Origin: Paenibacillus woosongensis
Lineage (GTDB): Bacteria > Bacillota > Bacilli > Paenibacillales > Paenibacillaceae
Reading direction: 5' to 3'
NCBI RefSeq assembly: GCF_030122845.1
Contig: NZ_CP126084.1
Span: 558,001-622,000, forward strand
DNA length: 64,000 bases
Part shown: piece by piece, positions 1-64,000 of the stretch
Layout: each line of letters opens with the position of its first letter
Numbering within the stretch: position 1 is the stretch's first letter
Made by a program: the position numbers and the translations under genes
The notes under the pieces: model-generated
Database searches by the model: none
Told to the model about the DNA's origin: nothing
What the model saw: only the letters and a program-made list of their open reading frames with translations

Positions 1-2
1 TG

Positions 3-3000
3 GGTCAAGGCAAGGCCGCCGATTACGATTTTGACCGTACCGTGCCATCGCGATTTGAACAGTTCGCCTTGGAGCAGCCGGAGGAGCCGGCAGTGCGTTG
101 CGCCGGAGAGGTGCTAACCTATGCGGAGCTGAATGCTCGGGCAAACCGGCTGGGGCGTTACTTGCAAAGACGATTAGACGAGATTCCGGCAGACACGGTA
201 GCGGCGGTGATGCTGGAGCGATCGACCGATTTTATTCAAAGTGTGCTTGCCATTTGGAAGGCCGGCGGGGCTTACGTCCCGATCGACATAGAATACGGTG
301 TTGAGCGCAAAGCGGGGATATTGGAGGATTCCGCCGCCCGGGTGCTCATTACCCGCTCCGAATATTTGCAGGACGGTCTGGAGGATAGATATGCAGGCGT
401 AATTGTATGTCTTGACCGAATCGCGGCGGATGTCATGGAAGAAAGTCCGGAGAATATCGGCATTGCGCCGGCAGCCGACAGTTTGGCTTATATTTTGTTT
501 ACCTCCGGATCAACGGGCAAGCCCAAAGGCGTGATGATCGAGCACAAAGGTCTACTGAATCACATTCTAGCGGAGGCCGATGAACTGGGCTTGGATCAAC
601 GTCTCGTATTCGCTCAGAACGCTAATATCTGTTTTGATATCTCGGTTTGGCAATGTTTTGGCGCGCTGGCCCTGGGAGGGACGACGGCGATTTATTCGCA
701 GGAGCTTGTACTGGAGGTGGAGCGGTTCCTTGAGAAGGTCATCGAGGACGGGGTAACGCTCCTAGAGGTTGTTCCATCGTACTTGGCGGTGATGCTGGAT
801 GTCCTGGAACAGACTAGGGCACAGCTGCCTTCGCTCCGTCATTTGTTAATCACGGGCGAAACGATTAAGCCGGATTTGGCCCGAAGGTGGCTGGAGCTGT
901 ACCCTGGAATTCAAATCGTCAACGCCTATGGGCCCGCGGAGGCTGCTGATGATATTAGCCAATACGTAACCGGGCAGCTGCCGGAAGGGATGGAGATGGT
1001 CCCGATCGGCAAACCGCTGGCGAATTTTAACCTTTATGTAGTGGACGAACAGCTGGAATTATGTCCAGTTGGTGTGTATGGAGAGATTTGCGTGTCCGGC
1101 ATCGGGGTAGGCCGGGGATATATTCATGATCCGGAACGAACGGGCCAGGCTTTCATGCAGGATCCCTTCATGCAGAAGCCAGACGCCAGCCTGCGACTAT
1201 ATCGAACCGGGGATTTAGGGCGCTGGCTTCCTGACGGAAACCTGGAATTCCTCGGGCGCAAGGACTTTCAGGTGAAAATCAGAGGCTTCCGCATTGAGCT
1301 GGAGGAGATCGAGGTTCGTATTTTGCAGGCCCCGCATATCAAGCAGGCGGTTGTGCTGGCTAGAGAGGATGAGAGCGGAAGTAAATACTTATGCGCCTAT
1401 CTGGTGCTGGACGTACTTGCGCCGCATCAGCAAGAGGCCTGCCTCCGCGAGCTTAAGGATCGTCTGGAAAAGGCGCTGCCGAACTATATGATCCCCGCTT
1501 ATTTCGTCACGCTGGAGCAGATGCCGCTGCTGGTCAGCGGGAAAATTGACCGGGCGGCACTGCCTGCCCCGGATCGGAGCGCAGCGATGGCGGGAGATTA
1601 TGCTGCGCCGCGCAATGATCTGGAACAAGTGCTGGCAGCGATTTGGGAAGAGGTGCTTGGCGTCCAGCGGATCGGGATTGACCATAATTTCTTTGAGCTT
1701 GGCGGGGACTCCATCCGGGCCATCCAAATTTCCTCCAAACTAAGCAGCTACGGATACACGTTGAAGATGAAGGATTTGTTCCAGAACCCGGAGATCCGCA
1801 AGCTGTCCAAGTACGTCCAGAAGGACCAGCGTGAAATTGACCAGGGCCCTGTAGAGGGAGAGGTTGAGCTTACGCCGATTCAGAAGTGGTTCTTCGAATG
1901 CGGATTCTCACCGGCCAATCATTGGAACCAGGCGGTCGTTCTGTATAAACAGGACGGGTTCCAGATTGACCTGTTATCCCAAGTCCTCACGGAGCTGACC
2001 CGCCATCATGACGCGTTAAGGATGATATTCAAGCGGGAGGATGGAGCATGGATACAGTATAACGAGGGGCTGGACGGGCAGGCAGAACGCGCCTGGTTCG
2101 ATCTAGCTGCTATGACCGTACCTGATGGGGATGAGGGCAGGCTGGAGATATCCCGCGAGATCGACCTGCTGCACGGGAGTATCGACCTGGAACGGGGGCC
2201 TTTAGTTAAGGCGGGCCTGTTCAAGACGAGCAACGGTGATCATCTGGCGATCATTATTCACCATCTGGTGATTGACGGCATTTCCTGGCGCATTTTATTT
2301 GAAGATCTAACACTGGCTTATGAGCAGGCTGCGAGCGGCAAGCCGATCCAGCTTCCCGCCAAAACGGATTCCTTCCAGACATGGGCGAAACAACTGAAGG
2401 AGCATGCTGCAAGCAAAGCCATGCGGAAGGAGCTGGACTACTGGCAGCAAATCGAATCTGCGGAGGTCAAGGCCTTGCCTAAATCAGGCCGCCGGGTAGG
2501 GCCGTTGAAGGTGCTCGATAATATGACGCATTCCTTCCAGTTGACCAAGCCTGAGACAGAGCAATTGCTCGGCAAGGTTCACGGAGCGTACAACACGGAA
2601 ATTAACGATATACTTCTCACCGCTTTGGGACGGGCCGTCAGGGAGTGGACAGGCGAGGAGAAGGTGCTGATTTGCCTTGAAGGACACGGCCGCGAAGAAA
2701 TTCTAAAAAATGTGAACGTCAGCCGAACCGTCGGCTGGTTTACATCGGTATATCCGGTGGTGCTGGACGTACCCGGCACGGCGGAGCTGTCCTATCAGAT
2801 CAAGTCAGTCAAGGAGAGCATCCGGCGCATTCCGAATAAAGGAATCGGCCACGGGCTGCTCAAATATCTTGCTGCTGAACAAGGGAATGACAGCATCCGA
2901 TTCCGACTGGAGCCCGAAATCAAGTTCAACTACTTAGGACAATTTGATAATGATGTGAACACGGGCGTGTTCCAGGTTTCCGATCTTCCTTACGGTCAAA

Positions 3001-3269
3001 CCGTCAGTCCGGAGGCCGAGAGGGAAATTGCCCTGAATATTGGCGGACTTGTAGAGGACGGGCAGCTGACGATATCTATCGAGTATAACCTGCAGGAATA
3101 TGCGGAGGCAGATATCCGGGTCTTCGGAAATCATTTCAAATCGCAGCTGACCGAGATTATTAAGCACTGCGTGGACAAAGAGACGCAGGAGCTGACGCCT
3201 TCCGATGTGGCTGGGGACGATTTATCGATCGAAGAGCTGGAAGCTATTATGGATTTTTACAATAGTTAA
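3..3269 (+). CDS. NRPS, partial at 5' end: adenylation - carrier - epimerization module
   Basis: The reading frame is open to the left edge, so the gene begins outside the window; the GTG at 42 is internal to an adenylation domain. Domain order: adenylation (nt ~45-1580, with TSGSTGKPKG near nt 510 and the A10 lysine in SGKIDR), peptidyl carrier (LGGDSIRA near nt 1700), and epimerization (nt ~1860-3200, with HHLVIDGISWR near nt 2260 and FNYLGQFD near nt 2930). The GGDS carrier motif is the form normally found in front of epimerization domains, so a D-residue is expected. Pocket residues read by alignment to GrsA are D-I-W-E-I-G-A-D-D-K. Three acidic side chains suggest a basic substrate such as diaminobutyrate, ornithine or lysine; this is inference. 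The next NRPS starts 20 nt downstream, so they are one operon. Confidence 0.95.
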   Translation, partial: GQGKAADYDFDRTVPSRFEQFALEQPEEPAVRCAGEVLTYAELNARANRLGRYLQRRLDEIPADTVAAVMLERSTDFIQSVLAIWKAGGAYVPIDIEYGVERKAGILEDSAARVLITRSEYLQDGLEDRYAGVIVCLDRIAADVMEESPENIGIAPAADSLAYILFTSGSTGKPKGVMIEHKGLLNHILAEADELGLDQRLVFAQNANICFDISVWQCFGALALGGTTAIYSQELVLEVERFLEKVIEDGVTLLEVVPSYLAVMLDVLEQTRAQLPSLRHLLITGETIKPDLARRWLELYPGIQIVNAYGPAEAADDISQYVTGQLPEGMEMVPIGKPLANFNLYVVDEQLELCPVGVYGEICVSGIGVGRGYIHDPERTGQAFMQDPFMQKPDASLRLYRTGDLGRWLPDGNLEFLGRKDFQVKIRGFRIELEEIEVRILQAPHIKQAVVLAREDESGSKYLCAYLVLDVLAPHQQEACLRELKDRLEKALPNYMIPAYFVTLEQMPLLVSGKIDRAALPAPDRSAAMAGDYAAPRNDLEQVLAAIWEEVLGVQRIGIDHNFFELGGDSIRAIQISSKLSSYGYTLKMKDLFQNPEIRKLSKYVQKDQREIDQGPVEGEVELTPIQKWFFECGFSPANHWNQAVVLYKQDGFQIDLLSQVLTELTRHHDALRMIFKREDGAWIQYNEGLDGQAERAWFDLAAMTVPDGDEGRLEISREIDLLHGSIDLERGPLVKAGLFKTSNGDHLAIIIHHLVIDGISWRILFEDLTLAYEQAASGKPIQLPAKTDSFQTWAKQLKEHAASKAMRKELDYWQQIESAEVKALPKSGRRVGPLKVLDNMTHSFQLTKPETEQLLGKVHGAYNTEINDILLTALGRAVREWTGEEKVLICLEGHGREEILKNVNVSRTVGWFTSVYPVVLDVPGTAELSYQIKSVKESIRRIPNKGIGHGLLKYLAAEQGNDSIRFRLEPEIKFNYLGQFDNDVNTGVFQVSDLPYGQTVSPEAEREIALNIGGLVEDGQLTISIEYNLQEYAEADIRVFGNHFKSQLTEIIKHCVDKETQELTPSDVAGDDLSIEELEAIMDFYNS

Positions 3270-3289
3270 ACAATAGATTTAGAGGAGGG

Positions 3290-6200
3290 ATGGTCATGAA
3301 CGAAAAGCTGTCAATCGCCGGGGTATGCAACCTGACGCCGATGCAAGAGGGAATGCTCTTTCATTCCTATTTGAATCCGGAGTCCACGGCTTATTTCGAA
3401 CAGTTTGCCTGCACCGTCACAGGGCAGCTGGACGTCGGGCTGCTGGAGAGAAGTTTTAACGCTCTGATCGACAAGTACGATGTGCTAAGGCTGAACTTCC
3501 TTCACGAAAATATGAAAAATCCGAAGCAGATTATATTCAAGAAGCGCAGCATGTCCGTTCTTTACGAAGATATATCCCAAATGGACAAAGCAGAGCAGGA
3601 GCAATATATACAACGCTTCATCCAGGCCGATCAGAAGAAGGGCTTCGACCTGGCGAAGGATATGCTGCTGCGGGCGGCTGTGCTGCAAACGGATCAGCAA
3701 ATAGATCAGCAAGCAGGGCATCGTTATAAACTGATTTGGAGCTATCATCATATCATTATGGATGGCTGGTGCTTGAAAACGATCGTACAGGAACTGTTCG
3801 ATGTATATAAAGCGCTGAGCCAGGGCGCAGAAATGGAGTTGGATGAGGCGCCTCCCTTCGCTAGCTACATCCAGTGGCTGGATCGCCAGGATCGCGAGGA
3901 GGCCCGCCGCTATTGGGCCGATTATGTGCAAGGCTATGATTCGGCGATTAAGCTGCCTTCTTTCGGGATTCGACGCCAGGACGGCAAAGGGCATCACGAC
4001 CAAGGCATGATGCGCCAAAAGGTGAACGATCAAATCGATCGCAGCTATAAAATCAGTGAAGAGACGGCTCGGCGGCTGGAGCAGGTGGCCAAAGCCCATC
4101 AAGTGACGCTGAATACGGTGCTCCAGTCCGCTTGGGCGCTGCTTTTAGGCCGTTACAACGGAACCGAGGATGTAGTCTTCGGTTCCGTCACCTCCGGCCG
4201 GCCGGCGGAGGTGGAGGGGGTCGAGCAAATGATCGGGCTGTTCATCAACACCGTTCCCATCAGGATTACCTTCCATGGCGACCAAGCCTTCTCTTCTCTC
4301 ATTCAACAAGTGCAACTCACCTCCTTAGAAACGCAAAACTACGATTTTTATCCACTTGCAGAAATTCAGTCCCTATCAACCAAGAAACAGCATCTAATCG
4401 ATCATATTTACGCCTTTCAGAACTATCCGGTGAGTGCGGATCCGCTGGACGAATCAGAGGCGAAAGAGCCTTTCGCTATTAGCGAGCTGGAGGATTTTGA
4501 ACAGACGCATTATGATTTCAATCTTATTTTGATGCCGAATGAAGGCCTTGAGGTCAAATTCAAATATAATGCGGCCCGCTATGAACAGGCGGCGATGGAT
4601 CGCTTGTTCCAGCATTATGAGCAAGTGCTGAATACGGTCAGCCAGAATGCGAATGTGCTTCTGCGGGATATTTCAGTAATTACGAGCGAGGAACGAGAGT
4701 TAATCTTACACAGGTTTAACGACACGGCAGGCGAGTATCCGCGGGACCAAACCATCGTGCAATTGTTCGAGCGTCAGGTCGAGCGAGTTCCCGGAAATCT
4801 TGCCATCGTTCATCACGGTGAAAATCTGACGTATAAAGCATTGAACGATAGAGCCAATCAGCTTGCAGCCAGGCTCATAAACAGAGGAGTCGGCCCCGAT
4901 CAGATCGTCGGCCTAGTCGGGGAGCGTTCCGCGGACACGGTGATCGGCATGCTGGGGATTTTGAAGGCAGGGGGCGCTTATTTGCCCATCGATCCGGAAT
5001 ACCCGACCGACCGCATTGAATATATGCTTCTCGACAGCCAGGCGAAATGGGTTGTTACTCCGCGGTGCTACGCGGAACGCCTGGCGAGTGAAGCTGAGGT
5101 GATCATTCTTGACGAGAACGAGCCGGAAAGGGAGCTTACCTCCATTCCGGCCCAGCAGCTTGATGAGCCGCCGCTCCAGGTGAGGCAGAGCCCTGTGAAG
5201 CCTGCAAATTTGGCCTACGTCATGTACACGTCAGGTTCAACGGGGCGGCCCAAAGGGGTTATGATCGAGCATCAAAATGTGGTCCGTCTTGTCCAGAATA
5301 CGAACTACATTCCGTTTCGGCCGGGGGATCGCATCCTGCAAACGGGGGCTCCTGTGTTTGATGCCTGCACGTTTGAAATATGGGGCGCGCTGCTAAACGG
5401 GCTGGAGCTGTATATTATCGATAAAACATCGATACTAGATCCAGAGAAGCTGGGCCAAGCGCTTCGCGAATACAGCATAACGACGATGTGGCTCACCTCC
5501 CCGCTGTTTAATCAGCTGGCCCAGCAGCAGCCGGAGTTGTTCCAGCCGCTTCGCTATCTGATTGTCGGCGGAGATGCCCTCTCGCCCAAGCATATTCAAC
5601 AGGTGGCGGAGCAGTGCAAGGGAACGACGCTGATCAATGGGTATGGACCGACCGAGAATACGACCTTCTCCTGCTGCTATACGATTACTACGCAGGAGGA
5701 GAAGAGCATCCCGATTGGCGGGCCGATAGCTCATTCTACGGCTTATATCGTCGACTTATACGGGCACTTATGCCCCGTCGGTGTGCCGGGCGAGCTATGG
5801 GTCGGGGGCGACGGTGTGGCTCGGGGCTACATCAATAACGAGGCGCTGACCTCGGAGAAATTCATGGCCAGTCCGTTTGCGGAAGGAGAGCGTGTTTACC
5901 GCACGGGAGATGCAGCAAGCTGGCTCCCGGACGGTACGATCGAGTTCATCGGCCGGCTGGATCATCAGGTGAAAATCAGGGGATTCCGCATTGAAATCGG
6001 GGAGATTGAAAGCCGGATCCAGCTCCACAAGGCCGTGAAGGAAGCGATCGTCACGGTATGGGACAAAGGCGAAGGCAGCAAGGCCCTATGTGCTTATCTC
6101 GTCTGTGAGGGCGAACTGGGTGCAGCGGAAATCAGGCAATATTTGGCGGGCTATCTTCCTGATTACATGATTCCTTCCCATTGGGTGTTCATGGATCAGC

Positions 6201-9200
6201 TGCCGCTGACAGCGAACGGCAAGGTTCACCGCCAAGCTCTGCCCTTGCCGGAGGAGAGCGCAGCATATGAAGGGATCTATGTTGCCCCGCGCAATGAGGC
6301 GGAGCAGAAGCTCGCTGACATATGGAGCGATGTGCTAGGCGTGCCCGCTGTCGGCGTGAATGATCATTTCTTTGAGCTGGGCGGCCACTCCTTGACGGCC
6401 CTGAAGCTGGTTTCGGAAGTGAAGAAGCAATTTCAGGTTCAGCTGCCGCTGGCGGATGTGTTCCAGACCCCTGTACTTGCAGACATGGCGGCCCGTATTG
6501 GCGGGAATCAGGAAGCGGGTTCTGATACCGCACTAGCCATCGAGCCTGCCCCGGCGGCTGAATACTATCCCGTGTCCTCGGCGCAAAAACGGCTGTTTAT
6601 TCTGCATGGAATGACCGGCATGGATACCGCATACAACATGCCGTTTGTGTTGCAAATCGAGGGCAGGCTTGATGTGAAGCGGCTGGAAGAGGCGTTTCAA
6701 GCGTTGATTGCGCGTCATGAGCCCTTGCGGACTTCCTTCACCCTCCTTCAGGGCGAGCCTGTTCAGCGAATTCATGAGCGCGTTGATTTTACGATGGAGC
6801 AGCTGGACGTTCATCCTGATCAGAATATGGAGGATATCGTCGATAAGCTGGTCACGCCGTTCGATCTTGGCCAGGCTCCATTGCTGCGGGCCGCTCTCGC
6901 CAAACGCCAGGAGGAGCAATATGTGCTCGTCATTGATATCCATCATATTGTCGCTGACGGCTCTTCCATCAGCGTCATCGTGAAGGAATTCAGCGAGCTG
7001 TACAACGGTCAAGGCTTGGAGCGTTTAGGTGTTCAGCGCATTCAATATAAAGATTTTGCCGTCTGGCAAAATAAGCAGCTCGGCTCCGGGGGCTTGCAGC
7101 AGCATGAGCGCTACTGGCTGGAACAGTTCGCCGAGGAGCCCCCGGTACTGAATATGCTGACCGATTACCCGCGTCCGCAAATTCAAAGCTTCGAGGGAGC
7201 GGTTGCCTCCGTGGAAATCGACCAGGAACTGTCGTCCCGGCTGAAGCAGCTTGCTAATGAAACGGGAGCCACCTTGTATATGGTTTTGCTTGCTGCTTAC
7301 AGTGTGTTGCTGTCTAAGTATTCGGCTCAGGAGGATATCGTGATCGGCTCTCCGACGGCGGGCAGAACCCATGCAGACGTGCTTCATACGGTCGGCATGT
7401 TCGTCAATACGCTGGCTTTGCGCCTGAAGCCGGGAGCGCAGAAGACATTCGGGGATTTCCTGAATGAGGTGAAGCAAACGGCCTTGCAGGCTTTCGAGCA
7501 TCAGGACTACCAATACGAAGATCTCATCGAGCAGCTCGGCTTACGGCGGGATATGAGCCGCAATCCGCTGTTCGATACGGTATTCACTTTGCAGAACATC
7601 GATATTCAGGAGGCTGATTTAACCGGACTGGCCGTACAATCCTGCTCTTGGGATGGCCGAATGTCCAAGTTCGATTTGACCTTGACGGTGGTCGAGCGGG
7701 AGCAAGGAATGTTCATCGACGCAGAGTATGCTGTCAAATTGTTTAAGGCTGCTACGATTGAACGGCTGCTGAAGCATTTTGTCCAGGTGCTGCGAGTCAT
7801 TGCCGCAGATAAAGAGATGAAGCTCGCAGATATCGAATTGTTGTCGCCAGAGGAGCGGCAGCAAATGATGGTTGATTTCAATGGTTCCCGCACCGAATAC
7901 CCGCACAACCGGACGGTATATGAACTGTTTGCGGAACAGGCCGGGCGGACGCCGGAGCAGATCGCCCTCGTATTTAAGGAGGAGCGGTTAACTTATCGGC
8001 AATTGGACGAGATGGCGGGCAGGTTTGCTCAAATGCTGCGGGAGCTTGGCGTCAAGCCGGGCGAAGTTACGGCCATTATGGCCGAGCATTCGATCGAAAT
8101 GATCGTTGCCGTGCTGGCCGTGCTAAAGGCAGGAGGAGCTTATCTGCCGATCGACCATGAATATCCGGCCGACCGCATCGCTTATATTTTGGAGGATAGC
8201 AATGCTGGCCTGCTCTTGACTAAGAGCCGGCTGCTGCAAGCGAAAGATATGCTTGCTCCAGATATGAAGGTTCATATGACCGGAAGGCATATTCAAGCGA
8301 TTGATCTGGAGGATACGCTTGCTCTGTCCAGGGAAGCAGGGCCGCTGCCTTCGTCAACATCGTCGGCAACACCAACGACGTCCTCATCGCCATCTACATC
8401 AACGCCACCGCTGGCATCTGCGGAGGCCTCGCCATCCGACCTGGCCTATGTCATCTACACCTCCGGTTCGACGGGGAAACCGAAGGGCGTTATGATCGAG
8501 CATCGTTCCTTGCTGAATATGACCGGCTGGTACCAGACGTACTACCAGCTGACGGCCGCGGACAAATGTACGAAATATGCCGGATTCGGCTTCGATGCTT
8601 CGGTGTGGGAGATTTTCCCGGCCCTCCTGTCAGGCAGCGAGCTGCACATCATTCCGGAAGAAATTCGATATGATGTACGGTTATTAGCGGAATATTACAA
8701 CAACAGCCGTATATCCATCAGCTTCTTGCCGACGGCGGTTTGCGAACAGTTCATCCAGCTCGACAACGACTCGCTGCGCATGCTGATTACGGGGGGAGAC
8801 AAACTCAGAGTATATCGTCCGACGCCTTATGAGCTGGTCAATAACTATGGGCCGACGGAGAACACCATCGTGACGTCGGCATTCAAGGTCAAGGGAGAGT
8901 ACGACAATATTCCGATCGGCAAGCCGATCGACAATGTGCGGGTCTATATACTGGATGCCAATGACAAGCTGCTCCCGGTTGGGGTGCCTGGCGAACTCTG
9001 CGTTGCCGGGGATAGCTTGGCCCGGGGTTATATGAACCGGCCTGATTTGACGGCGGAGAAGTTTACGAGTGACCCTTTCTATCCCGGCGAAAGAATGTAC
9101 CGAACCGGAGATTTGGCCAGATGGCTGCCAGAAGGCGACCTCGAGTATTTAGGCCGGATGGACGAACAGGTTAAAATCCGCGGTTACCGCATCGAGCTGG

Positions 9201-12200
9201 GCGAGGTAGAGAATGTTCTCCTGAAGCAGGCGGGGATCAAGGAGGCTGTTGTCCTGGCGATAGAGAACCTGCGGCATGAAACGGAGTTATGCGCATATAT
9301 TGCCGCTTCCCGGGAATGGCCGGTACGGGAGCTGAGAGAGCACCTGGCCCGGGAATTGCCGGAATACATGCTTCCAGTCCATTATATGTTCCTGGATGAA
9401 TTGCCATTAACCGCGAACGGCAAAGTGAACCGCCGTGCGCTGCCGCAGCCCGACTTCCATTCCGCTGCAGAGAATAACCATGTTCCGCCCCGCAGTAAAA
9501 CGGAACAGAGACTGGCTGAGATTTGGTCTGAGGTGCTCGGGGTTGAGCAGGTTGGGGCGCATAGCCATTTCTTCGAGCTTGGCGGGCATTCTTTGAAGGC
9601 GGCGGCGCTGACCGCCGGCATTAAGGAAGCTTTTCAAGTTGACCTGCCGCTAAGCGGCGTCTTCCGCCATCCTATTCTGGAGCAGATGGCCGCGGGGATT
9701 GATGCGCTGGAGCGGCAGGGGTACACGGAAATTGAACGCATTCCGGATCAGGAGGATTACCCGGTATCCTCAGCGCAAAAGCGTCTGCTGATTTTGAACG
9801 AGCTGGAAGGAGCAGGAACGGCGTATAATATGCCTTTTGTCTTGCAACTGTCTGGAAGTCTGGATCGCTCCAGGCTGCAGCAGTCATTCGATGCCTTGAT
9901 TCGCAGGCATGCAGCCTTCCGAACCTCATTTGCGCTTAGAGAGGGCGAGCTGGTGCAAATCATCCATCCAGAGGTCGCATTTCAGATCCGGGAAATGGCT
10001 ATTATGGATGAGCCTGCTCGAATCAAGGAGGCCATCCGGCAATTTGTTCAGCCTTTCCATCTGCAGCAGGCGCCGTTAATTCGCGTGGGGCTGGCAAGCC
10101 TTAGTGCGGACAAGCATATTCTGATGATCGACATGCATCATATCATCTCGGACGGAGAGTCTGTGCGCCTGCTGGTTGAGGAGCTAAGCCAGCTGTACAG
10201 CGGCCAGGAGCAGAGCAGTACTGCAACGCGGGTGGAATATAAGGATTATGCGGTATGGCAAAATAAAATGCTTCAATCGGAAGCCTATCGACAGCAGGAG
10301 CAATACTGGCTGGAGCGCTTCGCGGGAGAATTGCCGGTGCTCACGCTACCTACCGATTATGCGCGTCCGCAAATGCAGAGCTTCGAGGGGGATAGCTTGA
10401 CGGTTAAGCTGGATAGCGATTTAAGCTCTCGCATACTTGAAGCGGCTGCGCGGACGGGAACTACCTTGTATATGTTCCTGCTTGCCGCGTATAACATCCT
10501 CTTATCCAAATATGCGAACCAGGAGGATATTATCGTCGGTACGCCGACCGCAGGCAGGGCGCAGAAAGAACTGGAGGGCATCATAGGGATGTTTGTTAAC
10601 ACCCTTGCAATCCGTACTCAGCCTGAAGGGCATAAACACTTCGGGGATTTCCTGGAGGAAGTGAAGGAGCATTCACTGCAGGCGTTCGAGAATCAACTGA
10701 TCCAGTACGAGGATCTGCTGGAGAAGCTGGAGGTCGCGCGGGACGTAAGCCGCAATCCGCTATTTGACACGATGTTTGCCGTGGATAATGTCGGGGTCGA
10801 GGAGATTCAGCTGGATGGCCTGCGTATGGAGCCATACCCGTTCGATAACGGCACATCCAAATTCGATTTGATGGTTACGGCGGCAGAAGATGGAGCGGAA
10901 ATCCGTTTGGATATCGAATATGCCGTCAAGCTATTCCGCAAAGATACGATTGAGCGCTTGATTGCGCACTATGTTCAAATCTTGCGGGCCGTTACGGCAG
11001 ACATGGATATTAAATTGTGCGACATCGGTCTGCTGCTGGAGGAGGAGCGGCGGCAAATTATCGCAGATTTCAATGATACGGCAACTTACTATCCGCGCCA
11101 AACGATCCATGAGCTGTTCGAGGAGCAGGCGGAACAGCAGGCAGACCGCATCGCAGTTGTCCATGGCGATACGGAGCTGACTTACCGCGAGCTTAATGCC
11201 AAGGCGAACCAGCTTGCCGCAATATTGCGGGACAAGGGAGTTGGCCCTGACCGGATTGTGGCGATTATCGGGGATCGCACGCTGGAAATGATCATCGGCA
11301 TGCTGGCGATTCTGAAGGCAGGGGGCGCTTATCTTCCGATTGATCCGGATTATCCGATGGACCGGGTCGAATACTTCCTTAAGAATAGCGAGGCCAAAGT
11401 GCTGCTTGCCCGCAGTTGTTACGCAGACAGAGCGATAGATGGCGTAGAAGCCGTCGTATTGGATCACGAGCAGCTGGACAATCTTGATGCGCCTAATCTC
11501 CCCCATGAGACGAACCCCGGTCATCTCGCTTATGTGATGTATACTTCGGGATCTACGGGACTGCCTAAAGGGGTTATGGTCGAGCATCTCGGCGTCGCCC
11601 GGCTGGTCAGGAATACGAATTATGTGCGCTTCACAAAAGAGGATCGCGTGCTGCAGACAGCGGCTCCGGTATTCGACGTCAGCGTGTTTGATATTTGGGG
11701 AGCACTGCTGAATGGCGCGCGCCTGTACCTGGTCGATAAATTTACACTGCTGGATCCGATCCGGGTTGAATCCGTGCTTCAGCAGCATCGCATCACGATG
11801 CTATGGCTGACATCGCCGCTATTTACCCAGTTCGCCCAGCAGAAGCCGGATATGTTCCGTACGGTTAGCTACTTGATCGTCGGCGGAGATATTCTCTCCC
11901 CGAAGCATATCCAGCTTGTGAGGGAGCATTGCGGGCAGTTGACCGTGGTGAATGGGTACGGTCCTACGGAGAACACCTCGTTCTCCTGCTGCTTCATCAT
12001 CGAAGAGGCATATGAGAAAAGCGTGCCGATTGGGCCGCCGATCAGCAATTCAACGGCATATATCGTCGATAAATACGGAAACCTGAATCCGGTCGGCGTG
12101 CCTGGCGAGCTCTGGGTCGGCGGGGACGGTGTTGCCCGCGGATACATGAACAATGAAGAGCTGACCAGGCAGAAATTCATTCCCAATCCTTTTGTTCCAG

Positions 12201-14494
12201 GGGATCGGGTATATCGGACGGGGGATGCGGCAAGATGGCTTCCTGACGGCTCCATCGAGTTTATTGGCAGAATGGACAATCAGGTTAAGATCAGAGGGTT
12301 TCGAGTCGAAATTGGCGAGATCGAAAGTGTTCTGCTTAACCACCCGGCGGTCAAGGAAGTCGTCATTCTCGTTAAGGAATATGAAGAAACGAACAAGTTC
12401 CTCTGTGCTTACGTAGTAGCTGGCGGAGAGTTGACCGTTCCAGCCGTTAAGGAATATATGGCCCAGCAGCTGCCCGACTACATGATTCCGTCCGCATTCG
12501 TATTCATGGAGGTGCTGCCGCTGAACGTCAACGGCAAGGTCGACCGCAAAGCGCTCCCCGAACCGGAATACCAGGGAGGCGATGTGGAGTACACCGCTCC
12601 AAGAAATGAGCACGAGGAGCTGGCTGTTCAGGTCTGGTCGGAAATACTGGGCATGGAGCGGATCAGTGTCCATGATAATTTCTTTGCACTTGGGGGCCAT
12701 TCGTTAAAGGCGATGCAAATGGTATCGAAGCTGGCCGAGCGCGGTTGGAACATCAGCATTAACCAGGTTTTTGCCCATCAGACTCCTGCCGAATTGTCGG
12801 CTTATGCGCAGCGGCTGGCTCCTGACGAGAAGCAGCGGATTACGGATGTCCGACAGGCGGAGCAGTGGCTTAGCGGCCGTCTCCAGCGATCCTGCGAGTG
12901 GAAGACCTACTTCGTTGAGGACGAGGAATATTCCATCGTTCATATATTTGGCCTGGATGAAGCGCTGAAGCAGGAAGCGGAAACGTTGATCGCCGAGCAT
13001 TTGGATGAGCGTCTACACCCGCATTATTTGCTCGATGCCGGGGAACTGAAAGAGGATACAAGGCATCCAAGCATGAGCCGGGAGGAGCTGAATGCACGGC
13101 TGCAATTGCAGCAGACAGAAGCTGCGGTCTGGGTCGATGGCATGCTTGAGCAGATCGGCCACATGCAGGAGCTCTATGCGCAGGGAGTTACGGGCGGACA
13201 GGTCGTGAAGGAATACGGAATTTCACCTTCACAAATGTACCATTTCAAGCACAAAGACGTGTCGGGAACGATGGTGAAATGGAATCAGGCGATTCAGCCG
13301 GACCTGCTGCGCCAGGCGCTTCAGCAAATTGTATCCGCTGAAGAGGTGATGCGCAGTGTGCTGGTTCAAAGAGATGGAGATGAGGAAGGATACTGGCGGC
13401 TGCATGAGCGCCCGCAACAGCTTGAATTGCCCATGATCGATATTTCCCCATTCGAACAGGGTACGCAGACGGATATTTTGAAGTCGCTCATGAACAGATT
13501 TTTTATTAAGCCATACTCGGACAAGGATCCGCTCATGTACCGTGTGCTGCTGGTTAAGCAGAGTGTGAAGGAATATTTGCTGCTGCTCCCGTTCTCCCAC
13601 ACCATTTTCGATTATATGAGCAATGAAGTCCTCCGCAGCCAAGTGATTGAAGCCTATGAGCTTCTCCGCCAAGGGAAGGCAGTCAAGCCGAAACAGGGCG
13701 CGACATTTACGGACTTCATAGCGCAAATTAGCCGAGGCCCGGAAGGAATATCGGCCAAGGAACTTTACGAGCTCTATGACCTTCGGAATTTCGAGACGGT
13801 AGCAAGGCAGATCGCCGCGGTCATGCAAACGCGAAGCGGGGACGGGCCCGCGCAGATGACTGTTATCAATCACAGCATCAATCTAGAGCTGCTAGCGGAA
13901 GGGCATAAGGATGCAGAGAGCAAGTGGAAGCTGGCGACGGGCATCTTTGCTGCATTTTTTAGCGCATATCTGGGCGTGGAGCAGATTCCGATGTGGATGA
14001 CCCATTTCGGAAGACAGTACGGGGAGGCCGCATATTTTGACATCGTTGGCGAATGTATCGATTACATTCCCCTGCTGCTGGACCGGAAGCAGGATATGGA
14101 TATGCAGAGCAAACTGGTCAGCAAGAAGCTGCAAGCCGCCTCGGACTACAACATTCATTTTGCGAATCTGCTATACAACGAATCGATAGATCCAGATTTT
14201 GCGGAAGCGAGAAATGCTTTGCTCGCCGCCTTTGAGAAGATGCCTGTCAATTTCAATTATCTGGGTGAGCTGAGCGGAGAAGCAGATTTAGAATACTTGG
14301 ATGCAGAAGGCGTGAATTGCGACGATCCAAACCGGATTCTCTATATGACCTGGCATCAGGGCAACCATATTCATATTACGCTGGCGCTTCCAGTGAAAGA
14401 GAGCTGCGAATCCATCCGGAGCATGCTGGATGAGGCCGCCCGGGAGCAGATCAAGGGGGATGCCTCTGCACAACTGAAAGGTGTAAATCTATGA
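3290..14494 (+). CDS. NRPS, three modules plus atypical C/E-like terminal domain, no thioesterase
   Basis: This 3734-residue protein reads C-A-T, C-A-T, C-A-T, then a terminal C/E-like domain. The first C domain opens with LTPMQEGMLFH, as in condensation domains that accept a D-residue, matching the upstream epimerization module; its HHIIMDG is near residue 153. Adenylation cores (YTSGSTG) lie near residues 645, 1722 and 2750. Carrier motifs (GGHSL) lie near 1033, 2097 and 3133, and the other C-domain motifs HHIVADG and HHIISDG near 1218 and 2283. Pocket residues by eye are DAFWIGGTFK (a known Val code), DAWFIGNIVK (close to the Leu code) and DVFWIGGSFK (Val-like). The last ~580 residues hold SHTIFDY in place of HHxxxDG and an E-like FNYLGE, but no TE or reductase. 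A TAG-start-to-stop overlap of 4 nt (ATGA) links it to the exporter gene. Confidence 0.95.
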   Translation: MVMNEKLSIAGVCNLTPMQEGMLFHSYLNPESTAYFEQFACTVTGQLDVGLLERSFNALIDKYDVLRLNFLHENMKNPKQIIFKKRSMSVLYEDISQMDKAEQEQYIQRFIQADQKKGFDLAKDMLLRAAVLQTDQQIDQQAGHRYKLIWSYHHIIMDGWCLKTIVQELFDVYKALSQGAEMELDEAPPFASYIQWLDRQDREEARRYWADYVQGYDSAIKLPSFGIRRQDGKGHHDQGMMRQKVNDQIDRSYKISEETARRLEQVAKAHQVTLNTVLQSAWALLLGRYNGTEDVVFGSVTSGRPAEVEGVEQMIGLFINTVPIRITFHGDQAFSSLIQQVQLTSLETQNYDFYPLAEIQSLSTKKQHLIDHIYAFQNYPVSADPLDESEAKEPFAISELEDFEQTHYDFNLILMPNEGLEVKFKYNAARYEQAAMDRLFQHYEQVLNTVSQNANVLLRDISVITSEERELILHRFNDTAGEYPRDQTIVQLFERQVERVPGNLAIVHHGENLTYKALNDRANQLAARLINRGVGPDQIVGLVGERSADTVIGMLGILKAGGAYLPIDPEYPTDRIEYMLLDSQAKWVVTPRCYAERLASEAEVIILDENEPERELTSIPAQQLDEPPLQVRQSPVKPANLAYVMYTSGSTGRPKGVMIEHQNVVRLVQNTNYIPFRPGDRILQTGAPVFDACTFEIWGALLNGLELYIIDKTSILDPEKLGQALREYSITTMWLTSPLFNQLAQQQPELFQPLRYLIVGGDALSPKHIQQVAEQCKGTTLINGYGPTENTTFSCCYTITTQEEKSIPIGGPIAHSTAYIVDLYGHLCPVGVPGELWVGGDGVARGYINNEALTSEKFMASPFAEGERVYRTGDAASWLPDGTIEFIGRLDHQVKIRGFRIEIGEIESRIQLHKAVKEAIVTVWDKGEGSKALCAYLVCEGELGAAEIRQYLAGYLPDYMIPSHWVFMDQLPLTANGKVHRQALPLPEESAAYEGIYVAPRNEAEQKLADIWSDVLGVPAVGVNDHFFELGGHSLTALKLVSEVKKQFQVQLPLADVFQTPVLADMAARIGGNQEAGSDTALAIEPAPAAEYYPVSSAQKRLFILHGMTGMDTAYNMPFVLQIEGRLDVKRLEEAFQALIARHEPLRTSFTLLQGEPVQRIHERVDFTMEQLDVHPDQNMEDIVDKLVTPFDLGQAPLLRAALAKRQEEQYVLVIDIHHIVADGSSISVIVKEFSELYNGQGLERLGVQRIQYKDFAVWQNKQLGSGGLQQHERYWLEQFAEEPPVLNMLTDYPRPQIQSFEGAVASVEIDQELSSRLKQLANETGATLYMVLLAAYSVLLSKYSAQEDIVIGSPTAGRTHADVLHTVGMFVNTLALRLKPGAQKTFGDFLNEVKQTALQAFEHQDYQYEDLIEQLGLRRDMSRNPLFDTVFTLQNIDIQEADLTGLAVQSCSWDGRMSKFDLTLTVVEREQGMFIDAEYAVKLFKAATIERLLKHFVQVLRVIAADKEMKLADIELLSPEERQQMMVDFNGSRTEYPHNRTVYELFAEQAGRTPEQIALVFKEERLTYRQLDEMAGRFAQMLRELGVKPGEVTAIMAEHSIEMIVAVLAVLKAGGAYLPIDHEYPADRIAYILEDSNAGLLLTKSRLLQAKDMLAPDMKVHMTGRHIQAIDLEDTLALSREAGPLPSSTSSATPTTSSSPSTSTPPLASAEASPSDLAYVIYTSGSTGKPKGVMIEHRSLLNMTGWYQTYYQLTAADKCTKYAGFGFDASVWEIFPALLSGSELHIIPEEIRYDVRLLAEYYNNSRISISFLPTAVCEQFIQLDNDSLRMLITGGDKLRVYRPTPYELVNNYGPTENTIVTSAFKVKGEYDNIPIGKPIDNVRVYILDANDKLLPVGVPGELCVAGDSLARGYMNRPDLTAEKFTSDPFYPGERMYRTGDLARWLPEGDLEYLGRMDEQVKIRGYRIELGEVENVLLKQAGIKEAVVLAIENLRHETELCAYIAASREWPVRELREHLARELPEYMLPVHYMFLDELPLTANGKVNRRALPQPDFHSAAENNHVPPRSKTEQRLAEIWSEVLGVEQVGAHSHFFELGGHSLKAAALTAGIKEAFQVDLPLSGVFRHPILEQMAAGIDALERQGYTEIERIPDQEDYPVSSAQKRLLILNELEGAGTAYNMPFVLQLSGSLDRSRLQQSFDALIRRHAAFRTSFALREGELVQIIHPEVAFQIREMAIMDEPARIKEAIRQFVQPFHLQQAPLIRVGLASLSADKHILMIDMHHIISDGESVRLLVEELSQLYSGQEQSSTATRVEYKDYAVWQNKMLQSEAYRQQEQYWLERFAGELPVLTLPTDYARPQMQSFEGDSLTVKLDSDLSSRILEAAARTGTTLYMFLLAAYNILLSKYANQEDIIVGTPTAGRAQKELEGIIGMFVNTLAIRTQPEGHKHFGDFLEEVKEHSLQAFENQLIQYEDLLEKLEVARDVSRNPLFDTMFAVDNVGVEEIQLDGLRMEPYPFDNGTSKFDLMVTAAEDGAEIRLDIEYAVKLFRKDTIERLIAHYVQILRAVTADMDIKLCDIGLLLEEERRQIIADFNDTATYYPRQTIHELFEEQAEQQADRIAVVHGDTELTYRELNAKANQLAAILRDKGVGPDRIVAIIGDRTLEMIIGMLAILKAGGAYLPIDPDYPMDRVEYFLKNSEAKVLLARSCYADRAIDGVEAVVLDHEQLDNLDAPNLPHETNPGHLAYVMYTSGSTGLPKGVMVEHLGVARLVRNTNYVRFTKEDRVLQTAAPVFDVSVFDIWGALLNGARLYLVDKFTLLDPIRVESVLQQHRITMLWLTSPLFTQFAQQKPDMFRTVSYLIVGGDILSPKHIQLVREHCGQLTVVNGYGPTENTSFSCCFIIEEAYEKSVPIGPPISNSTAYIVDKYGNLNPVGVPGELWVGGDGVARGYMNNEELTRQKFIPNPFVPGDRVYRTGDAARWLPDGSIEFIGRMDNQVKIRGFRVEIGEIESVLLNHPAVKEVVILVKEYEETNKFLCAYVVAGGELTVPAVKEYMAQQLPDYMIPSAFVFMEVLPLNVNGKVDRKALPEPEYQGGDVEYTAPRNEHEELAVQVWSEILGMERISVHDNFFALGGHSLKAMQMVSKLAERGWNISINQVFAHQTPAELSAYAQRLAPDEKQRITDVRQAEQWLSGRLQRSCEWKTYFVEDEEYSIVHIFGLDEALKQEAETLIAEHLDERLHPHYLLDAGELKEDTRHPSMSREELNARLQLQQTEAAVWVDGMLEQIGHMQELYAQGVTGGQVVKEYGISPSQMYHFKHKDVSGTMVKWNQAIQPDLLRQALQQIVSAEEVMRSVLVQRDGDEEGYWRLHERPQQLELPMIDISPFEQGTQTDILKSLMNRFFIKPYSDKDPLMYRVLLVKQSVKEYLLLLPFSHTIFDYMSNEVLRSQVIEAYELLRQGKAVKPKQGATFTDFIAQISRGPEGISAKELYELYDLRNFETVARQIAAVMQTRSGDGPAQMTVINHSINLELLAEGHKDAESKWKLATGIFAAFFSAYLGVEQIPMWMTHFGRQYGEAAYFDIVGECIDYIPLLLDRKQDMDMQSKLVSKKLQAASDYNIHFANLLYNESIDPDFAEARNALLAAFEKMPVNFNYLGELSGEADLEYLDAEGVNCDDPNRILYMTWHQGNHIHITLALPVKESCESIRSMLDEAAREQIKGDASAQLKGVNL

Positions 14495-15768
14495 GAGACA
14501 CAAGAAATATTGCGATCTTCAGTTTAAGCCGCTTAATTACGGAGCTGGGAACGTCCATTTTCCGCTTTGCGCTCAGTCTGTATATTCTCGATCTCACCGG
14601 TTCAGCGAGCATGTTCGCCCTTGTATTGAGTTTTACTTATATTCCGGGCATTTTCGTCAATATTTTCGCCGGGGTGTTCGTGGACCGCAGCAATAAAAAG
14701 CGGATTATGGTCACGACCGACTTCCTAAGCGGCACATCGATTTTACTGTTAATGCTGCTGTTTCAATTTTACCACGACAGCATTCTGCTCTTTATCGTGT
14801 ATGCGATGGTAATGAGCACGCTCCAGGCGTTCTTTACACTGACGATCAATTCGTCAGTGCCCAACATCGTTGCTCCCGAACGGGTAGCTACGGTGAATTC
14901 CAGCAACCAGAGCATAGGGGCCCTGATCAGTATTTTGGGGCCCGTGCTCGGGGCTGTCGCCTATAGTAAGTTCGGCCTGGAGAAAATTTTCTTGATTGAA
15001 GGGGTTGCGTTCATCCTTTCCGGATTTCTTAATATGGCGCTGAAGTTCTCATCCCGCAAGGAGCATTTGGGGGAGATCAAGCCTTATGTGGAAAGCTTGA
15101 AGGAGGTGTACCAGTACATCAGGCAGCGTGCTGCGATCAAGTACTTGTTATCGATATTCGTCGTGGTTAACTTTGTCATCGCGCCGGCGGTTTCGCTAAT
15201 CCTGCCCTTTATTGTCTATCAAGCGCTGGATATGACGCCCCAGCAGCTGTCGTTCATTGAAGCCGCATTAGCGGTAGGCGTGATTATCGGAGCCATCGTT
15301 GTTTCGGTGCCCAAGATGAATCGTTTTATTACCAACAAAATTTTCATTCTGATTCAGCTGCAAGGCTTCGTCATCGCCATGTGGATGTTTCCGAAATGGC
15401 CGATCTTCGATATGAGCGCAAAGATTACGCTGATGGCCGGCTATATGATTGTCTTGGCGCTGACGGGTGCGCTCAATACGATGGGCAATATTCCTATGCT
15501 CTCCTATGTGCAAATTTATATTCCCGAGCGGATCAGAGCCAGTATTCTTGGGGTGGTCAATACGGTGACTACGATTGCCGTGCCTGTTGGCATGTGGGTA
15601 TACGGTGCAGCTCTGGAGGGGATGGATTGGTCTTATATCGCTGTAATTTCTGGTGCAGGTCTATTCGTTGTTGGTTTTATAGCCCATCGCAACCGCGAGC
15701 TAAGAGAGTTCTTCACCCAGGGTGCCGAGCCGGAGCCGGTGAGAGCGGTGGAAGTGCATGAAGCCTGA
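14491..15768 (+). CDS. MFS exporter, EntS/MFS_3-like
   Basis: A 425-residue integral membrane protein with about 12 hydrophobic segments. The loop between helices 2 and 3 carries a motif-A-like sequence (GVFVDRSNKKR), and the N-terminal half resembles MFS_3 exporters such as EntS. Its start codon overlaps the NRPS stop (ATGA), so the two are translationally coupled. The natural inference is proton-driven export of the NRPS product, or self-resistance. The C-terminal tail is acidic and cytoplasmic. The family is clear from the sequence; the substrate is not. Confidence 0.9.
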   Translation: MRDTRNIAIFSLSRLITELGTSIFRFALSLYILDLTGSASMFALVLSFTYIPGIFVNIFAGVFVDRSNKKRIMVTTDFLSGTSILLLMLLFQFYHDSILLFIVYAMVMSTLQAFFTLTINSSVPNIVAPERVATVNSSNQSIGALISILGPVLGAVAYSKFGLEKIFLIEGVAFILSGFLNMALKFSSRKEHLGEIKPYVESLKEVYQYIRQRAAIKYLLSIFVVVNFVIAPAVSLILPFIVYQALDMTPQQLSFIEAALAVGVIIGAIVVSVPKMNRFITNKIFILIQLQGFVIAMWMFPKWPIFDMSAKITLMAGYMIVLALTGALNTMGNIPMLSYVQIYIPERIRASILGVVNTVTTIAVPVGMWVYGAALEGMDWSYIAVISGAGLFVVGFIAHRNRELREFFTQGAEPEPVRAVEVHEA

Positions 15769-15814
15769 CATGGATGATGAGAAAACGATAATCGATGAGG
15801 AGGATGAATGAAAG

Positions 15815-17074
15815 ATGAAGACGTTCGAAATGCTGGAATCCAATGTTAGGTCGTATTGCAGAAGTTTCCCGGTTGTATTCGATAAAGCGAAGGGCGACCA
15901 GTTATATGCCGACACCGGAGAAGCCTACATCGACTTTTTTGCTGGCGCCGGGGCGCTCAACTACGGGCATAACAATGAGTTTATGAAGTCGAAAATTATG
16001 GAATATGTGTCCCAGGACCGGATTATGCACGGGCTTGATATGTATACGAAGGCGAAGGAAGACTTCATCGTTTCGTTCTCCGAGCATATTCTGAAGCCCC
16101 AGTCTCTGGACTATAAGCTGCAATTTTGCGGACCGACGGGAACGAATGCGGTGGAGGCCGCATTGAAGCTGGCCCGGAAGGTCAAGGGCAGAACAGGCGT
16201 CTTTGCTTTTATGGGCGGATTTCATGGAATGTCCCTGGGAAGCCTGTCGATTACGAGCAGCAATTCGATGCGCGAAAGCGCGGGAATGCCGCTGAATAAC
16301 GTGACTTTCATTCCTTATGGGCAGTCGTTCGAGGGGCTGGATACGATCCGTTATATGGAGCATATTCTGTCCGATACGCACTCCGGGGTCGGCAAGCCGG
16401 CCGCGATTATATTGGAGACCGTGCAAGCGGAGGGCGGAATTCATGTAGCCGAGATCGAGTGGCTGCAAAGCCTGCGTCAGCTGTGCGATGAGCACGATAT
16501 TCTGCTGATCATCGATGATATCCAGGTAGGCTGCGGCAGAACGGGGCCGTTCTTCTCATTCGAACGCGCGGGGATTGTGCCGGACATCGTCATTTTATCC
16601 AAATCGATCAGCGGATACGGCCTGCCGATGTCCTTGCTCTTAATCAGACCCGAACTGGACATCTGGAGTCCAGGGGAGCATAACGGAACGTTCCGGGGGA
16701 ATCAGCTTGCCTTCGTTACCGCCAAGGCGGCATTGGAATTCAGGACGGCGGAGAGGCTGGGCGAGCAGGTGCGGGAAAAGGAAGCTTTTATCAAGCATTA
16801 TTTGCAAAAAAAGATCGCGCCTTTAGATGCGGATCTGAAGTTCCGGGGCATCGGCATGATTTGGGGCATCGATGTCTCTCATCTGGGCGAGGAGGTCGCC
16901 AGAGAAATTACGGCGAATTGCTTTAAAAATGGCCTGATTCTAGAGCGGGCTGGCCGGAATGATACGGTGATCAAGATCATGCCTCCGCTAACGATCAGCA
17001 TAGAGAACCTGAAGCGGGGCTGCGAAATTATTGCCGAGAGCTTCAGCCGGGTTTGCCATACTTTTAGTCATTAA
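15815..17074 (+). CDS. ectB: EctB-type diaminobutyrate--2-oxoglutarate aminotransferase
   Basis: A 419-residue class III, PLP-dependent aminotransferase with the features of EctB: an N-terminal FEMLESNVRSYCRSFP region, a FFAGAGALNYGHN segment, the IIDDIQVGCGRTG motif, and the PLP lysine in SKSISGYG near residue 263. EctB converts L-aspartate-semialdehyde to L-2,4-diaminobutyrate using glutamate. No ectA or ectC is present, so ectoine synthesis is not supported; homologues in Paenibacillus lipopeptide clusters supply Dab monomers. It lies 46 nt after the exporter in the same orientation, consistent with Dab supply to this NRPS. The start at 15815 is preceded by GAGGAGGA. A diaminopimelate- or ornithine-type aminotransferase is less likely. 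Confidence 0.88.
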   Translation: MKTFEMLESNVRSYCRSFPVVFDKAKGDQLYADTGEAYIDFFAGAGALNYGHNNEFMKSKIMEYVSQDRIMHGLDMYTKAKEDFIVSFSEHILKPQSLDYKLQFCGPTGTNAVEAALKLARKVKGRTGVFAFMGGFHGMSLGSLSITSSNSMRESAGMPLNNVTFIPYGQSFEGLDTIRYMEHILSDTHSGVGKPAAIILETVQAEGGIHVAEIEWLQSLRQLCDEHDILLIIDDIQVGCGRTGPFFSFERAGIVPDIVILSKSISGYGLPMSLLLIRPELDIWSPGEHNGTFRGNQLAFVTAKAALEFRTAERLGEQVREKEAFIKHYLQKKIAPLDADLKFRGIGMIWGIDVSHLGEEVAREITANCFKNGLILERAGRNDTVIKIMPPLTISIENLKRGCEIIAESFSRVCHTFSH

Positions 17075-17147
17075 TCATTTATGCTCTGAAGCAAAAAACA
17101 CCGGCCAAGTCCAATGGAGGAATTTCCCATCTGGCTACGAATAAAAG

Positions 17148-17228
17148 CCACTATAACAGCAGCGGATACATGTCTGTAATCAGTTTAAATGCGGTTACAG
17201 ATATGTTGTCTCGCTGCTGTTTAAGTGG
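17148..17228. terminator. Long imperfect hairpin between convergent operons
   Basis: The left arm begins CCACTATAACAGCAGCG (17148-17164) and the right arm ends CGCTGCTGTTTAAGTGG. The pairing continues inward through CTGTAA/TTACAG with G-U pairs, giving about 33 paired positions around a loop near 17185-17195. It lies between two convergent genes, where a bidirectional terminator is expected. There is no classical T-run directly after either arm, so a structured RNA or a small inverted-repeat element is also possible. Confidence 0.55.
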
Positions 17229-17250
17229 CGCGATGTGGAGGTTAATTACA

Positions 17251-18117
17251 TTAAATGTGAACCTCGTTCCAGATGCGTGTTACGTTGTCGAAGGCGATTC
17301 TGGTACCTTGCCGGCAATCCTCCATGCCTTCATATTCGATAGACATGTAGCCATCGTATCCAGACGCTTTGATCAGGCGCAGAATCTCGTATAGGTCGAG
17401 GTCTCCGTGTCCGGCAATGGCTCCGCGCAGGTAATCGCCGCTGGCGCTGGTGAACCAGCCTTCGCCCGGGTTGCGGTAGGATGGACGGATGTAGAAGTCC
17501 TTGATATGAATCATGGAGGCGTAGGGCAGGTTGTTTTTTACAGCGGCAACCGGATTTTCGTCCACGCAGACGAAGTTGCCGACATCCAGCGTTGTCTTGA
17601 AGTTCGGGCGGTCCACGGCATGGATGAGCGCCTGCACCCGATCGCTGGCCTGGACATAGTAGCCGTGGTTCTCCACGCTCGTTGTTATATCATACTGCTT
17701 GGCATGGTCGGCAATGCGCTGGCAGGCTGCGGCTATTCTGTCCAAGTCTTCCTGAAAGCGGGCGATGGAGGTATCTGGTCGGGATGCCACGTCATGGCGC
17801 ATCAGCTTCGCGCCGAGCCGATGAACCCGGTCCACCTCGCTCATGACGCGGGCGATTTCCGCTTCGTACTGTTCCTCGGTCTCCGTGAGGAAGTTGGCGC
17901 CAATCGCATAGTTGGATATGCCGATGCCCACAGCCGCCGCTTTCTCCCTGATTTGCTCCTCCAATTCCGGATTGGCCTCAAAATCAAAGCCGAGTCCCGG
18001 CACGATTTCGATATGGCTGGCGCCGATGCCGGCGACCCATTCGATCACCTCCCCAATGGTCATGCTGCCGTCGCGCATCGCTTGATACAAGCTGTAAGAG
18101 CTGATTCCCAATTTCAT
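17251..18117 (-). CDS. Sugar phosphate isomerase/epimerase (TIM barrel, AP endonuclease 2 superfamily)
   Basis: A 288-residue TIM-barrel protein of the xylose-isomerase-like superfamily. Likely metal ligands are the Glu in SVENHG, the Asp in TLDVGN, the His in MIHIKD and the Glu in MSIEYEG. These enzymes isomerise, epimerise or dehydrate sugars, inositols or ketosugars in the cytoplasm. The start is preceded by AAGGAG at a good distance. It is the third gene of a minus-strand operon after a Gfo/Idh dehydrogenase and a second isomerase, an arrangement typical of inositol or 3-keto-sugar catabolism. The substrate cannot be read from sequence. Confidence 0.9.
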   Translation of the reverse strand: MKLGISSYSLYQAMRDGSMTIGEVIEWVAGIGASHIEIVPGLGFDFEANPELEEQIREKAAAVGIGISNYAIGANFLTETEEQYEAEIARVMSEVDRVHRLGAKLMRHDVASRPDTSIARFQEDLDRIAAACQRIADHAKQYDITTSVENHGYYVQASDRVQALIHAVDRPNFKTTLDVGNFVCVDENPVAAVKNNLPYASMIHIKDFYIRPSYRNPGEGWFTSASGDYLRGAIAGHGDLDLYEILRLIKASGYDGYMSIEYEGMEDCRQGTRIAFDNVTRIWNEVHI

Positions 18118-18172
18118 AAGGAGGACTCCTTTTCGCTAGGTTAGGTGAGTTAAGATACCTTGAGTATGCTCA

Positions 18173-19051
18173 TTAGTCCCGATAAGCGCGGATGAATTCT
18201 ACGGCCTTGCGGATGTCTTCCGCCGGGTTGTCGCCGACTTCACGCTCGATCGTCAAATAGCCCTTGTAGCCGATTTCCTGCAATGCGGCGAAATAAGCCG
18301 GGAAATCGACAGCTCCTGCGCCCAGAGGCAATTCCTCAAAGGCTGCTCCAGAGGAGGCCATCTCGGCGATTTTCTCGTGTGTCATTTCGTCGTAGCCCAG
18401 ATAGCCGTACACCTCTTTCGGATCGACGGGACGGAGCCTGCGTCCGTCTTTAACGTGGGTATGCACGAGGTAGTCCTTGAGCAGCTTCACGCCTTCCACA
18501 GGATCATCGCCCGTCACCATGACCATGTTCGCCGGGTCAAAGTTGACGGAGACGCCGTTGGTGCTGAGCGTATCCAGGAAGCTTTTTAAATGCGCTGCCG
18601 GCTCTGGTCCGGTCTCAATGGCGAAATAAGCGTTCATGCTCTTCGCATATACGCCCAACTCCTCGCACGCCTCCTGCATCGCATGGTAGATGCGTCCGTT
18701 CCTGTCGTCCGGGACGATGCCGATATGCGTCGTTACGACGGAGGTTCCCAGCTCCACGGCCAGGTCGAGGATACGCTTCGACTTCTCGATTTTCGCGGGA
18801 TTGGCGTCTGCATCCTGGAAGCCGTGTCCGGCCAAATCGCCGCACAGGGCGGAGATTTCGAGCCCCAGTCCATCGATGTAGCTGCGCAGCTCCTTGCGTT
18901 TGGCCGGAGACAGGGCGGCAGGATCCATCTCGCCGGATACGGCGTAAATTTGCACGCCCTCCGCGCCGACCTCCTTTGCTTTCTTCAGCCCTTCCATTAC
19001 GCCCACGCCAAAGCTGTCCACAATGACGCCAATTTTATTGGTCAATTTCAT
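18173..19051 (-). CDS. Sugar phosphate isomerase/epimerase, second copy
   Basis: A 292-residue TIM-barrel protein of the same superfamily as its downstream neighbour but clearly divergent. Candidate metal ligands are the Glu in AIETGPE, the Asp in VNFDPAN, the His in HTHVKDGR and the Glu in LTIERE. AAAGGAGG stands before the ATG at 19051. It lies between the Gfo/Idh gene (37 nt upstream) and the other isomerase (55 nt downstream). Two isomerases with one dehydrogenase suggest consecutive steps on the same oxidised sugar; this is inference. Confidence 0.9.
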   Translation of the reverse strand: MKLTNKIGVIVDSFGVGVMEGLKKAKEVGAEGVQIYAVSGEMDPAALSPAKRKELRSYIDGLGLEISALCGDLAGHGFQDADANPAKIEKSKRILDLAVELGTSVVTTHIGIVPDDRNGRIYHAMQEACEELGVYAKSMNAYFAIETGPEPAAHLKSFLDTLSTNGVSVNFDPANMVMVTGDDPVEGVKLLKDYLVHTHVKDGRRLRPVDPKEVYGYLGYDEMTHEKIAEMASSGAAFEELPLGAGAVDFPAYFAALQEIGYKGYLTIEREVGDNPAEDIRKAVEFIRAYRD

Positions 19052-19088
19052 TTTTTGCCTGCCTCCTTTAATTGCTTTTGCTGCCGAC

Positions 19089-20147
19089 CTAGAAATGGAT
19101 TTCGCGGCCTTCGGCGGCGGACTGATAAATCGCGTTCAAAATTTTCATCATCTCCACGCCGTCCTCGACCGGGCTGTTCGTTTCGGTCAATCCAAGGCAG
19201 CTGTCCACAAAATGGTTGATTTCACGGTCGAAGGCGGCCTGGAAATCAAAGCCCGGCGTGCTGATTTGCGGATCGATGTTAATGATTGTGTCATGGCGCT
19301 CCGTGACGATCGATAATACGGGTTCGATCTCCGCGCCGCCCTTGTCGCCGTAAATGTTGATTAGCGCCGAATTCTCCTTGGCGTGGAGGGCGAAACTGAC
19401 GTCGACCATGAGGGACGCACCATTCTCAAAGCGAATCAGGGCGTTGGCCATGTCCTCGACCGTGTTATGCGCCGCATCGTAATCAGCGGCTTGGTAGAAA
19501 TCGTAGTTTTGGATGTTTGAGCGGTTGCCGAGCTTGTGGTAGGTGTTGCCGCTCACGGATTTGACCTTTGGCTTGCCCATGAGGTACCAGCACAGGTCAA
19601 TGGCATGCACGCCGATGTCGATGAGCGGTCCGCCTCCGGAGCGTGCGCGGTCTGCGAACCATCCGCCCGGATTGCCGAGGCGCCGGAGGAGGCTCGCTTT
19701 GGCATAGTAGATCTCGCCAAGATCGCCGGCGTCGATAAATTTCTTCAGCACGGCGATATTCGAAGCGTGGCGGCGCACGTAGCCGACTTGGAGCAGCTTG
19801 CCGCTCTCGCGGGCGGCCTGCTCGATTTGCAGCGCCTCGTCGACGGTTTTGCAGAGCGGCTTCTCGCAAAGCACATGCTTGCCCGCCTGCAGCGCGGCGA
19901 TGCTGATTTCAGCATGGGAATTGTTCCATGTGCAGATGCTGACCGCATCCACCTCCGGACTGGCCAGCAGCTCCCGATAATCGGTATATACGTTAGGGAT
20001 GTGGTATTTGTTGGCGGTATCGCGCGCTCTGTCCTCATTCAAATCACAGACAGCGACCAGCTGCACTTTCGGATTGGCTTGATAAGCCTGCAGATGGGAT
20101 TCAGAGATTGATCCAGTGCCGATAAGGCCGATTTTTAGCTCACTCAT
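19089..20147 (-). CDS. Gfo/Idh/MocA family NAD(P)-dependent oxidoreductase
   Basis: A 352-residue protein with an N-terminal Rossmann fold (GLIGTGSISESH near residues 6-17), the family EKP motif (CEKPL, near residue 95) and a C-terminal alpha/beta domain with GGPLIDIGVHAID. Family members oxidise sugars or inositols at C-OH positions using NAD(P)+. I chose the start at 20147 (MSELKIG); the frame stays open to 20234, but the extra 29 residues do not look like the family and precede the Rossmann strand. It is the first gene of a three-gene minus-strand operon and is divergent from an AraC regulator, the likely controller. Confidence 0.9.
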   Translation of the reverse strand: MSELKIGLIGTGSISESHLQAYQANPKVQLVAVCDLNEDRARDTANKYHIPNVYTDYRELLASPEVDAVSICTWNNSHAEISIAALQAGKHVLCEKPLCKTVDEALQIEQAARESGKLLQVGYVRRHASNIAVLKKFIDAGDLGEIYYAKASLLRRLGNPGGWFADRARSGGGPLIDIGVHAIDLCWYLMGKPKVKSVSGNTYHKLGNRSNIQNYDFYQAADYDAAHNTVEDMANALIRFENGASLMVDVSFALHAKENSALINIYGDKGGAEIEPVLSIVTERHDTIINIDPQISTPGFDFQAAFDREINHFVDSCLGLTETNSPVEDGVEMMKILNAIYQSAAEGREIHF

Positions 20148-20289
20148 GGGTATGCTTACATCCTTTCTGGTATCTGTGCAGACTGATATGGATTGGACAG
20201 GACGCTTCAACACAGATATGTTATATTTATTCATATTTGTCTAGGCACAACTAATTTAACATAGTTGTTTTAAAGGGAGAATGCATAGG

Positions 20290-21150
20290 ATGACAAAATA
20301 CATGGACTATATGATCAGTTCGCATCCGATCCGCGTGTTCAACCCGATGGTCGATTCCAGCCGGCAGAAGGTCAAGTCCCTGCGCCTGGTCAATGCCGGG
20401 CATTTGCCGGGAAGAACGCTGCAGCGAAGCCGGGCGAAGTTCAACAATTGGGCTTTTGTGATGATTACCGGCGGCAGCGGTTATTACCAGGTGGAGGGCG
20501 GGGAAATGCAGCAGGTCGAAGCGGGGAGCTGGTTTTGTCTTTTTCCCGATGCCGTGTTCAACTATGGCCCTCATGCAGACGGTTACTGGGATGAATATTA
20601 CTATACCGTCGATGGCGGACGGATCGCGGAGTGGCTGGAGCAGTGGCTGCCCAATCCATGTCAGGTGAAAAAAGCCGCCTTCGATGACTCCCTCATCCAC
20701 CGGATGGAGATGATGTTCATGCTGATCGACAGCGGGGCGCCGACCAATCTGGACCGGGCCGCGCTGATGCTGGAATCCTTTCTATATGACCTGGCTTCGC
20801 AACCGGATCGCCGGGAGGCGGGCAACCGGGAGCGGTTCGTGCTGAAGGTCATTGAAGATCTGTCGCAGTCGCTGCACACCCCTTTGGAGCCCGCACAAAT
20901 GGCTGCGCGGCACCACATTTCCGTATCCACGCTCCGGCGCATCGTTCATGATTACACCGGCTATCCGCTGAATGAGTTTCTTCACCGGCTGAGGGTCGCG
21001 GAAGCGAGGAATATTTTGCTGAATACGGAGCTTACGGTGAAGGAAGTCGGCGAGGCTTTAGGGTATAAGGATACGTTTTATTTTTCCCGGGTATTCAAAA
21101 GAATTACCGGCCTCTCGCCAAGAAGCTACCGCAACCGGGGCGGTCAGTAG
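20290..21150 (+). CDS. AraC family transcriptional regulator with cupin-like sensor domain
   Basis: A 286-residue protein with an N-terminal AraC-binding, cupin-like half (GSGYYQVEGG, VEAGSWFCLFP) and a C-terminal double helix-turn-helix (AARHHISVSTLRRIV, and KEVGEALGYKDTFYFSRVFKRITG). I prefer the ATG at 20290 because AAAGGGAG sits about 9 nt before it, whereas the ATG at 20281 almost touches that site. It is transcribed away from the Gfo/Idh-isomerase operon. Family precedent makes it a sugar-responsive activator of that operon binding in the ~140-nt gap, though no operator was identified. Confidence 0.88.
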   Translation: MTKYMDYMISSHPIRVFNPMVDSSRQKVKSLRLVNAGHLPGRTLQRSRAKFNNWAFVMITGGSGYYQVEGGEMQQVEAGSWFCLFPDAVFNYGPHADGYWDEYYYTVDGGRIAEWLEQWLPNPCQVKKAAFDDSLIHRMEMMFMLIDSGAPTNLDRAALMLESFLYDLASQPDRREAGNRERFVLKVIEDLSQSLHTPLEPAQMAARHHISVSTLRRIVHDYTGYPLNEFLHRLRVAEARNILLNTELTVKEVGEALGYKDTFYFSRVFKRITGLSPRSYRNRGGQ

Positions 21151-21394
21151 CGCAGGGGCGGGCATTTGGGGAAGGGTGCTGGGTATTTATATTGTTAGCG
21201 TGCGGTGTTGTGCAGGCGGGTGTTTTAGAGCGAGGGTATATTCAGGTGGCAATTGCTTGTGTTGTCTGGTATATGAGCTGTGATGTGATTTGGTAGTTAA
21301 TGAAACCCCTGATTTATATTGTTCCTAGATAGTTCAGGAGAAGGTAAGGTAATGGGAGGTTAGGTAAGGTAACTAGATGTGTTTCATACAGTTA

Positions 21395-21520
21395 GATCAA
21401 CGTTTTTGGCCCTGTTAGGGGGGACTAACTGCAAAACCTACAATTAGTTTTAAGCTATTTCGACGAATGAGCTCCATTCTGGCAAAACTAACTGCATGTT
21501 TTACATTCAGCGCATGGTTT
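21395..21520. repeat. Intergenic repeat with ACTAACTGCA direct repeats
   Basis: In this gene-free stretch the word ACTAACTGCA occurs at about 21424 and 21488, each followed by A/T-rich sequence and a partly inverted AGTTTT or ACATTCAG tail. The pattern resembles short repeats scattered in Paenibacillus intergenic regions; that comparison is from memory. No open frame or ribosome binding site supports a gene here. Confidence 0.5.
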
Positions 21521-21660
21521 TTTGATAAAATAGCTTAACTAGATGTATAAAATACATTCCGCTTTTAAATGGTCCAATAGTTACTAATGGTTACTTGGGC
21601 TATTGGATAGGTTACTATGCTGGTGGCGGCTTGTTATGTTCTATATGCTGAGTTTCTTTA

Positions 21661-21850
21661 GAGGAATGCTGCAAAAATACAGGAAATTTCTCTAGGTATG
21701 TGCGTTTTAAAGCGCATTGCTGCAAAAGTACAGGAATAATTCAGCAACTCGCTGAGAATGGTCGTATTTTCGAAAAAATAATGCACAATTGCAGCAATCC
21801 GTGCTCTAGGAGAGATGGTTGCGCTAAATGATGTACTTTTGCAGCATTCT
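21661..21850. repeat. Intergenic repeat: TGCTGCAAAA(A/G)TACAGG copies and an inverted copy
   Basis: TGCTGCAAAAATACAGG near 21667 recurs as TGCTGCAAAAGTACAGG near 21718 and, inverted, as TGTACTTTTGCAGCA near 21832. The last two could pair across about 100 nt. It may be a folded RNA, a repeat family member or a decayed mobile element; no transposase-like frame is present. Confidence 0.5.
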
Positions 21851-21870
21851 AGCGGCAGAGAAGGACAGGG

Positions 21871-21910
21871 AAGGACTGAGAAGGGCTGAGAAGGGCTGAG
21901 AAGGGCTGAG
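21871..21910. repeat. 10-bp tandem repeat, four units
   Basis: The unit AAGGGCTGAG occurs three times in perfect tandem after one variant unit (AAGGACTGAG). A partly related AAGGACAGGG precedes it. It lies in the non-coding spacer before the thioredoxin-like gene. Confidence 0.85.
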
Positions 21911-22065
21911 AGTTCGGGCGATCCCACGCGGTATAGCCATTGAACGAACAAGGCATGAAATATGCTATAGTAATTAAGTTGTTTGTTAGAACGGGCAGCT
22001 CCGGAACAACGATAACTGTACCTTGTGAATAAAAAGAGTTGGCAAAGATGGGAGTGGGCGTCAGC

Positions 22066-22380
22066 ATGACGATCCGAGAAGCTGTAGAACAAGAATTCGT
22101 GGACGCTTCGATTGCCAGAATCGGCAAGGAAGCTTTATATCTATATACGCCTTTGTGCGGAACGTGCAAGCTGGGCGAGACGATGCTGGACATCGTTCTG
22201 CAATCGGGCGGTAACATGATGCCTGTATCGAAGCTGAATATCAACTTTGCGCCCCGGTTGCGGAATGACTGGCAAATTACGAGCGTGCCGTGTCTGGTTC
22301 TGCTGGAGCATGGCAAACCGGTGGCGAAGGAGTACGCCCTGCGTTCGGTCGTGGATCTGCATCAGTGGCTGCAAATTTAG
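22066..22380 (+). CDS. Thioredoxin-family protein (CGTC)
   Basis: A 104-residue thioredoxin-fold protein with the redox motif CGTC near residue 28 and a cis-proline region (TSVPCLVLLEHGKPV) near residues 72-86. No signal peptide is evident, so it is probably a cytoplasmic thiol-disulfide exchange protein, comparable in size to thioredoxin. I chose the ATG at 22066, which has GGGAG about 10 nt upstream; starts at 22039 (TTG) or 22048 (ATG) would add up to nine residues. It stands alone between two non-coding spacers. Confidence 0.85.
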   Translation: MTIREAVEQEFVDASIARIGKEALYLYTPLCGTCKLGETMLDIVLQSGGNMMPVSKLNINFAPRLRNDWQITSVPCLVLLEHGKPVAKEYALRSVVDLHQWLQI

Positions 22381-22439
22381 CGTTGGCTATGAGGCAGAGG
22401 AAGGCTAGGTTCGCAAAATCCGCAAATCTGTGAATTCTC

Positions 22440-22670
22440 TAAACCTGTAAATCTGCAAAGCACGCAAGCTGCCCAAAGTCCACGTGGCCTCTAGCCCCCA
22501 AAGTCAAATTGGCCCTCAAGACCCCAAGCTCTCCAAAGTGCCCGAGTTCCTCAAGACCCGCTAGGCTCTCGAGATCCTCAGTACCCCAAGATCCCCAGGC
22601 CCCCAAGTGCCCAAGTGTCCAAGTGCCCCAAATTCCTCAAGACCCGCAAGACTTCCAGGGTCCGCAAGTT
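22440..22670. repeat. Degenerate C-rich repeat tract (CCCCAAG-like units)
   Basis: About 230 nt made of short, imperfect CCCAAG/CCTCAAG/CCCCAAA words at roughly 8-12 nt spacing, for example AAGACCCGC twice and CCAAGTGCCCAAGTGTCCAAGTGCCCC. The strand bias (C on plus) is strong. A frame through it encodes a Pro/Gln-rich string but has no ribosome binding site, so I treat it as non-coding. Confidence 0.7.
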
Positions 22671-22831
22671 GTCCCGTCGAATCCTGAGCAACAGACCGTC
22701 TCATGGACTATTTTGACCAATGCATGGATGAACTTCCCTTTTCGGGCATAGGCTAAACACACGGCGGAACTCCTCCGCATAGGGTGTAGCATCACTTTAA
22801 TCTCGAAGGTCAGGGAAGGGAGCATAACGAA

Positions 22832-23995
22832 ATGGCAGGAAGGGAACGTCACTATTTTGCGCGGGGCAACACGGCGGAAGGCTTGGTCAGTCTGGTGGAT
22901 TCTATCTATAATCCATTGGATGCGGTATATGTGCTGGAGGGCGATTCGCAGGAGATCGGCACGATTCTGGCCCGGCTCGCAAACGGGTGGGGCCGCAGAG
23001 GCTGGAATCTGCATTTGATCCACCAGCCGCTGCAAAGCGATCTGCTGGAAGGGATCATTATCGAGGATGCCCGGATCGGACTGATCGCGGACCAAGCATG
23101 GCCGCAGGAGGGAAGTCCGGCAGGCATCGAGGTGCGTCGTTTTGATTTCGGCAGCGACCCTGGCGGGGAACGATTGGCGGACCATCAGGAGCATATTGCC
23201 GCGCTGGAGCACAATATCGCGGAAGGCTATACGAAGGCTTACGAGACCTTTCAGCGAACGCTGCGAATCCACGACGACTGGGAGAAAATCTACATTGATG
23301 CTCTGGACCGTGATTTCATGAATCAACTAGCCGTGGATTGGTCGGATCAATATCTCGTTACGGCAGAAGCTGCGGGTTCTGGGCAGGCTTCAGGGAATGC
23401 GGGAGATCCAGGGGGTGCAGGGGATGCAGGGGATGCAGATGGCGGTCAAAAGACTGGCGCGGTGACCCGGCGTTTTCTGGGTGCAGCGACCTGGCGCGGA
23501 GCGGTTGATTTTGTTCTCAATTTGACGGAGGATGTGCCGACGCGAATCTTTGTGAAGGGCCGTCCGGGATCAGGGAAATCGACCTTGTTCAAAAAGATCG
23601 CAGCTACCGCAACGGAGCGCGGAATCGATACCGAGGTGTACCACTGCGGCTTCGATCCGAACAGTCTCGATATGCTTGTATTCCGCTCGCTGGGCGTAGC
23701 GATCTTCGACAGCACGGCGCCGCATGAGCATTTCCCGCTGCGCGACGGGGACAGCATCCTGGATGTCTATGAGCTGGCTATTGCTCCGTATACGGATGAG
23801 AAATATGCCGAGGAAATCGCCGAGGTCAAATCCCGCTACACCACCTCGATGCAAATCGCCATTTCTTATTTGGCCGAGGTGAAGCAGAATCAGGACCGCT
23901 TAAGCGCGATTTACCGCAGTGCTGCGGACGAGGAAGCTATTTCCCGGCAAGAGCGGCTGCTGGCGGAGGAAATTGAAGCGCAGGTGGCGAAATAA
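22832..23995 (+). CDS. PRK06851-like P-loop ATPase
   Basis: A 387-residue protein resembling the PRK06851 family, which carries two tandem P-loop domains. Here only the second is intact (GRPGSGKST near residues 243-251). The equivalent first loop reads LEGDSQEIGT, losing the GxxGxGK pattern. A Gly/Ala/Asp-rich linker (about residues 185-208, repetitive GGGGATGCA-type DNA) separates the halves, and the C-terminus is a charged helix. The function is unknown; spore-former distribution is recalled, not tested. GAAGGGAG precedes the ATG. A hairpin with T-run follows at 24046-24082. Confidence 0.8.
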   Translation: MAGRERHYFARGNTAEGLVSLVDSIYNPLDAVYVLEGDSQEIGTILARLANGWGRRGWNLHLIHQPLQSDLLEGIIIEDARIGLIADQAWPQEGSPAGIEVRRFDFGSDPGGERLADHQEHIAALEHNIAEGYTKAYETFQRTLRIHDDWEKIYIDALDRDFMNQLAVDWSDQYLVTAEAAGSGQASGNAGDPGGAGDAGDADGGQKTGAVTRRFLGAATWRGAVDFVLNLTEDVPTRIFVKGRPGSGKSTLFKKIAATATERGIDTEVYHCGFDPNSLDMLVFRSLGVAIFDSTAPHEHFPLRDGDSILDVYELAIAPYTDEKYAEEIAEVKSRYTTSMQIAISYLAEVKQNQDRLSAIYRSAADEEAISRQERLLAEEIEAQVAK

Positions 23996-24045
23996 GCATA
24001 CGAGAGCCGAACGGCTGGGATACATGTGGGGGTACATGTGAAGAT

Positions 24046-24082
24046 TAGACGGGCGCCTGAAGGGGTGTGCGTCTTTTTTCCA
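24046..24082 (+). terminator. Rho-independent terminator after the P-loop gene
   Basis: AGACGGGCGCC and GGTGTGCGTCT can pair with a small internal loop and are followed by TTTTTTC. It is positioned just before the PTS regulator gene. Confidence 0.65.
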
Positions 24083-24167
24083 TGAATGCTCTATATCTAG
24101 CTTTTTAAATGTGTAATAATCTAGTTATGATAACGCATACAAAACTATGAACGATTCGGGTGACATT

Positions 24168-26264
24168 ATGATATCTAGCAGACAACAGCGAATGGTCAAG
24201 CAGTTGATGGAGAGCGACCAATATATCCCTTTGCAGCAGCTGGCTGATGAATACGGGATATCCCTGCGGACGGTGCGCGGCGATTTGCTGCAGCTGGAGG
24301 ACTGGCTCCGCGCGCGGGGCGTACGCCTGGATCGCGACCGCTCTGCCGGTGTGCGTCTGCGGCTGGAGGTTGGCCAGTCAGAGCGTCTAGCCGTGCAAAT
24401 GGGAGAGCGTCCGGATTATATGGACGCCGAGCAGCGGATCAGCCTGCTGCAGAAGCAGCTGCTTCAGGAGATGCAGTTATCCGTGAAGGCGGTTATGGAG
24501 GAGCTTGGCATCAGCAAAAATACGCTCCTGCAGGATTTGAACGAAATCAAGCGGCGGCTGATGGATTGGGAACTGACTCTCGTACGGGACCGCGGCCAGC
24601 TGCACATTGAAGGGGCAGAGAAGCGCAAGCGCAGAGCCTATCTGAACCTGCTTCGCTCCGAGATTACGGACGACAAGCTGCTGCGGTATATCCTTGACCA
24701 ACGGGGCGATTCGTATTCGCCGATGACGCCGTGGAAGGACTGGTTCGAGACAGAGGATGCGGCGATGCTGTTCGACACCATCCAGCGGCTTGAAGAGAAG
24801 ATGGGCGTGCAGTTCACTGATGCGGGTTATTCCACGCTGATTCTACATCTGCTGATGGCGATGGAGCGGCTGAAGCGCACGCATTCGATCGAGATGGATC
24901 AGGAGTCGCTGTCCGAGCTGCAGGGCCATGAGGTGTATGAGCTCGTCGCCGCCGAGGTGGTGCCGCAGATCGAGCGGCATTTTGGCGTGAAGCTGCCCGC
25001 TTCGGAGATCGGGTACATCACGCAGCATATTCTCGGCGCGCAGAAGCAGAGCCTGCCGGCGGAGGAGCTGATCATCGCTGATCTCGCCAAGCAGATCATC
25101 CTGCGCACCGAGCAGGAGCTCGGCCGCCCGCTGCAAATGATCGACCAGATCGTGCAGGGGCTCGTCATCCATTTGAAGCCGGCCATTTACCGGGCGAAGT
25201 TCGGCCTGCAGTCCAAGAATCCGCTGATGGAGCAGCTGGAGGCGCAGTACGGATCGCTGCTCAATTTGCTGGAGCGGATCGTCAACGAAGTGATGGAGCC
25301 GTGGTCGGTCGTGTTCGACCGAGATGAGGTCGGCTACATTATGTTCCATATCGGCAGCGGGCTGATTCCGCCGAAGGCCCCGGTGCGCAAGCGTGTGGCG
25401 ATTGTATGCGGCTCGGGGCTCGGCACTTCGGCGATGCTGAAGCGGCGGGTGGCGGCGATTTTTCCGCAGGTCGATATTGTGGGCACTTACTCGTACAAGG
25501 AATCGGCAGAAATTACGTTGCAGACGGCAGATGCGGTCCTCAGCACGATGGAGATCAGCCATGCCCTGCAGGTGCCGTGGATCAAAGTGTCGCCGCTGCT
25601 GGATCAGCAGGATCAGAAGCAGATCACGAGCTTCCTCGGCGTGACGCCTTCGGGCGAGTCGGCTGCGGCAGCGGCGGCGGTGCAGGCGGTGAACGATATT
25701 TTTCAGGTGGTGGAGCGGAATGCGCATATCCACAACCGGAACCGGCTGCTGGAGGAGCTGCTGCATTTATTCCAGGGCGGAAGTCGGCTGGATGAGCAGC
25801 AGGAGGATGACTACAGCCTGACCGCGCTGCTGGCGCCGGAATCGATCATGCTCGGAGCTGGGGCGATGCCGTGGGAGGCTGCGGTGCGCGAGGGGAACCG
25901 GCTGCTGATGGACCTGGGCGTCTCGGACGCCAGGTATGCGGATAAGCTGGTCGAAATCATTCAATCCAACAAGCATCCGTTCATCATCCGTGCGGGCGTA
26001 GCTTTTCCCCATGTGTATATGCCGGAGTGCGTGAAGCGCACGGGCTTCAGTGTGATGACCTTTCGCGAGGAGCTGGCGTTCGGGCCGTCCGGGCAGCCGG
26101 TCTGGCTGATGATTACGCTGGCGGCGGTGGATAAGGAACGGCATGTCGCCGCGCTGGGAACGCTGCTGGACGCGCTGAACGATGAAGCGTTCATGGCGGA
26201 TTTGCGGCAGGCGCAGGACGCCGGGGCGATATGGCAAAGACTGCGGGAGAAGGAGGGCTTATGA
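24168..26264 (+). CDS. PTS-linked PRD transcriptional regulator with EIIB-like and EIIA domains
   Basis: A 698-residue regulator of the MtlR/LicR/BglG type. Order: N-terminal HTH (LADEYGISLRTVRGDL), second HTH (MEELGISKNTL), two PRD modules (about residues 170-380, with PRD2 around VQGLVIHLKPAI), an EIIB-like domain with its cysteine in VCGSGLGTS (near 420), and a C-terminal EIIA type-2 domain with the active-site His in GVAFPH (near 610). Phosphorylation at these sites tunes DNA binding to PTS flux. I chose the ATG at 24168 because the family protein begins at MISSRQQRMVK; 24147 is possible. It overlaps the EIIB gene by 4 nt, forming one operon. Confidence 0.92.
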   Translation: MISSRQQRMVKQLMESDQYIPLQQLADEYGISLRTVRGDLLQLEDWLRARGVRLDRDRSAGVRLRLEVGQSERLAVQMGERPDYMDAEQRISLLQKQLLQEMQLSVKAVMEELGISKNTLLQDLNEIKRRLMDWELTLVRDRGQLHIEGAEKRKRRAYLNLLRSEITDDKLLRYILDQRGDSYSPMTPWKDWFETEDAAMLFDTIQRLEEKMGVQFTDAGYSTLILHLLMAMERLKRTHSIEMDQESLSELQGHEVYELVAAEVVPQIERHFGVKLPASEIGYITQHILGAQKQSLPAEELIIADLAKQIILRTEQELGRPLQMIDQIVQGLVIHLKPAIYRAKFGLQSKNPLMEQLEAQYGSLLNLLERIVNEVMEPWSVVFDRDEVGYIMFHIGSGLIPPKAPVRKRVAIVCGSGLGTSAMLKRRVAAIFPQVDIVGTYSYKESAEITLQTADAVLSTMEISHALQVPWIKVSPLLDQQDQKQITSFLGVTPSGESAAAAAAVQAVNDIFQVVERNAHIHNRNRLLEELLHLFQGGSRLDEQQEDDYSLTALLAPESIMLGAGAMPWEAAVREGNRLLMDLGVSDARYADKLVEIIQSNKHPFIIRAGVAFPHVYMPECVKRTGFSVMTFREELAFGPSGQPVWLMITLAAVDKERHVAALGTLLDALNDEAFMADLRQAQDAGAIWQRLREKEGL

Positions 26265-26554
26265 AAAAAATCATTGTAGCTTGCAACAGCGGGCTCGGCA
26301 CCAGCCTGATGATCCGGCTGAACGTGGAGGCGCTCCTGAAGGAATGGGGGCTGAAGGCCTGGGTCGAGCATACGGACATTTCGTCGGTCGACACCTTCGA
26401 TGCCGATCTGATCATCGGCTCCAATTATGTGATGGAATCGCTGCAGCTCGCCAAGGACGTCGAGGTGATCGGGCTGGATGATATTACGGACCGCCAGTAC
26501 TTGAAATCGAGGCTGCTGGGCAGTGAGACGTTCAAGCAGTGGCTGGCCATGTAG
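26261..26554 (+). CDS. PTS sugar transporter subunit IIB (UlaB/SgaB-like)
   Basis: A 97-residue EIIB of the lactose/ascorbate-type fold with the phosphocysteine in VACNSGLGTSLM near residue 8. It takes phosphate from EIIA and passes it to the incoming sugar at EIIC. The ATG at 26261 follows GAGAAGGAGGG and overlaps the regulator stop (ATGA), so translation is coupled. It pairs with the UlaA-like EIIC downstream. Confidence 0.92.
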   Translation: MKKIIVACNSGLGTSLMIRLNVEALLKEWGLKAWVEHTDISSVDTFDADLIIGSNYVMESLQLAKDVEVIGLDDITDRQYLKSRLLGSETFKQWLAM

Positions 26555-26634
26555 GCATTTATATTTTTATAGAGATAGATATGGTTAACAGACAAAGATA
26601 TAGACAAATATTATGACAAAAGCGGGGGTTGCCC

Positions 26635-27900
26635 ATGAACGCAACGCAAATGATCAGCAAAGGGCTGCTCGGAGAACCTGCCCTGCTGCTCGGGTTAATC
26701 GCGTTCGTCGGATTGCTGCTGCAGAAGCAGCCGTTCCAAAGGCTGATCCACGGCACAATCAAGACGATGCTCGGATACACGTTACTGCAGATCGGGGCAA
26801 ACGCCGCCGGGTCTTCCCTTTCCAATTTATCGGCGGTCATCCAGAAGGGCTTTCAAATTATCGGCATCATTCCTCATAATGAGACGATTACCGCGCTGGC
26901 GCAAATCAATTACGGTGAGGAAATTGCGCTCATTATGCTGGTCGGCATGATCGTCCACCTGATGATTGCCCGTTTTACGCGGATCAAATATATTTTTCTG
27001 ACCGGACACCATATGCTGTTTATGGCTTCGCTGCTGGCGGGGGTGCTGGTGTCGATGTCGATGCCGATGTGGCAGGTGATGGTCGCCGGGGGGATCGTGC
27101 TGGCCTTCAGCATGTCGCTTGCTCCGCTGATCACGCAGCCGTATATTCGGCGGGTTACGGGGAACGACGATTTTGCGATGGGGCATTTCAACAGCGTCGG
27201 CTATGTATTGAGCGGGTTCGTCGCTTCCTGGTTCAAAAAAGGGCCAGAGCCGCCGGAGTCGAAGGGGCTGCAGAAGCTGCGCTCTTTTTTCCAGGATCAT
27301 ATGGTCGTCATTACGGTGTTTACGTTCGTGCTGTTCCTCTTCTCGGGATTATTCATCTCGCCCGGCGGGACCCGGGAAATGTTCTCGGGACGGCATATTC
27401 TGGTCGTGTCCTTGATTCAGGCGACCTGGTTCGCGGGGGGCTGCTACGTTATTCTGGCGGGGGTTCGCATGCTGCTGTCGGAAATCGTGCCCGCCTTCAA
27501 AGGGATTGCCGACCAGATCGTGCCGGGCGCGATTCCTGCGCTGGATTGTCCGGTGCTGTTCAAATTCTCGCCGTTTGCGGCGATGATCGGGTTCCTGCTC
27601 AGCTTCACCGGAGGGCTGGCGGCGATGGTCGTGCTGCTGCAGGTGCAGTATACCGTCATTATTCCCGGGGTGATCCCGCATTTCTTCTCCGGCGGGGCAG
27701 CGGGCGTTATCGCCTATAAAATCGGCGGGCGCAAGGGGCTGATCGTATCGTCGTTAATCCACGGGTTTGCGATTACGCTTCTACCGACGGTGCTTATTCC
27801 ATTGCTGTCGAATCTGGGCTATTTGCGCGCGACTTTTGCCGACAGCGATTTCTCGGTCATCGGGGTGCTCGTGCATGAGCTGTTCAGCTGGTTCAAGTGA
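26635..27900 (+). CDS. PTS ascorbate-type transporter subunit IIC (UlaA family)
   Basis: A 421-residue integral membrane protein of the UlaA/SgaT EIIC family with around ten hydrophobic segments and the family-like GYTLLQIGANAAG, HFNSVGYVLSG and FFSGGAAGVIAY stretches. It forms the membrane channel for uptake and phosphorylation of L-ascorbate or a related sugar acid. The ATG at 26635 is preceded by GCGGGGG; a TTG at 26629 would add two residues. No separate EIIA gene follows, so phosphate may come from the EIIA domain of the regulator or from another locus. Confidence 0.9.
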   Translation: MNATQMISKGLLGEPALLLGLIAFVGLLLQKQPFQRLIHGTIKTMLGYTLLQIGANAAGSSLSNLSAVIQKGFQIIGIIPHNETITALAQINYGEEIALIMLVGMIVHLMIARFTRIKYIFLTGHHMLFMASLLAGVLVSMSMPMWQVMVAGGIVLAFSMSLAPLITQPYIRRVTGNDDFAMGHFNSVGYVLSGFVASWFKKGPEPPESKGLQKLRSFFQDHMVVITVFTFVLFLFSGLFISPGGTREMFSGRHILVVSLIQATWFAGGCYVILAGVRMLLSEIVPAFKGIADQIVPGAIPALDCPVLFKFSPFAAMIGFLLSFTGGLAAMVVLLQVQYTVIIPGVIPHFFSGGAAGVIAYKIGGRKGLIVSSLIHGFAITLLPTVLIPLLSNLGYLRATFADSDFSVIGVLVHELFSWFK

Positions 27901-27925
27901 CGGCAGATGAAGGCCGGTGATCAGG

Positions 27926-27969
27926 AAGCCTGATTCCATTTCCAAGCGAAGGGGAGTCAGGCTTTTTTG
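27926..27969 (+). terminator. Rho-independent terminator of the PTS operon
   Basis: AAGCCTGATTCC pairs with GGGAGTCAGGCTT, one pair being G-U, and the stem runs straight into TTTTTT. Confidence 0.85.
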
Positions 27970-28019
27970 GTGTCTATTTTTTTGCCGGAAGAAGTGGCAG
28001 AGACTTGGACTCACAGTGT

Positions 28020-28040
28020 TGTAAGCGCAACCAATATAAT
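28020..28040 (+). promoter_or_regulatory. Possible cre-like site overlapping a TATAAT -10 box
   Basis: TGTAAGCGCAACCA (28020-28033) matches the CcpA consensus TGWAANCGNTNWCA except at two positions, and a perfect TATAAT follows at 28035-28040, upstream of the binding-lipoprotein gene. No good -35 box at 17 nt was found. Catabolite control is a suggestion only. Confidence 0.35.
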
Positions 28041-28071
28041 GGAGCCATAAAGGACAAAGGGGGATTCACAA

Positions 28072-29145
28072 ATGGGTATGAAAAAATGGATGAGCTCGAT
28101 CACCGCGCTGACGATGGCTGCTATGCTCTTCACGGGCTGCGGATCTGCAGGCGGCAACAATGCCGCACCTGCGAATAACGGAGGCGGGGACGCCGCTCCG
28201 GCGAAGCCGCAAGGCAAGCTGACCGTATATGTCGGATTCCAGGAAGACCACGCGGTGGCCGCGATCAAGAAGTTCACAGAAGATACAGGCATTGAGGCCA
28301 ACATGATCCGGATGTCCGGGGGTGAAATTCTTGCGAAGGTCCGGGCGGAGCAAGGCAACCCGCAAGCTGACGTGTGGTACGGCGGGCCAGCGGACACGTT
28401 CGTGCAAGCGACAGCGGAAGGACTGCTGCAGCCGTATACATCGCCGATCGCCGAGAAGGTCGACGCGAAGTATAAAGATCCGGACGGCAACTGGACGGGC
28501 ATCTATGTAGGGGCGCTCGGTTTTGCTTCCAATAAGGAGTTTTTGGCGAAAAAAGGCCTGGAGGCTCCAAAAACATGGGAAGACCTGCTGAACCCGGCGT
28601 TTAAAGGCGAAATCGTTATGGCGGACCCTGCTTCCTCCGGTACGGCTTATACGGCGATGTATACCGTGCTGAAGGTGATGGGCAGCGAAGAGAAGGGCTT
28701 TGAGTATCTCAGCAAGCTGCATCCGCAAATCCAGCAGTATACGACCAGCGGCTCCGCACCAGGACGGATGGTTGGCATGGGTGAGGCTGGCGTAGGCATT
28801 CTGTTCGCGCATGACGTCATCAAGTATCAAGAAGAAGGCTTCGATAGTCTGGAGCTGACGATTCCTGAAGACGGGACAGGTTATGAGACAGGCGCGATCG
28901 GGATTATCAAAAATACGAAAAACGAAGAGCTTGCACAGAAGTTCGTAGACTGGGCTCTGTCTCCGGCAGGTCAAGAGGTCGGCAAAACTGTAGGCAGCTA
29001 CCAGAACCTGACGAACCCAGATGCGGTAGGCCCAGAGAAAGCTGTGAAGCTGTCCGATATCAACACGATCGACTACGACGTCGTTGAAGCGGGTAAAGAG
29101 CGTCAACGCCTGATCGACAAATGGAGTGCCGAAGTTAAGAAATAA
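28072..29145 (+). CDS. ABC transporter substrate-binding lipoprotein (AfuA/FbpA-like), first copy
   Basis: A 357-residue exported lipoprotein with the lipobox LFTGC (Cys near residue 23), followed by an Ala/Asn/Gly-rich tether. The mature domain is a type II periplasmic-binding fold of the COG1840 ferric-binding-like group (KLTVYVGFQEDHAV, WTGIYVGALGF, GYETGAIGIIK). Ferric-binding members usually use two adjacent tyrosines; I do not see that pair (the region reads QQYTTSG), so iron is not assured. AAAGGGGGA precedes the ATG at 28072. The permease gene follows after 39 nt. A closely similar protein is encoded at 32062. Confidence 0.9.
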   Translation: MGMKKWMSSITALTMAAMLFTGCGSAGGNNAAPANNGGGDAAPAKPQGKLTVYVGFQEDHAVAAIKKFTEDTGIEANMIRMSGGEILAKVRAEQGNPQADVWYGGPADTFVQATAEGLLQPYTSPIAEKVDAKYKDPDGNWTGIYVGALGFASNKEFLAKKGLEAPKTWEDLLNPAFKGEIVMADPASSGTAYTAMYTVLKVMGSEEKGFEYLSKLHPQIQQYTTSGSAPGRMVGMGEAGVGILFAHDVIKYQEEGFDSLELTIPEDGTGYETGAIGIIKNTKNEELAQKFVDWALSPAGQEVGKTVGSYQNLTNPDAVGPEKAVKLSDINTIDYDVVEAGKERQRLIDKWSAEVKK

Positions 29146-29184
29146 CTATCAGTTCAGTAGATATTCAGAGAGGAGAGAGCTTGA

Positions 29185-30840
29185 ATGAGCGCCATGTTCA
29201 AGAGATTCAAGCGCGAGCCGCTCCTGCCGATTCTCATCGTGTTGGTCATGCTCTGCTTACTCGTATTTATCGTCTATCCCTTATTCCAAATTGCAAAATC
29301 CAGCTTCGTCGGGTCCACCGGCGAAGTTGGCTTAGAGGGGTATCAGAGAGTGCTGTCCGGGGGCGGGTTGTTCCACGCCCTGGTCAACTCCCTGGTGCTG
29401 GCCGTCCTGACGGCGACGTTGTCCACGGCGATTGCGTATGTTTTTGCCTATACGTTTGCTTATGTAAAAGTACCGTTCAAAAAGCTCTTTAACGGCATTG
29501 CCATTCTGCCGGTCATTTCACCGCCGTTTGTCATTGCCCTATCCGCCATGCTGCTTCTCGGGAAGCAGGGGCTGATCACCAAGAATTTGCTGGGACTTGA
29601 AAATGCGAATATTTACGGGCTGCATGGCCTGGTTCTCGTTCAGACGTTATCTTTTTTCCCGATTGCATTCCTGACACTCTCCGGGCTGCTGCGTTCCATT
29701 AGCCCATCCCTGGAAGAGGCCAGCCAGAACATGGGAGCCAGCCGGCTGAAGACGTTCCTTAGCGTCACGCTGCCGCTGTCCGTACCGGGCATCGCCAATG
29801 CGTTCCTGCTCGTGTTCGTTCAATCGCTTGCTGACTTCGGGAACCCGATGACGATCGGGGGGAACTACTCTACTGTTGCCAGAGAGATCTATTTGCAGGC
29901 TGTCGGAAGTTATAACCTGCAGGCCGGAGCCGCCTTGGCGATGGTATTGCTGACGGTCACGATTATCGTTTATATTTTGCAAAACTTCTGGGTTGGCAAG
30001 AAAAGCTATGTCACTGTAACGGGCAAGCCTACCGGACAGCGGAGAATGATTGAGTCCGGGGCGGTTAAACATGGACTATTCACATTTTGTATGATCATGT
30101 CGCTTGCTGTTATCGCGTTCTATGCCCTCGTACCGATCGGTTCGTTCATCAAGCTGTGGGGCATTAACAACAGCCTGACACTGGATCACTACAAATATGT
30201 ATTCTCTATAGGACAGAAGGCGATCAAGGATACGCTGACGCTCGCCATTGTCGCGACGCCGATCGCGGGACTGCTGGGCATGATCATCGCTTTCCTGATT
30301 GTCCGCAAACGCTTTTTTGGTAAAAAAGCTTTGGAAGTCATCAGCATGCTGTCGATTGCGGTGCCGGGTACGGTCATCGGGATCGGGTATATTCTCGCTT
30401 TCAACAAAGCGCCATTAGCGCTGACCAGCACAGGGATCATTATCGTCGCTGCGTTCGTTGTGCGCTCCATGCCGGTGGGCATTCGCTCCGGGGTGGCGGC
30501 TCTGCAGCAGATCGATCCGAGCATCGAGGAGGCTGCGACGAATTTGGGAGCGAGTGGCAGCAAAGTGTTCACGAGCGTCGTGCTGCCGCTGATCAAATCC
30601 GCCTTCTTCAGCGGTCTCGTAAACAGCTTCGTCAAGAGCATGACCGCGATGAGCGCCGTTATTTTCCTCATCTCGGCCAAATACAACCTCATTACCGCGT
30701 CGATTCTGGCGCAGGTCGAGGCGGGCCGGATCGGCGTCGCCAGCGCCTATTGTACGATCCTGATCCTGATCATGGTCGTGGCGCTCATCTTGTTAAACTT
30801 GCTTGTGAAATGGATGGGCGGCAAAGAGCGGTCTGCTTGA
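29185..30840 (+). CDS. ABC transporter permease, fused double permease (FbpB-like)
   Basis: A 551-residue membrane protein made of two binding-protein-dependent permease halves in one chain. Each half has an EAA loop: SLEEASQNMGASRLKTF (near residue 175) and SIEEAATNLGASGSKVF (near 445). About 12 membrane segments are expected. It is the translocation pore for the ligand of the neighbouring lipoproteins. AGGAGAGAG precedes the ATG at 29185. The duplicated-permease architecture is typical of COG1178 ferric/thiamine/phosphonate-type importers. Confidence 0.92.
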   Translation: MSAMFKRFKREPLLPILIVLVMLCLLVFIVYPLFQIAKSSFVGSTGEVGLEGYQRVLSGGGLFHALVNSLVLAVLTATLSTAIAYVFAYTFAYVKVPFKKLFNGIAILPVISPPFVIALSAMLLLGKQGLITKNLLGLENANIYGLHGLVLVQTLSFFPIAFLTLSGLLRSISPSLEEASQNMGASRLKTFLSVTLPLSVPGIANAFLLVFVQSLADFGNPMTIGGNYSTVAREIYLQAVGSYNLQAGAALAMVLLTVTIIVYILQNFWVGKKSYVTVTGKPTGQRRMIESGAVKHGLFTFCMIMSLAVIAFYALVPIGSFIKLWGINNSLTLDHYKYVFSIGQKAIKDTLTLAIVATPIAGLLGMIIAFLIVRKRFFGKKALEVISMLSIAVPGTVIGIGYILAFNKAPLALTSTGIIIVAAFVVRSMPVGIRSGVAALQQIDPSIEEAATNLGASGSKVFTSVVLPLIKSAFFSGLVNSFVKSMTAMSAVIFLISAKYNLITASILAQVEAGRIGVASAYCTILILIMVVALILLNLLVKWMGGKERSA

Positions 30841-30945
30841 TGAGTGGAGGGTTAGGGGGAGGGGTGAACACTCGGCCCCTTATCCTTACTTCGCGGCTAT
30901 GCTCGCCATTGCCGGTTGGGTTCATCCTTAAGGAGGTATGTTAAT

Positions 30946-32007
<1,062 letters not shown>

Positions 32008-32061
32008 CTTCAGCCTGCATCTAGAATCGTTGACATCATGCCACAGAAAGAAGGGGATTGC

Positions 32062-33090
32062 ATGAAAAAAATAGCCATAGGCGGTTTGCTGCTCTCCCTG
32101 CTGATGTCATTATTTCTATCTGCCTGCGGCAAGGAGAGTCCAGGTACCCTGACGGTGTATGCCGGACTATATGAAGACCATGCGATTAAGGCGATGGAGA
32201 CCTTTCAGAAGCAAACTGGCATCAAGGTGAATTACGTGCGGATGTCGAACGGAGAGATTTTGTCGAGAATTCGGGCAGAGCGCAATTCACCTAAGGCCAG
32301 CATCTGGTTTGGCGGGCCGGCAGATACGTTCATCCAGGCCAAGACCGAAGGTCTGCTGGAGCCGTATGTTTCTAAAAATGTCGAAGCCATCCCTCAAGAA
32401 TATTGGGATTCGGAAGGGTATTGGACCGGCATTTACGTAGGCTCGATCGCCTTTGTCTCTAACAAGACCTGGCTGCAGGAGGTGGGGCTGCAGGCTCCGC
32501 AGTCGTGGCAGGATCTGCTGAAGCCGGAATACCGGGGCATGATCTCGATGGCTGATCCCCGTTCCTCGGGGACAGCCTACACCACGTTGGCTACGCTGGT
32601 GCAGCTGTTCGGCGAAGACGAGGCTTTTGATTACTTGCGCCAGCTGCATCAGCAAAATGTCATCTACACCACCTCCGGCAGCGTTCCCGGACGTACCGTA
32701 GGCATGGGAGAAGTGGGGACCGCCGTCATGTTCTCCCACGATGCGCTGAAATTCTACAAGGAAGGCTTCCAAAACCTCATTATCGGCTTCCCAACCGAAG
32801 GCACGGGCTACGAGATCGGCGCCGTCGGCATCATCAAGGGCGGCCCGCATCAGGAGGAAGCCCGCCAATTCGTCGACTGGGCGCTGACCAAACAAGCCCA
32901 GGAGCTCGGCAAGCAGGTCGGCAACTACCAGCAGCTCACCAACCGCGACGCTATCGCGCCCGAGGAAGCGATCCCGCTGGAGAAGCTGAACGTCATCCCC
33001 TACGACCTCGACTGGGCCGGCCAAAACCGCGAGCGGTTGATCAACAAGTGGACGACCGAGGTGCTGGGAGTGGGCAAGGGGAAGGATTGA
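32062..33090 (+). CDS. ABC transporter substrate-binding lipoprotein, second copy
   Basis: A 342-residue lipoprotein (lipobox LSAC) paralogous to the one at 28072: both share WTGIYVG, SSGTAYT, YTTSGS.PGR.VGMGE and a GYE.GA.GIIK segment. It lacks the long Ala/Asn tether of the first copy. AGAAGGGGA stands before the ATG at 32062; the frame also contains an ATG at 32038 that would place extra residues before the signal peptide. It closes the operon after the ATPase gene. Two receptors for one permease suggest two related ligands or different affinities. Confidence 0.9.
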   Translation: MKKIAIGGLLLSLLMSLFLSACGKESPGTLTVYAGLYEDHAIKAMETFQKQTGIKVNYVRMSNGEILSRIRAERNSPKASIWFGGPADTFIQAKTEGLLEPYVSKNVEAIPQEYWDSEGYWTGIYVGSIAFVSNKTWLQEVGLQAPQSWQDLLKPEYRGMISMADPRSSGTAYTTLATLVQLFGEDEAFDYLRQLHQQNVIYTTSGSVPGRTVGMGEVGTAVMFSHDALKFYKEGFQNLIIGFPTEGTGYEIGAVGIIKGGPHQEEARQFVDWALTKQAQELGKQVGNYQQLTNRDAIAPEEAIPLEKLNVIPYDLDWAGQNRERLINKWTTEVLGVGKGKD

Positions 33091-33161
33091 GGGAGTTTTT
33101 GGCGAGTAGGGATATGTGAGGGAATGAGAGGCTAAGAGAGGGAATGAGAGGCTAAGAGAGG

Positions 33162-33194
33162 GCCTAACTACAATGTTGTAGTTAGGCTCTTTTT
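33162..33194 (+). terminator. Terminator with perfect 12-bp stem (GCCTAACTACAA)
   Basis: GCCTAACTACAA, a TG loop and TTGTAGTTAGGC form a perfect hairpin followed by TCTTTTT. A tandem copy of a 20-nt unit (GGAATGAGAGGCTAAGAGAG) precedes it at 33121-33160. A related hairpin occurs at 45506-45540. Confidence 0.9.
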
Positions 33195-33240
33195 GTCGTT
33201 TCCTTGATTTTACAAATGGGCTATAATCTTGGGTAATGAG
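33195..33240 (+). promoter_or_regulatory. Promoter-like module, copy 1
   Basis: GTCGTTTCCTTGATTTTACAAATGGGCTATAATCTTGGGTAA-type sequence with TATAAT at 33222-33227 and TTTCCT 17 nt before it. The same sequence recurs at about 40817, 43438 and 48290, each time after a terminator. It faces the DUF4062 gene and a short remnant. Confidence 0.55.
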
Positions 33241-33309
33241 GGAGGGTGTTGGAGGGGAGATGTATAGCGAGGAGAGGATGGTTGCCATTAAGGTGGGAAT
33301 GCCGTGGAG

Positions 33310-33411
33310 ATGGAAGGGTATACGAAGTTTGTGAATGACTTCCTGATAGTGTATTGGCGAAGTTTGCGAAAGAGGAGTTATAAGAAATTACCGGGAAATA
33401 TAATTGTGTGA
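33310..33411 (+). pseudogene. Short gene remnant beginning MEGYTKFVN
   Basis: A 33-codon open frame whose first nine codons match those of the broken gene at 40887 almost base for base, after which similarity stops. No ribosome binding site of note is seen. I read it as the 5' stub of a gene that was cut or recombined away, leaving its promoter module in place. Confidence 0.45.
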
Positions 33412-33428
33412 ATGTTGAGGGATAAAAA

Positions 33429-34460
33429 ATGGATAAACGGTATCAAGTTTTTGTTAGCTCTACTTATCAAGATCTTCAGGAAGAGAGACAAGAAGTTATG
33501 CAAGCCCTTCTTGAACTGGACTGTATTCCTTCAGGTATGGAGTTATTCCCCGCTGCAAACGATGATCAATGGACTTTAATAAAAAAAGTTATTGATGATA
33601 GTGACTATTATATGGTTATTATTGGGGGAAGGTACGGTTCTATAGGACCTGATGGATTAAGTTTTACGGAAATGGAATATCGTTATGCTGTTAGTTGCGG
33701 TAAACCTGTGATTGCCTTCCTACATAAAAATCCAGGGGAATTATCGGCAAATCGCACTGAAAAAGATCCTGATAGTATTACAAAATTAAATGATTTTCGC
33801 AAAATGGCCGAAATGAAGTTAGTAAAATACTGGACAACTCCATTTGATTTAGGATCAATGGTATCACGGAGCTTAATAAGATTAATTAAAACCAATCCTG
33901 CAATTGGATGGGTTAGGGCAGACCAAGTTCCAGATGAAAATTCATCCAAAGAAATTTTAAGATTGCGCAAGCAAGTTGAAGACCTTGAAAAATCACTAGC
34001 TGAAGCAAGAACGCAAGCTCCACAGGGTTCTGAAAACTTGGCGCAAGGCACTGACGAAGTTGAATTAGAATATTCATTCGTTACAAAAGATCCAAAAACT
34101 TATAAAAGAATTAGATATAAATCTGATTTTATTACTACTTGGAATGAACTTTTTTCTAGACTCGCTCCTTTTATGATTGACGAGTCTGATGAGCAAAGGT
34201 TGCTTATTGCGATTAATGATTATATAAGTGAATCCGAAAGAGGAGAATTGAAACAGGAAGATGATTTTAAAGGAAAAGTATTGGAGAGTTTTGAAATTAA
34301 CGAGTCTAACTTTCAAACAATACTAATTCAATTTAGAGCACTCGGACTAATTATAAAAAGCAATCGACAGAGGAGTTTGAGAGATAAGGGAACATATTGG
34401 TCATTAACACCTTATGGTGATGAAATAATTACACAGATAAGGGCAATTAGAAAAGAATAA
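33429..34460 (+). CDS. DUF4062 domain protein
   Basis: A 343-residue protein whose first ~100 residues match DUF4062 (YQVFVSSTYQDLQEERQ, SGMELFPAANDDQW, YYMVIIGGRYGS). This TIR-like, NAD- or nucleotide-binding-type fold often stands in front of STAND ATPases in defence or signalling proteins. A coiled-coil-like stretch follows (about residues 175-200), then a mixed alpha/beta C-terminal domain that may contain a winged helix (ends LTPYGDEIITQIRA); no NTPase motif is visible. GAGGGATAAAAA precedes the ATG. Base use is much more AT-rich than in genes to the left, suggesting acquisition. A defence role is possible but unproven. Confidence 0.85.
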   Translation: MDKRYQVFVSSTYQDLQEERQEVMQALLELDCIPSGMELFPAANDDQWTLIKKVIDDSDYYMVIIGGRYGSIGPDGLSFTEMEYRYAVSCGKPVIAFLHKNPGELSANRTEKDPDSITKLNDFRKMAEMKLVKYWTTPFDLGSMVSRSLIRLIKTNPAIGWVRADQVPDENSSKEILRLRKQVEDLEKSLAEARTQAPQGSENLAQGTDEVELEYSFVTKDPKTYKRIRYKSDFITTWNELFSRLAPFMIDESDEQRLLIAINDYISESERGELKQEDDFKGKVLESFEINESNFQTILIQFRALGLIIKSNRQRSLRDKGTYWSLTPYGDEIITQIRAIRKE

Positions 34461-34487
34461 TATTTTTTTATTTCAGAGATGTCTGTA

Positions 34488-34659
34488 ACATCGCCTAACA
34501 TAGTATTCATGCTACGTCGCTATCGTTCCTTAGTCCGCCCAAGAATATTCGGGGGAAGTGGAGTCAGGCGTACAACCCTGCGAACCTAACCGCAATGCGG
34601 CCGCTCAATCCGTTCGCTTAAGATTCTCAGGTTCTTGAATACAAAAACGTTATACGACA
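34488..34659 (+). repeat. attC-like element, copy 1
   Basis: Starts with TCGCCTAACA, ends with ACGTTATACGACAT, and internally shares ACAACCCTGCGAACCTAACCGC and AGGTTCTTGAATAC-like words with the element at 35307. The ends fit the R''/R' layout of integron attC sites (RYYYAAC ... GTTRRRY) only approximately. It is longer than most attC sites. Confidence 0.5.
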
Positions 34660-34744
34660 TACCTGAAGATCTATTAAATCTATTTTAATATAAGCCATAA
34701 TAGATGAAGCTTTTTTATGTCACACTATAATTGGTGGTGATGAT

Positions 34745-35242
34745 TTGAGAACAGGTGGATTAGGTACGATTATAGCAATCATCTTAAGTTTTGTATTGGG
34801 ATTTAGGGGATTGTATCGCCTGATATTAATGCAAAGGTACACGCGTTTTTTGATTTATTCAATTTTTTGGTTTGGGTTCCCAATGTTTGCAACGATATTT
34901 TTTTACCGTATTGGTGAATTAGATCCAGAAAGAAAGATGTGGGCAGGTATTCCTTTATTTCTAACTGGTTTTTGTTGGGCTTTTTTCGGATTACATATAA
35001 ATAAAAAAGTTGAAAACATAAAGTATAACAAGAATTATCAAGATGATAAGTCTAAAATAAGAAGAATTGTAGGAGCTATTATGGTCACGGTTTCAATTGT
35101 AGCCTGGTTCATGGGATATAATTATTATCTTATGATATTTGATGGTTCAGAGATAATTTTACCATTTATTTGTTCAATTCTCTTTTTCTGTGGATTCGTA
35201 TATTTGATTACGGGGAATCCATTCAATGAAGTAGACAGTTAA
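34745..35242 (+). CDS. Small membrane protein in a cassette-like setting
   Basis: A 165-residue protein with about five hydrophobic helices and a charged loop (about residues 88-110). It starts at TTG 34745 behind GGTGGTGATGA. I do not recognise the family. It is the only gene between two attC-like elements in the same orientation, as a gene cassette would be. It may be an immunity or stress-type membrane protein, but nothing in it proves that. Confidence 0.65.
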   Translation: MRTGGLGTIIAIILSFVLGFRGLYRLILMQRYTRFLIYSIFWFGFPMFATIFFYRIGELDPERKMWAGIPLFLTGFCWAFFGLHINKKVENIKYNKNYQDDKSKIRRIVGAIMVTVSIVAWFMGYNYYLMIFDGSEIILPFICSILFFCGFVYLITGNPFNEVDS

Positions 35243-35306
35243 ATTGGATTAATAACAAAAGATATTTTCAAAAAACAGTCAATGGTGCTACTCGAATAAG
35301 CCAGAT

Positions 35307-35470
35307 ACATCGTATAACAATTCACGCATTGCAGCATTGCAGCATTACAGTCGCTCGGTCGCCAAGAGTTGTGGATTCAGGTGACAACCTGTGAACCTAA
35401 CCACGTCGCGGTTGCGCTCGTTGGGGGGACTAAAAGTTCTTGGGTTTGTGAACGCAAGAATATTATGCGT
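35307..35470 (+). repeat. attC-like element, copy 2
   Basis: Starts ACATCGTATAACAA and ends AATATTATGCG. Its left end GATACATCGTATAAC is close to the reverse complement of the right end of copy 1 (GTTATACGACATACC). Its core shares GGATTCAGGTGACAACCTG and TGAACCTAACCAC with copy 1. It closes the single-gene cassette-like unit. Confidence 0.5.
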
Positions 35471-35589
35471 AATTCTATTTCATTGGTGAAATCATGAGAA
35501 ATCAAATAGAAGAAATGATTGGGTATCCTAACGCGTTGGATAAGCGAGATACAATTAAATAATTCAATTGGATATTATGATAGTAATTA

Positions 35590-35774
35590 GATTTTGAAAA
35601 ATTATCCTGTAATGTTTAAATGAACTTGATGGATACAAATTAATCAACGCTAACATTGAAACCAGTAATGTCTGTGCTGTTGATTTAATAGATCGTGAAA
35701 ATAAAGTTGCTTTTCAAGTGATTTCAAGAACTGATGGTAAAAAAACGAAATATAAATTAACCGACAATCTGTAA
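35590..35774 (+). pseudogene. Remnant of a SMEK-domain protein
   Basis: In frame from about 35622 the DNA encodes LNELDGYKLINANIETSN and then VCAVDLIDRENKVAFQVISR before a stop at 35772-35774. This resembles the core of SMEK domains (I/LDLGD..N..FQVTS), which are found in phage-defence proteins. A second frame just upstream continues the similarity (DFEKLSC), indicating a frameshift, and no start codon fits. It appears to be a decayed defence gene. Confidence 0.5.
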
Positions 35775-35807
35775 TAATCAATCTTAAGAAGAAAAGGAAA
35801 TATAACT

Positions 35808-36272
35808 ATGGAGGCATATACTGAAATATCTTTTTATTTACCATTTTTTGATTTAATAGATGATACAGATGAGGCATCTAGTATTGAAAAATTATTAAGA
35901 CAATTTAATATCAATCTTGATTTAACGGAATTATATAATAAATATAACTCATATGGCGAAGGGCCTGATAGTGTAGGTAAAGGGGATGTTCTTGTGTTTT
36001 TTAAGAGAGACGATAAGGAAAGCTTTATATTAATAGATTTGTTTCATGATTTTACTGATCAGTACAATATGGTGAAACTAGGAGTACGCAGTTCTATTAA
36101 AAGTTTTGAGGAAATAAAGGACGCAATATATAGTATTTACTCAAGAGCAGAAATAAAAAGTAAAATAAACGAGAGTAGTAATTTATTGAAACAAGAAATA
36201 TTTGATTATCCCAAAGAGATTCGTTATGGAGATCAAACGTACATAAGAAACATCCTTTACAACACTAAATAG
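35808..36272 (+). CDS. Hypothetical protein, 154 residues, immunity-like
   Basis: An acidic soluble protein with no signal peptide or membrane segment; it starts at ATG 35808 behind AGAAAAGGAAA. A mixed alpha/beta pattern (FFKRDDKESFILIDLF) and an acidic N-terminal helix are reminiscent of polymorphic-toxin immunity proteins, but I recognise no family. It sits in an array of such small genes and follows a decayed SMEK gene. Confidence 0.7.
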   Translation: MEAYTEISFYLPFFDLIDDTDEASSIEKLLRQFNINLDLTELYNKYNSYGEGPDSVGKGDVLVFFKRDDKESFILIDLFHDFTDQYNMVKLGVRSSIKSFEEIKDAIYSIYSRAEIKSKINESSNLLKQEIFDYPKEIRYGDQTYIRNILYNTK

Positions 36273-36321
36273 AATTTTCAAATACAATTAATAGAACAAT
36301 GTGTTCACACTGAGGCTTCTG

Positions 36322-36420
36322 GCGTGGTCTGCACGAAGTGGATATCAGAGAAATAGATCGGGCAGACACCCCAATCAGCATTAAAACGCAAGTTCAAAAA
36401 ATAGAGCTTACAGGCACTTA
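36322..36420 (+). pseudogene. Possible C-terminal gene remnant
   Basis: A frame reading GLHEVDIREIDRADTPISIK followed by TQVQKIELTGT and a stop looks protein-like but has no start codon and is preceded by stops. I do not recognise the source. It may be the tail of a displaced gene. Confidence 0.25.
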
Positions 36421-36657
36421 ATTTTTTGAAATATGTAATTCATTGAAGAGATATAAGGCGTCCTTAAATCCTTGTAGATATATTTTACTATCTAGAACTG
36501 TTCGTATTGAGAATTGAGCGTCTTCATAGAGGAATAGGGTATGTTGGAGGCTGTCAGGGACAGATGTTTGAAGGGTCTGTAAGTATTGCTTAGATTCATT
36601 AGATATTTCTATGAAATAAGAATTATGTTTTGTAAGTTCATTGTGTAATGATTCCAA
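36418..36657 (-). CDS. Small DUF6809-like protein
   Basis: A 79-residue helical protein when begun at TTG 36657; the C-terminal IYLQGFKDALYLFNELH resembles the end of DUF6809-type Bacillales proteins (from memory). No good ribosome binding site stands before this TTG. The same frame extends upstream to an ATT at 36705 that lies 6 nt after a perfect AGGAGG, giving 16 more residues including RDINRPTIRKRLE. Initiation at this rare codon is therefore worth considering. Divergent from the HTH gene at 36876. Confidence 0.6.
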   Translation of the reverse strand: MESLHNELTKHNSYFIEISNESKQYLQTLQTSVPDSLQHTLFLYEDAQFSIRTVLDSKIYLQGFKDALYLFNELHISKN

Positions 36658-36875
36658 TCGCTTACGAATAGTGGGTCGATTAATATCTCTAAGGAGTTTT
36701 CCAATATGACACCTCCTAAATTCCGTTTGTATTTACGAATTAAAGTTTAACTTATTGAATATTATTTTAACATATCAAATATCCTTGTCAAGAGAACATA
36801 AATATATTTTTGATTAGGCGAAGATTGTTTAATATAATTGAAGAAAACTTCAATTAATCTGAGAGGGAACGAGCA

Positions 36876-37073
36876 ATGATAAGTTATAAACCATTACAAA
36901 AATTGCTGATAGATCGGGATATAAAGAAACAGGAGTTATTAAAAATGACGGGTATCTCATCAGCAACGATGGCTAAATTGAATACGAACGAATATGTTTC
37001 TCTAGAAGTCATTGATAAAATTTGTGCAGCGCTGGATTGTCAGCCTGGTGATTTATTGGAGCATATACCTTAA
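36876..37073 (+). CDS. Cro/CI-type helix-turn-helix protein (YozG-like)
   Basis: A 65-residue single-domain DNA-binding protein of the XRE/Cro class: LLKMTGISSATMAKLN is the recognition region and CAALDCQPGDLLEHIP is the typical C-terminal end. GAGAGGGAAC precedes the ATG. It is divergent from the small gene at 36418 and may repress both promoters in the shared AT-rich gap. A hairpin terminator follows at 37144. Confidence 0.88.
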   Translation: MISYKPLQKLLIDRDIKKQELLKMTGISSATMAKLNTNEYVSLEVIDKICAALDCQPGDLLEHIP

Positions 37074-37143
37074 AAAAAGAGAATGGAATAGAGCGTGAAA
37101 TGATTTTGCAATAAGAGTTAGTTAAAAAAATATATTCAGACAA

Positions 37144-37192
37144 ACACGACCCGACCTAAGATAAGATCTATCTAAGGCCGGGTCTCGTGTCG
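37144..37192. terminator. GACCCG...CGGGTC hairpin, copy 1
   Basis: ACACGACCCGACCT pairs with AAGGCCGGGTCTCGTGT across ATAAGATC. Related hairpins lie at 54582-54616 and 56667-56704. It follows the small HTH gene and has no strong T-run. Confidence 0.6.
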
Positions 37193-37201
37193 TAGGTGCA
37201 A

Positions 37202-37321
37202 AATGTTAACGGAAATTATTCAAGTGTTAATTTTGGAGAATTGCTCATATCGCTTAGAGGATTTATTGAAAATCAATACCGATTATTACCTTTATTAGAG
37301 CTAATTAATACGAATATTTAG
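37202..37321 (+). pseudogene. Possible C-terminal gene remnant
   Basis: A frame ending NQYRLLPLLELINTNI then stop reads like the tail of a protein (also NYSSVNFGELLISLRGFI), without start or ribosome binding site. The rest of 37074-37450 shows only the hairpin at 37144 and AT-rich sequence. Confidence 0.3.
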
Positions 37322-37450
37322 TTAATTAGTCTGGAGCTGGAGGTTGAGTGGGAGTATAAATTGGAATATTATATTTGTTGTTTTCGGATATCAACACAAT
37401 GATACGCCGAAACGCTTCAATTAATTAGGGATAAAAAAGGGGAAAGTGCT

Positions 37451-38269
37451 ATGTTGAAGAAGGTTGTACTTATTGTATTTTCTATGTTTGTTGTTGCAGG
37501 GACTGCCTATGCAGGATCGCTTTGGGGGAGTTACAAGGGGTATCCAATAATTAAGATTACATCTAACGGGAAAACTATTAACATACCTGGTGTGCCCGCG
37601 ATATCCATGGAGGGACGCACACTTGTGCCTGTTTCTTTACTCAAAGAGTTCGGTGTTAAAGTAGACTTCGATGCTCATAAACAAACTGTAGATGTTAAGG
37701 CACCACAAAATAACCTATCAGTGACGGAACTGAACAAACTCCTTGATTGTGTTGGTCATCTTGTTGCCTACAATGAATTAGGGAATGCATATACGGCTGG
37801 TACGGTTTTTTTTACGAACGGGTTTGTAGTCACAAATTATGATTTTTTATCATTAGCAGGATCTTTTAAAGTTTACGTAAGTAATACCCGTAAGAATATT
37901 GAATATGGGAGTCTCGATGAGATGGTCGCCTTTAGTGACCCTAGAGTGAACCTTATTGGTTTTCCTTACGAAACAGATAATTCCTTATCCATAAGTACAA
38001 AAAAACCACAAAAAGGGGATAGAGTTTATTCCATTTGGTACGAGATGAATGGCCAAAAGATTAGAGAAGGAGTCATACTTTCCGTTGATTCGGATGGTTC
38101 ATTCAATCATAGTGCCGAAACTGACTCCGGATCAGGCGGCGTGATTCTTGATGAAGAAGGAAATTTAATTGGGGTTATTGATGTTTGGAATTTCTATGAC
38201 GAAGCCGAACGCAGTAAAGCAATACCAGTACAAAAACTTCAAAACTTAATGAAGAACGCTAATATCTAA
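37451..38269 (+). CDS. Secreted protein: copper-amine-oxidase-type N domain plus trypsin-like domain lacking the catalytic His
   Basis: A 272-residue protein with a signal peptide (cleavage likely after AYA near residue 21). Residues ~35-90 look like a copper amine oxidase N-terminal-type module (GRTLVPVSLLKEFGVKVDFD). Residues ~95-270 look like a trypsin-like protease domain: the nucleophile region reads DSGSGGVILD, but the usual TNxHV histidine site reads FVVTNYDF, with Asp in place of His. It is therefore likely inactive or a binding domain. GGGGAAAGTGCT precedes the ATG. It is exported to the cell surface or medium. Confidence 0.75.
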   Translation: MLKKVVLIVFSMFVVAGTAYAGSLWGSYKGYPIIKITSNGKTINIPGVPAISMEGRTLVPVSLLKEFGVKVDFDAHKQTVDVKAPQNNLSVTELNKLLDCVGHLVAYNELGNAYTAGTVFFTNGFVVTNYDFLSLAGSFKVYVSNTRKNIEYGSLDEMVAFSDPRVNLIGFPYETDNSLSISTKKPQKGDRVYSIWYEMNGQKIREGVILSVDSDGSFNHSAETDSGSGGVILDEEGNLIGVIDVWNFYDEAERSKAIPVQKLQNLMKNANI

Positions 38270-38312
38270 TTAGATTCACATCGTATCGTGAGAGGAAAGC
38301 TCTGACAACAAG

Positions 38313-38352
38313 CGCCTCAGCCTCAGCCCTGTTTAGGGCAGGGCGTTTCATA
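38313..38352 (+). terminator. Hairpin after the protease-like gene
   Basis: GCCCTG and CAGGGC around TTTAGGG-type loop near 38325-38345, followed by GTTTCATAAA. Weak T-run. Confidence 0.4.
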
Positions 38353-38394
38353 AATACAAAAAAAGTATTGCAAGAGATAGTATGGGGAATTCTG

Positions 38395-38886
38395 ATGGAG
38401 ATAATTGAAAAAATTCAAAAAATTATAGAAGACGACGACTGCGAATACTCTGATGGTTGTTTGTCGGCGTACTTTGATTTTATTGAGGTACCAATAAATG
38501 ATTCAATGCAAAATGATTTAAGAGCATTCTATGATCAAGAGGCAAAATCTTGGCTTTCAACACTTCAAAACGTGAACTATTTTAAACTTAGTGAGATTAT
38601 TAATTGGAAAGTTCAATTGAAATCAGAACTTCGGGAATTTTTTTATTTAAATGAATATAGTAGGCAGCCTGAGGAATATAAAGAACAAATTGAAATGATA
38701 CTCTTTATAAGAGATCAGACGATTGAGGAGCTTATCAGCCTAATAGAGAAATTATTACATAAACAAGAGTATGATGTGTTTGAAATAGATATTAGGCTAG
38801 ATCGCTATTATGCAATTTATTCAAAAGATTATGCATTTAGGACGGAGAGAAACTACTATTTATTGAGAGCTCAAATACATGATTAA
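38395..38886 (+). CDS. Hypothetical helical protein, 163 residues
   Basis: An acidic, mostly helical soluble protein with no recognisable motif (DDDCEYSDGCLSAYFDFIEV near the N-terminus). I chose ATG 38395 because GGGG lies 8 nt before it; ORF extension to 38368 is possible. It overlaps the open frame of the next gene and lies directly before an Imm63-like immunity gene, so it may belong to the same immunity array. Confidence 0.65.
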   Translation: MEIIEKIQKIIEDDDCEYSDGCLSAYFDFIEVPINDSMQNDLRAFYDQEAKSWLSTLQNVNYFKLSEIINWKVQLKSELREFFYLNEYSRQPEEYKEQIEMILFIRDQTIEELISLIEKLLHKQEYDVFEIDIRLDRYYAIYSKDYAFRTERNYYLLRAQIHD

Positions 38887-38905
38887 GGAGCTAAGGGGAA
38901 TAAGT

Positions 38906-39430
38906 ATGTTTTTTAAGAGAAAGAAAAAAATCAAGGGACTTACTGAACTAGAAGAATTAATAAGGAGCATGTGTAAGAAAATAAATATATCGGCTCCATT
39001 ACCTACTTTTGGAGTAATTGAAGGATCGGGTCGACCCGCTATTTTCGTAGATGATGAATATCATTACATCATTAGCGAAAGAGGAAAAGAACTCTCACAT
39101 ACAAAAACCAAAGATTTAGATAGGTTATTGTATTTAGTTTTTATAGACATTAGCTTTACTGAGGCTTGTAAATACGAATTGTTAAATAGAGATGAGAACA
39201 TAGATTCTAGGAGGATAGTATTTAAAAAACAAGAAGATATTTTGGGCATGTTAAAGAAAGATTGGAGATCAATCTTAGTGGAGAAACACAAAGAAATAAT
39301 CTTAAGAAGCCCCTTTGATGACTTTGCTACAAAGAGGGTAGACCTATATAAATCTTTAAAGGATAATGGAATGTCTGACGAGGATGCTTGGAAAAATGCA
39401 TGCAAAGAATATCCTAAACCAGGTGGGTGA
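38906..39430 (+). CDS. Imm63-like immunity protein
   Basis: A 174-residue soluble protein resembling the Imm63 family of polymorphic-toxin immunity proteins: PLPTFG near residue 32, FVDDEYHYIISERG (about 45-58), DLDRLLYLVFIDISFT (about 69-84), then a helical tail KKDWRSILVEKH. Members are thought to neutralise a cognate nuclease or other toxin from neighbouring cells. No toxin gene is present nearby, so it is an orphan. TAAGGGG precedes the ATG at 38906. Family assignment rests on my recall of the motif order. Confidence 0.7.
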   Translation: MFFKRKKKIKGLTELEELIRSMCKKINISAPLPTFGVIEGSGRPAIFVDDEYHYIISERGKELSHTKTKDLDRLLYLVFIDISFTEACKYELLNRDENIDSRRIVFKKQEDILGMLKKDWRSILVEKHKEIILRSPFDDFATKRVDLYKSLKDNGMSDEDAWKNACKEYPKPGG

Positions 39431-39709
39431 AGGTGGTTCTATATAGAATTTGAAAGAACATAATTGATTTCTTGGAATAGGATTTGAAAATAATAGAGCC
39501 TGTTAGCAAAAAAAATCTTACAAAACCCTTGGGGCAAAAAACTGGCAACTCAATAGGAGAAAAAGGAGGAGAACTATTGAGTGCGAGTTTATTGATTAGT
39601 AGCAATAAGTGAATTGATTCGCAAAGAGTCTGGCTGCTGTAGCGGTCAGGCTCTTTTTGAACAGAATATGGTATAATAAGGGAATAATTTAGTGATGGAG
39701 GTTCTTCCC
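39431..39709 (+). other. Spacer with an 11-codon frame behind a strong ribosome binding site
   Basis: AAAGGAGGAG near 39563 precedes a TTG and an 11-codon open frame that stops before the hairpin at 39618. It may be the scar of a deleted gene whose start and terminator remain. A -10-like TATAAT for the next gene is near 39672. Confidence 0.35.
39618..39658 (+). terminator. Terminator hairpin with T-run
   Basis: AGAGTCTG and CAGGCTCT pair around GCTGCTGTAGCGGT and are followed by TTTTTG. It separates the immunity region from the next promoter (TATAAT near 39672). Confidence 0.75.
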
Positions 39710-40759
39710 GTGAAGAAAATGAGCCTGTTGTTTTCAATGATATTCCTTTTTGCATTTTTCTCGACGGATCAGACTACGGAAGCCGCTGCAAAATATTCAA
39801 AAACTTTACTTGCTGAGTCAACGAAAGCCTACGCAATAACTTCTACGCAAACCTTACTCGTTGATCATGTTAATAACCAGCTTCAAGTTATAAATTTGAG
39901 CACTCAACAAATAGTTTGGAGCAAGAAATTTCCCGTAGTTTATGACAGTCAAGTGTTAGTCAATCCACTAAAAATTATCGTTATTACATCAGAAAATAAT
40001 AAATTGAAAAAGATGACAATTTCCGCTGACGGAACTATTCTTTCGGAGCAATTATTTCCTAGTATAAAGTTAACGGAAAGTATGAAGATTAGCTGGGCAC
40101 CTGCAATAAATAAAGAAAAGGAAAAGTTGGCTGTTGTTAATGGCAGCCAGGTACTTCTTTATGAATATCCTTGGAAAAAGCCAATAACGACTTTCCCTTA
40201 CAGTTTGGCTGAGGATAAGAAATATGAAAATACTATTATAAAAGACGTTCAACTACAAACACCATATGTAGTTATTAAATTGAATGGAGATAATTCAACT
40301 CAATCACAGGACTTATACAGAATATTAAATATAACTACCAAAAAGGCGATTACAATCCCTGCTGAGTGGAATGTGAACACTAGTTTTTCGGTTGAAGGAA
40401 ATGAACTGATTGTAAATTCTTCTAGTCAAATCGGCCACCCACTTGGAATTAATGTAGATTCAGACTATATCATTTATGCAAAATACGATCTTAAGACAGG
40501 GGAAATAAACCACAAAGTTAGTCGCAGCTTCTCCACCCAAGATTCAAATTGGAAGTCCGAGTATTTTAATCGTAAGCTTGTGTTAACGGAATCAGAGGAT
40601 AATAAATTGTTTCTTATAAACCAGTATGGAGAGACGTTTAAAGAATTCCCTAGAACTTTTGGGAACTTTAATTATAAAACGATTGGTTATGATGGTAACA
40701 GAATTTACTTACTAGTTCCTTCGGAAGATAATGGCGCTGAGCTGGTTAGTATCCTTTAA
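39710..40759 (+). CDS. Secreted beta-propeller-like protein
   Basis: A 349-residue protein with an N-terminal signal peptide (hydrophobic stretch then TTEAAAKY) and repeated beta-strand units resembling WD/PQQ-type blades (LLVDHVNNQLQVINLSTQQI, LFLINQYGETFKEFP). It is likely an extracellular propeller of unknown binding function. I chose GTG 39710 with GGAGG 8 nt before it; earlier in-frame ATG/GTG codons overlap that site. It is followed by a terminator-promoter module at 40788. Confidence 0.75.
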   Translation: MKKMSLLFSMIFLFAFFSTDQTTEAAAKYSKTLLAESTKAYAITSTQTLLVDHVNNQLQVINLSTQQIVWSKKFPVVYDSQVLVNPLKIIVITSENNKLKKMTISADGTILSEQLFPSIKLTESMKISWAPAINKEKEKLAVVNGSQVLLYEYPWKKPITTFPYSLAEDKKYENTIIKDVQLQTPYVVIKLNGDNSTQSQDLYRILNITTKKAITIPAEWNVNTSFSVEGNELIVNSSSQIGHPLGINVDSDYIIYAKYDLKTGEINHKVSRSFSTQDSNWKSEYFNRKLVLTESEDNKLFLINQYGETFKEFPRTFGNFNYKTIGYDGNRIYLLVPSEDNGAELVSIL

Positions 40760-40787
40760 AAAACTTTTTAATGAATAACTTGAGTTA

Positions 40788-40860
40788 GAGACGACACTTC
40801 GGTGAAGTCTCTTTTTTGCGGTTTCCTCTATTTTACAAATGGGCTATAATCTTGGGTAAT
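40788..40860 (+). promoter_or_regulatory. Terminator-promoter module, copy 2
   Basis: GAGAC...GTCTC hairpin with TTTTTT, then GTTTCCTCTATTTTACAAAT and GGGCTATAATC (TATAAT 40845-40850). It matches copies at 43408 and 48260 over both halves, and copy 1 (33195) over the promoter half. Confidence 0.6.
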
Positions 40861-40886
40861 GATGATGGTTTGCGATTCCCGCAGTA

Positions 40887-41432
40887 ATGGAAGGGTATAC
40901 GAAGTTCGTGAATGCATCTGCTTGGGGGGGTTATGGGACTGGATTATAGTTTTTATTACAGTTATTCATAAAAAGGAAAAAGACAGATTATTTGAGTACA
41001 TAAGAAAACATGGAACAATAGACCACGGTGATTGTGCTTGTATACATTTGATTTGGACTCATTCATATTAAAGTATCTTGAAGGTGGTTACGGCTGGGCT
41101 CCGCATTATGATAAATCTGAAGTTGATTTACATATGAACCTGATGGAAAAGCAAGGATAGGGTGTATTTATATTTCTACTAGGGACCTAGAGAATAATTT
41201 GGATGAAATTGAAGTATCTTTCACCGCAGCTACCAGTGATATGGGTTTGCTGTTTAGAGACTCAGTGTCTATTACTAGATGGTTTGTCGAGTTAAGCAAG
41301 AAAATAAATTCAATAATAACTTATATTGATTTAGAGGATGAGGGAGTAAGAATTGTTTATTTTAATGGCTCTGATGTCAGCTTAGAGCTAAAAAGCAATC
41401 ATCATTTAGGGGATCTTCTAGGAATTTTTTGA
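40887..41432 (+). pseudogene. Multiply frameshifted gene, unknown family (immunity-like)
   Basis: Joining three frames recovers a protein of about 180 residues: MEGYTKFVNASAWGG, then KEKDRLFEYIRKHGTID and HGDCACIHL, then LKYLEGGYGWAPHYDKSEVD, EPDGKARIGCIYISTRDLEN and a long intact tail ending HHLGDLLGIF. At least three shifts break it (near 40930-40960, 41070 and 41145), so it is almost surely dead. Its first nine codons match the remnant at 33310. I do not recognise the family. Confidence 0.65.
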
Positions 41433-41656
41433 TATTATCGAAGCGTTTTATGTCCGTTATGAACATTTTAAGGAATGATAACAATGTAACTCAACGGGGA
41501 CAACTACTGGTTGAAGTTATCCATGAGGACAAAAGTGTGATTTGGTTAACAGAGCAGTCCCCTTTTGCGGATCGCTCTGTCAAAAGTTCAAATAAGTTCA
41601 TTTTTTCATGGGATCAAATTATTAGTTTTTCAAGTACTTATTCATGTTATTTATAA
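41429..41656 (+). CDS. Hypothetical 75-residue protein
   Basis: Starts at TTG 41429, overlapping the stop of the broken upstream gene (TTGA), with AGGA 5 nt before it, so it may be the second gene of a former pair. The sequence is soluble and beta-rich (LLVEVIHEDKSVIWL). No family recognised. Its 3' end overlaps the convergent toxin gene by about 10 nt. Confidence 0.4.
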   Translation: MILSKRFMSVMNILRNDNNVTQRGQLLVEVIHEDKSVIWLTEQSPFADRSVKSSNKFIFSWDQIISFSSTYSCYL

Positions 41657-41910
41657 ACATCACCCCTAGAGCCAATCGTTACAACATATACAACAAGAAC
41701 ATGATCCTTAATACTATAGAGGATGCGATAAGTACCGACTCTTAGACGGTAGAGATTTGTTTTTCCTTGTAATTTCTTTATGTCAAGCTCTGTATGTCTG
41801 GGGTTTTTCCTAAGAAAGTCTAAGTGGTTTAGAATCCGTAGTCTAGTTGGTTTGTCTAATTTACGAAGATATTTTGCCGATTCTGTGCTTAATTCAATTT
41901 CGTAATTCAT
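41647..41910 (-). CDS. RelE/ParE-family toxin
   Basis: An 87-residue type II toxin of the RelE/ParE fold: RKLDKPTRLRILNHLDFL, KKLQGKTNLYRLRVGTYRILYSI and the C-terminal VYVVTIGSRGDVYK. RelE members cleave ribosome-bound mRNA and ParE members inhibit gyrase; the sequence alone does not decide. ATG 41910 overlaps the antitoxin 3' end, so expression is coupled. An in-frame TTG at 41916 is less likely. Confidence 0.9.
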   Translation of the reverse strand: MNYEIELSTESAKYLRKLDKPTRLRILNHLDFLRKNPRHTELDIKKLQGKTNLYRLRVGTYRILYSIKDHVLVVYVVTIGSRGDVYK

Positions 41911-42130
41911 GTTCAATATCCTTTAGGCGGATCGTTTTACCTTGTTTGAATTCTAACTCCGCTTGCTCAATTGCCTTCAGGTCATTTTCACTTAATTCCT
42001 CATCATCATAAGGAATGTGTGCATCTTGGGGATTGCTTATGAGACGTTTTAAGAAATCAGCAACTAAAGGAATATCCTTATCTGGTAACTGATGGATTAA
42101 ATTAGCAAGATCTTTCTTGGATACGGCCAT
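41894..42130 (-). CDS. Antitoxin of the RelE/ParE pair
   Basis: A 78-residue protein immediately upstream of and overlapping the toxin gene (17 nt). It has an N-terminal helical segment (KKDLANLIHQLPDKDIPLVADFLKRL) and an acidic, toxin-wrapping C-terminal half (DDEELSENDLKAIEQAELEF). I chose ATG 42130 with AAAGGGG upstream; a TTG at 42136 would add two residues. Such antitoxins usually repress their own operon as a complex with toxin. Confidence 0.85.
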   Translation of the reverse strand: MAVSKKDLANLIHQLPDKDIPLVADFLKRLISNPQDAHIPYDDEELSENDLKAIEQAELEFKQGKTIRLKDIEHELRN

Positions 42131-42299
42131 TTTCAACAGCCCCTTTCATTACGAATGTAGCCAATGAAATTCAAGAATATACATTCATAATAACACATAC
42201 TTGAAGTTGTCGGTAATTTCAAAGAAGCGAGTAACTGCGCATAATTCAGCGTTGGGGAGAAGTATATTTTTTGTTGATTAGATGAAAGGACTAACTCAT

Positions 42300-42809
42300 A
42301 TGCTTTTTATAAAAGCCACAAAAGATATCTTAAAAGACTTGCGTATCAATCCAGAACCTGTATTAGAAACTGACTTGTTCTATAGTTGGCACGTTAATAT
42401 TTTCACTCTATATCGAAAGAAGCATTATGTATTTATGAACGATTTATCTCGATTGAGTCTAACTATCTCTGGAATAAGGAGCAACCAGGCCAATCGGCTG
42501 CAAGAGATTTTTATAAAAAACCTAATAAGATATCTTACTTTAGAAGATATTCCAGAAGAACAGATTGAATTTTATATAAAGAATTGTAATGAGATGGTCA
42601 TCACAAAAACGGATAACAGAAGTGTAAGAAGTACACTGAACGAGATCATGATGATTATGAAATCTCTAGAATATAATAAAGACGGGTTTGAAGACCAAGA
42701 TCATCGACATAAGTGGAATAACAGGATTATTTATAAACCAATCGATTATCAGGAACCCATTGATGTATTTATTAAGGAGCTAACAGACCGGTATAAAAAC
42801 AAAGGTTAA
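42300..42809 (+). CDS. DUF6933-like protein
   Basis: A 169-residue soluble protein; the start MLFIKATKDI and SWHVNIFTLYRKKHYVFMNDLSR resemble DUF6933 proteins (recalled), which are of unknown function. GAAAGGA precedes the ATG at 42300; a frame extension to 42282 is possible. It stands alone between the toxin-antitoxin pair and broken genes. The sequence GCGCATAATTCAGCGTT just upstream (42237) resembles the end of the attC-like elements. Confidence 0.75.
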   Translation: MLFIKATKDILKDLRINPEPVLETDLFYSWHVNIFTLYRKKHYVFMNDLSRLSLTISGIRSNQANRLQEIFIKNLIRYLTLEDIPEEQIEFYIKNCNEMVITKTDNRSVRSTLNEIMMIMKSLEYNKDGFEDQDHRHKWNNRIIYKPIDYQEPIDVFIKELTDRYKNKG

Positions 42810-42893
42810 GCTATTCGATGAAGGCACAGGCTTCAGATAACAATAAGTTGCCACTTCGTAGCTTATGCCTTAGATCGTCAAGAGTTAAATTAA

Positions 42894-43143
42894 TGAGGGA
42901 ATATATCAGAGATACTGTTTCCTGATCAATTTGTTCTGGTTTCCATACTTAATTATCACGAGGAAGGCAACATAAAAGTAGTAGATGAAGTTGCACCAAT
43001 TCGCACAGTACCAGATGAAGATGCTAATAAAGAATTTTTTCAAGTAAAGCCAGGGAATGTAGTGTACCGTACTTCAAATCAAGACTTTGTAATTCACCTC
43101 CGACGTGATCCACTAATAAGAGTGAGACGTAATAGCAATGAAA
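42894..43143 (+). pseudogene. Broken gene upstream of an aspartic protease gene
   Basis: From about 42898 one frame encodes FPDQFVLVSILNYHEEGN and NKEFFQVKPGNVVYRTSNQD to a stop at 43141-43143 that overlaps the next ATG (ATGA-type coupling). The only nearby ATG (near 42892) is in another frame, so the start has been shifted. Unknown family; its coupling to a retropepsin-like gene suggests a former two-gene unit. Confidence 0.5.
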
Positions 43144-43392
43144 ATTAACTACGACGGACAGTTAATTACAACGTCAATTTCCGTGACGTTTAGAGGACGG
43201 ACATTGAGAATAGAAGATGTAATTATAGATACAGGATCTTCACATACTATAATCAGTCCTGATATTTTAGAGGAAATTGGTGTGACCTACGAAACAGGGG
43301 ATTCTATTTATGAAGCATTGAAAATATAGAGATTGATGTGGGCATTCTTCCTAGAGATCATAGAGGGCTGCTTGGGTTGGATATTCTTTGAG
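43138..43392 (+). pseudogene. Retropepsin-like aspartic protease, broken
   Basis: The N-terminal half is intact: IDTGSSHTIISPDILEEIG contains the DTGSS active-site motif of single-domain retropepsin-like proteases. The frame stops at 43329, yet a second frame continues with IDVGILPRDHRGLLGLDIL, the usual C-terminal GLLGLDIL, to 43392. The part between the two is missing, so a deletion with frameshift has inactivated it. A terminator-promoter module follows directly. Confidence 0.65.
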
Positions 43393-43407
43393 TACGGAAT
43401 TGGATTG

Positions 43408-43480
43408 GAGACGACACTCGGGTGGAGTCTCTTTTTGTCGTTTCCTCTATTTTACAAATGAACTATAATCATTGATAAAG
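43408..43480 (+). promoter_or_regulatory. Terminator-promoter module, copy 3
   Basis: GGAGACGACACTCGGGTGGAGTCTC with TTTTT, then GTTTCCTCTATTTTACAAAT and TATAAT (43464-43469). It ends the broken protease gene and faces the AraC-GyrI gene at 43525. Confidence 0.6.
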
Positions 43481-43524
43481 AGGGTACATGGTTGTAAGAG
43501 AATAGCGAAAGGACCATAAATCAT

Positions 43525-44442
43525 ATGAATCATTACTCTGACCGAATGGATCAAGTCATTCAATACATTGAAGATCATCTGTCCAGGAAGATTAGCCTTG
43601 AGGAATTGGCTCAGGTTTCCAACTTCTCTAAGTATCACTTTACGCGGATTTTTTCGTCGATGGTTGGAATGACGCCATATGCTTTCTTGAATTCTAGGCG
43701 GTTGATCAAATCCGTAGAGTATCTTGTTGGTACGGATAAGACTGTACTAGAAATATCCATGTTATGTGGCTTTGATTCAGTATCCAATTTTAATCAAGCC
43801 TTTAAAAAGTTTTATAACCATACTCCCAGTGAGGTTAGAAGAAATCCGAAAATAATTAGCAATAATTCTGTACAATATGGCAACAACCAGAAAGAAACAG
43901 AACAACCTTCTCGTTATGCTGAAAGTGGAATTAAAAACCACTTTTTGAGGAGGATTTGGGAAATGAATATCACCATTAAGGAGCTGCCAGATTACGAGGT
44001 TGCGTATGTCAGACACATTGGAAGTTATCTTGAAACCCATAAGGCGTGGGGGAAAATAGGTGAGTGGGCAGCGAAGAATCATCTCTTCCCGCCAGAACAC
44101 TATTTCATCGGAATCTCACTTGACGATCCAAGTTCAACCGAAGAATACGAATGCCGTTATGATGCATGCGTAACAATCCCTGGTGATTTCAATAGGAGTA
44201 TCGATCATGATATGGAGTATAAAACGCTGAGTGGTGGTCTTTATGCATTGTATCCGTTTTATGACACCATTGATAAATTCGCTATTGCATATCAAGTGGT
44301 GTATGGACAGTGGTTACCGAATAGCGAGTATGAACCTGACAATAAATACTGTCTCGAGTTTTGCATGAATAATCCTTCGGATGACCCTGAAGGAAAGGCA
44401 AAGGTTGATCTATATGTACCCATTAGGAAGAGAGTGGTTTGA
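43525..44442 (+). CDS. AraC regulator with GyrI-like effector domain, first copy
   Basis: A 305-residue protein: N-terminal AraC double HTH (residues ~8-105; SLEELAQVSNFSKYHFTRIF and EISMLCGFDSVSNFNQAFKK) and a C-terminal GyrI/SOUL-type ligand domain (residues ~150-305; ELPDYEVAYVRHIGSY, YALYPFYDTIDKF). Such proteins sense small amphipathic or cationic compounds, as Rob and BmrR do. The start at 43525 is preceded by GAAAGGACC. The promoter is probably the module at 43438-43470. A paralogue follows at 44553. Confidence 0.88.
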   Translation: MNHYSDRMDQVIQYIEDHLSRKISLEELAQVSNFSKYHFTRIFSSMVGMTPYAFLNSRRLIKSVEYLVGTDKTVLEISMLCGFDSVSNFNQAFKKFYNHTPSEVRRNPKIISNNSVQYGNNQKETEQPSRYAESGIKNHFLRRIWEMNITIKELPDYEVAYVRHIGSYLETHKAWGKIGEWAAKNHLFPPEHYFIGISLDDPSSTEEYECRYDACVTIPGDFNRSIDHDMEYKTLSGGLYALYPFYDTIDKFAIAYQVVYGQWLPNSEYEPDNKYCLEFCMNNPSDDPEGKAKVDLYVPIRKRVV

Positions 44443-44552
44443 TTATCTAAGTTAAGAGCAATCTCAATTTTAGAAGCAACTTCTTGCGGCACACATTGTT
44501 GCGAAGCTATTGTATGCCTCACCTATACTTGAATACGAGAGGAGGGACAGAG

Positions 44553-45449
44553 ATGGAATGGCTGGAGCGGATGAACCGTGCAATAGATTATATTGAAACG
44601 AATCTTACCGAGAATATCGAACTGAGCGAGGTGGCACGAATGGCCTGCTGTTCGTCGTATCAGTTCCAAAGGATGTTCTCATTCATCACGGACGTGACGT
44701 TGTCAGAGTATATTCGGAGGAGACGGCTGACGCTTGCGGCGTTAGAGTTGCAGCACGGCGGTGCGGGGAAGGTGATCGATGTCGCATTGAAGTACGGCTA
44801 TGAGTCGCCTGTTTCGTTCGCGCGGGCGTTCCATTCACTGCACGGAATCACCCCAGCCATGGCCCGTCAAGAGGGGATTGCGCTCAAAGCGTACCCTCGC
44901 CTGTCTTTCCTTATCACCATTAAAGGGGCAGAGGAAATGAATTATCGGATTGAAACGAAAGAAAGCTTCGAAGTGTTCGGCATTGAAGGTGTATTCCCAG
45001 TAAACAGTGGTGGGGAGTCGGCATTTACGCCGGCAAAACTGTGGGAGCAGAGTCATGCGAACGGTGATGTGAAACGGCTTGAAGCACGTGCGGGTAATTT
45101 ACCGTCATTCGTCAGCCAGAATCTGCATCGCGTACATGCGGTATGCAGCTACCGCAAGACCGGACCGGAGACATTTCCGTACATGCTATGTGCCTTCAAA
45201 GACGAATCCAGCAACATGGACGGGTACACCTCGGTGACTATTCCAGCCCATACATGGGTGATCTTCCCCTCGGAGCCGCATTCGTGGGATCAGTTTGGCG
45301 AGACGATCGAAACGCTATACAAACGTTTTTACACCGAGTGGCTCCCGACGGCCGGCTATGAACAGGTGGACGGGATCGAGTTCGAAATGTACGGCGCTAA
45401 AGACGGCCTCAACTATATCGAACTCTGGTTCGCGGTTCGTAAAGTATAA
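44553..45449 (+). CDS. AraC regulator with GyrI-like effector domain, second copy
   Basis: A 298-residue protein with the same domain order as its neighbour: AraC HTH pair (residues ~8-105; LSEVARMACCSSYQFQRMFS, VIDVALKYGYESPVSFARAF) then a GyrI-like domain (about 140-298; GYTSVTIPAHTWVIFP). AGGAGGG six bases before ATG 44553 decides the start; the frame opens at 44484. Its DNA is more GC-rich than the first copy, so the two probably arrived separately and are not a recent duplication. The family I terminator at 45506 follows. Confidence 0.88.
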   Translation: MEWLERMNRAIDYIETNLTENIELSEVARMACCSSYQFQRMFSFITDVTLSEYIRRRRLTLAALELQHGGAGKVIDVALKYGYESPVSFARAFHSLHGITPAMARQEGIALKAYPRLSFLITIKGAEEMNYRIETKESFEVFGIEGVFPVNSGGESAFTPAKLWEQSHANGDVKRLEARAGNLPSFVSQNLHRVHAVCSYRKTGPETFPYMLCAFKDESSNMDGYTSVTIPAHTWVIFPSEPHSWDQFGETIETLYKRFYTEWLPTAGYEQVDGIEFEMYGAKDGLNYIELWFAVRKV

Positions 45450-45505
45450 TTTACAGCCTATAGGGACGGCCCAAACCGCGGGCGCCTGTGCAGCAAAGTG
45501 AAACA

Positions 45506-45540
45506 GAGCTTAACTACAATGTAGTGGTTAGGCTCTTTTA
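45506..45540 (+). terminator. Terminator related to the one at 33162
   Basis: GAGCTTAACTACA and TGTAGTGGTTAGGCTC pair with one G-U and are followed by TTTTA. The stem differs from that at 33162 by few bases. Confidence 0.8.
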
Positions 45541-45572
45541 ACATACATCAATAATAACAACAAGAGAAAGTA

Positions 45573-45609
45573 AAAACCCACCCAAAGGTTAAGGCCAAAG
45601 GTGGGTTTT
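45573..45609. terminator. Bidirectional terminator
   Basis: AAAACCCACC and GGTGGGTTTT around a 17-nt loop, with A-run before and T-run after, between convergent genes. A second perfect 9-bp hairpin (GACCAAGTG/CACTTGGTC, 45658-45682) lies beyond it. The rest of 45450-45803 shows no gene. Confidence 0.8.
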
Positions 45610-45803
45610 GTTCCTATACGACTTAGAAGGGAATAAACCATCCAAGCCAATTGTACTGACCAAGTGTTCGCAGCACTTGGTCCTTATTACATATATAATA
45701 ACACAAAGAAAAAAATGTATCAAAACGTGAGATGGCAATAAAGGAGCGTATTTACTACCGTGTTCACGAAGCTGTACTTACGCCCTGTTGGCCTGATGTA
45801 TAA

Positions 45804-47063
45804 TCATGGACTGGATTCCATAACCGTCGTCGGTGTTGCCTCTTTTACGATGATCATCCCATCGTATGCTTCATTCGGTACCATTTCAAGGGTATAGAAC
45901 ATTTTTGAAAATTTATACCAGGTGCTGAAGTCATCACCGATGTTCGGCATTTTCTGTTTTTGCGTTATAATTTCGGCTATTTCTTTTGAAGTACTCGCTA
46001 GTTCGAAGTCAACGTAAAAAATATTGCTTTCGACTTCACTAAATGCTTTCACCAAGGGATCCCTATTTTTAATAGTATAGTTTTTTCTTTTATTAGCTCC
46101 GTTGTGATCTGCCTGAAATGTGCTGTTGATAAAGTCAGTCCCAATGGCAAAATAATGATTTCCATACATTTCGTCCAAATAGTCTCCCATGGATTTATAA
46201 CCAAAGGCGGCCGATGTTTTTTCAATATGTCCGTTATGTGCAGAGATGAATAATTTATTGTGTCCACGTTGTGCTTCAAACTCTACGATCCACTTGGCAT
46301 TTTCCGCTAAGTATTCATCCCGCAGCATCGAATATTGCTTGTCATTCCCCAAAAGGCTTGTACGCTGTCTCATGACGTTAGCATACTGCAAAGCAAACGC
46401 ATAGGATTCTTGTGATGTCTGTGCTAAATATTCATCTTCATGGGATTGTAAATCCGTGATGAGGTCATCGATGATTCCATCCAGTTTCTCTAGCTGTTCG
46501 GCCGTTAAATTACGCATGGTATCATTAGATACATGTTGTAATTGTGCAGTATATTTTTTGGCCATTTCCTCATTCACCGTTTCATAAAAAGCGAGCAACC
46601 CTTTTTTACTAGCATCATACCGCTGCATATCATTGCCATAAAAATATACTTTGTCATCTTCATTTGCAGTTTCATTATACTGATGCAGCCATTCTATCAA
46701 ATCGATCATTTGCTGCGTTTTATAAATGCCGTAGTCAAGAGCAAATACCGCTTCTTTAGCTGTCCCATTTCCATGCAAAATATAGTCATTAATTTGCTGA
46801 CCCGCTCCAAAATCGCCTTCTAGAACAAAAACCCGCACATTTTCATTTTTAATTAACGCTTCAAATAAGTTCTTTTTCAATTCCTGAAATTCAACATTCC
46901 CATGTGTCGCTTCTCCGAAGCCGATAATGGTTACATCATCAGGAACATCAATATCTTCCACAGGGGTAACATATTTTTCTGCCTCATCGATCCCTGCAGT
47001 TCCGCAACCTGTAATTAAGGTTAGTAAAATACCAGCAGCTAGTAATAGTTTAGCAAACCTCAT
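45804..47063 (-). CDS. Lipoprotein of the erythromycin esterase family
   Basis: A 419-residue protein with a lipoprotein signal (lipobox LITGC, Cys near residue 20) joined to an EreA/EreB-type domain: GFGEATHG (near residue 50), VLEGDFGAG, the NDMQRY segment and ISAHNGHI (near 275). Erythromycin esterases use a His/Glu set to cleave macrolide lactones, but many family members act on unknown esters. Membrane anchoring outside the cell is unusual compared with the cytoplasmic resistance enzymes. It follows PadR and DUF2812 genes on the same strand, 19 nt after the latter, and is likely in their operon. Confidence 0.88.
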   Translation of the reverse strand: MRFAKLLLAAGILLTLITGCGTAGIDEAEKYVTPVEDIDVPDDVTIIGFGEATHGNVEFQELKKNLFEALIKNENVRVFVLEGDFGAGQQINDYILHGNGTAKEAVFALDYGIYKTQQMIDLIEWLHQYNETANEDDKVYFYGNDMQRYDASKKGLLAFYETVNEEMAKKYTAQLQHVSNDTMRNLTAEQLEKLDGIIDDLITDLQSHEDEYLAQTSQESYAFALQYANVMRQRTSLLGNDKQYSMLRDEYLAENAKWIVEFEAQRGHNKLFISAHNGHIEKTSAAFGYKSMGDYLDEMYGNHYFAIGTDFINSTFQADHNGANKRKNYTIKNRDPLVKAFSEVESNIFYVDFELASTSKEIAEIITQKQKMPNIGDDFSTWYKFSKMFYTLEMVPNEAYDGMIIVKEATPTTVMESSP

Positions 47064-47081
47064 ATGTATCCCCCTTTCTTT

Positions 47082-47648
47082 CTAATTTTCTTTGAATGCT
47101 GCGTATTGCCGGTAGGCTTTGAAGAAACCCATACTAAAAATAAACAATATAAATAATGGAATTAATCGGAATAGCGCAAACGGGGTTTCAAATAAAAAAG
47201 CTAACCAAAATAGTTTGCCCTTCATTTCCCAAAGGCCTTCTGTTAAATATAGACCGTCGTTGTATAAGTAAAAACAAATCACTAAAAATGTAAGTCCTAG
47301 TGATAAGGAATATTTCATTAGCCGTTTATAATAATGAGATATGGATTGGCGATCAGAGAAAATTTCATTTTGATCTCCAGCTTCCTTTTGCCAATATTGA
47401 ATGCTTCCGAATCGCGACCCCTTTACATGGGACCATCCAAAATCCTCATAAATGGTCTTGTATTCTATGAATTTTTCTTTCGGTAAAATATCTTGATAAT
47501 CCAATCGTACGACATAATCTTCGCTCACTTTTTCAAAGGTATAGATTCCTGAATTACTGATTTTCGTGCAACGATAACCTTGCTGCAATTGTTCATTCAG
47601 CCATTTCTCTTCCTCAACAATATTAAAGAACATCTTGAATTTCTTCAT
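47082..47648 (-). CDS. DUF2812 membrane protein
   Basis: A 188-residue protein with an N-terminal soluble DUF2812 domain (EEEKWLNEQLQQGYRCTKIS, YTFEKV) and two hydrophobic helices (about residues 110-130 and 145-180). DUF2812 genes are typically paired with PadR regulators, as here; the protein may respond to membrane or cell-wall stress. The ATG at 47648 is chosen because AAGGAG is 8 nt before it. It overlaps or abuts the padR stop. Confidence 0.88.
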   Translation of the reverse strand: MKKFKMFFNIVEEEKWLNEQLQQGYRCTKISNSGIYTFEKVSEDYVVRLDYQDILPKEKFIEYKTIYEDFGWSHVKGSRFGSIQYWQKEAGDQNEIFSDRQSISHYYKRLMKYSLSLGLTFLVICFYLYNDGLYLTEGLWEMKGKLFWLAFLFETPFALFRLIPLFILFIFSMGFFKAYRQYAAFKEN

Positions 47649-47653
47649 CTTCT

Positions 47654-47953
47654 TCACTCCTTTTCGTACAAAGATAAGATATGCTGTAATCTTTGCTGCT
47701 CTCCCTTTAAAATGGTTAATCCTTCATCTGTAATTTTGTACATTTTTCTTCTGCCCGTTTGCCCAACTGGCTCAATCCAACCATGTTTGTTTAAATTATC
47801 AAGTGCGCCATATAAAGTTCCTGCGGCTAAGACTACGGTGCCATTACTCATTTGCTCAATTTCCTGCATCACTGCATAACCATGAAGAGGTTCTCGCAGC
47901 GCTAATAAAATATAATGCATCGTTTCAGACAGGGGTAACAATGGATGTTTCAT
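47654..47953 (-). CDS. PadR family transcriptional regulator
   Basis: A 99-residue winged-helix repressor: YILLALREPLHGYAVMQEIEQ, GTLYGALDNLNKHGWIE and GRRKMYKITDEG are classical PadR segments. It is the first gene of the unit PadR-DUF2812-erythromycin-esterase lipoprotein. AGAAGG precedes ATG 47953. An inverted repeat lies just upstream at 47966-48025, so autoregulation is likely. Confidence 0.93.
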   Translation of the reverse strand: MKHPLLPLSETMHYILLALREPLHGYAVMQEIEQMSNGTVVLAAGTLYGALDNLNKHGWIEPVGQTGRRKMYKITDEGLTILKGEQQRLQHILSLYEKE

Positions 47954-47965
47954 TATTTTCACCTT

Positions 47966-48025
47966 CTATTCAGTTGGACTATACAGTTGAACTTAATAAA
48001 AATATAATACAGTTGAACTGAATAG
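47966..48025 (-). promoter_or_regulatory. PadR operator and promoter region
   Basis: CTATTCAGTT at 47966 and its inverse AACTGAATAG ending at 48025 flank the region, and ATACAGTTGAACT occurs twice in direct orientation inside (about 47981 and 48007). Dyad symmetry at this place upstream of padR is what PadR autorepression sites look like. The binding protein is inferred. Confidence 0.7.
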
Positions 48026-48259
48026 TAAACCCCATAAAGGAATCCCTGAATCGGGCAAGCTACTTATAAGTGATCCCGCAATGAGCTGATTGCGAACATT
48101 TCATACAATTTACGGACGCCAATGGAATCTCCGAAGGGGCTTTCCTTACTTGTTCGAAATGCTTTTGCCGAGGAGAAAATCCGCGTTCCTGAGTGTTCGG
48201 AGGAGCCGGATTGAGCCTTGTCATATACAAACAAATCAATGAAACAATAATTTAAATTG
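48026..48259. other. Spacer with a GC-richer island
   Basis: About 48110-48215 is GC-richer than its surroundings and has an open frame (reading MESPKGLSLLVRNAF from 48120) without a ribosome binding site; it may be the tail of a lost gene. No family recognised. Confidence 0.3.
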
Positions 48260-48331
48260 GAGATGATACTTGGGTGGAGTCTCTTTTTGTTGTTTCCTCT
48301 ATTTTACAAATGGGCTATAATCATGGGTAAA
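48260..48331 (+). promoter_or_regulatory. Terminator-promoter module, copy 4
   Basis: GGAGATGATACTTGGGTGGAGTCTC with TTTTT, then GTTTCCTCTATTTTACAAAT and GGGCTATAATC (TATAAT 48316-48321), facing the small membrane gene at 48379. Confidence 0.6.
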
Positions 48332-48378
48332 GAATCAGACCAAGGAAACAGATAAAAATTTTAGAATGGAGTGATTTT

Positions 48379-48681
48379 ATGTTATTTATTAATTTTAGTT
48401 CTGGATTAACTATTCTAGCTATCGTTGCATTCGTTCTTATTTTGACGTTCATATCCAAAAGGGATAATAAGAAAAGTACAGTACTTAAGGACATGGGAAG
48501 TTTAATTCAATCTCTCTCAATCGCGATAGCCGTTGGTTATGGCTTGGTGTTTTTATCGGAAATCGGTAGTGTTCAGGATTTTAGCGGAAAGCTTCATTAC
48601 AGTCTTGTTCTTATCTTCTATGGAGTCCTTGTTAATTTAATTGCAAATATATCTGCCCGAATCGTAAACAAAACTGTCTGA
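48379..48681 (+). CDS. Small membrane protein, 100 residues
   Basis: Three hydrophobic segments (residues ~8-25, 45-62, 72-90) with a short basic loop (SKRDNKKST). No family recognised. GGAGTGA lies before the ATG. Likely driven by the promoter module 48260-48331. Confidence 0.6.
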   Translation: MLFINFSSGLTILAIVAFVLILTFISKRDNKKSTVLKDMGSLIQSLSIAIAVGYGLVFLSEIGSVQDFSGKLHYSLVLIFYGVLVNLIANISARIVNKTV

Positions 48682-48767
48682 AACCAGTGCAAATGGGAAC
48701 GTAGTACATAGATTTTGGATAAGGAATTTAGGCCTCGTTGATTCATAACTTCTAGGGGGAGAAGGTC

Positions 48768-49442
48768 ATGTTATTTATGACAAGATTTATGATGTTGTTT
48801 ATCGCCATTGGACTTGTACTAGTGGGTTGTAGTCAAGATCAAACGAATGGTAAGAACGCAGATCAAGCTATGAACACAGAAATTACACCCAGCACTGGAC
48901 AAAATGTAGTACAGGATTCCCCCGAGTATGCAGCTAAAAATGAAGGTGAACTATCTGATCAGGATTTTGAAACGGCTTATGAAATGTGTGTGAAGGCGCT
49001 GTCTGACTATTATAAAGCGGTCTGGAACGGCTCGGATATCGAATTGGATACATATATTGAAAACGATCAGCTTAAACAGTATACACAACAAAAAATTCAA
49101 TCCCAGTACGATGTGCATATAAAGCACAATCTTACTGATGATCTGGTTCAGGATATTGAGATTGGCGCTTGGGAAGTGGAGTACAGGGATGATGTGGACG
49201 GAGGTTATCTCTATTTACACTTACCGGTACAAATTAATATGACTGTAGGTGGTTATGGTGAAGTTACTGAGTTTCTCGTACGTAATGTAAACGGGAAGTT
49301 AGTCATTGTTGATTGGTACACGGGGGCAAAAGATAGTTATGATTTCATGGTGCGTGGAGAAAATCTAACCATTGACGACCCCGATATTTGGAACGATAGT
49401 GAATGGGTAAAGAAGTTGGATAGTATGACAGGTGAATTTTAG
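48768..49442 (+). CDS. Lipoprotein, unknown function
   Basis: A 224-residue protein with lipobox VLVGC (Cys near residue 21) and an Asn/Gln/Thr-rich tether, then an alpha/beta domain resembling NTF2-like conjugation or TcaA-type folds only vaguely (DQDFETAYEMCVKALSDYYK, GGYGEVTEFLV). Outer face of the membrane. GGGGGAGAAGG precedes the ATG. Its end overlaps the start of the Nudix gene by 11 nt, suggesting co-translation. Confidence 0.75.
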   Translation: MLFMTRFMMLFIAIGLVLVGCSQDQTNGKNADQAMNTEITPSTGQNVVQDSPEYAAKNEGELSDQDFETAYEMCVKALSDYYKAVWNGSDIELDTYIENDQLKQYTQQKIQSQYDVHIKHNLTDDLVQDIEIGAWEVEYRDDVDGGYLYLHLPVQINMTVGGYGEVTEFLVRNVNGKLVIVDWYTGAKDSYDFMVRGENLTIDDPDIWNDSEWVKKLDSMTGEF

Positions 49443-49974
49443 GGTTGACTCCATAGTAGTTCGTGAAAAAGGAGACTTAACTGTTTTATTACGCAAGAAT
49501 GGAAATATGATAGTAGAAGATGAATTGGGAAAGATTTATACCCTTAGCGAGAATAACCAAGCTGTTGTGATATTAGCGAAACAGTCCGATTCTTTTATAT
49601 TTGTGCAGCAATTTAGAAGAGCAGTAAATGATTTTGTAATTCAACTTCCCGGAGGGATGGTCGAGTTAGGTGAAGATCTGGAAGCAGCCGTTCGCAGGGA
49701 GTTTCTGGAGGAGGTTGGCGGTCAATGCGGAGCGATACAATATCTGGGCAGCCTGACTCCAGCTAGTTGGATAAGCAATGTAATGACACATGTGTTTTAT
49801 ACGGATGATGTTATAGATATTGCTGATCAGCAACTTGAGGAATATGAACATATTAAAGTTCTAAAAATAAGTGTTGAAGAGACATTGAATATGATTGAAG
49901 GTAGCAAGATTAATGATTCGGAAGTAGCTTATGCAATTTTGCAAGGAATTCTTAAGGGTCTAATTAAAGTGTAG
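49432..49974 (+). CDS. Nudix hydrolase (ADP-ribose pyrophosphatase-like)
   Basis: A 180-residue protein with a complete Nudix box, GGMVELGEDLEAAVRREFLE then EVGG, near residues 80-102, as in NudF-type ADP-ribose pyrophosphatases. These cleave nucleoside diphosphates linked to X with Mg2+. The GTG start at 49432 lies inside the 3' end of the lipoprotein gene; no later start leaves a better N-terminus. A perfect terminator follows at 50000. Confidence 0.85.
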   Translation: MNFRVDSIVVREKGDLTVLLRKNGNMIVEDELGKIYTLSENNQAVVILAKQSDSFIFVQQFRRAVNDFVIQLPGGMVELGEDLEAAVRREFLEEVGGQCGAIQYLGSLTPASWISNVMTHVFYTDDVIDIADQQLEEYEHIKVLKISVEETLNMIEGSKINDSEVAYAILQGILKGLIKV

Positions 49975-49999
49975 GAATCGCCTCAAGCTCCGTCATTAA

Positions 50000-50026
50000 G
50001 AAACACCGAAAGGTGTTTTTTTTATT
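50000..50026 (+). terminator. Terminator after Nudix gene
   Basis: AAACACC, loop GAA(A), GGTGTTT and a run of T. Confidence 0.9.
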
Positions 50027-50033
50027 TTTATTT

Positions 50034-50436
50034 GGGTATTGCAGGATCGGCTCGAAGAAATCAACGAACAATTCATGAAGGAAGTGGAGCAAGGAGAACA
50101 TTTGACGGACCGATGCTGACAATATCGAGTAATCTAGCAGCATTGGAGAATGCAAATGAAGTAATCAATAAAGTTCTGATGTATTTGCTTGGCAGGGAAG
50201 ATGAACCTGCTGTGGCGGAAGTACTCCACCATTTTTATCAGAGATCTGTTCATATAGCGAAACAATGGATTGTAATCGGCCAGCAGCACGGGGTTATTCA
50301 AGAATCGGTTGATTCGGAGAGAACGGCTGAAATGTTTGTTCTGCTATCGTTTGGCCTACGCGTCCGTTCTTCATTCCTAAAGGCTCCGGTTTTTACACTG
50401 CTCAAGATTTATCATCATTTATGGTCGCCGCTTTGA
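50034..50436 (+). pseudogene. TetR regulator, N-terminal truncation and frameshift
   Basis: The DNA first encodes LQDRLEEINEQFMKEVEQGE in one frame to about 50115, then continues in another frame from MLTISSNLAALENANEVINK to residue end at 50436. Both parts resemble the ligand-binding half of TetR proteins; the DNA-binding helices are absent. The stop of the first frame (near 50117) shows the shift. It lies in front of a broken DoxX gene, and tetR-doxX pairs are common. Confidence 0.65.
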
Positions 50437-50474
50437 AAAATTAGTCCTCATTAATTATCTAAGGAGGGATTATT

Positions 50475-50658
50475 ATGGCTCCATTCATTGCCCTTGTTGC
50501 ATCTTTTTTGTTGTTCCGGATCATCGGCTTGTTTGGTTGTGCTCTTAATCGCGATGTTCCCTGCCAATGTATATGCGGCTCGAGAACAATTGACGATTGG
50601 CGGCAATCCTGTGGGCGTCCCCGTTGTTCGGGCAGTGAAGTTTCACCAATACAGGTAA
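50475..50658 (+). pseudogene. DoxX-like membrane protein, internally deleted
   Basis: The start MAPFIALVASFLLFRIIGLF and, in another frame, the end LIAMFPANVYAAREQLTIGG both look like DoxX-type proteins, but the middle (about 80 residues) is missing and the frames differ. AGGAGGG precedes the ATG, so the start signal is intact. A terminator follows at 50687. Confidence 0.6.
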
Positions 50659-50686
50659 TAGCGTTTTTAATCTATTCCTATATAAA

Positions 50687-50732
50687 ATAGCACCGTTGGA
50701 GACAGTCAAAATAACTGTTCTGACGGTGCTAT
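50687..50732. terminator. Hairpin between converging genes
   Basis: ATAGCACCGT and ACGGTGCTAT flank inner ACAGT/ACTGT arms; the loop is CAAAATA. It can serve both the broken DoxX gene and the minus-strand gene at 50813. Confidence 0.75.
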
Positions 50733-50812
50733 TCATATTAATGTCAAACTTTGTCCCGACGGATTCTAGAGCTATGATAAATACTATGTATATTCTTGAA
50801 GCAAGATTCTCA

Positions 50813-51613
50813 TTACACGCGAATATCAATTCCAATATTGTTCTTGCCCGTATCCTGATTTGGCCTTAGCGTACCAGCAGTATTTACAGGTTGGGCAGAC
50901 ACAGACGCATCCTTCTGACCACTCACCTCTTCGGTGACAACTTTCACTTGCTTGTCATCGTTCTGAATACCCTCTATAGTGTCTTCGATCTTTTCACTTA
51001 TTTTACGATCCAATTCATAAATTTTCTTATCTATGTCCAGTGCTTGTTCGTTTTTGGATTTATTCACTGTGATCTCGAGATTTTTTCTCATTTCCGTTTT
51101 GCCAACGTCATTGGGGTCATCATTGTCAATTTCAAGAATAGTTCTATTCTTTTTTACTTCAAGTCTAAGATCGTCCGCTTCTACTTTCAGTGATCTGCGT
51201 ACACTTGCCATTTTAGTTAATTGGTCATGCAGATTGCTAGCCTGTAAAAGCTTCTCCATCGATGGGCCTGATATTTCTTGGTTACTTATGTCTGCTTCGC
51301 TTTTTTTACTGGAATTCTCTTTTTGGGGTGAAGCATTTTTGTCATTTTTATTGTTCTCAGCTTTCTCCATTCGTTTCTGCATAATTTGAGATTCGAGCAG
51401 CTGCAAATCCATGTTTAATAGTTTGATTCTTTCATCTTTTTGTTTAGAGTCTAATTTTTCATCTGATCTAATACTAGCGATTTTTTCGTTAATAATTCCT
51501 TTTTGCTTTATTAGCTGCTCAATCTCCCGGTCAATAGGTGACATTATATTCGCTCTAGTCTTTACAGGTAATGTAGATTGTGGGTTGCTTGAGACGCTTG
51601 AAATGTGGGCCAT
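50813..51613 (-). CDS. FlxA-like coiled-coil protein
   Basis: A 266-residue protein, highly charged and helical, with long coiled-coil stretches (residues ~25-90 and ~120-215) and a low-complexity Asn/Lys/Ser segment between. DREIEQLIKQKGIINEKI and KDERIKLLNMDLQLLESQI recall the FlxA-like family. No signal peptide. The N-terminus SSVSSNPQSTLPVK is flexible. AGGGGGAG lies before the ATG. The role is unknown. Confidence 0.75.
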   Translation of the reverse strand: MAHISSVSSNPQSTLPVKTRANIMSPIDREIEQLIKQKGIINEKIASIRSDEKLDSKQKDERIKLLNMDLQLLESQIMQKRMEKAENNKNDKNASPQKENSSKKSEADISNQEISGPSMEKLLQASNLHDQLTKMASVRRSLKVEADDLRLEVKKNRTILEIDNDDPNDVGKTEMRKNLEITVNKSKNEQALDIDKKIYELDRKISEKIEDTIEGIQNDDKQVKVVTEEVSGQKDASVSAQPVNTAGTLRPNQDTGKNNIGIDIRV

Positions 51614-51791
51614 TTAAACACTCCCCCTATATTATGGTAAATATATCTTTATGATTATTATCGGCTGTTAACTATATAAATATAAATAATTAGAAGGGAT
51701 TCATACCCGCTTCATGAAGTTTGAGCCAGAAAAATAAGCGTTTCGGGGGATTTTCATTAACGTACTCCTTTTCAATAATGGAATTGGTGAG

Positions 51792-52184
51792 GTGCTGTGG
51801 TCGAACACTTATTTAATCGGGACATGGGCCGCATTCCGTGACGTAGTCGCTCTGCCTGATGGTTCGGTCATCGTTGCCGGGAGGATGAGCAGTTCTGAAA
51901 TCAGTGGCTCTTTGGCGGTCAACGCGAAAATAAACCGAGTCGGAGAACTAGTATGGGTGAAAAGGAACGAGAGCGATCAAATCCACTCGATGATTCCTTC
52001 CCGAGACGGTAACATGATTTTGACTCGCTATATCAAGGACGAGAATCGCTACTATCTGCAAACAATGAACTCCGCGGGAACTGTATTGTCGGACTTGCGC
52101 CGGTTCCATCCTCTCAGCCAATTTGGTTTGGATATCGAAAAATGTACGCGGAGTGCGCAATGTATATTGGAGTTTTATCGCTGA
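51792..52184 (+). pseudogene. Beta-propeller protein fragment
   Basis: About 130 codons of blade-like sequence (VALPDGSVIVAGR, SRDGNMILTRYIKDE, YYLQTMNSAGTVL). The same frame stays open upstream to about 51750 (LFNNGIGEVLWSNTY) but has no proper start, and the end is shorter than a full propeller. It is likely a leftover of a longer gene. Convergent with nothing; it overlaps the next gene by 43 nt. Confidence 0.5.
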
Positions 52185-52453
52185 TGTCCATTTTTTTAAT
52201 GCTGCTAGGTTCAGAATCGAGTTTTGGATATGCGGGAGTAGGTATAGGGATCTCGATCCTGGCTAATGAAATGTATTACAAAAAATCTAAAAAAGCGATT
52301 GATAAGATCATGCAATATCATAGTGACCCTGAAGTACGCCGTAATCTAGCTATCCAAAAAGGCGGGACCTCAGGATGGGGAATTGTGTATGCCATTGTAA
52401 TTTTACTTGTATCGATTGCTATAGAGATCATTATTGAGGACGCATTATTGTAG
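52142..52453 (+). CDS. DUF2628-like small membrane protein, possibly truncated
   Basis: A 103-residue protein with two hydrophobic helices (residues ~8-40 and ~80-98) and a middle region YYKKSKKAIDKIMQYHSDP similar to DUF2628-type proteins. The usual N-terminal part is short here and the start lies inside the propeller fragment, so it may be a 5'-truncated gene fused to foreign sequence. Moderate doubt about expression. Confidence 0.5.
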   Translation: MYAECAMYIGVLSLMSIFLMLLGSESSFGYAGVGIGISILANEMYYKKSKKAIDKIMQYHSDPEVRRNLAIQKGGTSGWGIVYAIVILLVSIAIEIIIEDALL

Positions 52454-52496
52454 GATCTCGTGATGGAAGGTAGATTTTATATACCTAGCCTTATCA

Positions 52497-54095
52497 TTAT
52501 TCTTCGGCCCGTTCCGCAATTTTAGAACGATTACGTAATTGATTAGCAATCGTATATCCGATAAGGAACGCAGCGGCAGAAGTATTGCCGTCCACCGTAA
52601 ATGGAATGAGGGAGGCGTCGGCGACGATTAAATCCTTTACCCCGTGCACATTTCCTAGACGATCAACGACTCCGCCCTTGTTCCTTGGGGCCATCCGAAG
52701 GAAGCTCTGCTGGTGATGATTATGATCGAAGTTTTCCTTAATAAATTGTTCTAGCTGCATATCATCATCTATAACATCCAAACTCGGTGTTACGAGACGG
52801 ATAGAAGGATCTACGCTTGCCAGTTCGGCTGCAATTTTTTTGATATATATTTTATAAATATTTTTAACTGCTTCCATGTCTCTTGGATCTGACAGAAATC
52901 CTTCATCAGCCAACACAATGTTTAGCGGATCATTATTTTGAATGGTAATCGATCCCCGGCTCTTAGGCCGCAAATATAGAATCGCGATGGTTAACATGCC
53001 ATCCGAACCGATTCCAATCAGTTGTACGGCTCTACGGTCAGGTTTTGTTCCAGTGGGGTCAGGCAAAAAGGCTCCTCCTGTGTATAGCGCATCCGAATCA
53101 TTGGAAGGCAGTGCAGCATCATCGGGGTTCGTTGTAAATACCGCGGAGTTTAATGTGTGATTTTTTAGTCTTTGGCCTACGTTCGGATTATGAACAATGA
53201 CAGGTATTCCCGCTGCTTTTAGCGATTTGGCGGGTCCTATCCCCGATAGCATTAACAATTGGGCACTATTGATTCCTGCTGAAATGATCACTTTTTTTCG
53301 CGAATATACTTTAATGAACTTCCCTTCTTTTAATAACTCTACGCCTATAGCCCGTTTGCGGTCAAAAAGCACGCGAAGGGCTGTTGTCTTATAGTAAACG
53401 GTTAGTTTACGTCCATTCTTGCCTCGGCCAGAGGATGTCACGATATCGGAGGACAGAAAAGCGGTTGACGAGCTTTCCCGGTCTCCATTTGGCTTTTGAT
53501 ACAATTGCCAGCGGGTGAATGGACCGAGTGGAGTATCAGGATCATTGTAGTCAAGAATGCTAGGAAATCCGGTGGCTTGCTCAATGGCGAGGACGAGCTT
53601 ATCCGCCAGGGGCGTTGGTTCCGAAGGCGCTTGCCTGATGTCTATTCTTCCGTGAAACCCGCGCGCCTCAACGTTATCGGTTTCACCATTATAATTTTCT
53701 AGTCGTTTAAATCGACGAATGGCTTTATCCGGGGACCAAATGGGGCCGAGTAACTGTTCCCACTCTCTAAGCACCGCTGTGGTTGGACGCACATACTGCT
53801 CACCGTTAATGGAAGATCCGCCGCCGGAGAGGCGGCCGGTTGTCCATTCAAAAGATCGATCATCCAGGTTCTCTTGAGGGATGCCTTCTCCTTGCCAGAA
53901 GTAATTGGGGAAAAAGTTCTCCTCCAGTTCCAGAGCAAAGCTTGAATCCATAATGGGTTTGTCTTTATCATGATTTTCGCCCGCTTCGATGACGAGTACA
54001 GAAGTTTTCTTATCATCTGTAAGCGTTTTGGCGATGACTGCGCCTGCTGGTCCTGTACCTATAACGATATAATCAAAAGATGATTTCCCTTTCAT
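52497..54095 (-). CDS. GMC family FAD-dependent oxidoreductase
   Basis: A 532-residue flavoprotein: N-terminal FAD-binding GTGPAGAVIAKTL (residues ~10-22), TTGRLSGGGSSINGEQYVRP (GMC signature 1), SAGINSAQLLMLSGIGP (signature 2), and the C-terminal VADASLIPFTVDGNTSAAAF with active-site His replaced near FTVDGN context; the catalytic His-His/Asn pair could not be placed surely. GMC enzymes oxidise alcohols such as choline, glucose or aryl alcohols. I chose ATG 54095 behind AAAAGGAG; the frame opens at 54116. No signal peptide. Confidence 0.88.
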   Translation of the reverse strand: MKGKSSFDYIVIGTGPAGAVIAKTLTDDKKTSVLVIEAGENHDKDKPIMDSSFALELEENFFPNYFWQGEGIPQENLDDRSFEWTTGRLSGGGSSINGEQYVRPTTAVLREWEQLLGPIWSPDKAIRRFKRLENYNGETDNVEARGFHGRIDIRQAPSEPTPLADKLVLAIEQATGFPSILDYNDPDTPLGPFTRWQLYQKPNGDRESSSTAFLSSDIVTSSGRGKNGRKLTVYYKTTALRVLFDRKRAIGVELLKEGKFIKVYSRKKVIISAGINSAQLLMLSGIGPAKSLKAAGIPVIVHNPNVGQRLKNHTLNSAVFTTNPDDAALPSNDSDALYTGGAFLPDPTGTKPDRRAVQLIGIGSDGMLTIAILYLRPKSRGSITIQNNDPLNIVLADEGFLSDPRDMEAVKNIYKIYIKKIAAELASVDPSIRLVTPSLDVIDDDMQLEQFIKENFDHNHHQQSFLRMAPRNKGGVVDRLGNVHGVKDLIVADASLIPFTVDGNTSAAAFLIGYTIANQLRNRSKIAERAEE

Positions 54096-54331
54096 CGGAG
54101 CACTCCTTTTTACCATAGACTACTGTAGAGTATTGCGTTGTTCGATGCTGTGTGCCAGTCTATTCCGGAAATGCCTGATATCTGGATCATGCAAGACCCA
54201 ATCCAGGATAGGAATATCCGGGGCTGGGTATATGTACAGAACATTTTGGTTCGTTCTCCGAGGAGGGGAAGGCCACAATAAAAACAAACAAAATCCTATA
54301 AAAACGTTATAAAATGAGTTATACTGAGGTA

Positions 54332-54455
54332 AGAATAAGTAAGGAGCCGTGCAGCAACACGGCTCCAAAGTACAATAACTGCATAAAGAGCAGTCGGCCG
54401 CTAAGTGGTGGTCGAAATAGACCGTAACCTTAGGCAGGGCGGTCTATTTCTTTTT
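54332..54455 (+). ncRNA. Probable antisense RNA of a type I toxin-antitoxin pair (RatA/SR4-like)
   Basis: A TATACT at 54320-54325 could start a transcript near 54332. It would contain a perfect 5' hairpin GGAGCCGTG/CACGGCTCC (54343-54366) and end in the strong hairpin AAATAGACCG/CGGTCTATTT followed by CTTTTTC. The 3' end overlaps the minus-strand toxin frame. The sequence CGAAATAGACCGTAACCTTA with GGCAGGGCGGTCTATTTC resembles RNAs next to 'putative holin-like toxin' genes in Bacillales (recalled). Confidence 0.6.
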
Positions 54456-54518
54456 CATGTAGGTAAGAAGCGCCAAAATGAACATGCCGAACATGAACAT
54501 TAGGGAAAAGTATAACAT
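54444..54518 (-). CDS. Putative holin-like type I toxin peptide
   Basis: A 24-residue hydrophobic peptide with the core FGMFILALLTYMKKK: one membrane helix and a basic C-terminal tail, as in TxpA/BsrG/'putative holin-like toxin' peptides. Its stop codon lies inside the terminator hairpin of the opposing RNA. It is shorter than usual and the upstream ribosome binding site is weak, so the true start may differ. Expected at the cytoplasmic membrane. Confidence 0.55.
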   Translation of the reverse strand: MLYFSLMFMFGMFILALLTYMKKK

Positions 54519-54581
54519 AAACGGAAGAATTATAAGGAAATAGATTTAATAGTGAAAAATATATTACGATACAACACATGA

Positions 54582-54616
54582 CCCGACCTGGATTAAGAAA
54601 TATCTAAGGCCGGGTT
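54582..54616. terminator. GACCCG...CGGGTT hairpin, copy 2
   Basis: ACCCGACCT and AAGGCCGGGT around GGATTAAGAAATATCT. It is related to the hairpins at 37144 and 56667. Confidence 0.55.
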
Positions 54617-54714
54617 GTTTCATAATACATTGTTTGTTATAACATATGTATTTACGATGAGGATGGGAAATATGAGGTTTAGGGCGAATTGCGTATTTGC
54701 CAGGGATTTTCTTT

Positions 54715-54894
54715 ATGAACAGTTTGATCATCGTTATTTGTTTGTATCAATCTAAACGGCTAAAAAAAGCGCTGAAGCTTTTTTTGTGGGTGGTAATCTT
54801 AATAATTACTGTAGTTCTATCAGTATTGATTTACCCGCAAGAGTATGAACCGGGTATTCTGGAATTGTTATTTTCTAAAGTAATCGGAGGGTGA
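54715..54894 (+). CDS. Small membrane peptide, 59 residues
   Basis: Two hydrophobic segments separated by basic residues (SKRLKKALK). It ends 6 nt before the Nudix ATG, so it may be co-transcribed. The ribosome binding site (AGGGA) is weak. Unknown function. Confidence 0.4.
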   Translation: MNSLIIVICLYQSKRLKKALKLFLWVVILIITVVLSVLIYPQEYEPGILELLFSKVIGG

Positions 54895-54899
54895 ATTCA

Positions 54900-55463
54900 A
54901 TGGAACAACACATAAAAAAGCCTATCGCTAATTACTTGGATAACGTACCTGCATTGAAAAAGCCTATCCACTGGAAACAAGTGTCTAGCCAATTCAAGCT
55001 TGGCAAGGATTTCGATGAGGCTTTGGTGAGCAATATAAGCATGATTCCGTTTATTGGCTCAAAGTGTGTGGTCATGCAATTGGATAATGGCCGATGGGAG
55101 CTGCCGGGCGGAACGATGGAACCTGGGGAGAGCTATTTCGAGTGTTTAAGAAGGGAAATGCTTGAGGAGTTAGGTGCGGAGATAAGCAACTTTGAAGTGT
55201 TTGGGCACTTCTATTGCTATTCCAGTGCAGAGGAGCCATATCGGCCGCATATCCCTCATCCCAATTTTATTAGATTGATGGGCCTGGGAGAAGTAAGGAT
55301 CGTTTCGGAGCCGCTGAATCCGGCTGACGGTGAGATGGTTGTCTCCGTGGAAGAAGTTAGTTTAGACGATGCGGTTAGAAGATTCGAATCGATCGGTCGA
55401 TTCGACATCGCTGATCTGTATAGGCTTGCTTATAGCATAAAAACCGGTTTGGGAGAGAACTGA
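54900..55463 (+). CDS. Nudix hydrolase
   Basis: A 187-residue protein with the Nudix box GGTMEPGESYFECLRREMLE then ELG (near residues 75-97). A longer N-terminal segment (residues 1-45) precedes the core. The substrate is not readable. CGGAGGGTG precedes ATG 54900. The stop is followed after one base by the DUF1835 gene, an operon. Confidence 0.85.
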   Translation: MEQHIKKPIANYLDNVPALKKPIHWKQVSSQFKLGKDFDEALVSNISMIPFIGSKCVVMQLDNGRWELPGGTMEPGESYFECLRREMLEELGAEISNFEVFGHFYCYSSAEEPYRPHIPHPNFIRLMGLGEVRIVSEPLNPADGEMVVSVEEVSLDDAVRRFESIGRFDIADLYRLAYSIKTGLGEN

Positions 55464-55464
55464 A

Positions 55465-56544
55465 ATGGAAGATCTACAATCGATTAAGAAGGCTATAGAT
55501 TCCCTGGGACACGCAGAACTGCGGTCGTATTTGGGTTTTATACTAGCGGAAATCAAGCGGCTGCGGGATCAGGGCGAGCCTAGTGAAGATTCGATCACGA
55601 AGCTGCTTGAGCTTTATGATGGACTGATGGGGCTTCAGCAGCAAAGAGGCTTCTGGGATCCTGTTCCGGCTTGCACCCATGTTCATATCGTGATCGGTGA
55701 TTCTTTTGCGGGAAGTATGAAATATGCGCTGAAAGAGCTCGGTTGGGCAGAGACGCATAAGGTGATTACCTTGAGGGAGAATTACGCCATTGGTCCTTTG
55801 GGCGAGTTGGACTCCCCGAAAGGCAGGGCGGCCCGCCGTGAATGGTTCCGGGATCATATAACGGATTCTTTCGAGGACGATGTGGAAGTTGAAGAAGAGT
55901 ACAGCATGCTTGTAGACAAGCTGGCGAATATTCCTGAACAAGCGAAAATCATTGTCTGGACCAGCAGCAACGCCTGCGAGCAGGCAGGAATGCGGCATGC
56001 GGTTCATCTGCTGCAGAGCAAACGCAATACGTTAACGGTGTGCAACGCTTGCGCAATTTGTGAAGAGCTCTATAACGGACCAGATGCCAGAATGGAATAC
56101 AGGCATTCGGGGGAAATCCCGTCTGACAAGCTCCAGGAAGCACTCCGCCGCATCGAAGATAGCAGCCCACTGAGCCATGCTGACCTGATGCGATTAGTGC
56201 AGGAATGGCAGGCAATCTCGGAGCAAACCTCGACCCTGCGCATTTGGCGGGAAGGTGCAGTGCTCGGAGTACCTGCAGATTATTATGATTCATATCTGCT
56301 GGACAAGCTGGACAAGCTAAAGCCACCCGCCGGTGATCATGGTTTTCTTAAAGCAGCCCGCCTGATCGGAGAGGCGATAGGTTATTGCGAGCAATATGTG
56401 GGGGACTCGTATTTCGAATATCGGTTGAGAGAGCTGATTTATAACGGCACCCTTGAAATTAAAGGCCTCCCTGCAGCGATGAGATTCTATAGCGTCCGGC
56501 GCAAACATGCTAACCCATATAAAGAACGCCAAATCGGCGGTTAG
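55465..56544 (+). CDS. DUF1835 / DUF3658 protein
   Basis: A 359-residue soluble protein with a DUF1835 core (VHIVIGDSFAGSMKYALKEL, residues ~75-95; YAIGPLGEL) and a C-terminal part of the DUF3658 kind (residues ~250-345). Function unknown; similar proteins are common in Bacillales. GGGAGAGAACTGAA links it to the Nudix stop. The last codons form the left arm of a terminator stem (see 56507). Confidence 0.85.
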   Translation: MEDLQSIKKAIDSLGHAELRSYLGFILAEIKRLRDQGEPSEDSITKLLELYDGLMGLQQQRGFWDPVPACTHVHIVIGDSFAGSMKYALKELGWAETHKVITLRENYAIGPLGELDSPKGRAARREWFRDHITDSFEDDVEVEEEYSMLVDKLANIPEQAKIIVWTSSNACEQAGMRHAVHLLQSKRNTLTVCNACAICEELYNGPDARMEYRHSGEIPSDKLQEALRRIEDSSPLSHADLMRLVQEWQAISEQTSTLRIWREGAVLGVPADYYDSYLLDKLDKLKPPAGDHGFLKAARLIGEAIGYCEQYVGDSYFEYRLRELIYNGTLEIKGLPAAMRFYSVRRKHANPYKERQIGG

Positions 56545-56562
56545 GGCATGTTTTTTTTAACT
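56507..56562 (+). terminator. Terminator overlapping the end of the DUF1835 gene
   Basis: CATGCTAACCC and GGTTAGGGCATG flank a 24-nt loop that includes the stop codon; TTTTTTTT follows. The stem begins inside the coding region. Confidence 0.8.
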
Positions 56563-56666
56563 GTGGGAACTATGATAATCGACCCTATCAAAGAACACTG
56601 CTGGATACAGAAGAATTTCTAAGGGAAATTAACTTTTTGAGGTAACTGAGGCAAAGTGAAAAAAGA

Positions 56667-56704
56667 CGACCCGATCATAGATAAGCAATCTAAGGACGGG
56701 TCAT
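56667..56704. terminator. GACCCG...CGGGTC hairpin, copy 3
   Basis: GACCCGAT and ACGGGTC around TCATAGATAAGCAATCTAAGG. It lies downstream of the minus-strand GTP cyclohydrolase gene and belongs to the family at 37144 and 54582. Confidence 0.6.
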
Positions 56705-56735
56705 GTTATATCCACGCTTATAGGGTTATAAAATC

Positions 56736-57470
56736 CTATTCCTCCAAATGCCCCGAACGCTGCACCTTGGTCTGCAAATAGAACTCGTTGAAGGCTGATT
56801 CTCCGCCCCAAATCGGTTCTCTTCCAGATAAGGCGAGGCCGGCTTTTTGCAGGGCTTCGAGCTTCTTAGGATTGTTGGTCATGAGCGTTACAGGCTTGGT
56901 GCGAAGAGTTCGCAGCACGCTTAGCGCATCGGTGTAGCTTCTGGAATCGTCAACGAAGCCGAGGCTTAAATTAGCTTCAACGGTGTCGTATCCGTTCTCT
57001 TGCAGCACGTAGGCCATCGCTTTGCTGAATAATCCAATGCCGCGTCCCTCATGGTTGGCCAGGTAGAACAGCGCGCCTGTCCCGTGCTCCACAATGTTCT
57101 TCATGGATTTCTTCAGCTGGTAACCGCAATCGCATTTCTGGCTGCCGAAGATGTCGCCTGTGTGGCAGATCGAATGCATGCGGATCAAGGCTTCGTCGGC
57201 ATTTTTGAAGTCGCCGTACACGAGTACGCTTGACTGCTGGTATTCCGCTAAGCTTGCGGAGGACAGCTGATCGATGATTTCCTGAAAATTATCTGTGACT
57301 TGGCAGCGGCTGAGCCAGCAGTACCATTGGAAAATGACGTTCTCACCGTCCAGGTCAACGGGCAGCTTGATCGGTCCAACGAGGTAAATGCCGCCTTCCT
57401 CGGTCTGGATTAATTGAATTTTTTCTTTTAAAATATCCAGTGCTTTAGGTTCTAGCTTCGTATCCGACAT
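56736..57470 (-). CDS. ribA: GTP cyclohydrolase II, stand-alone
   Basis: A 244-residue RibA-family enzyme: HSICHTGDIFGSQKCDCGYQ supplies the zinc cysteines (C-x9-11-C-x-C), NHEGRGIGL matches the usual QEGRGIGL, and TNNPKKLEAL is the C-terminal GTP-binding segment. It opens GTP to the pyrimidine precursor of riboflavin. It lacks the DHBP synthase half found in housekeeping RibBA and sits with an LLM flavin oxidoreductase, so it may feed flavin or a deazapurine/pyrimidine pathway. The gap to the upstream gene is 32 nt. Confidence 0.88.
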   Translation of the reverse strand: MSDTKLEPKALDILKEKIQLIQTEEGGIYLVGPIKLPVDLDGENVIFQWYCWLSRCQVTDNFQEIIDQLSSASLAEYQQSSVLVYGDFKNADEALIRMHSICHTGDIFGSQKCDCGYQLKKSMKNIVEHGTGALFYLANHEGRGIGLFSKAMAYVLQENGYDTVEANLSLGFVDDSRSYTDALSVLRTLRTKPVTLMTNNPKKLEALQKAGLALSGREPIWGGESAFNEFYLQTKVQRSGHLEE

Positions 57471-57502
57471 CGAATCATTCCTTTATCGCATAATGTTATA
57501 GG

Positions 57503-58597
57503 TCAGGTGCGTGGCTCTGCAACTGCTTTGCTTGTATGTTGGCGAACGACCGGGGCAACCTTTGTCGCCAGCAGTTCTATGCTTTGTGCAACATTAGAAA
57601 AGGGGATGCCGCCGACATCAAGCTGTAACATGAACCGCTGGTGGCCAAATAGCTCGTATTGATACATTATTTTGTCGATGATTAATTGCGGATCTCCTAC
57701 AAATAAGGCCGTTTCCGGGCTGGTCATTTGTTCGAACTCCTCGCGCGACAGGGGTGCGCTGGTTTTTCCAAGCTGACGATCTACATATTGCCTATAATTG
57801 GCGTAGTACGGATAATATTCGTCTTTGGCCTGCTGCGTTGTAGCAGAAATGTAACCATGGCCTGTAATAGCGACCTTCAGATCGGATGGCTTGTGGCCAG
57901 CTGCGTTTCCAGCTGCACGGTATGCTTCTACCAAAGCTTGAAATCGATTAGGAGCACCGCCAAGGATCGCCAAAGCCATGCCGGTTCCGAGTTTTCCAGC
58001 CCGTTCCGCGCTGACCAGCGACCCCCCTGAACCGATCCACATGGGAATTTGCGTCTGGATGGGGCGTGGTGCAATTTCCGCTTCTTGAAGGGGAGCGCGA
58101 AATTTGCCTTGCCAGGAAACCTTCTCCTGTTGGTTTAACTGCTGGAACAGCTCGAAGTTCTCCATGAACAGTTCATCATAATCATTCAGGTCATAGCCGA
58201 ACAGAGGAAAAGACTCCAGGAAAGCCCCACGCCCACCTATAATTTCAGCCCGTCCATTCGATAATAAGTCTAGTGTGGCATACTCCTCGAACAGTCGAAC
58301 CGGATCTGTAGTCGTCAGAACGGTTGTCGCGCTGGTTAATTTAATTTGCTTTGTAGTTTGTGCGATGGCCGCTAAAATCACCGAGGTTGACGATGCCGCA
58401 TAATCTAGACGATGATGCTCGCCAACTCCGAATATATCTAATCCGGCTTCATCAGCCAGCTTAGCCGCTTCAATCATATCCAACAGCCGCTGCCGGCTGT
58501 TGATGGTTTGACCTCGATGCGGATCAGGTACAAGATCGCCGAGAGTGTAAACTCCAATTTCAATTCCTTGATGCTTATTCTGTATGCTGTCATTCAT
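57503..58597 (-). CDS. LLM-class flavin-dependent oxidoreductase
   Basis: A 364-residue luciferase-like TIM-barrel protein with FGVGEHHRLDYAAS (near residue 55), SNGRAEIIGGRGAF (near 115) and WIGSGGS (near 180). Such enzymes use reduced FMN, or F420 in some groups, to oxidise small organic substrates with O2. I chose ATG 58597 with GAAGGGG 8 nt upstream; the frame continues to 58651. It is transcribed with the GTP cyclohydrolase gene. Confidence 0.88.
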   Translation of the reverse strand: MNDSIQNKHQGIEIGVYTLGDLVPDPHRGQTINSRQRLLDMIEAAKLADEAGLDIFGVGEHHRLDYAASSTSVILAAIAQTTKQIKLTSATTVLTTTDPVRLFEEYATLDLLSNGRAEIIGGRGAFLESFPLFGYDLNDYDELFMENFELFQQLNQQEKVSWQGKFRAPLQEAEIAPRPIQTQIPMWIGSGGSLVSAERAGKLGTGMALAILGGAPNRFQALVEAYRAAGNAAGHKPSDLKVAITGHGYISATTQQAKDEYYPYYANYRQYVDRQLGKTSAPLSREEFEQMTSPETALFVGDPQLIIDKIMYQYELFGHQRFMLQLDVGGIPFSNVAQSIELLATKVAPVVRQHTSKAVAEPRT

Positions 58598-59363
58598 TGT
58601 TGGAACCCCTTCATTAAGAATTGCCGTGTATTCGAATTGTTTGCAATCCATGGTTGGTTAATGCAATAACTTATAATTATATCATAATACAACGAAGTTA
58701 ATAAAGGAACTAACAATTATTAAGTTCCTTTCCAAGCGTATTTTTTGGAAATGAGATGTATAATTGTGGAAGGATATTGAATTAAAACAGGGAATATGGA
58801 AGATGATCATGTATTAAGTTTGCTTCTCATTCACGGAGGATATTTATGTTAGTGCTTTGGCGGAGTGAACTCTGAAGCGCTAATAGATCTTTTTCCGAAG
58901 AAGTAAAACACATTGATTCAGGCTTCGCCAATTGAGGCTTGCGAGGAGCATCAACAATAAGATGAAATTAAGAGGCGTTACTTCCGTCCCAAACCGGTTC
59001 TCTAGGCGCCGTGGATCCGCAGCAAGACTCGTGAGTAACAACTTTACTAATAAAGAGAATACTATATAAAAATGACTCCTGTAAGAATAAAAGGAGTCAT
59101 TTTTATATTACTACTACGTTGGTTTGGGGCTAAATCCATCTTACCTTAAAGATTAAGCATCAAAATTTAAATAAAATATAGATAAAAAACCATAATGTAT
59201 TATATTATAATAAAATATGGAATATAAGGAAAAAACATAGTTATTAGGAGGTGATAGGATCAGCCTTTCTTCTAAAGCAACATATTATAAAAAAATACTC
59301 TTTTAATTTTACTATTAACGGCGGAGGAATTAAGTTTATGGGAAGAAAAATTAGGAGGATACG
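58598..59363. other. Long AT-rich spacer before the cysteine-peptide cluster
   Basis: Contains one strong terminator (59068-59106), TATAAT-like promoter sequence near 59206, and a short leader frame (59338). Around 58850-59040 a GC-richer stretch has inverted words (GGCTTCGCC, GAGGCTTGCG) but no gene that I can support. Confidence 0.55.
59068..59106. terminator. Strong bidirectional hairpin
   Basis: AAAAATGACTCCT and AGGAGTCATTTTT around GTAAGAATAAA, a perfect 13-bp stem with A- and T-rich ends. It marks the left border of the next cluster. Confidence 0.9.
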
Positions 59364-59382
59364 ATGTCTAGAATATCGATAG
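59338..59382 (+). CDS. Possible 14-codon leader peptide
   Basis: ATG 59338 lies 9 nt after GGCGGAGGA and encodes a very basic 14-residue peptide (MGRKIRRIRCLEYR) that ends inside the next gene. The overlap could couple translation. It is short, so chance is possible. Confidence 0.35.
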   Translation: MGRKIRRIRCLEYR

Positions 59383-59846
59383 AAAAACCACACTATAAAT
59401 TTTTAAAAAAACCAACAAGCGCAGATTTAAATGTAGGCGATTTCATAAGCAATGTGGTAGTTGATAAAGCCCAAGATGTATATCTATATGATTTGATAAT
59501 AAATCGACATTTGATACTTACTTTTTTTGATACTGAGTGTTCCTCTTGTGAGGAAGCTATGAATAACATTAAATCATTTGCTACGAAAAATCCCCATATC
59601 AATATAGTTTCATTCATTCATACCACTGATGATGTCTTTCAGTTACTCGACGAATACTACAATAATTCCCCGAGAGTATACCGACTTGCCAAAGAAATCA
59701 TTAATGAAGAATTAAAAATTTACTCTTTCCCAAAAGGAATAACAATAAATGAAATTGGACAGGTTTTACATATTGAGATATTGGGACCAGAATACGTTTA
59801 TGATTTTCTTAAAATTCCGTTAAGAAAGCTGCTACCAAATAATTAG
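59364..59846 (+). CDS. Thioredoxin-like protein (CSSC)
   Basis: A 160-residue thioredoxin/TlpA-fold protein: FISNVVVDKAQDVYLYDLII is a redoxin-type N-terminal part, and FFDTECSSCEEAMNNI (near residue 57) is the active-site region with CSSC. No clear signal peptide or membrane anchor is present, which is odd for a TlpA-like protein. AGGAGG lies 5 nt before the ATG. It is the first gene of a tightly spaced run of six with a cysteine-rich peptide at the end, so a role in disulfide handling of that peptide is possible. Confidence 0.75.
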   Translation: MSRISIEKPHYKFLKKPTSADLNVGDFISNVVVDKAQDVYLYDLIINRHLILTFFDTECSSCEEAMNNIKSFATKNPHINIVSFIHTTDDVFQLLDEYYNNSPRVYRLAKEIINEELKIYSFPKGITINEIGQVLHIEILGPEYVYDFLKIPLRKLLPNN

Positions 59847-59858
59847 GAGGGGATGCAA

Positions 59859-60275
59859 TTGAAAAGTCTAAGCGAAATTCTTCAATTAGCTAGAGATCAA
59901 AAGAAGGAGGAAAACAGTTCAAAGTTAACTACTATCCAAGCTTTTGATATCGATTATATATCAGGGAGAAAATCAATTTATTTAGTTATCTCATTGAGTT
60001 GCATGCATTGTATCGAGTTAATCCCGCATCTTAATGAGTTAAATAGCAAAGATACTTTTTATCTCATAACTGATGGAAATGACAATGACAACCAGGAAAT
60101 AAGAAAGGAATTTAAATATGAGTTTGAAGTCTATTCTTATACCAAGCCCTATGACAGAATAAATATTTATAAAACTCCTACCGCACTTCTTGTTGATGAA
60201 AATGGAAATATCATAGACAGTCATTTTACGCCTTTTATTACTGATGTAATAAATTTTTGTAATAAGGTCGTTTGA
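59859..60275 (+). CDS. Thioredoxin-like protein (CMHC)
   Basis: A 138-residue thioredoxin-fold protein with CMHC in LVISLSCMHCIELIPHLNEL (near residue 50) and a cis-Pro-like YKTPTALLVDENG (near residue 108). It starts at TTG 59859 with AGGAGGGG 6 nt upstream; the ATG at 59853 touches that site. It has no signal peptide. It overlaps the MauE-like gene start, in the same operon as the CSSC protein. Confidence 0.75.
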   Translation: MKSLSEILQLARDQKKEENSSKLTTIQAFDIDYISGRKSIYLVISLSCMHCIELIPHLNELNSKDTFYLITDGNDNDNQEIRKEFKYEFEVYSYTKPYDRINIYKTPTALLVDENGNIIDSHFTPFITDVINFCNKVV

Positions 60276-60277
60276 TC

Positions 60278-60796
60278 ATGCTTCTATTATCTTTTTTTAT
60301 CAAAGTTGTCTTCGGATTGGTATTTATTATTTCGCTATATTTCAAAGCAGTCGATATTACTGATATTAAACAAGAAATCACCGAATTAAAGCTAGTGCCA
60401 ACTATTTTAATAAAACCAAGTATTTATTGCCTACTGGCCGCAGAACTTTTTGTTTCATTTAGTTTTCTATTCGATTTACTGTACTTTTGGCGGGAAATAT
60501 TTACGATAATCTTGTTGTTGTTTTTTTCATTTACTATTTTATTGAAAAGAAAAAAAACGAGTTCAATATCGTGTTCATGTTTTGGTAAAGACAGTATTTT
60601 AAATAGAAAGCCACTATTGAGAAATTCTATTTTAATTAGTTTATGTTTTATTAATCTTATTTGGGATTATAATTTATCACTAATTCAAATGGTTACCGGA
60701 ATATCGGTAGTATGCTTTTCAATTGCATTAATAAATATGATAAATGCAATTGTAACTTTTAATATGATGAGGAAAATACATGATAATGTTCAATAA
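60278..60796 (+). CDS. MauE/DoxX-like membrane protein
   Basis: A 172-residue protein with four hydrophobic helices and a C-x-C motif before FG (SISCSCFGKD, near residue 105), typical of MauE proteins. MauE is needed for maturation of the disulfide-rich small subunit of methylamine dehydrogenase and is thought to act in periplasmic disulfide formation. It overlaps the previous gene by the stop and the next gene by 17 nt. A TTG at 60272 is an alternative start. Confidence 0.8.
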   Translation: MLLLSFFIKVVFGLVFIISLYFKAVDITDIKQEITELKLVPTILIKPSIYCLLAAELFVSFSFLFDLLYFWREIFTIILLLFFSFTILLKRKKTSSISCSCFGKDSILNRKPLLRNSILISLCFINLIWDYNLSLIQMVTGISVVCFSIALINMINAIVTFNMMRKIHDNVQ

Positions 60797-61178
60797 CCTT
60801 TTATTCATTATGTTTATGTTATTTATTGTAGTCATAAGTATTACTACTTTAATCATAAGACATAGAGCAAAGTCGTTTGAATCCAAAATTTTCAGTAAAT
60901 TGAATGAAGGAGATTTAGTTCCTTACTTACTAGTATTTGACTATAAATCACCAATGTTTAAAAGAATCGATGAATATTTAAAAAATACTAACCCAATTGA
61001 TTTAAATATTGTATTTATTTCAAGCCCTTGGTTATTTAAGTTAAAAGAGAAATCATGGAAATATAACAAGATTTATTTTGTAAATTCAGCTGAATTAAAA
61101 ACTAATGGACTAGTTAAAATGTATTATCGCTCTGAAAAAGGCGCTATAGTTTCTCGAAATGTAATAGATATCATGTAA
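60780..61178 (+). CDS. Membrane-anchored MauD-like protein without cysteines
   Basis: A 132-residue protein: one N-terminal membrane helix (residues ~5-27) and a soluble domain whose layout (LNEGDLVPYLLVFDYKSPMFKRI) matches MauD-type membrane-bound thioredoxin-like proteins, but no cysteine at all. It would sit on the outer side of the membrane next to the MauE-like protein. AGGA precedes the ATG, which overlaps mauE. It is a redox-inactive partner or a different protein; I am not sure. Confidence 0.6.
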   Translation: MIMFNNLLFIMFMLFIVVISITTLIIRHRAKSFESKIFSKLNEGDLVPYLLVFDYKSPMFKRIDEYLKNTNPIDLNIVFISSPWLFKLKEKSWKYNKIYFVNSAELKTNGLVKMYYRSEKGAIVSRNVIDIM

Positions 61179-61195
61179 TAATTCGGAGGAATAAT

Positions 61196-61585
61196 ATGGA
61201 GATAAAGGGATGTATTCTAGTTGCAGAAGATATTGAGTTTCATCCACTAAGAAGAAGTCATTCAATTAAAAGTGTTTTAAACCTTGTGGAAGTTAAGTTA
61301 TTCCCGGCTGCAATTGTCACAGATGTTTTAATTAAGCTTATCTTGCCCAAAGATTTCAATTCTGCGGAAGCAGTTGTAGAAGTGCACTCACCGGACAAAA
61401 TCGTGGCATTTAGGAGTTCATTCATAGATGTTAAAAATTTCAGGCCTGACGGAGCAGTACCAGGGATGGAGGCTTGTTTAAATTCAAGATTTGCTGCTGT
61501 AGAGGAAGGGAGTTATACATATAGGCTATTAATAGATGAGAAAGTTTTTTATGAGTATCCTTTATATATTTACTCGAGTGATTAA
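61196..61585 (+). CDS. Small beta-rich protein, DUF6941-like
   Basis: A 129-residue soluble protein with alternating strands (KVLNLVEVKLFPAAIVTD, EEGSYTYRLLIDEKVFYEYPLYIY). The end resembles DUF6941-type proteins of unknown function. GGAGGAATA precedes the ATG. It has one cysteine-poor core and no export signal. Its link to the cluster is positional. Confidence 0.6.
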   Translation: MEIKGCILVAEDIEFHPLRRSHSIKSVLNLVEVKLFPAAIVTDVLIKLILPKDFNSAEAVVEVHSPDKIVAFRSSFIDVKNFRPDGAVPGMEACLNSRFAAVEEGSYTYRLLIDEKVFYEYPLYIYSSD

Positions 61586-61589
61586 AGCT

Positions 61590-63401
61590 ATGAGAAACTG
61601 GATGAACCAATTTTATCTTTATTTTTCGATATTTAAATTAGTCGGAAAGGGTCAAATCATTAAACTTATATATTATTTCTTAATTACCATTGTTGAGGGA
61701 CTTATTCCTGTAGCACAAGTCTATTTACTAAAAAAACTTACAGACAGTATTGCTCTCTTCCTTTCGGGAAATAATCCTATCACACAAGTTTTGTTTTTCA
61801 TATTATTACAATTCACTCTATTATTAATGAACCAAATTATATTATCTTATAAGTCTTTAATTAAAACGCGGCTTACCCAATATTTAAGCTTCAGTATAGA
61901 TTCTTCTATTTCCGAAAAACTTAAGAAAATACCTTATATTTATTTTGAAAAATCAGAAAATTATAACCTTATAGAGCGTGTAACAAGTGGTCTAGGAGCT
62001 AAATTTGTGATTGGACTTACTTCCATATTAAGTATACTTAAGTATTCTATTATGCTTATTGGTTACTCCCTACTTTTATATAAACTACATTGGTCACTCG
62101 CACTATTGTTAATAATATTATTGTTACCCTCTTTATATACCAATATAGGTATTTCAAAAAGCCATTTCCTATTTAATCAGTCGCAGACTCATATGAATAG
62201 AAGAAGTAATTATCTTTTTAGTCTCTTTAGTAATAAAGTTGTACAAAAGGAATTAAGAATCTTCGATCACGGCAAATACTTAGCGAATTTATGGAAAAAT
62301 TTTTTTTGGAAGACGGCCGATGAACAGTTTGAATTGGAGAAAAAGGCTGCTGGTAAGAAAAATTTCAATATTACTATTAATCAGGCAGTCAGCACATTAT
62401 TTATGATAGGCCTTCTTTGGATAGGACAAATTAATAACACTATGACAATTGGTGATTTTGTTGCATTTTCTTCATTGCTTTCAATGAGTATTAATTCTAT
62501 TCAATTTTTATCCAATGAAATAGGAGGCTTTTTTAGTCAAAATTTATATTTAAGTGAATACAATTTGTTCATGAATCTGGAGGAAGACAAACAGCAATCT
62601 AAATTGTTTAAAAATAAACTAGAATCAGGAATTACTTTTAGAAATGTTTCTTTTAAATATCCGAATAGTGATAAGTATGCATTGAAAAATATATCATTTA
62701 CAATTTCTTCAAAAGAAGTGGTTGTTATTGTTGGTGATAATGGCTCTGGAAAAAGCACTTTAGTCAAATGCTTAATAGGCTTGTATAATCCGCAAGATGG
62801 TGAAATTTTATTTGACGATGTGGATTCGAGAAAACTCGCTGGATCTGAAAAAAATAAGAAGCTTAGCGTTTTGTTTCAAGATTTTTTTAGATACGATCTA
62901 TCCTTTAAAGAAAATATAATTTTATCTCAGGTAGATGAAGGATTCGACAAAGTAAAATATTGCAATGTAATTAACAATGCTAAATTATCGGATATTATTA
63001 GTGATCTTCCAAATTATGACGCTACCCCACTTGGAAAAACATTGCAAGACGGTATTGAATTATCTGGAGGGGAATGGCAACGGGTCGCATTAAGTAGAGC
63101 ATTATATAAAGAATCTGAAATTTTAGTGTTAGATGAACCTACGGCAGCAATAGATCCTCTAACAGAGGCAGATATTCTAAGTTCTTTTATGGATATATGT
63201 AATGGCAAAACTTCAATTATTGTTACGCATCGACTTGGAAGCTGTCTTTATGCTGATAAAATCATTGTCCTTAAGGAAGGGGAAGTTGCAGAAATAGGTA
63301 CACATAGTGAATTAATTCAACAGGAAGGGGTTTATTTCAATATGTTTCATTCCCAAGCGAAAAATTATATAGATGCAGATAAAAAACTTGAATTTTCATG
63401 A
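61590..63401 (+). CDS. ABC exporter, fused membrane and ATPase domains
   Basis: A 603-residue half-transporter: membrane domain (residues ~20-330, six helices) and a nucleotide-binding domain with Walker A GDNGSGKST (near 384), Q-loop LFQDFFRYD, signature LSGGEWQRVALSRALY (near 492), Walker B LVLDEPTAAID and switch His VTHRLGS. It has no N-terminal C39 peptidase, so it does not cleave a double-glycine leader itself. It starts 4 nt after the DUF6941-like gene; I chose ATG 61590 because earlier codons lie inside that gene. It is the probable exporter of the peptide gene that follows. Confidence 0.9.
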   Translation: MRNWMNQFYLYFSIFKLVGKGQIIKLIYYFLITIVEGLIPVAQVYLLKKLTDSIALFLSGNNPITQVLFFILLQFTLLLMNQIILSYKSLIKTRLTQYLSFSIDSSISEKLKKIPYIYFEKSENYNLIERVTSGLGAKFVIGLTSILSILKYSIMLIGYSLLLYKLHWSLALLLIILLLPSLYTNIGISKSHFLFNQSQTHMNRRSNYLFSLFSNKVVQKELRIFDHGKYLANLWKNFFWKTADEQFELEKKAAGKKNFNITINQAVSTLFMIGLLWIGQINNTMTIGDFVAFSSLLSMSINSIQFLSNEIGGFFSQNLYLSEYNLFMNLEEDKQQSKLFKNKLESGITFRNVSFKYPNSDKYALKNISFTISSKEVVVIVGDNGSGKSTLVKCLIGLYNPQDGEILFDDVDSRKLAGSEKNKKLSVLFQDFFRYDLSFKENIILSQVDEGFDKVKYCNVINNAKLSDIISDLPNYDATPLGKTLQDGIELSGGEWQRVALSRALYKESEILVLDEPTAAIDPLTEADILSSFMDICNGKTSIIVTHRLGSCLYADKIIVLKEGEVAEIGTHSELIQQEGVYFNMFHSQAKNYIDADKKLEFS

Positions 63402-63494
63402 AGAACACCCTGAATCAATATGGTACCTATTTATGGTAGTCGGGGCCTGAATGCCTTGTCTATAAATTATCTTAACTACGAGGAGGTGAAAATT

Positions 63495-63698
63495 ATGGCG
63501 GCGCCATATAATTCTTGTGATTATAGAGACAATTGTACAAGTAATCCATGCGGTGACAGAAAAATTAAGTATCGTGAATACTATGGATGTAGTCCAATTC
63601 AACCCACGGTTACTTGTGACGTATTCGGTTCCTTATGCGATGGTGTTTGCTCCTTCTGCAGCCAGTGGTTAGAGTCAGAATACATTTCTTGTTGCTAA
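63495..63698 (+). CDS. Ten-cysteine small peptide, possible RiPP or disulfide-rich precursor
   Basis: A 67-residue peptide with cysteines at 8, 14, 19, 32, 41, 48, 52, 55, 66 and 67. It has no signal peptide, no double-glycine site and few long-chain hydrophobics, so it is not an obvious pre-protein. GAGGAGGTG stands 7 nt before ATG 63495, the strongest site in the region. It follows the exporter gene by 94 nt and is closed by a terminator at 63746. Neighbours (two CxxC thioredoxin-like proteins, MauE-like protein) suggest that its cysteines are made into disulfides. I recognise no family. A metal-binding or spore-type Cys-rich protein is the alternative. Confidence 0.75.
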   Translation: MAAPYNSCDYRDNCTSNPCGDRKIKYREYYGCSPIQPTVTCDVFGSLCDGVCSFCSQWLESEYISCC

Positions 63699-63745
63699 GA
63701 AATTTAGGTTGGAAATCCTTAGGTTTTATGTCAAAATAGGTTTAA

Positions 63746-63780
63746 ATGAAGGGCTGGAATATACCAGCCCTTCATTTTTA
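63746..63780 (+). terminator. Terminator after the ten-cysteine peptide gene
   Basis: GAAGGGCTGG, loop AATATA, CCAGCCCTTC and ATTTTT. Confidence 0.9.
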
Positions 63781-63810
63781 AGAATCTATAATACGAGAGG
63801 TAAATATAAA

Positions 63811-64000
63811 ATGAAAAAGTTATGCTTATTGTTAAGTCTTGTAATCACACTATCTGGTTGTCAGGCACCGGAACAAATAGAGGAGACACGGAACTTAAAA
63901 GTACTTGCTTTTAATGAGAAAATATTTAATCAATTATACGGGAATTTTTTCATTGCAACGCATCCAAACTATTCTTTAGAAGTCATCTCTATTTTCGAAA
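63811..64000 (+). CDS. Extracellular solute-binding lipoprotein, partial at right edge
   Basis: Start of a lipoprotein (lipobox LSGC, Cys near residue 17), followed by LKVLAFNEKIFNQLYGNFFI, which resembles the first strands of family 1 sugar-binding proteins. The gene continues past the window. GAGAGG precedes the ATG. Whether it belongs to the peptide cluster cannot be decided. Confidence 0.75.
   Translation, partial: MKKLCLLLSLVITLSGCQAPEQIEETRNLKVLAFNEKIFNQLYGNFFIATHPNYSLEVISIFE

Follow-up and report, generated by a model that had tools for sequence, protein, structure and literature searches.

A laterosporulin-type gene set beside a leaderless ten-cysteine peptide in Paenibacillus woosongensis, a likely disulfide-forming and export system

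A stretch of 64,000 nucleotides from Paenibacillus woosongensis, here called the window, was analysed. Towards its end, six tightly packed genes are followed by the gene for a 67-residue peptide with ten cysteines, all on the plus strand, as proposed in the initial annotation (Table 1). The intergenic gaps from TRX1 to the peptide gene are, in order, 6, 2, −17, 17, 4 and 93 bases. Alternative starts are possible for the MauE gene (TTG at 60272) and the exporter gene (ATG at 61536). The peptide start was picked by its ribosome site; an in-frame ATG at 63420 would lengthen the peptide by 25 residues, and no ribosome site is found there.

Table 1 Features of the operon and its surroundings (positions in the window).
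Feature	Position	Strand	Basis or remark
Stretch absent at the same site of sister genome G005	58806..63789	+	~90 bp there instead
Upstream hairpin between A and T runs, resembling a terminator on either strand	59060..59108	.	fold calculation
TRX1, thioredoxin-like protein, CSSC	59364..59846	+	reading frame and alignment
TRX2, thioredoxin-like protein, CMHC	59853..60275	+	reading frame and alignment
MauE-like membrane protein, SCSCFGK motif	60278..60796	+	PF07291, 68.6 bits
ORF4, one N-terminal membrane helix and soluble domain, no cysteine	60780..61178	+	
ORF5, DUF6941-type protein, predicted immunoglobulin-like beta sandwich	61196..61585	+	
ABC exporter (MsbA-like), permease and ATPase, no peptidase domain	61590..63401	+	
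Shine-Dalgarno site AGGAGGTG of the peptide gene	63481..63488	+	8/8
67-residue peptide, ten cysteines, ends in CC	63495..63698	+	no leader or signal recognised
Terminator-like hairpin with T tail, 3' of the peptide gene	63744..63777	+	−23.6 kcal/mol, z −6.6
Solute-binding-type lipoprotein, start only, runs past the window end	63811..64000	+	sequence comparison

The G+C content of positions 59338-63780 was 0.306, compared with 0.463 for the whole window; the lowest value in other stretches of 4443 bases was 0.334 (positions 1-59000, step 100 bases). The upstream hairpin had a folding energy of −20.7 kcal/mol on the plus strand (z −8.2) and −19.8 kcal/mol on the minus strand (z −6.7). The drop in G+C and the hairpin near position 59068, previously read as marks of a separate acquisition, were thus both recovered, and the acquisition itself is supported by the empty site in G005. 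No tRNA was found in positions 52000-64000. The downstream lipoprotein is related to lipoproteins in five other clusters, and is a possible immunity or sensing protein.

The window peptide has a net charge of −3 and no histidine. It matched no Pfam family, and neither PF17861 nor NF033806 at E values up to 10. A protein search with this peptide alone found nothing, and phmmer against the PDB, run with it and with one 8-cysteine relative, gave nothing credible. An alignment of 12 cluster peptides, used as query, retrieved six proteins, one of them named as laterosporulin family. A homologue was present in G105, a genome of another genus (57% identity, E 9.6e-19). It was the only clear one outside the peptide's own genome among 198 genomes of the order and was located in an operon of the same gene order, so the peptide is not mostly found apart from these genes. 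Three further matches were weak (E 0.002-0.007), and no system gene was found in the short stretches fetched around them.

Peptide similarities were compared with those of 300 shuffles in which the cysteines were kept fixed. The score of 210 between the window peptide and its homologue in cluster L032 was reached by none of the shuffles (mean 52); the two operons have an identical gene order, and their exporters are sisters in the tree (100/99). Scores against three laterosporulins (26-33) were reached by 32 to 114 of 300 shuffles and were not significant. For the L032 peptide, the scores against laterosporulins stood out a little more (reached by 2, 3 and 23 of 300 shuffles). Similarity between the window and L081 peptides was weak, being reached by 1, 3 and 26 of 300 shuffles, with 26 comparisons made. 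The window peptide and its exporter have the sequence traits of leaderless class IId bacteriocins, namely small size, no leader or signal and a peptidase-free exporter.

The prediction of two thioredoxin-fold proteins with CxxC motifs held at the family level; the Pfam matches of the window's own copies were weak and below the cut-off (PF13905, E 0.0055 and 0.021). Searched against the PDB, the TRX2 family profile retrieved thioredoxin-fold structures, ResA among them (best E 9e-7). A profile comparison showed the TRX1 and TRX2 families to be related (hhalign E 8.8e-16), and TRX2 of the window has a weak similarity to MauD (TIGR02661, E 0.0038). In TRX1, both CxxC cysteines and P123 were invariant in 13 of 13 aligned sequences. 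No N-terminal signal or membrane helix was detected in 26 aligned TRX1 and TRX2 sequences, with topology called from hydropathy and charge alone, and both proteins are therefore probably located in the reducing cytoplasm.

The resemblance of the third protein to MauE was confirmed (PF07291, 68.6 bits against a cut-off of 27, E 8.3e-19). Residues C99, C101 and G103 were invariant in 12 of 12 aligned sequences. The loop with the CxC motif is rich in K and R (8 K+R against 1 D+E in the window); in some other MauE sequences the topology is less clear (3 against 4 in L029, 6 against 6 in L031). The MauE profile gave only chance-level matches in the PDB.

ORF4 had been described as a MauD-shaped membrane protein without cysteine. 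The absence of cysteine was borne out, and the membrane part is one N-terminal hydrophobic helix. The MauD shape was not supported: the window's ORF4 matched no Pfam family, its profile had no similarity to TRX2 (hhalign) and only chance-level matches in the PDB, and its AlphaFold model, of low confidence (pLDDT 65), had no fold match with E < 0.001. For ORF5, the likeness to DUF6941 stands for the family, with 12 of 16 homologues matching PF22091, but not for the window's copy, which was not among them. Its predicted structure is a confident beta sandwich, for which many unrelated immunoglobulin-like domains tie as matches, so that no function can be deduced; its profile had no match in the PDB. 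The Pfam scan assigned ABC_tran and no peptidase family to the exporter. It found neither a lanthionine synthetase nor a radical SAM enzyme among the seven genes, in line with the first description of the locus.

In all, 31 homologous clusters were found, of which 30 were complete; L033 is interrupted by a contig end and was counted as incomplete. Four of eight loci retrieved by name duplicated clusters already in the set and were counted once. Two TRX genes and the ABC exporter were present in all 30 complete clusters, MauE in 27 and ORF5 in 25. ORF4 was a separate gene in 27 and was fused to MauE in two more. As ORF5 was missing in five clusters and MauE in three, neither is needed everywhere.

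Every complete cluster encoded a small cysteine-rich peptide (6, 8 or 10 cysteines) in which no leader could be recognised. A fixed rule (at least 6 cysteines, at most 85 amino acids, ribosome site of at least 5/8) found it in 28 of 30, the other two having a variant ribosome site. The same rule gave 29 matches in 25 cluster spans, compared with two in 753,661 control strand-bases. In a prospective test, the peptide was present in five of five new clusters, without any other match on both strands of six loci. The cysteine number was even (6, 8 or 10) in 35 of 35 distinct peptides, which do not count as independent trials, given the floor of six cysteines and the many related peptides. The residue after the first methionine was A, G, S, P, C or T in 34 of them. 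At 50% identity the peptides formed 19 groups, each with one even cysteine number, and 32 of the 35 matched no Pfam or NCBIfam model (E up to 0.01).

The system is rare. ORF5 was matched in 9 of 398 genomes of the class, 7 of which had the system. MauE was absent from 39 other genomes of the genus; its relatives occurred in three further genomes of 398 from the phylum, with no system in the fetched stretches. No copy was found on plasmids (queries: MauE of L025 and the window peptide) or on viral contigs. Outside the set, MauE homologues occurred at L093-L097 and L037, and DUF6941 homologues at L085, L086 and L112 (weak matches); all these loci were left out of the cluster counts. MauE alone is a poor marker of the system. 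L037 encodes MauE and a TlpA-like protein beside large enzymes, of the lanthipeptide type judging by sequence alone, plus a 48-residue peptide with seven cysteines, and was excluded because it has no exporter, ORF4 or ORF5. Homologues of the six genes without a cysteine-rich product were hence not seen among the complete clusters, whereas MauE and DUF6941 proteins do occur elsewhere apart from the other genes of the set.

A crystal structure is available for laterosporulin, a defensin-like bacteriocin. A search of 398 class genomes gave three strong matches to it (E 4e-24 to 5e-20) and matches at E values of 0.006 or worse in 19 other genomes. At all three loci (L067-L069), TRX1, ABC exporter, TRX2, MauE, ORF4 and ORF5 are found in a row, directly adjoining laterosporulin, which in L069 has exactly the sequence of PDB 4OZK. 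In the laterosporulin genus (five genomes), the same three genomes have both laterosporulin and ORF5. Three of the 35 cluster peptides matched PF17861/NF033806 (E up to 0.01), which equals the number of laterosporulins among them. By gene content, which defines the laterosporulin-type cluster, the window and L067-L069 share all six genes.

For the laterosporulin locus, the available text of PMC3293901 lists one regulator, one hypothetical gene, an ABC transporter and a 'dehydrogenase'; that of PMC6510442 lists two transporters, a regulator and one hypothetical (immunity) gene. The 4 kb region that was published is about as long as the interval in L069 that starts with the gene preceding laterosporulin and closes with the last base of TRX2 (3,951 bp). 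In L067, the EcoRI fragment around laterosporulin is 6,873 bp long (published, 6,738-6,750 bp) and ends inside TRX2, so that MauE, ORF4 and ORF5 would be missing from it. Judging by these lengths, the published clones may have stopped short of the three genes, a possible reason for failed heterologous expression of laterosporulin. Our comparison gives laterosporulin a six-gene operon, where the available published descriptions name only a few neighbours, and adds to the laterosporulin-type set another 32 peptides, which fall into 18 groups at 50% identity.

Because the same six genes adjoin laterosporulin, the window operon likely introduces disulfides into its product and exports it. We therefore consider it likely that the six genes are a laterosporulin-type set that oxidises and exports a leaderless ten-cysteine peptide, a probable bacteriocin; both the redox direction and the antibacterial activity are inferred. 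The earlier suggestion of a maturation and export system for a cysteine-dense peptide is supported by the cysteine-rich product of every complete cluster. As to its being undescribed, no description of the six-gene machinery was found in the literature searched (mostly open-access), in which DUF6941 is named in no paper, but Streptomyces MauE clusters with precursors of at least eight cysteines had already been noted (PMC7794033).

A more specific mechanism is put forward tentatively. The peptide would be made without leader or signal, and its thiols would be the substrate of TRX1 and TRX2, which have no signal peptides and would work on the cytoplasmic side of the membrane. MauE, with a CxC motif predicted to lie on that same side, would reoxidise both proteins and pass the electrons to the respiratory chain. 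ORF5 might bind the peptide or pass it on, ORF4 might anchor the complex, and the peptidase-free exporter would secrete the peptide after loss of its first methionine. A bolder reading, somewhat less likely than not, is a dedicated machine that completes oxidative folding at the cytoplasmic face before secretion: both CxxC proteins, in the cytosol, and MauE, facing inward, would build three to five disulfides into leaderless peptides, ORF5 would deliver these, and the exporter would release them folded. Laterosporulins would then be the sole members so far recognised of this bacteriocin class. If true, the mechanism bears on disulfide formation on leaderless peptides in Gram-positive bacteria.

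With the same set and product, the TRX pair and MauE could instead keep the peptide reduced for export, as holdase or reductase, while air or general oxidases introduce the disulfides once it has left the cell. Most thioredoxins in the cytoplasm act as reductants, a role that would suit proteins without signal peptide or membrane helix, and ResA, the solved structure that the TRX2 profile matches best, is a reductase. However, no thioredoxin-reductase-like gene is present among the window's seven genes, and the MauE-type membrane protein has been linked, by way of speculation, to disulfide formation (PMC7794033, available text). We regard this alternative as somewhat unlikely.

Oxidation and export could also serve a peptide that is not antibacterial, such as a signal, metal-binding, or spore or envelope peptide sharing the laterosporulin export machine; this appears distinctly unlikely. 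The negative charge and the lack of a known family would be compatible with it, and to our knowledge activity among the peptides of the set is known for laterosporulins only. Against it stand the absence of histidine, the rare and patchy spread, the varied peptide sequences and the low G+C content; the last three are more in keeping with a weapon than with a housekeeping role. A maturation system like that of methylamine dehydrogenase, with the peptide as small subunit, is very improbable: it would account for MauE and for the MauD similarity of TRX2, but the seven genes contain no dehydrogenase (Pfam scan; neighbouring genes, downstream ORFs included, and the other clusters were read by eye), and the peptide, without a Pfam family, is found with an ABC exporter. 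Short ORFs are common, but a spurious one assembled by chance beside unrelated redox and transport genes is refuted by the control counts, the prospective test and the homologue at the same place in another genus.

The preferred reading, a laterosporulin-type system, shifts the comparison with known systems. Sublancin and methylamine dehydrogenase had served as references; the closest known relative is laterosporulin. With methylamine dehydrogenase maturation, the operon has the MauE family in common, but it has a small peptide and an exporter instead of a dehydrogenase gene. Compared with sublancin-type glycocins, the window's seven genes have no glycosyltransferase, leader peptide or exporter peptidase domain. 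SunT has a peptidase domain. In the glycocin cluster, thiol oxidoreductases (BdbA/BdbB) and a transporter are encoded beside a disulfide-containing bacteriocin (PMC5100339, available text). Actifensins of Actinomyces are small, disulfide-rich, defensin-like bacteriocins with ABC transporter genes and a 32-residue leader in the structural gene; the word 'thioredoxin' is absent from the available main text (PMC6989792). The decRiPPter RiPP candidates from Streptomyces have a MauE homologue (MauD in one) beside a predicted precursor with at least eight cysteines, and the comparison with the window covers these two elements; the available text gives no product or laterosporulin link (PMC7794033). 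Laterosporulin (PF17861, NF033806, PDB 4OZK) has the same six neighbour genes as the window peptide in three of three genomes. It has 6 cysteines in 50 residues, compared with 10 in 67 and a CC end, and its gene comes first beside the set, while the window peptide gene comes last. Its three disulfides (PMC6510442), the start of the mature peptide at Ala and the low G+C content of its cluster (PMC3293901) are reported in the available texts. Both peptides are leaderless and short, with paired cysteines and Ala after Met, and both clusters combine a peptidase-free exporter with low G+C content.

Seven genes on the forward strand form an operon in the window, bracketed by two hairpins; the source genome is 5.29 Mb in a single contig. 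The operon encodes two thioredoxin-like CxxC proteins (TRX1 and TRX2), a MauE-like membrane protein with a CxC motif, a peptidase-free ABC exporter (ABC), a one-helix membrane protein without cysteine (ORF4), a DUF6941-type protein (ORF5) and a peptide of 67 residues with ten cysteines, which has no recognisable signal or leader. Only MauE and the exporter received confident Pfam names.

Positions of the operon and associated features. Coordinates refer to the window unless another locus is named.
Feature	Position	Strand	Remark
Stretch missing in sister genome G005	58806-63789		~90 bp there instead
Seven-gene operon	59364-63698	+	successive gaps of -17 to 93 bases
Ribosome site of peptide gene, full AGGAGGTG	63481-63488	+	5' of peptide ORF (63495-63698)
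Solute-binding-type lipoprotein	63811-64000, continues past window (L002:4812-6110)		directly 3' of operon terminator

MauE matches were found in 8 of 98 related genomes (the window's own genome counted), and TRX1 matches in 10 of 198 genomes of the order. ORF5 matched in 9 of 398 genomes of the class, two of them weakly and without the rest of the system, and in 8 of 75 genomes of one genus, one of them weakly and again without the system. A scan of named genomes gave eight loci, seven labelled Paenibacillus and one labelled as an uncultured Paenibacillaceae; four of these were clusters already found and were counted once. Dropping duplicates and matches without the rest of the gene set left 31 clusters, of which 30 were complete. 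All 30 had two TRX genes and the exporter, 27 had MauE, 27 had a separate ORF4, and 25 had ORF5. Gene order was variable, and the exact order of the window was seen in genome G105 (locus L032). Two genomes, G061 (L030/L034) and G069 (L029/L035), each had two different clusters with different 6-cysteine peptides. The L111 cluster looks to be decaying, with TRX1, ORF5 and ORF4 as short pieces only and an intact peptide. A different MauE-peptide combination was seen at L037 (genome G136, 7345-13222), where MauE and a membrane-anchored TlpA-like protein stand beside large enzymes, lanthipeptide-type by their look, and a 48-residue peptide with seven cysteines.

ORF listings that keep the longest of overlapping ORFs overlooked some of the peptides. 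A scan weighted by ribosome site revealed a cysteine-rich peptide in 12/12 complete clusters scanned, and none in L033, an incomplete cluster at a contig end. Under fixed rules (at least 6 cysteines, at most 85 residues, ribosome site at least 5/8, same strand, within 1 kb), there were 29 matches, and 23 of the 25 clusters passed; the control, flank plus antisense, gave 2 matches in 753,661 strand-bases. L029 and L030 have 6-cysteine peptides, yet failed because the ribosome site is GGGGGTGA. All five later-fetched clusters passed, with one peptide apiece. The six later-fetched loci, the sixth of which lacks the system, gave no further match. A cysteine-rich peptide is present in every complete cluster.

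The 35 distinct peptides were 41-73 residues long, and every one had 6, 8 or 10 cysteines. The residue after Met was A, G, S, P, C or T in 34 of them, and 28 had CC within the last four residues. At 50% identity they fell into 19 groups, each with one even cysteine number; an even count every time is what full pairing of the cysteines would lead one to expect. Pfam and NCBIfam models (E 0.01) matched three peptides, the sole model being laterosporulin, and three is the number of laterosporulins included. At L027 (9682-10175), a 6-cysteine peptide gene is present in two copies ~290 bp apart, encoding an identical protein.

Because some cluster peptides start with MAC and CPDG, a resemblance to laterosporulin, a defensin-like bacteriocin, was suspected and then searched for. 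The query sequence, taken from PMC6510442, had three strong matches in the 398 class genomes. All three lay directly 5' of TRX1-ABC-TRX2-MauE-ORF4-ORF5 (L067-L069), and one matched peptide was identical to PDB 4OZK. From the peptide, we infer that the three genomes are Brevibacillus. Laterosporulin was present in three of the five genomes of their genus, and ORF5 in the same three. Two of these have a second cluster (L081 in G369, L082 in G305), in which ORF5 and the exporter flank a run of three genes for 8-cysteine peptides.

The first description of the laterosporulin locus names a regulator, a hypothetical gene, a protease-domain-free ABC transporter and a 'dehydrogenase' in 4 kb (PMC3293901). 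At L069, the gene 5' of laterosporulin is presumed to be the regulator of the published locus; the stretch that begins with this gene measures 3,951 bp up to the end of TRX2 and about 5.3 kb up to ORF5. The published 'hypothetical' gene and 'dehydrogenase' are probably TRX1 and TRX2, and MauE, ORF4 and ORF5 would lie just outside the published 4 kb. According to PMC6510442, expression of the 4 kb fragment was unsuccessful, as was that of its own EcoRI-fragment clones of 6,738-6,750 bp. The EcoRI fragment around the laterosporulin gene of L067 is 6,873 bp and ends inside TRX2; L068 and L069 have EcoRI sites at other places.

The window peptide was rejected as a laterosporulin by sequence, as neither family model (PF17861, NF033806) matched, and its similarity to the laterosporulin rows was within shuffle range. 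Its homology to the L032 peptide is clear (57% identity, E 9.6e-19; score 210, reached by 0/300 shuffles), and its likeness to the L081 peptides is weak (1/300 shuffles, the best among 26 comparisons). In the exporter tree, the window grouped with L032 (100/99), and both grouped with L044/L045 and L081/L082 (100/100). Judged by this homology and tree placement, the window operon is a member of the system whose peptide is new.

CxxC is invariant in the TRX1 and TRX2 families, as are CxC and a G in the MauE family. No signal peptide was found in 13 TRX1 and 13 TRX2 rows, and the hydrophobic stretch in seven TRX2 rows overlaps the CxxC region. In the window and in most other rows, the CxC loop of MauE carries a positive charge, which predicts a cytoplasmic loop, so that the redox chain would act on the inner face. 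The chain would run in the direction of oxidation and deliver to an electron sink, ORF4 and ORF5 would have roles in the system, and the peptide would be exported in folded form and may be antibacterial. For ORF5, structure prediction gave a high-confidence beta sandwich whose matches are immunoglobulin-like.

The operon is missing in the sister genome G005, whose flank is 95% identical to the window and which keeps the lipoprotein 3' of the operon (79% nucleotide identity). The two genes that flank the operon are within ~240 bp of one another in G004 and G037, and there was no cluster in 4 kb of G001. This comparison and the operon's G+C of 0.306 fit a discrete gain, in line with the separate acquisition suggested initially; the operon may instead have been lost from G005. 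No convincing gene was seen at 58806-59060, from the edge of the stretch missing in G005 to the hairpin 5' of the operon. Outside the operon, G+C dips to 0.344 at 54500-55000.

Close relatives of the lipoprotein (>440 bits) were found at five other clusters (L029, L030, L031, L110, L111). A more remote relative (228 bits) was found near L038, and none at the other 24 of 31 clusters. Our guess of an immunity or sensing protein would therefore apply at most to some clusters. Extra ABC ATPase genes stand 3' of ORF5 at L083 (8767-11570, plus two putative permease genes) and L108 (10671-11351), possibly an immunity exporter.

No description of the gene set together with laterosporulin was found in the open-access literature searched. 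The nearest precedent, as described in PMC7794033, is a group of three Streptomyces candidate families with MauE, one also with MauD, and with precursors of at least eight cysteines. The window operon is best classed as a laterosporulin-type system, with a machinery for which the literature searched gave no description and a ten-cysteine product that is new.
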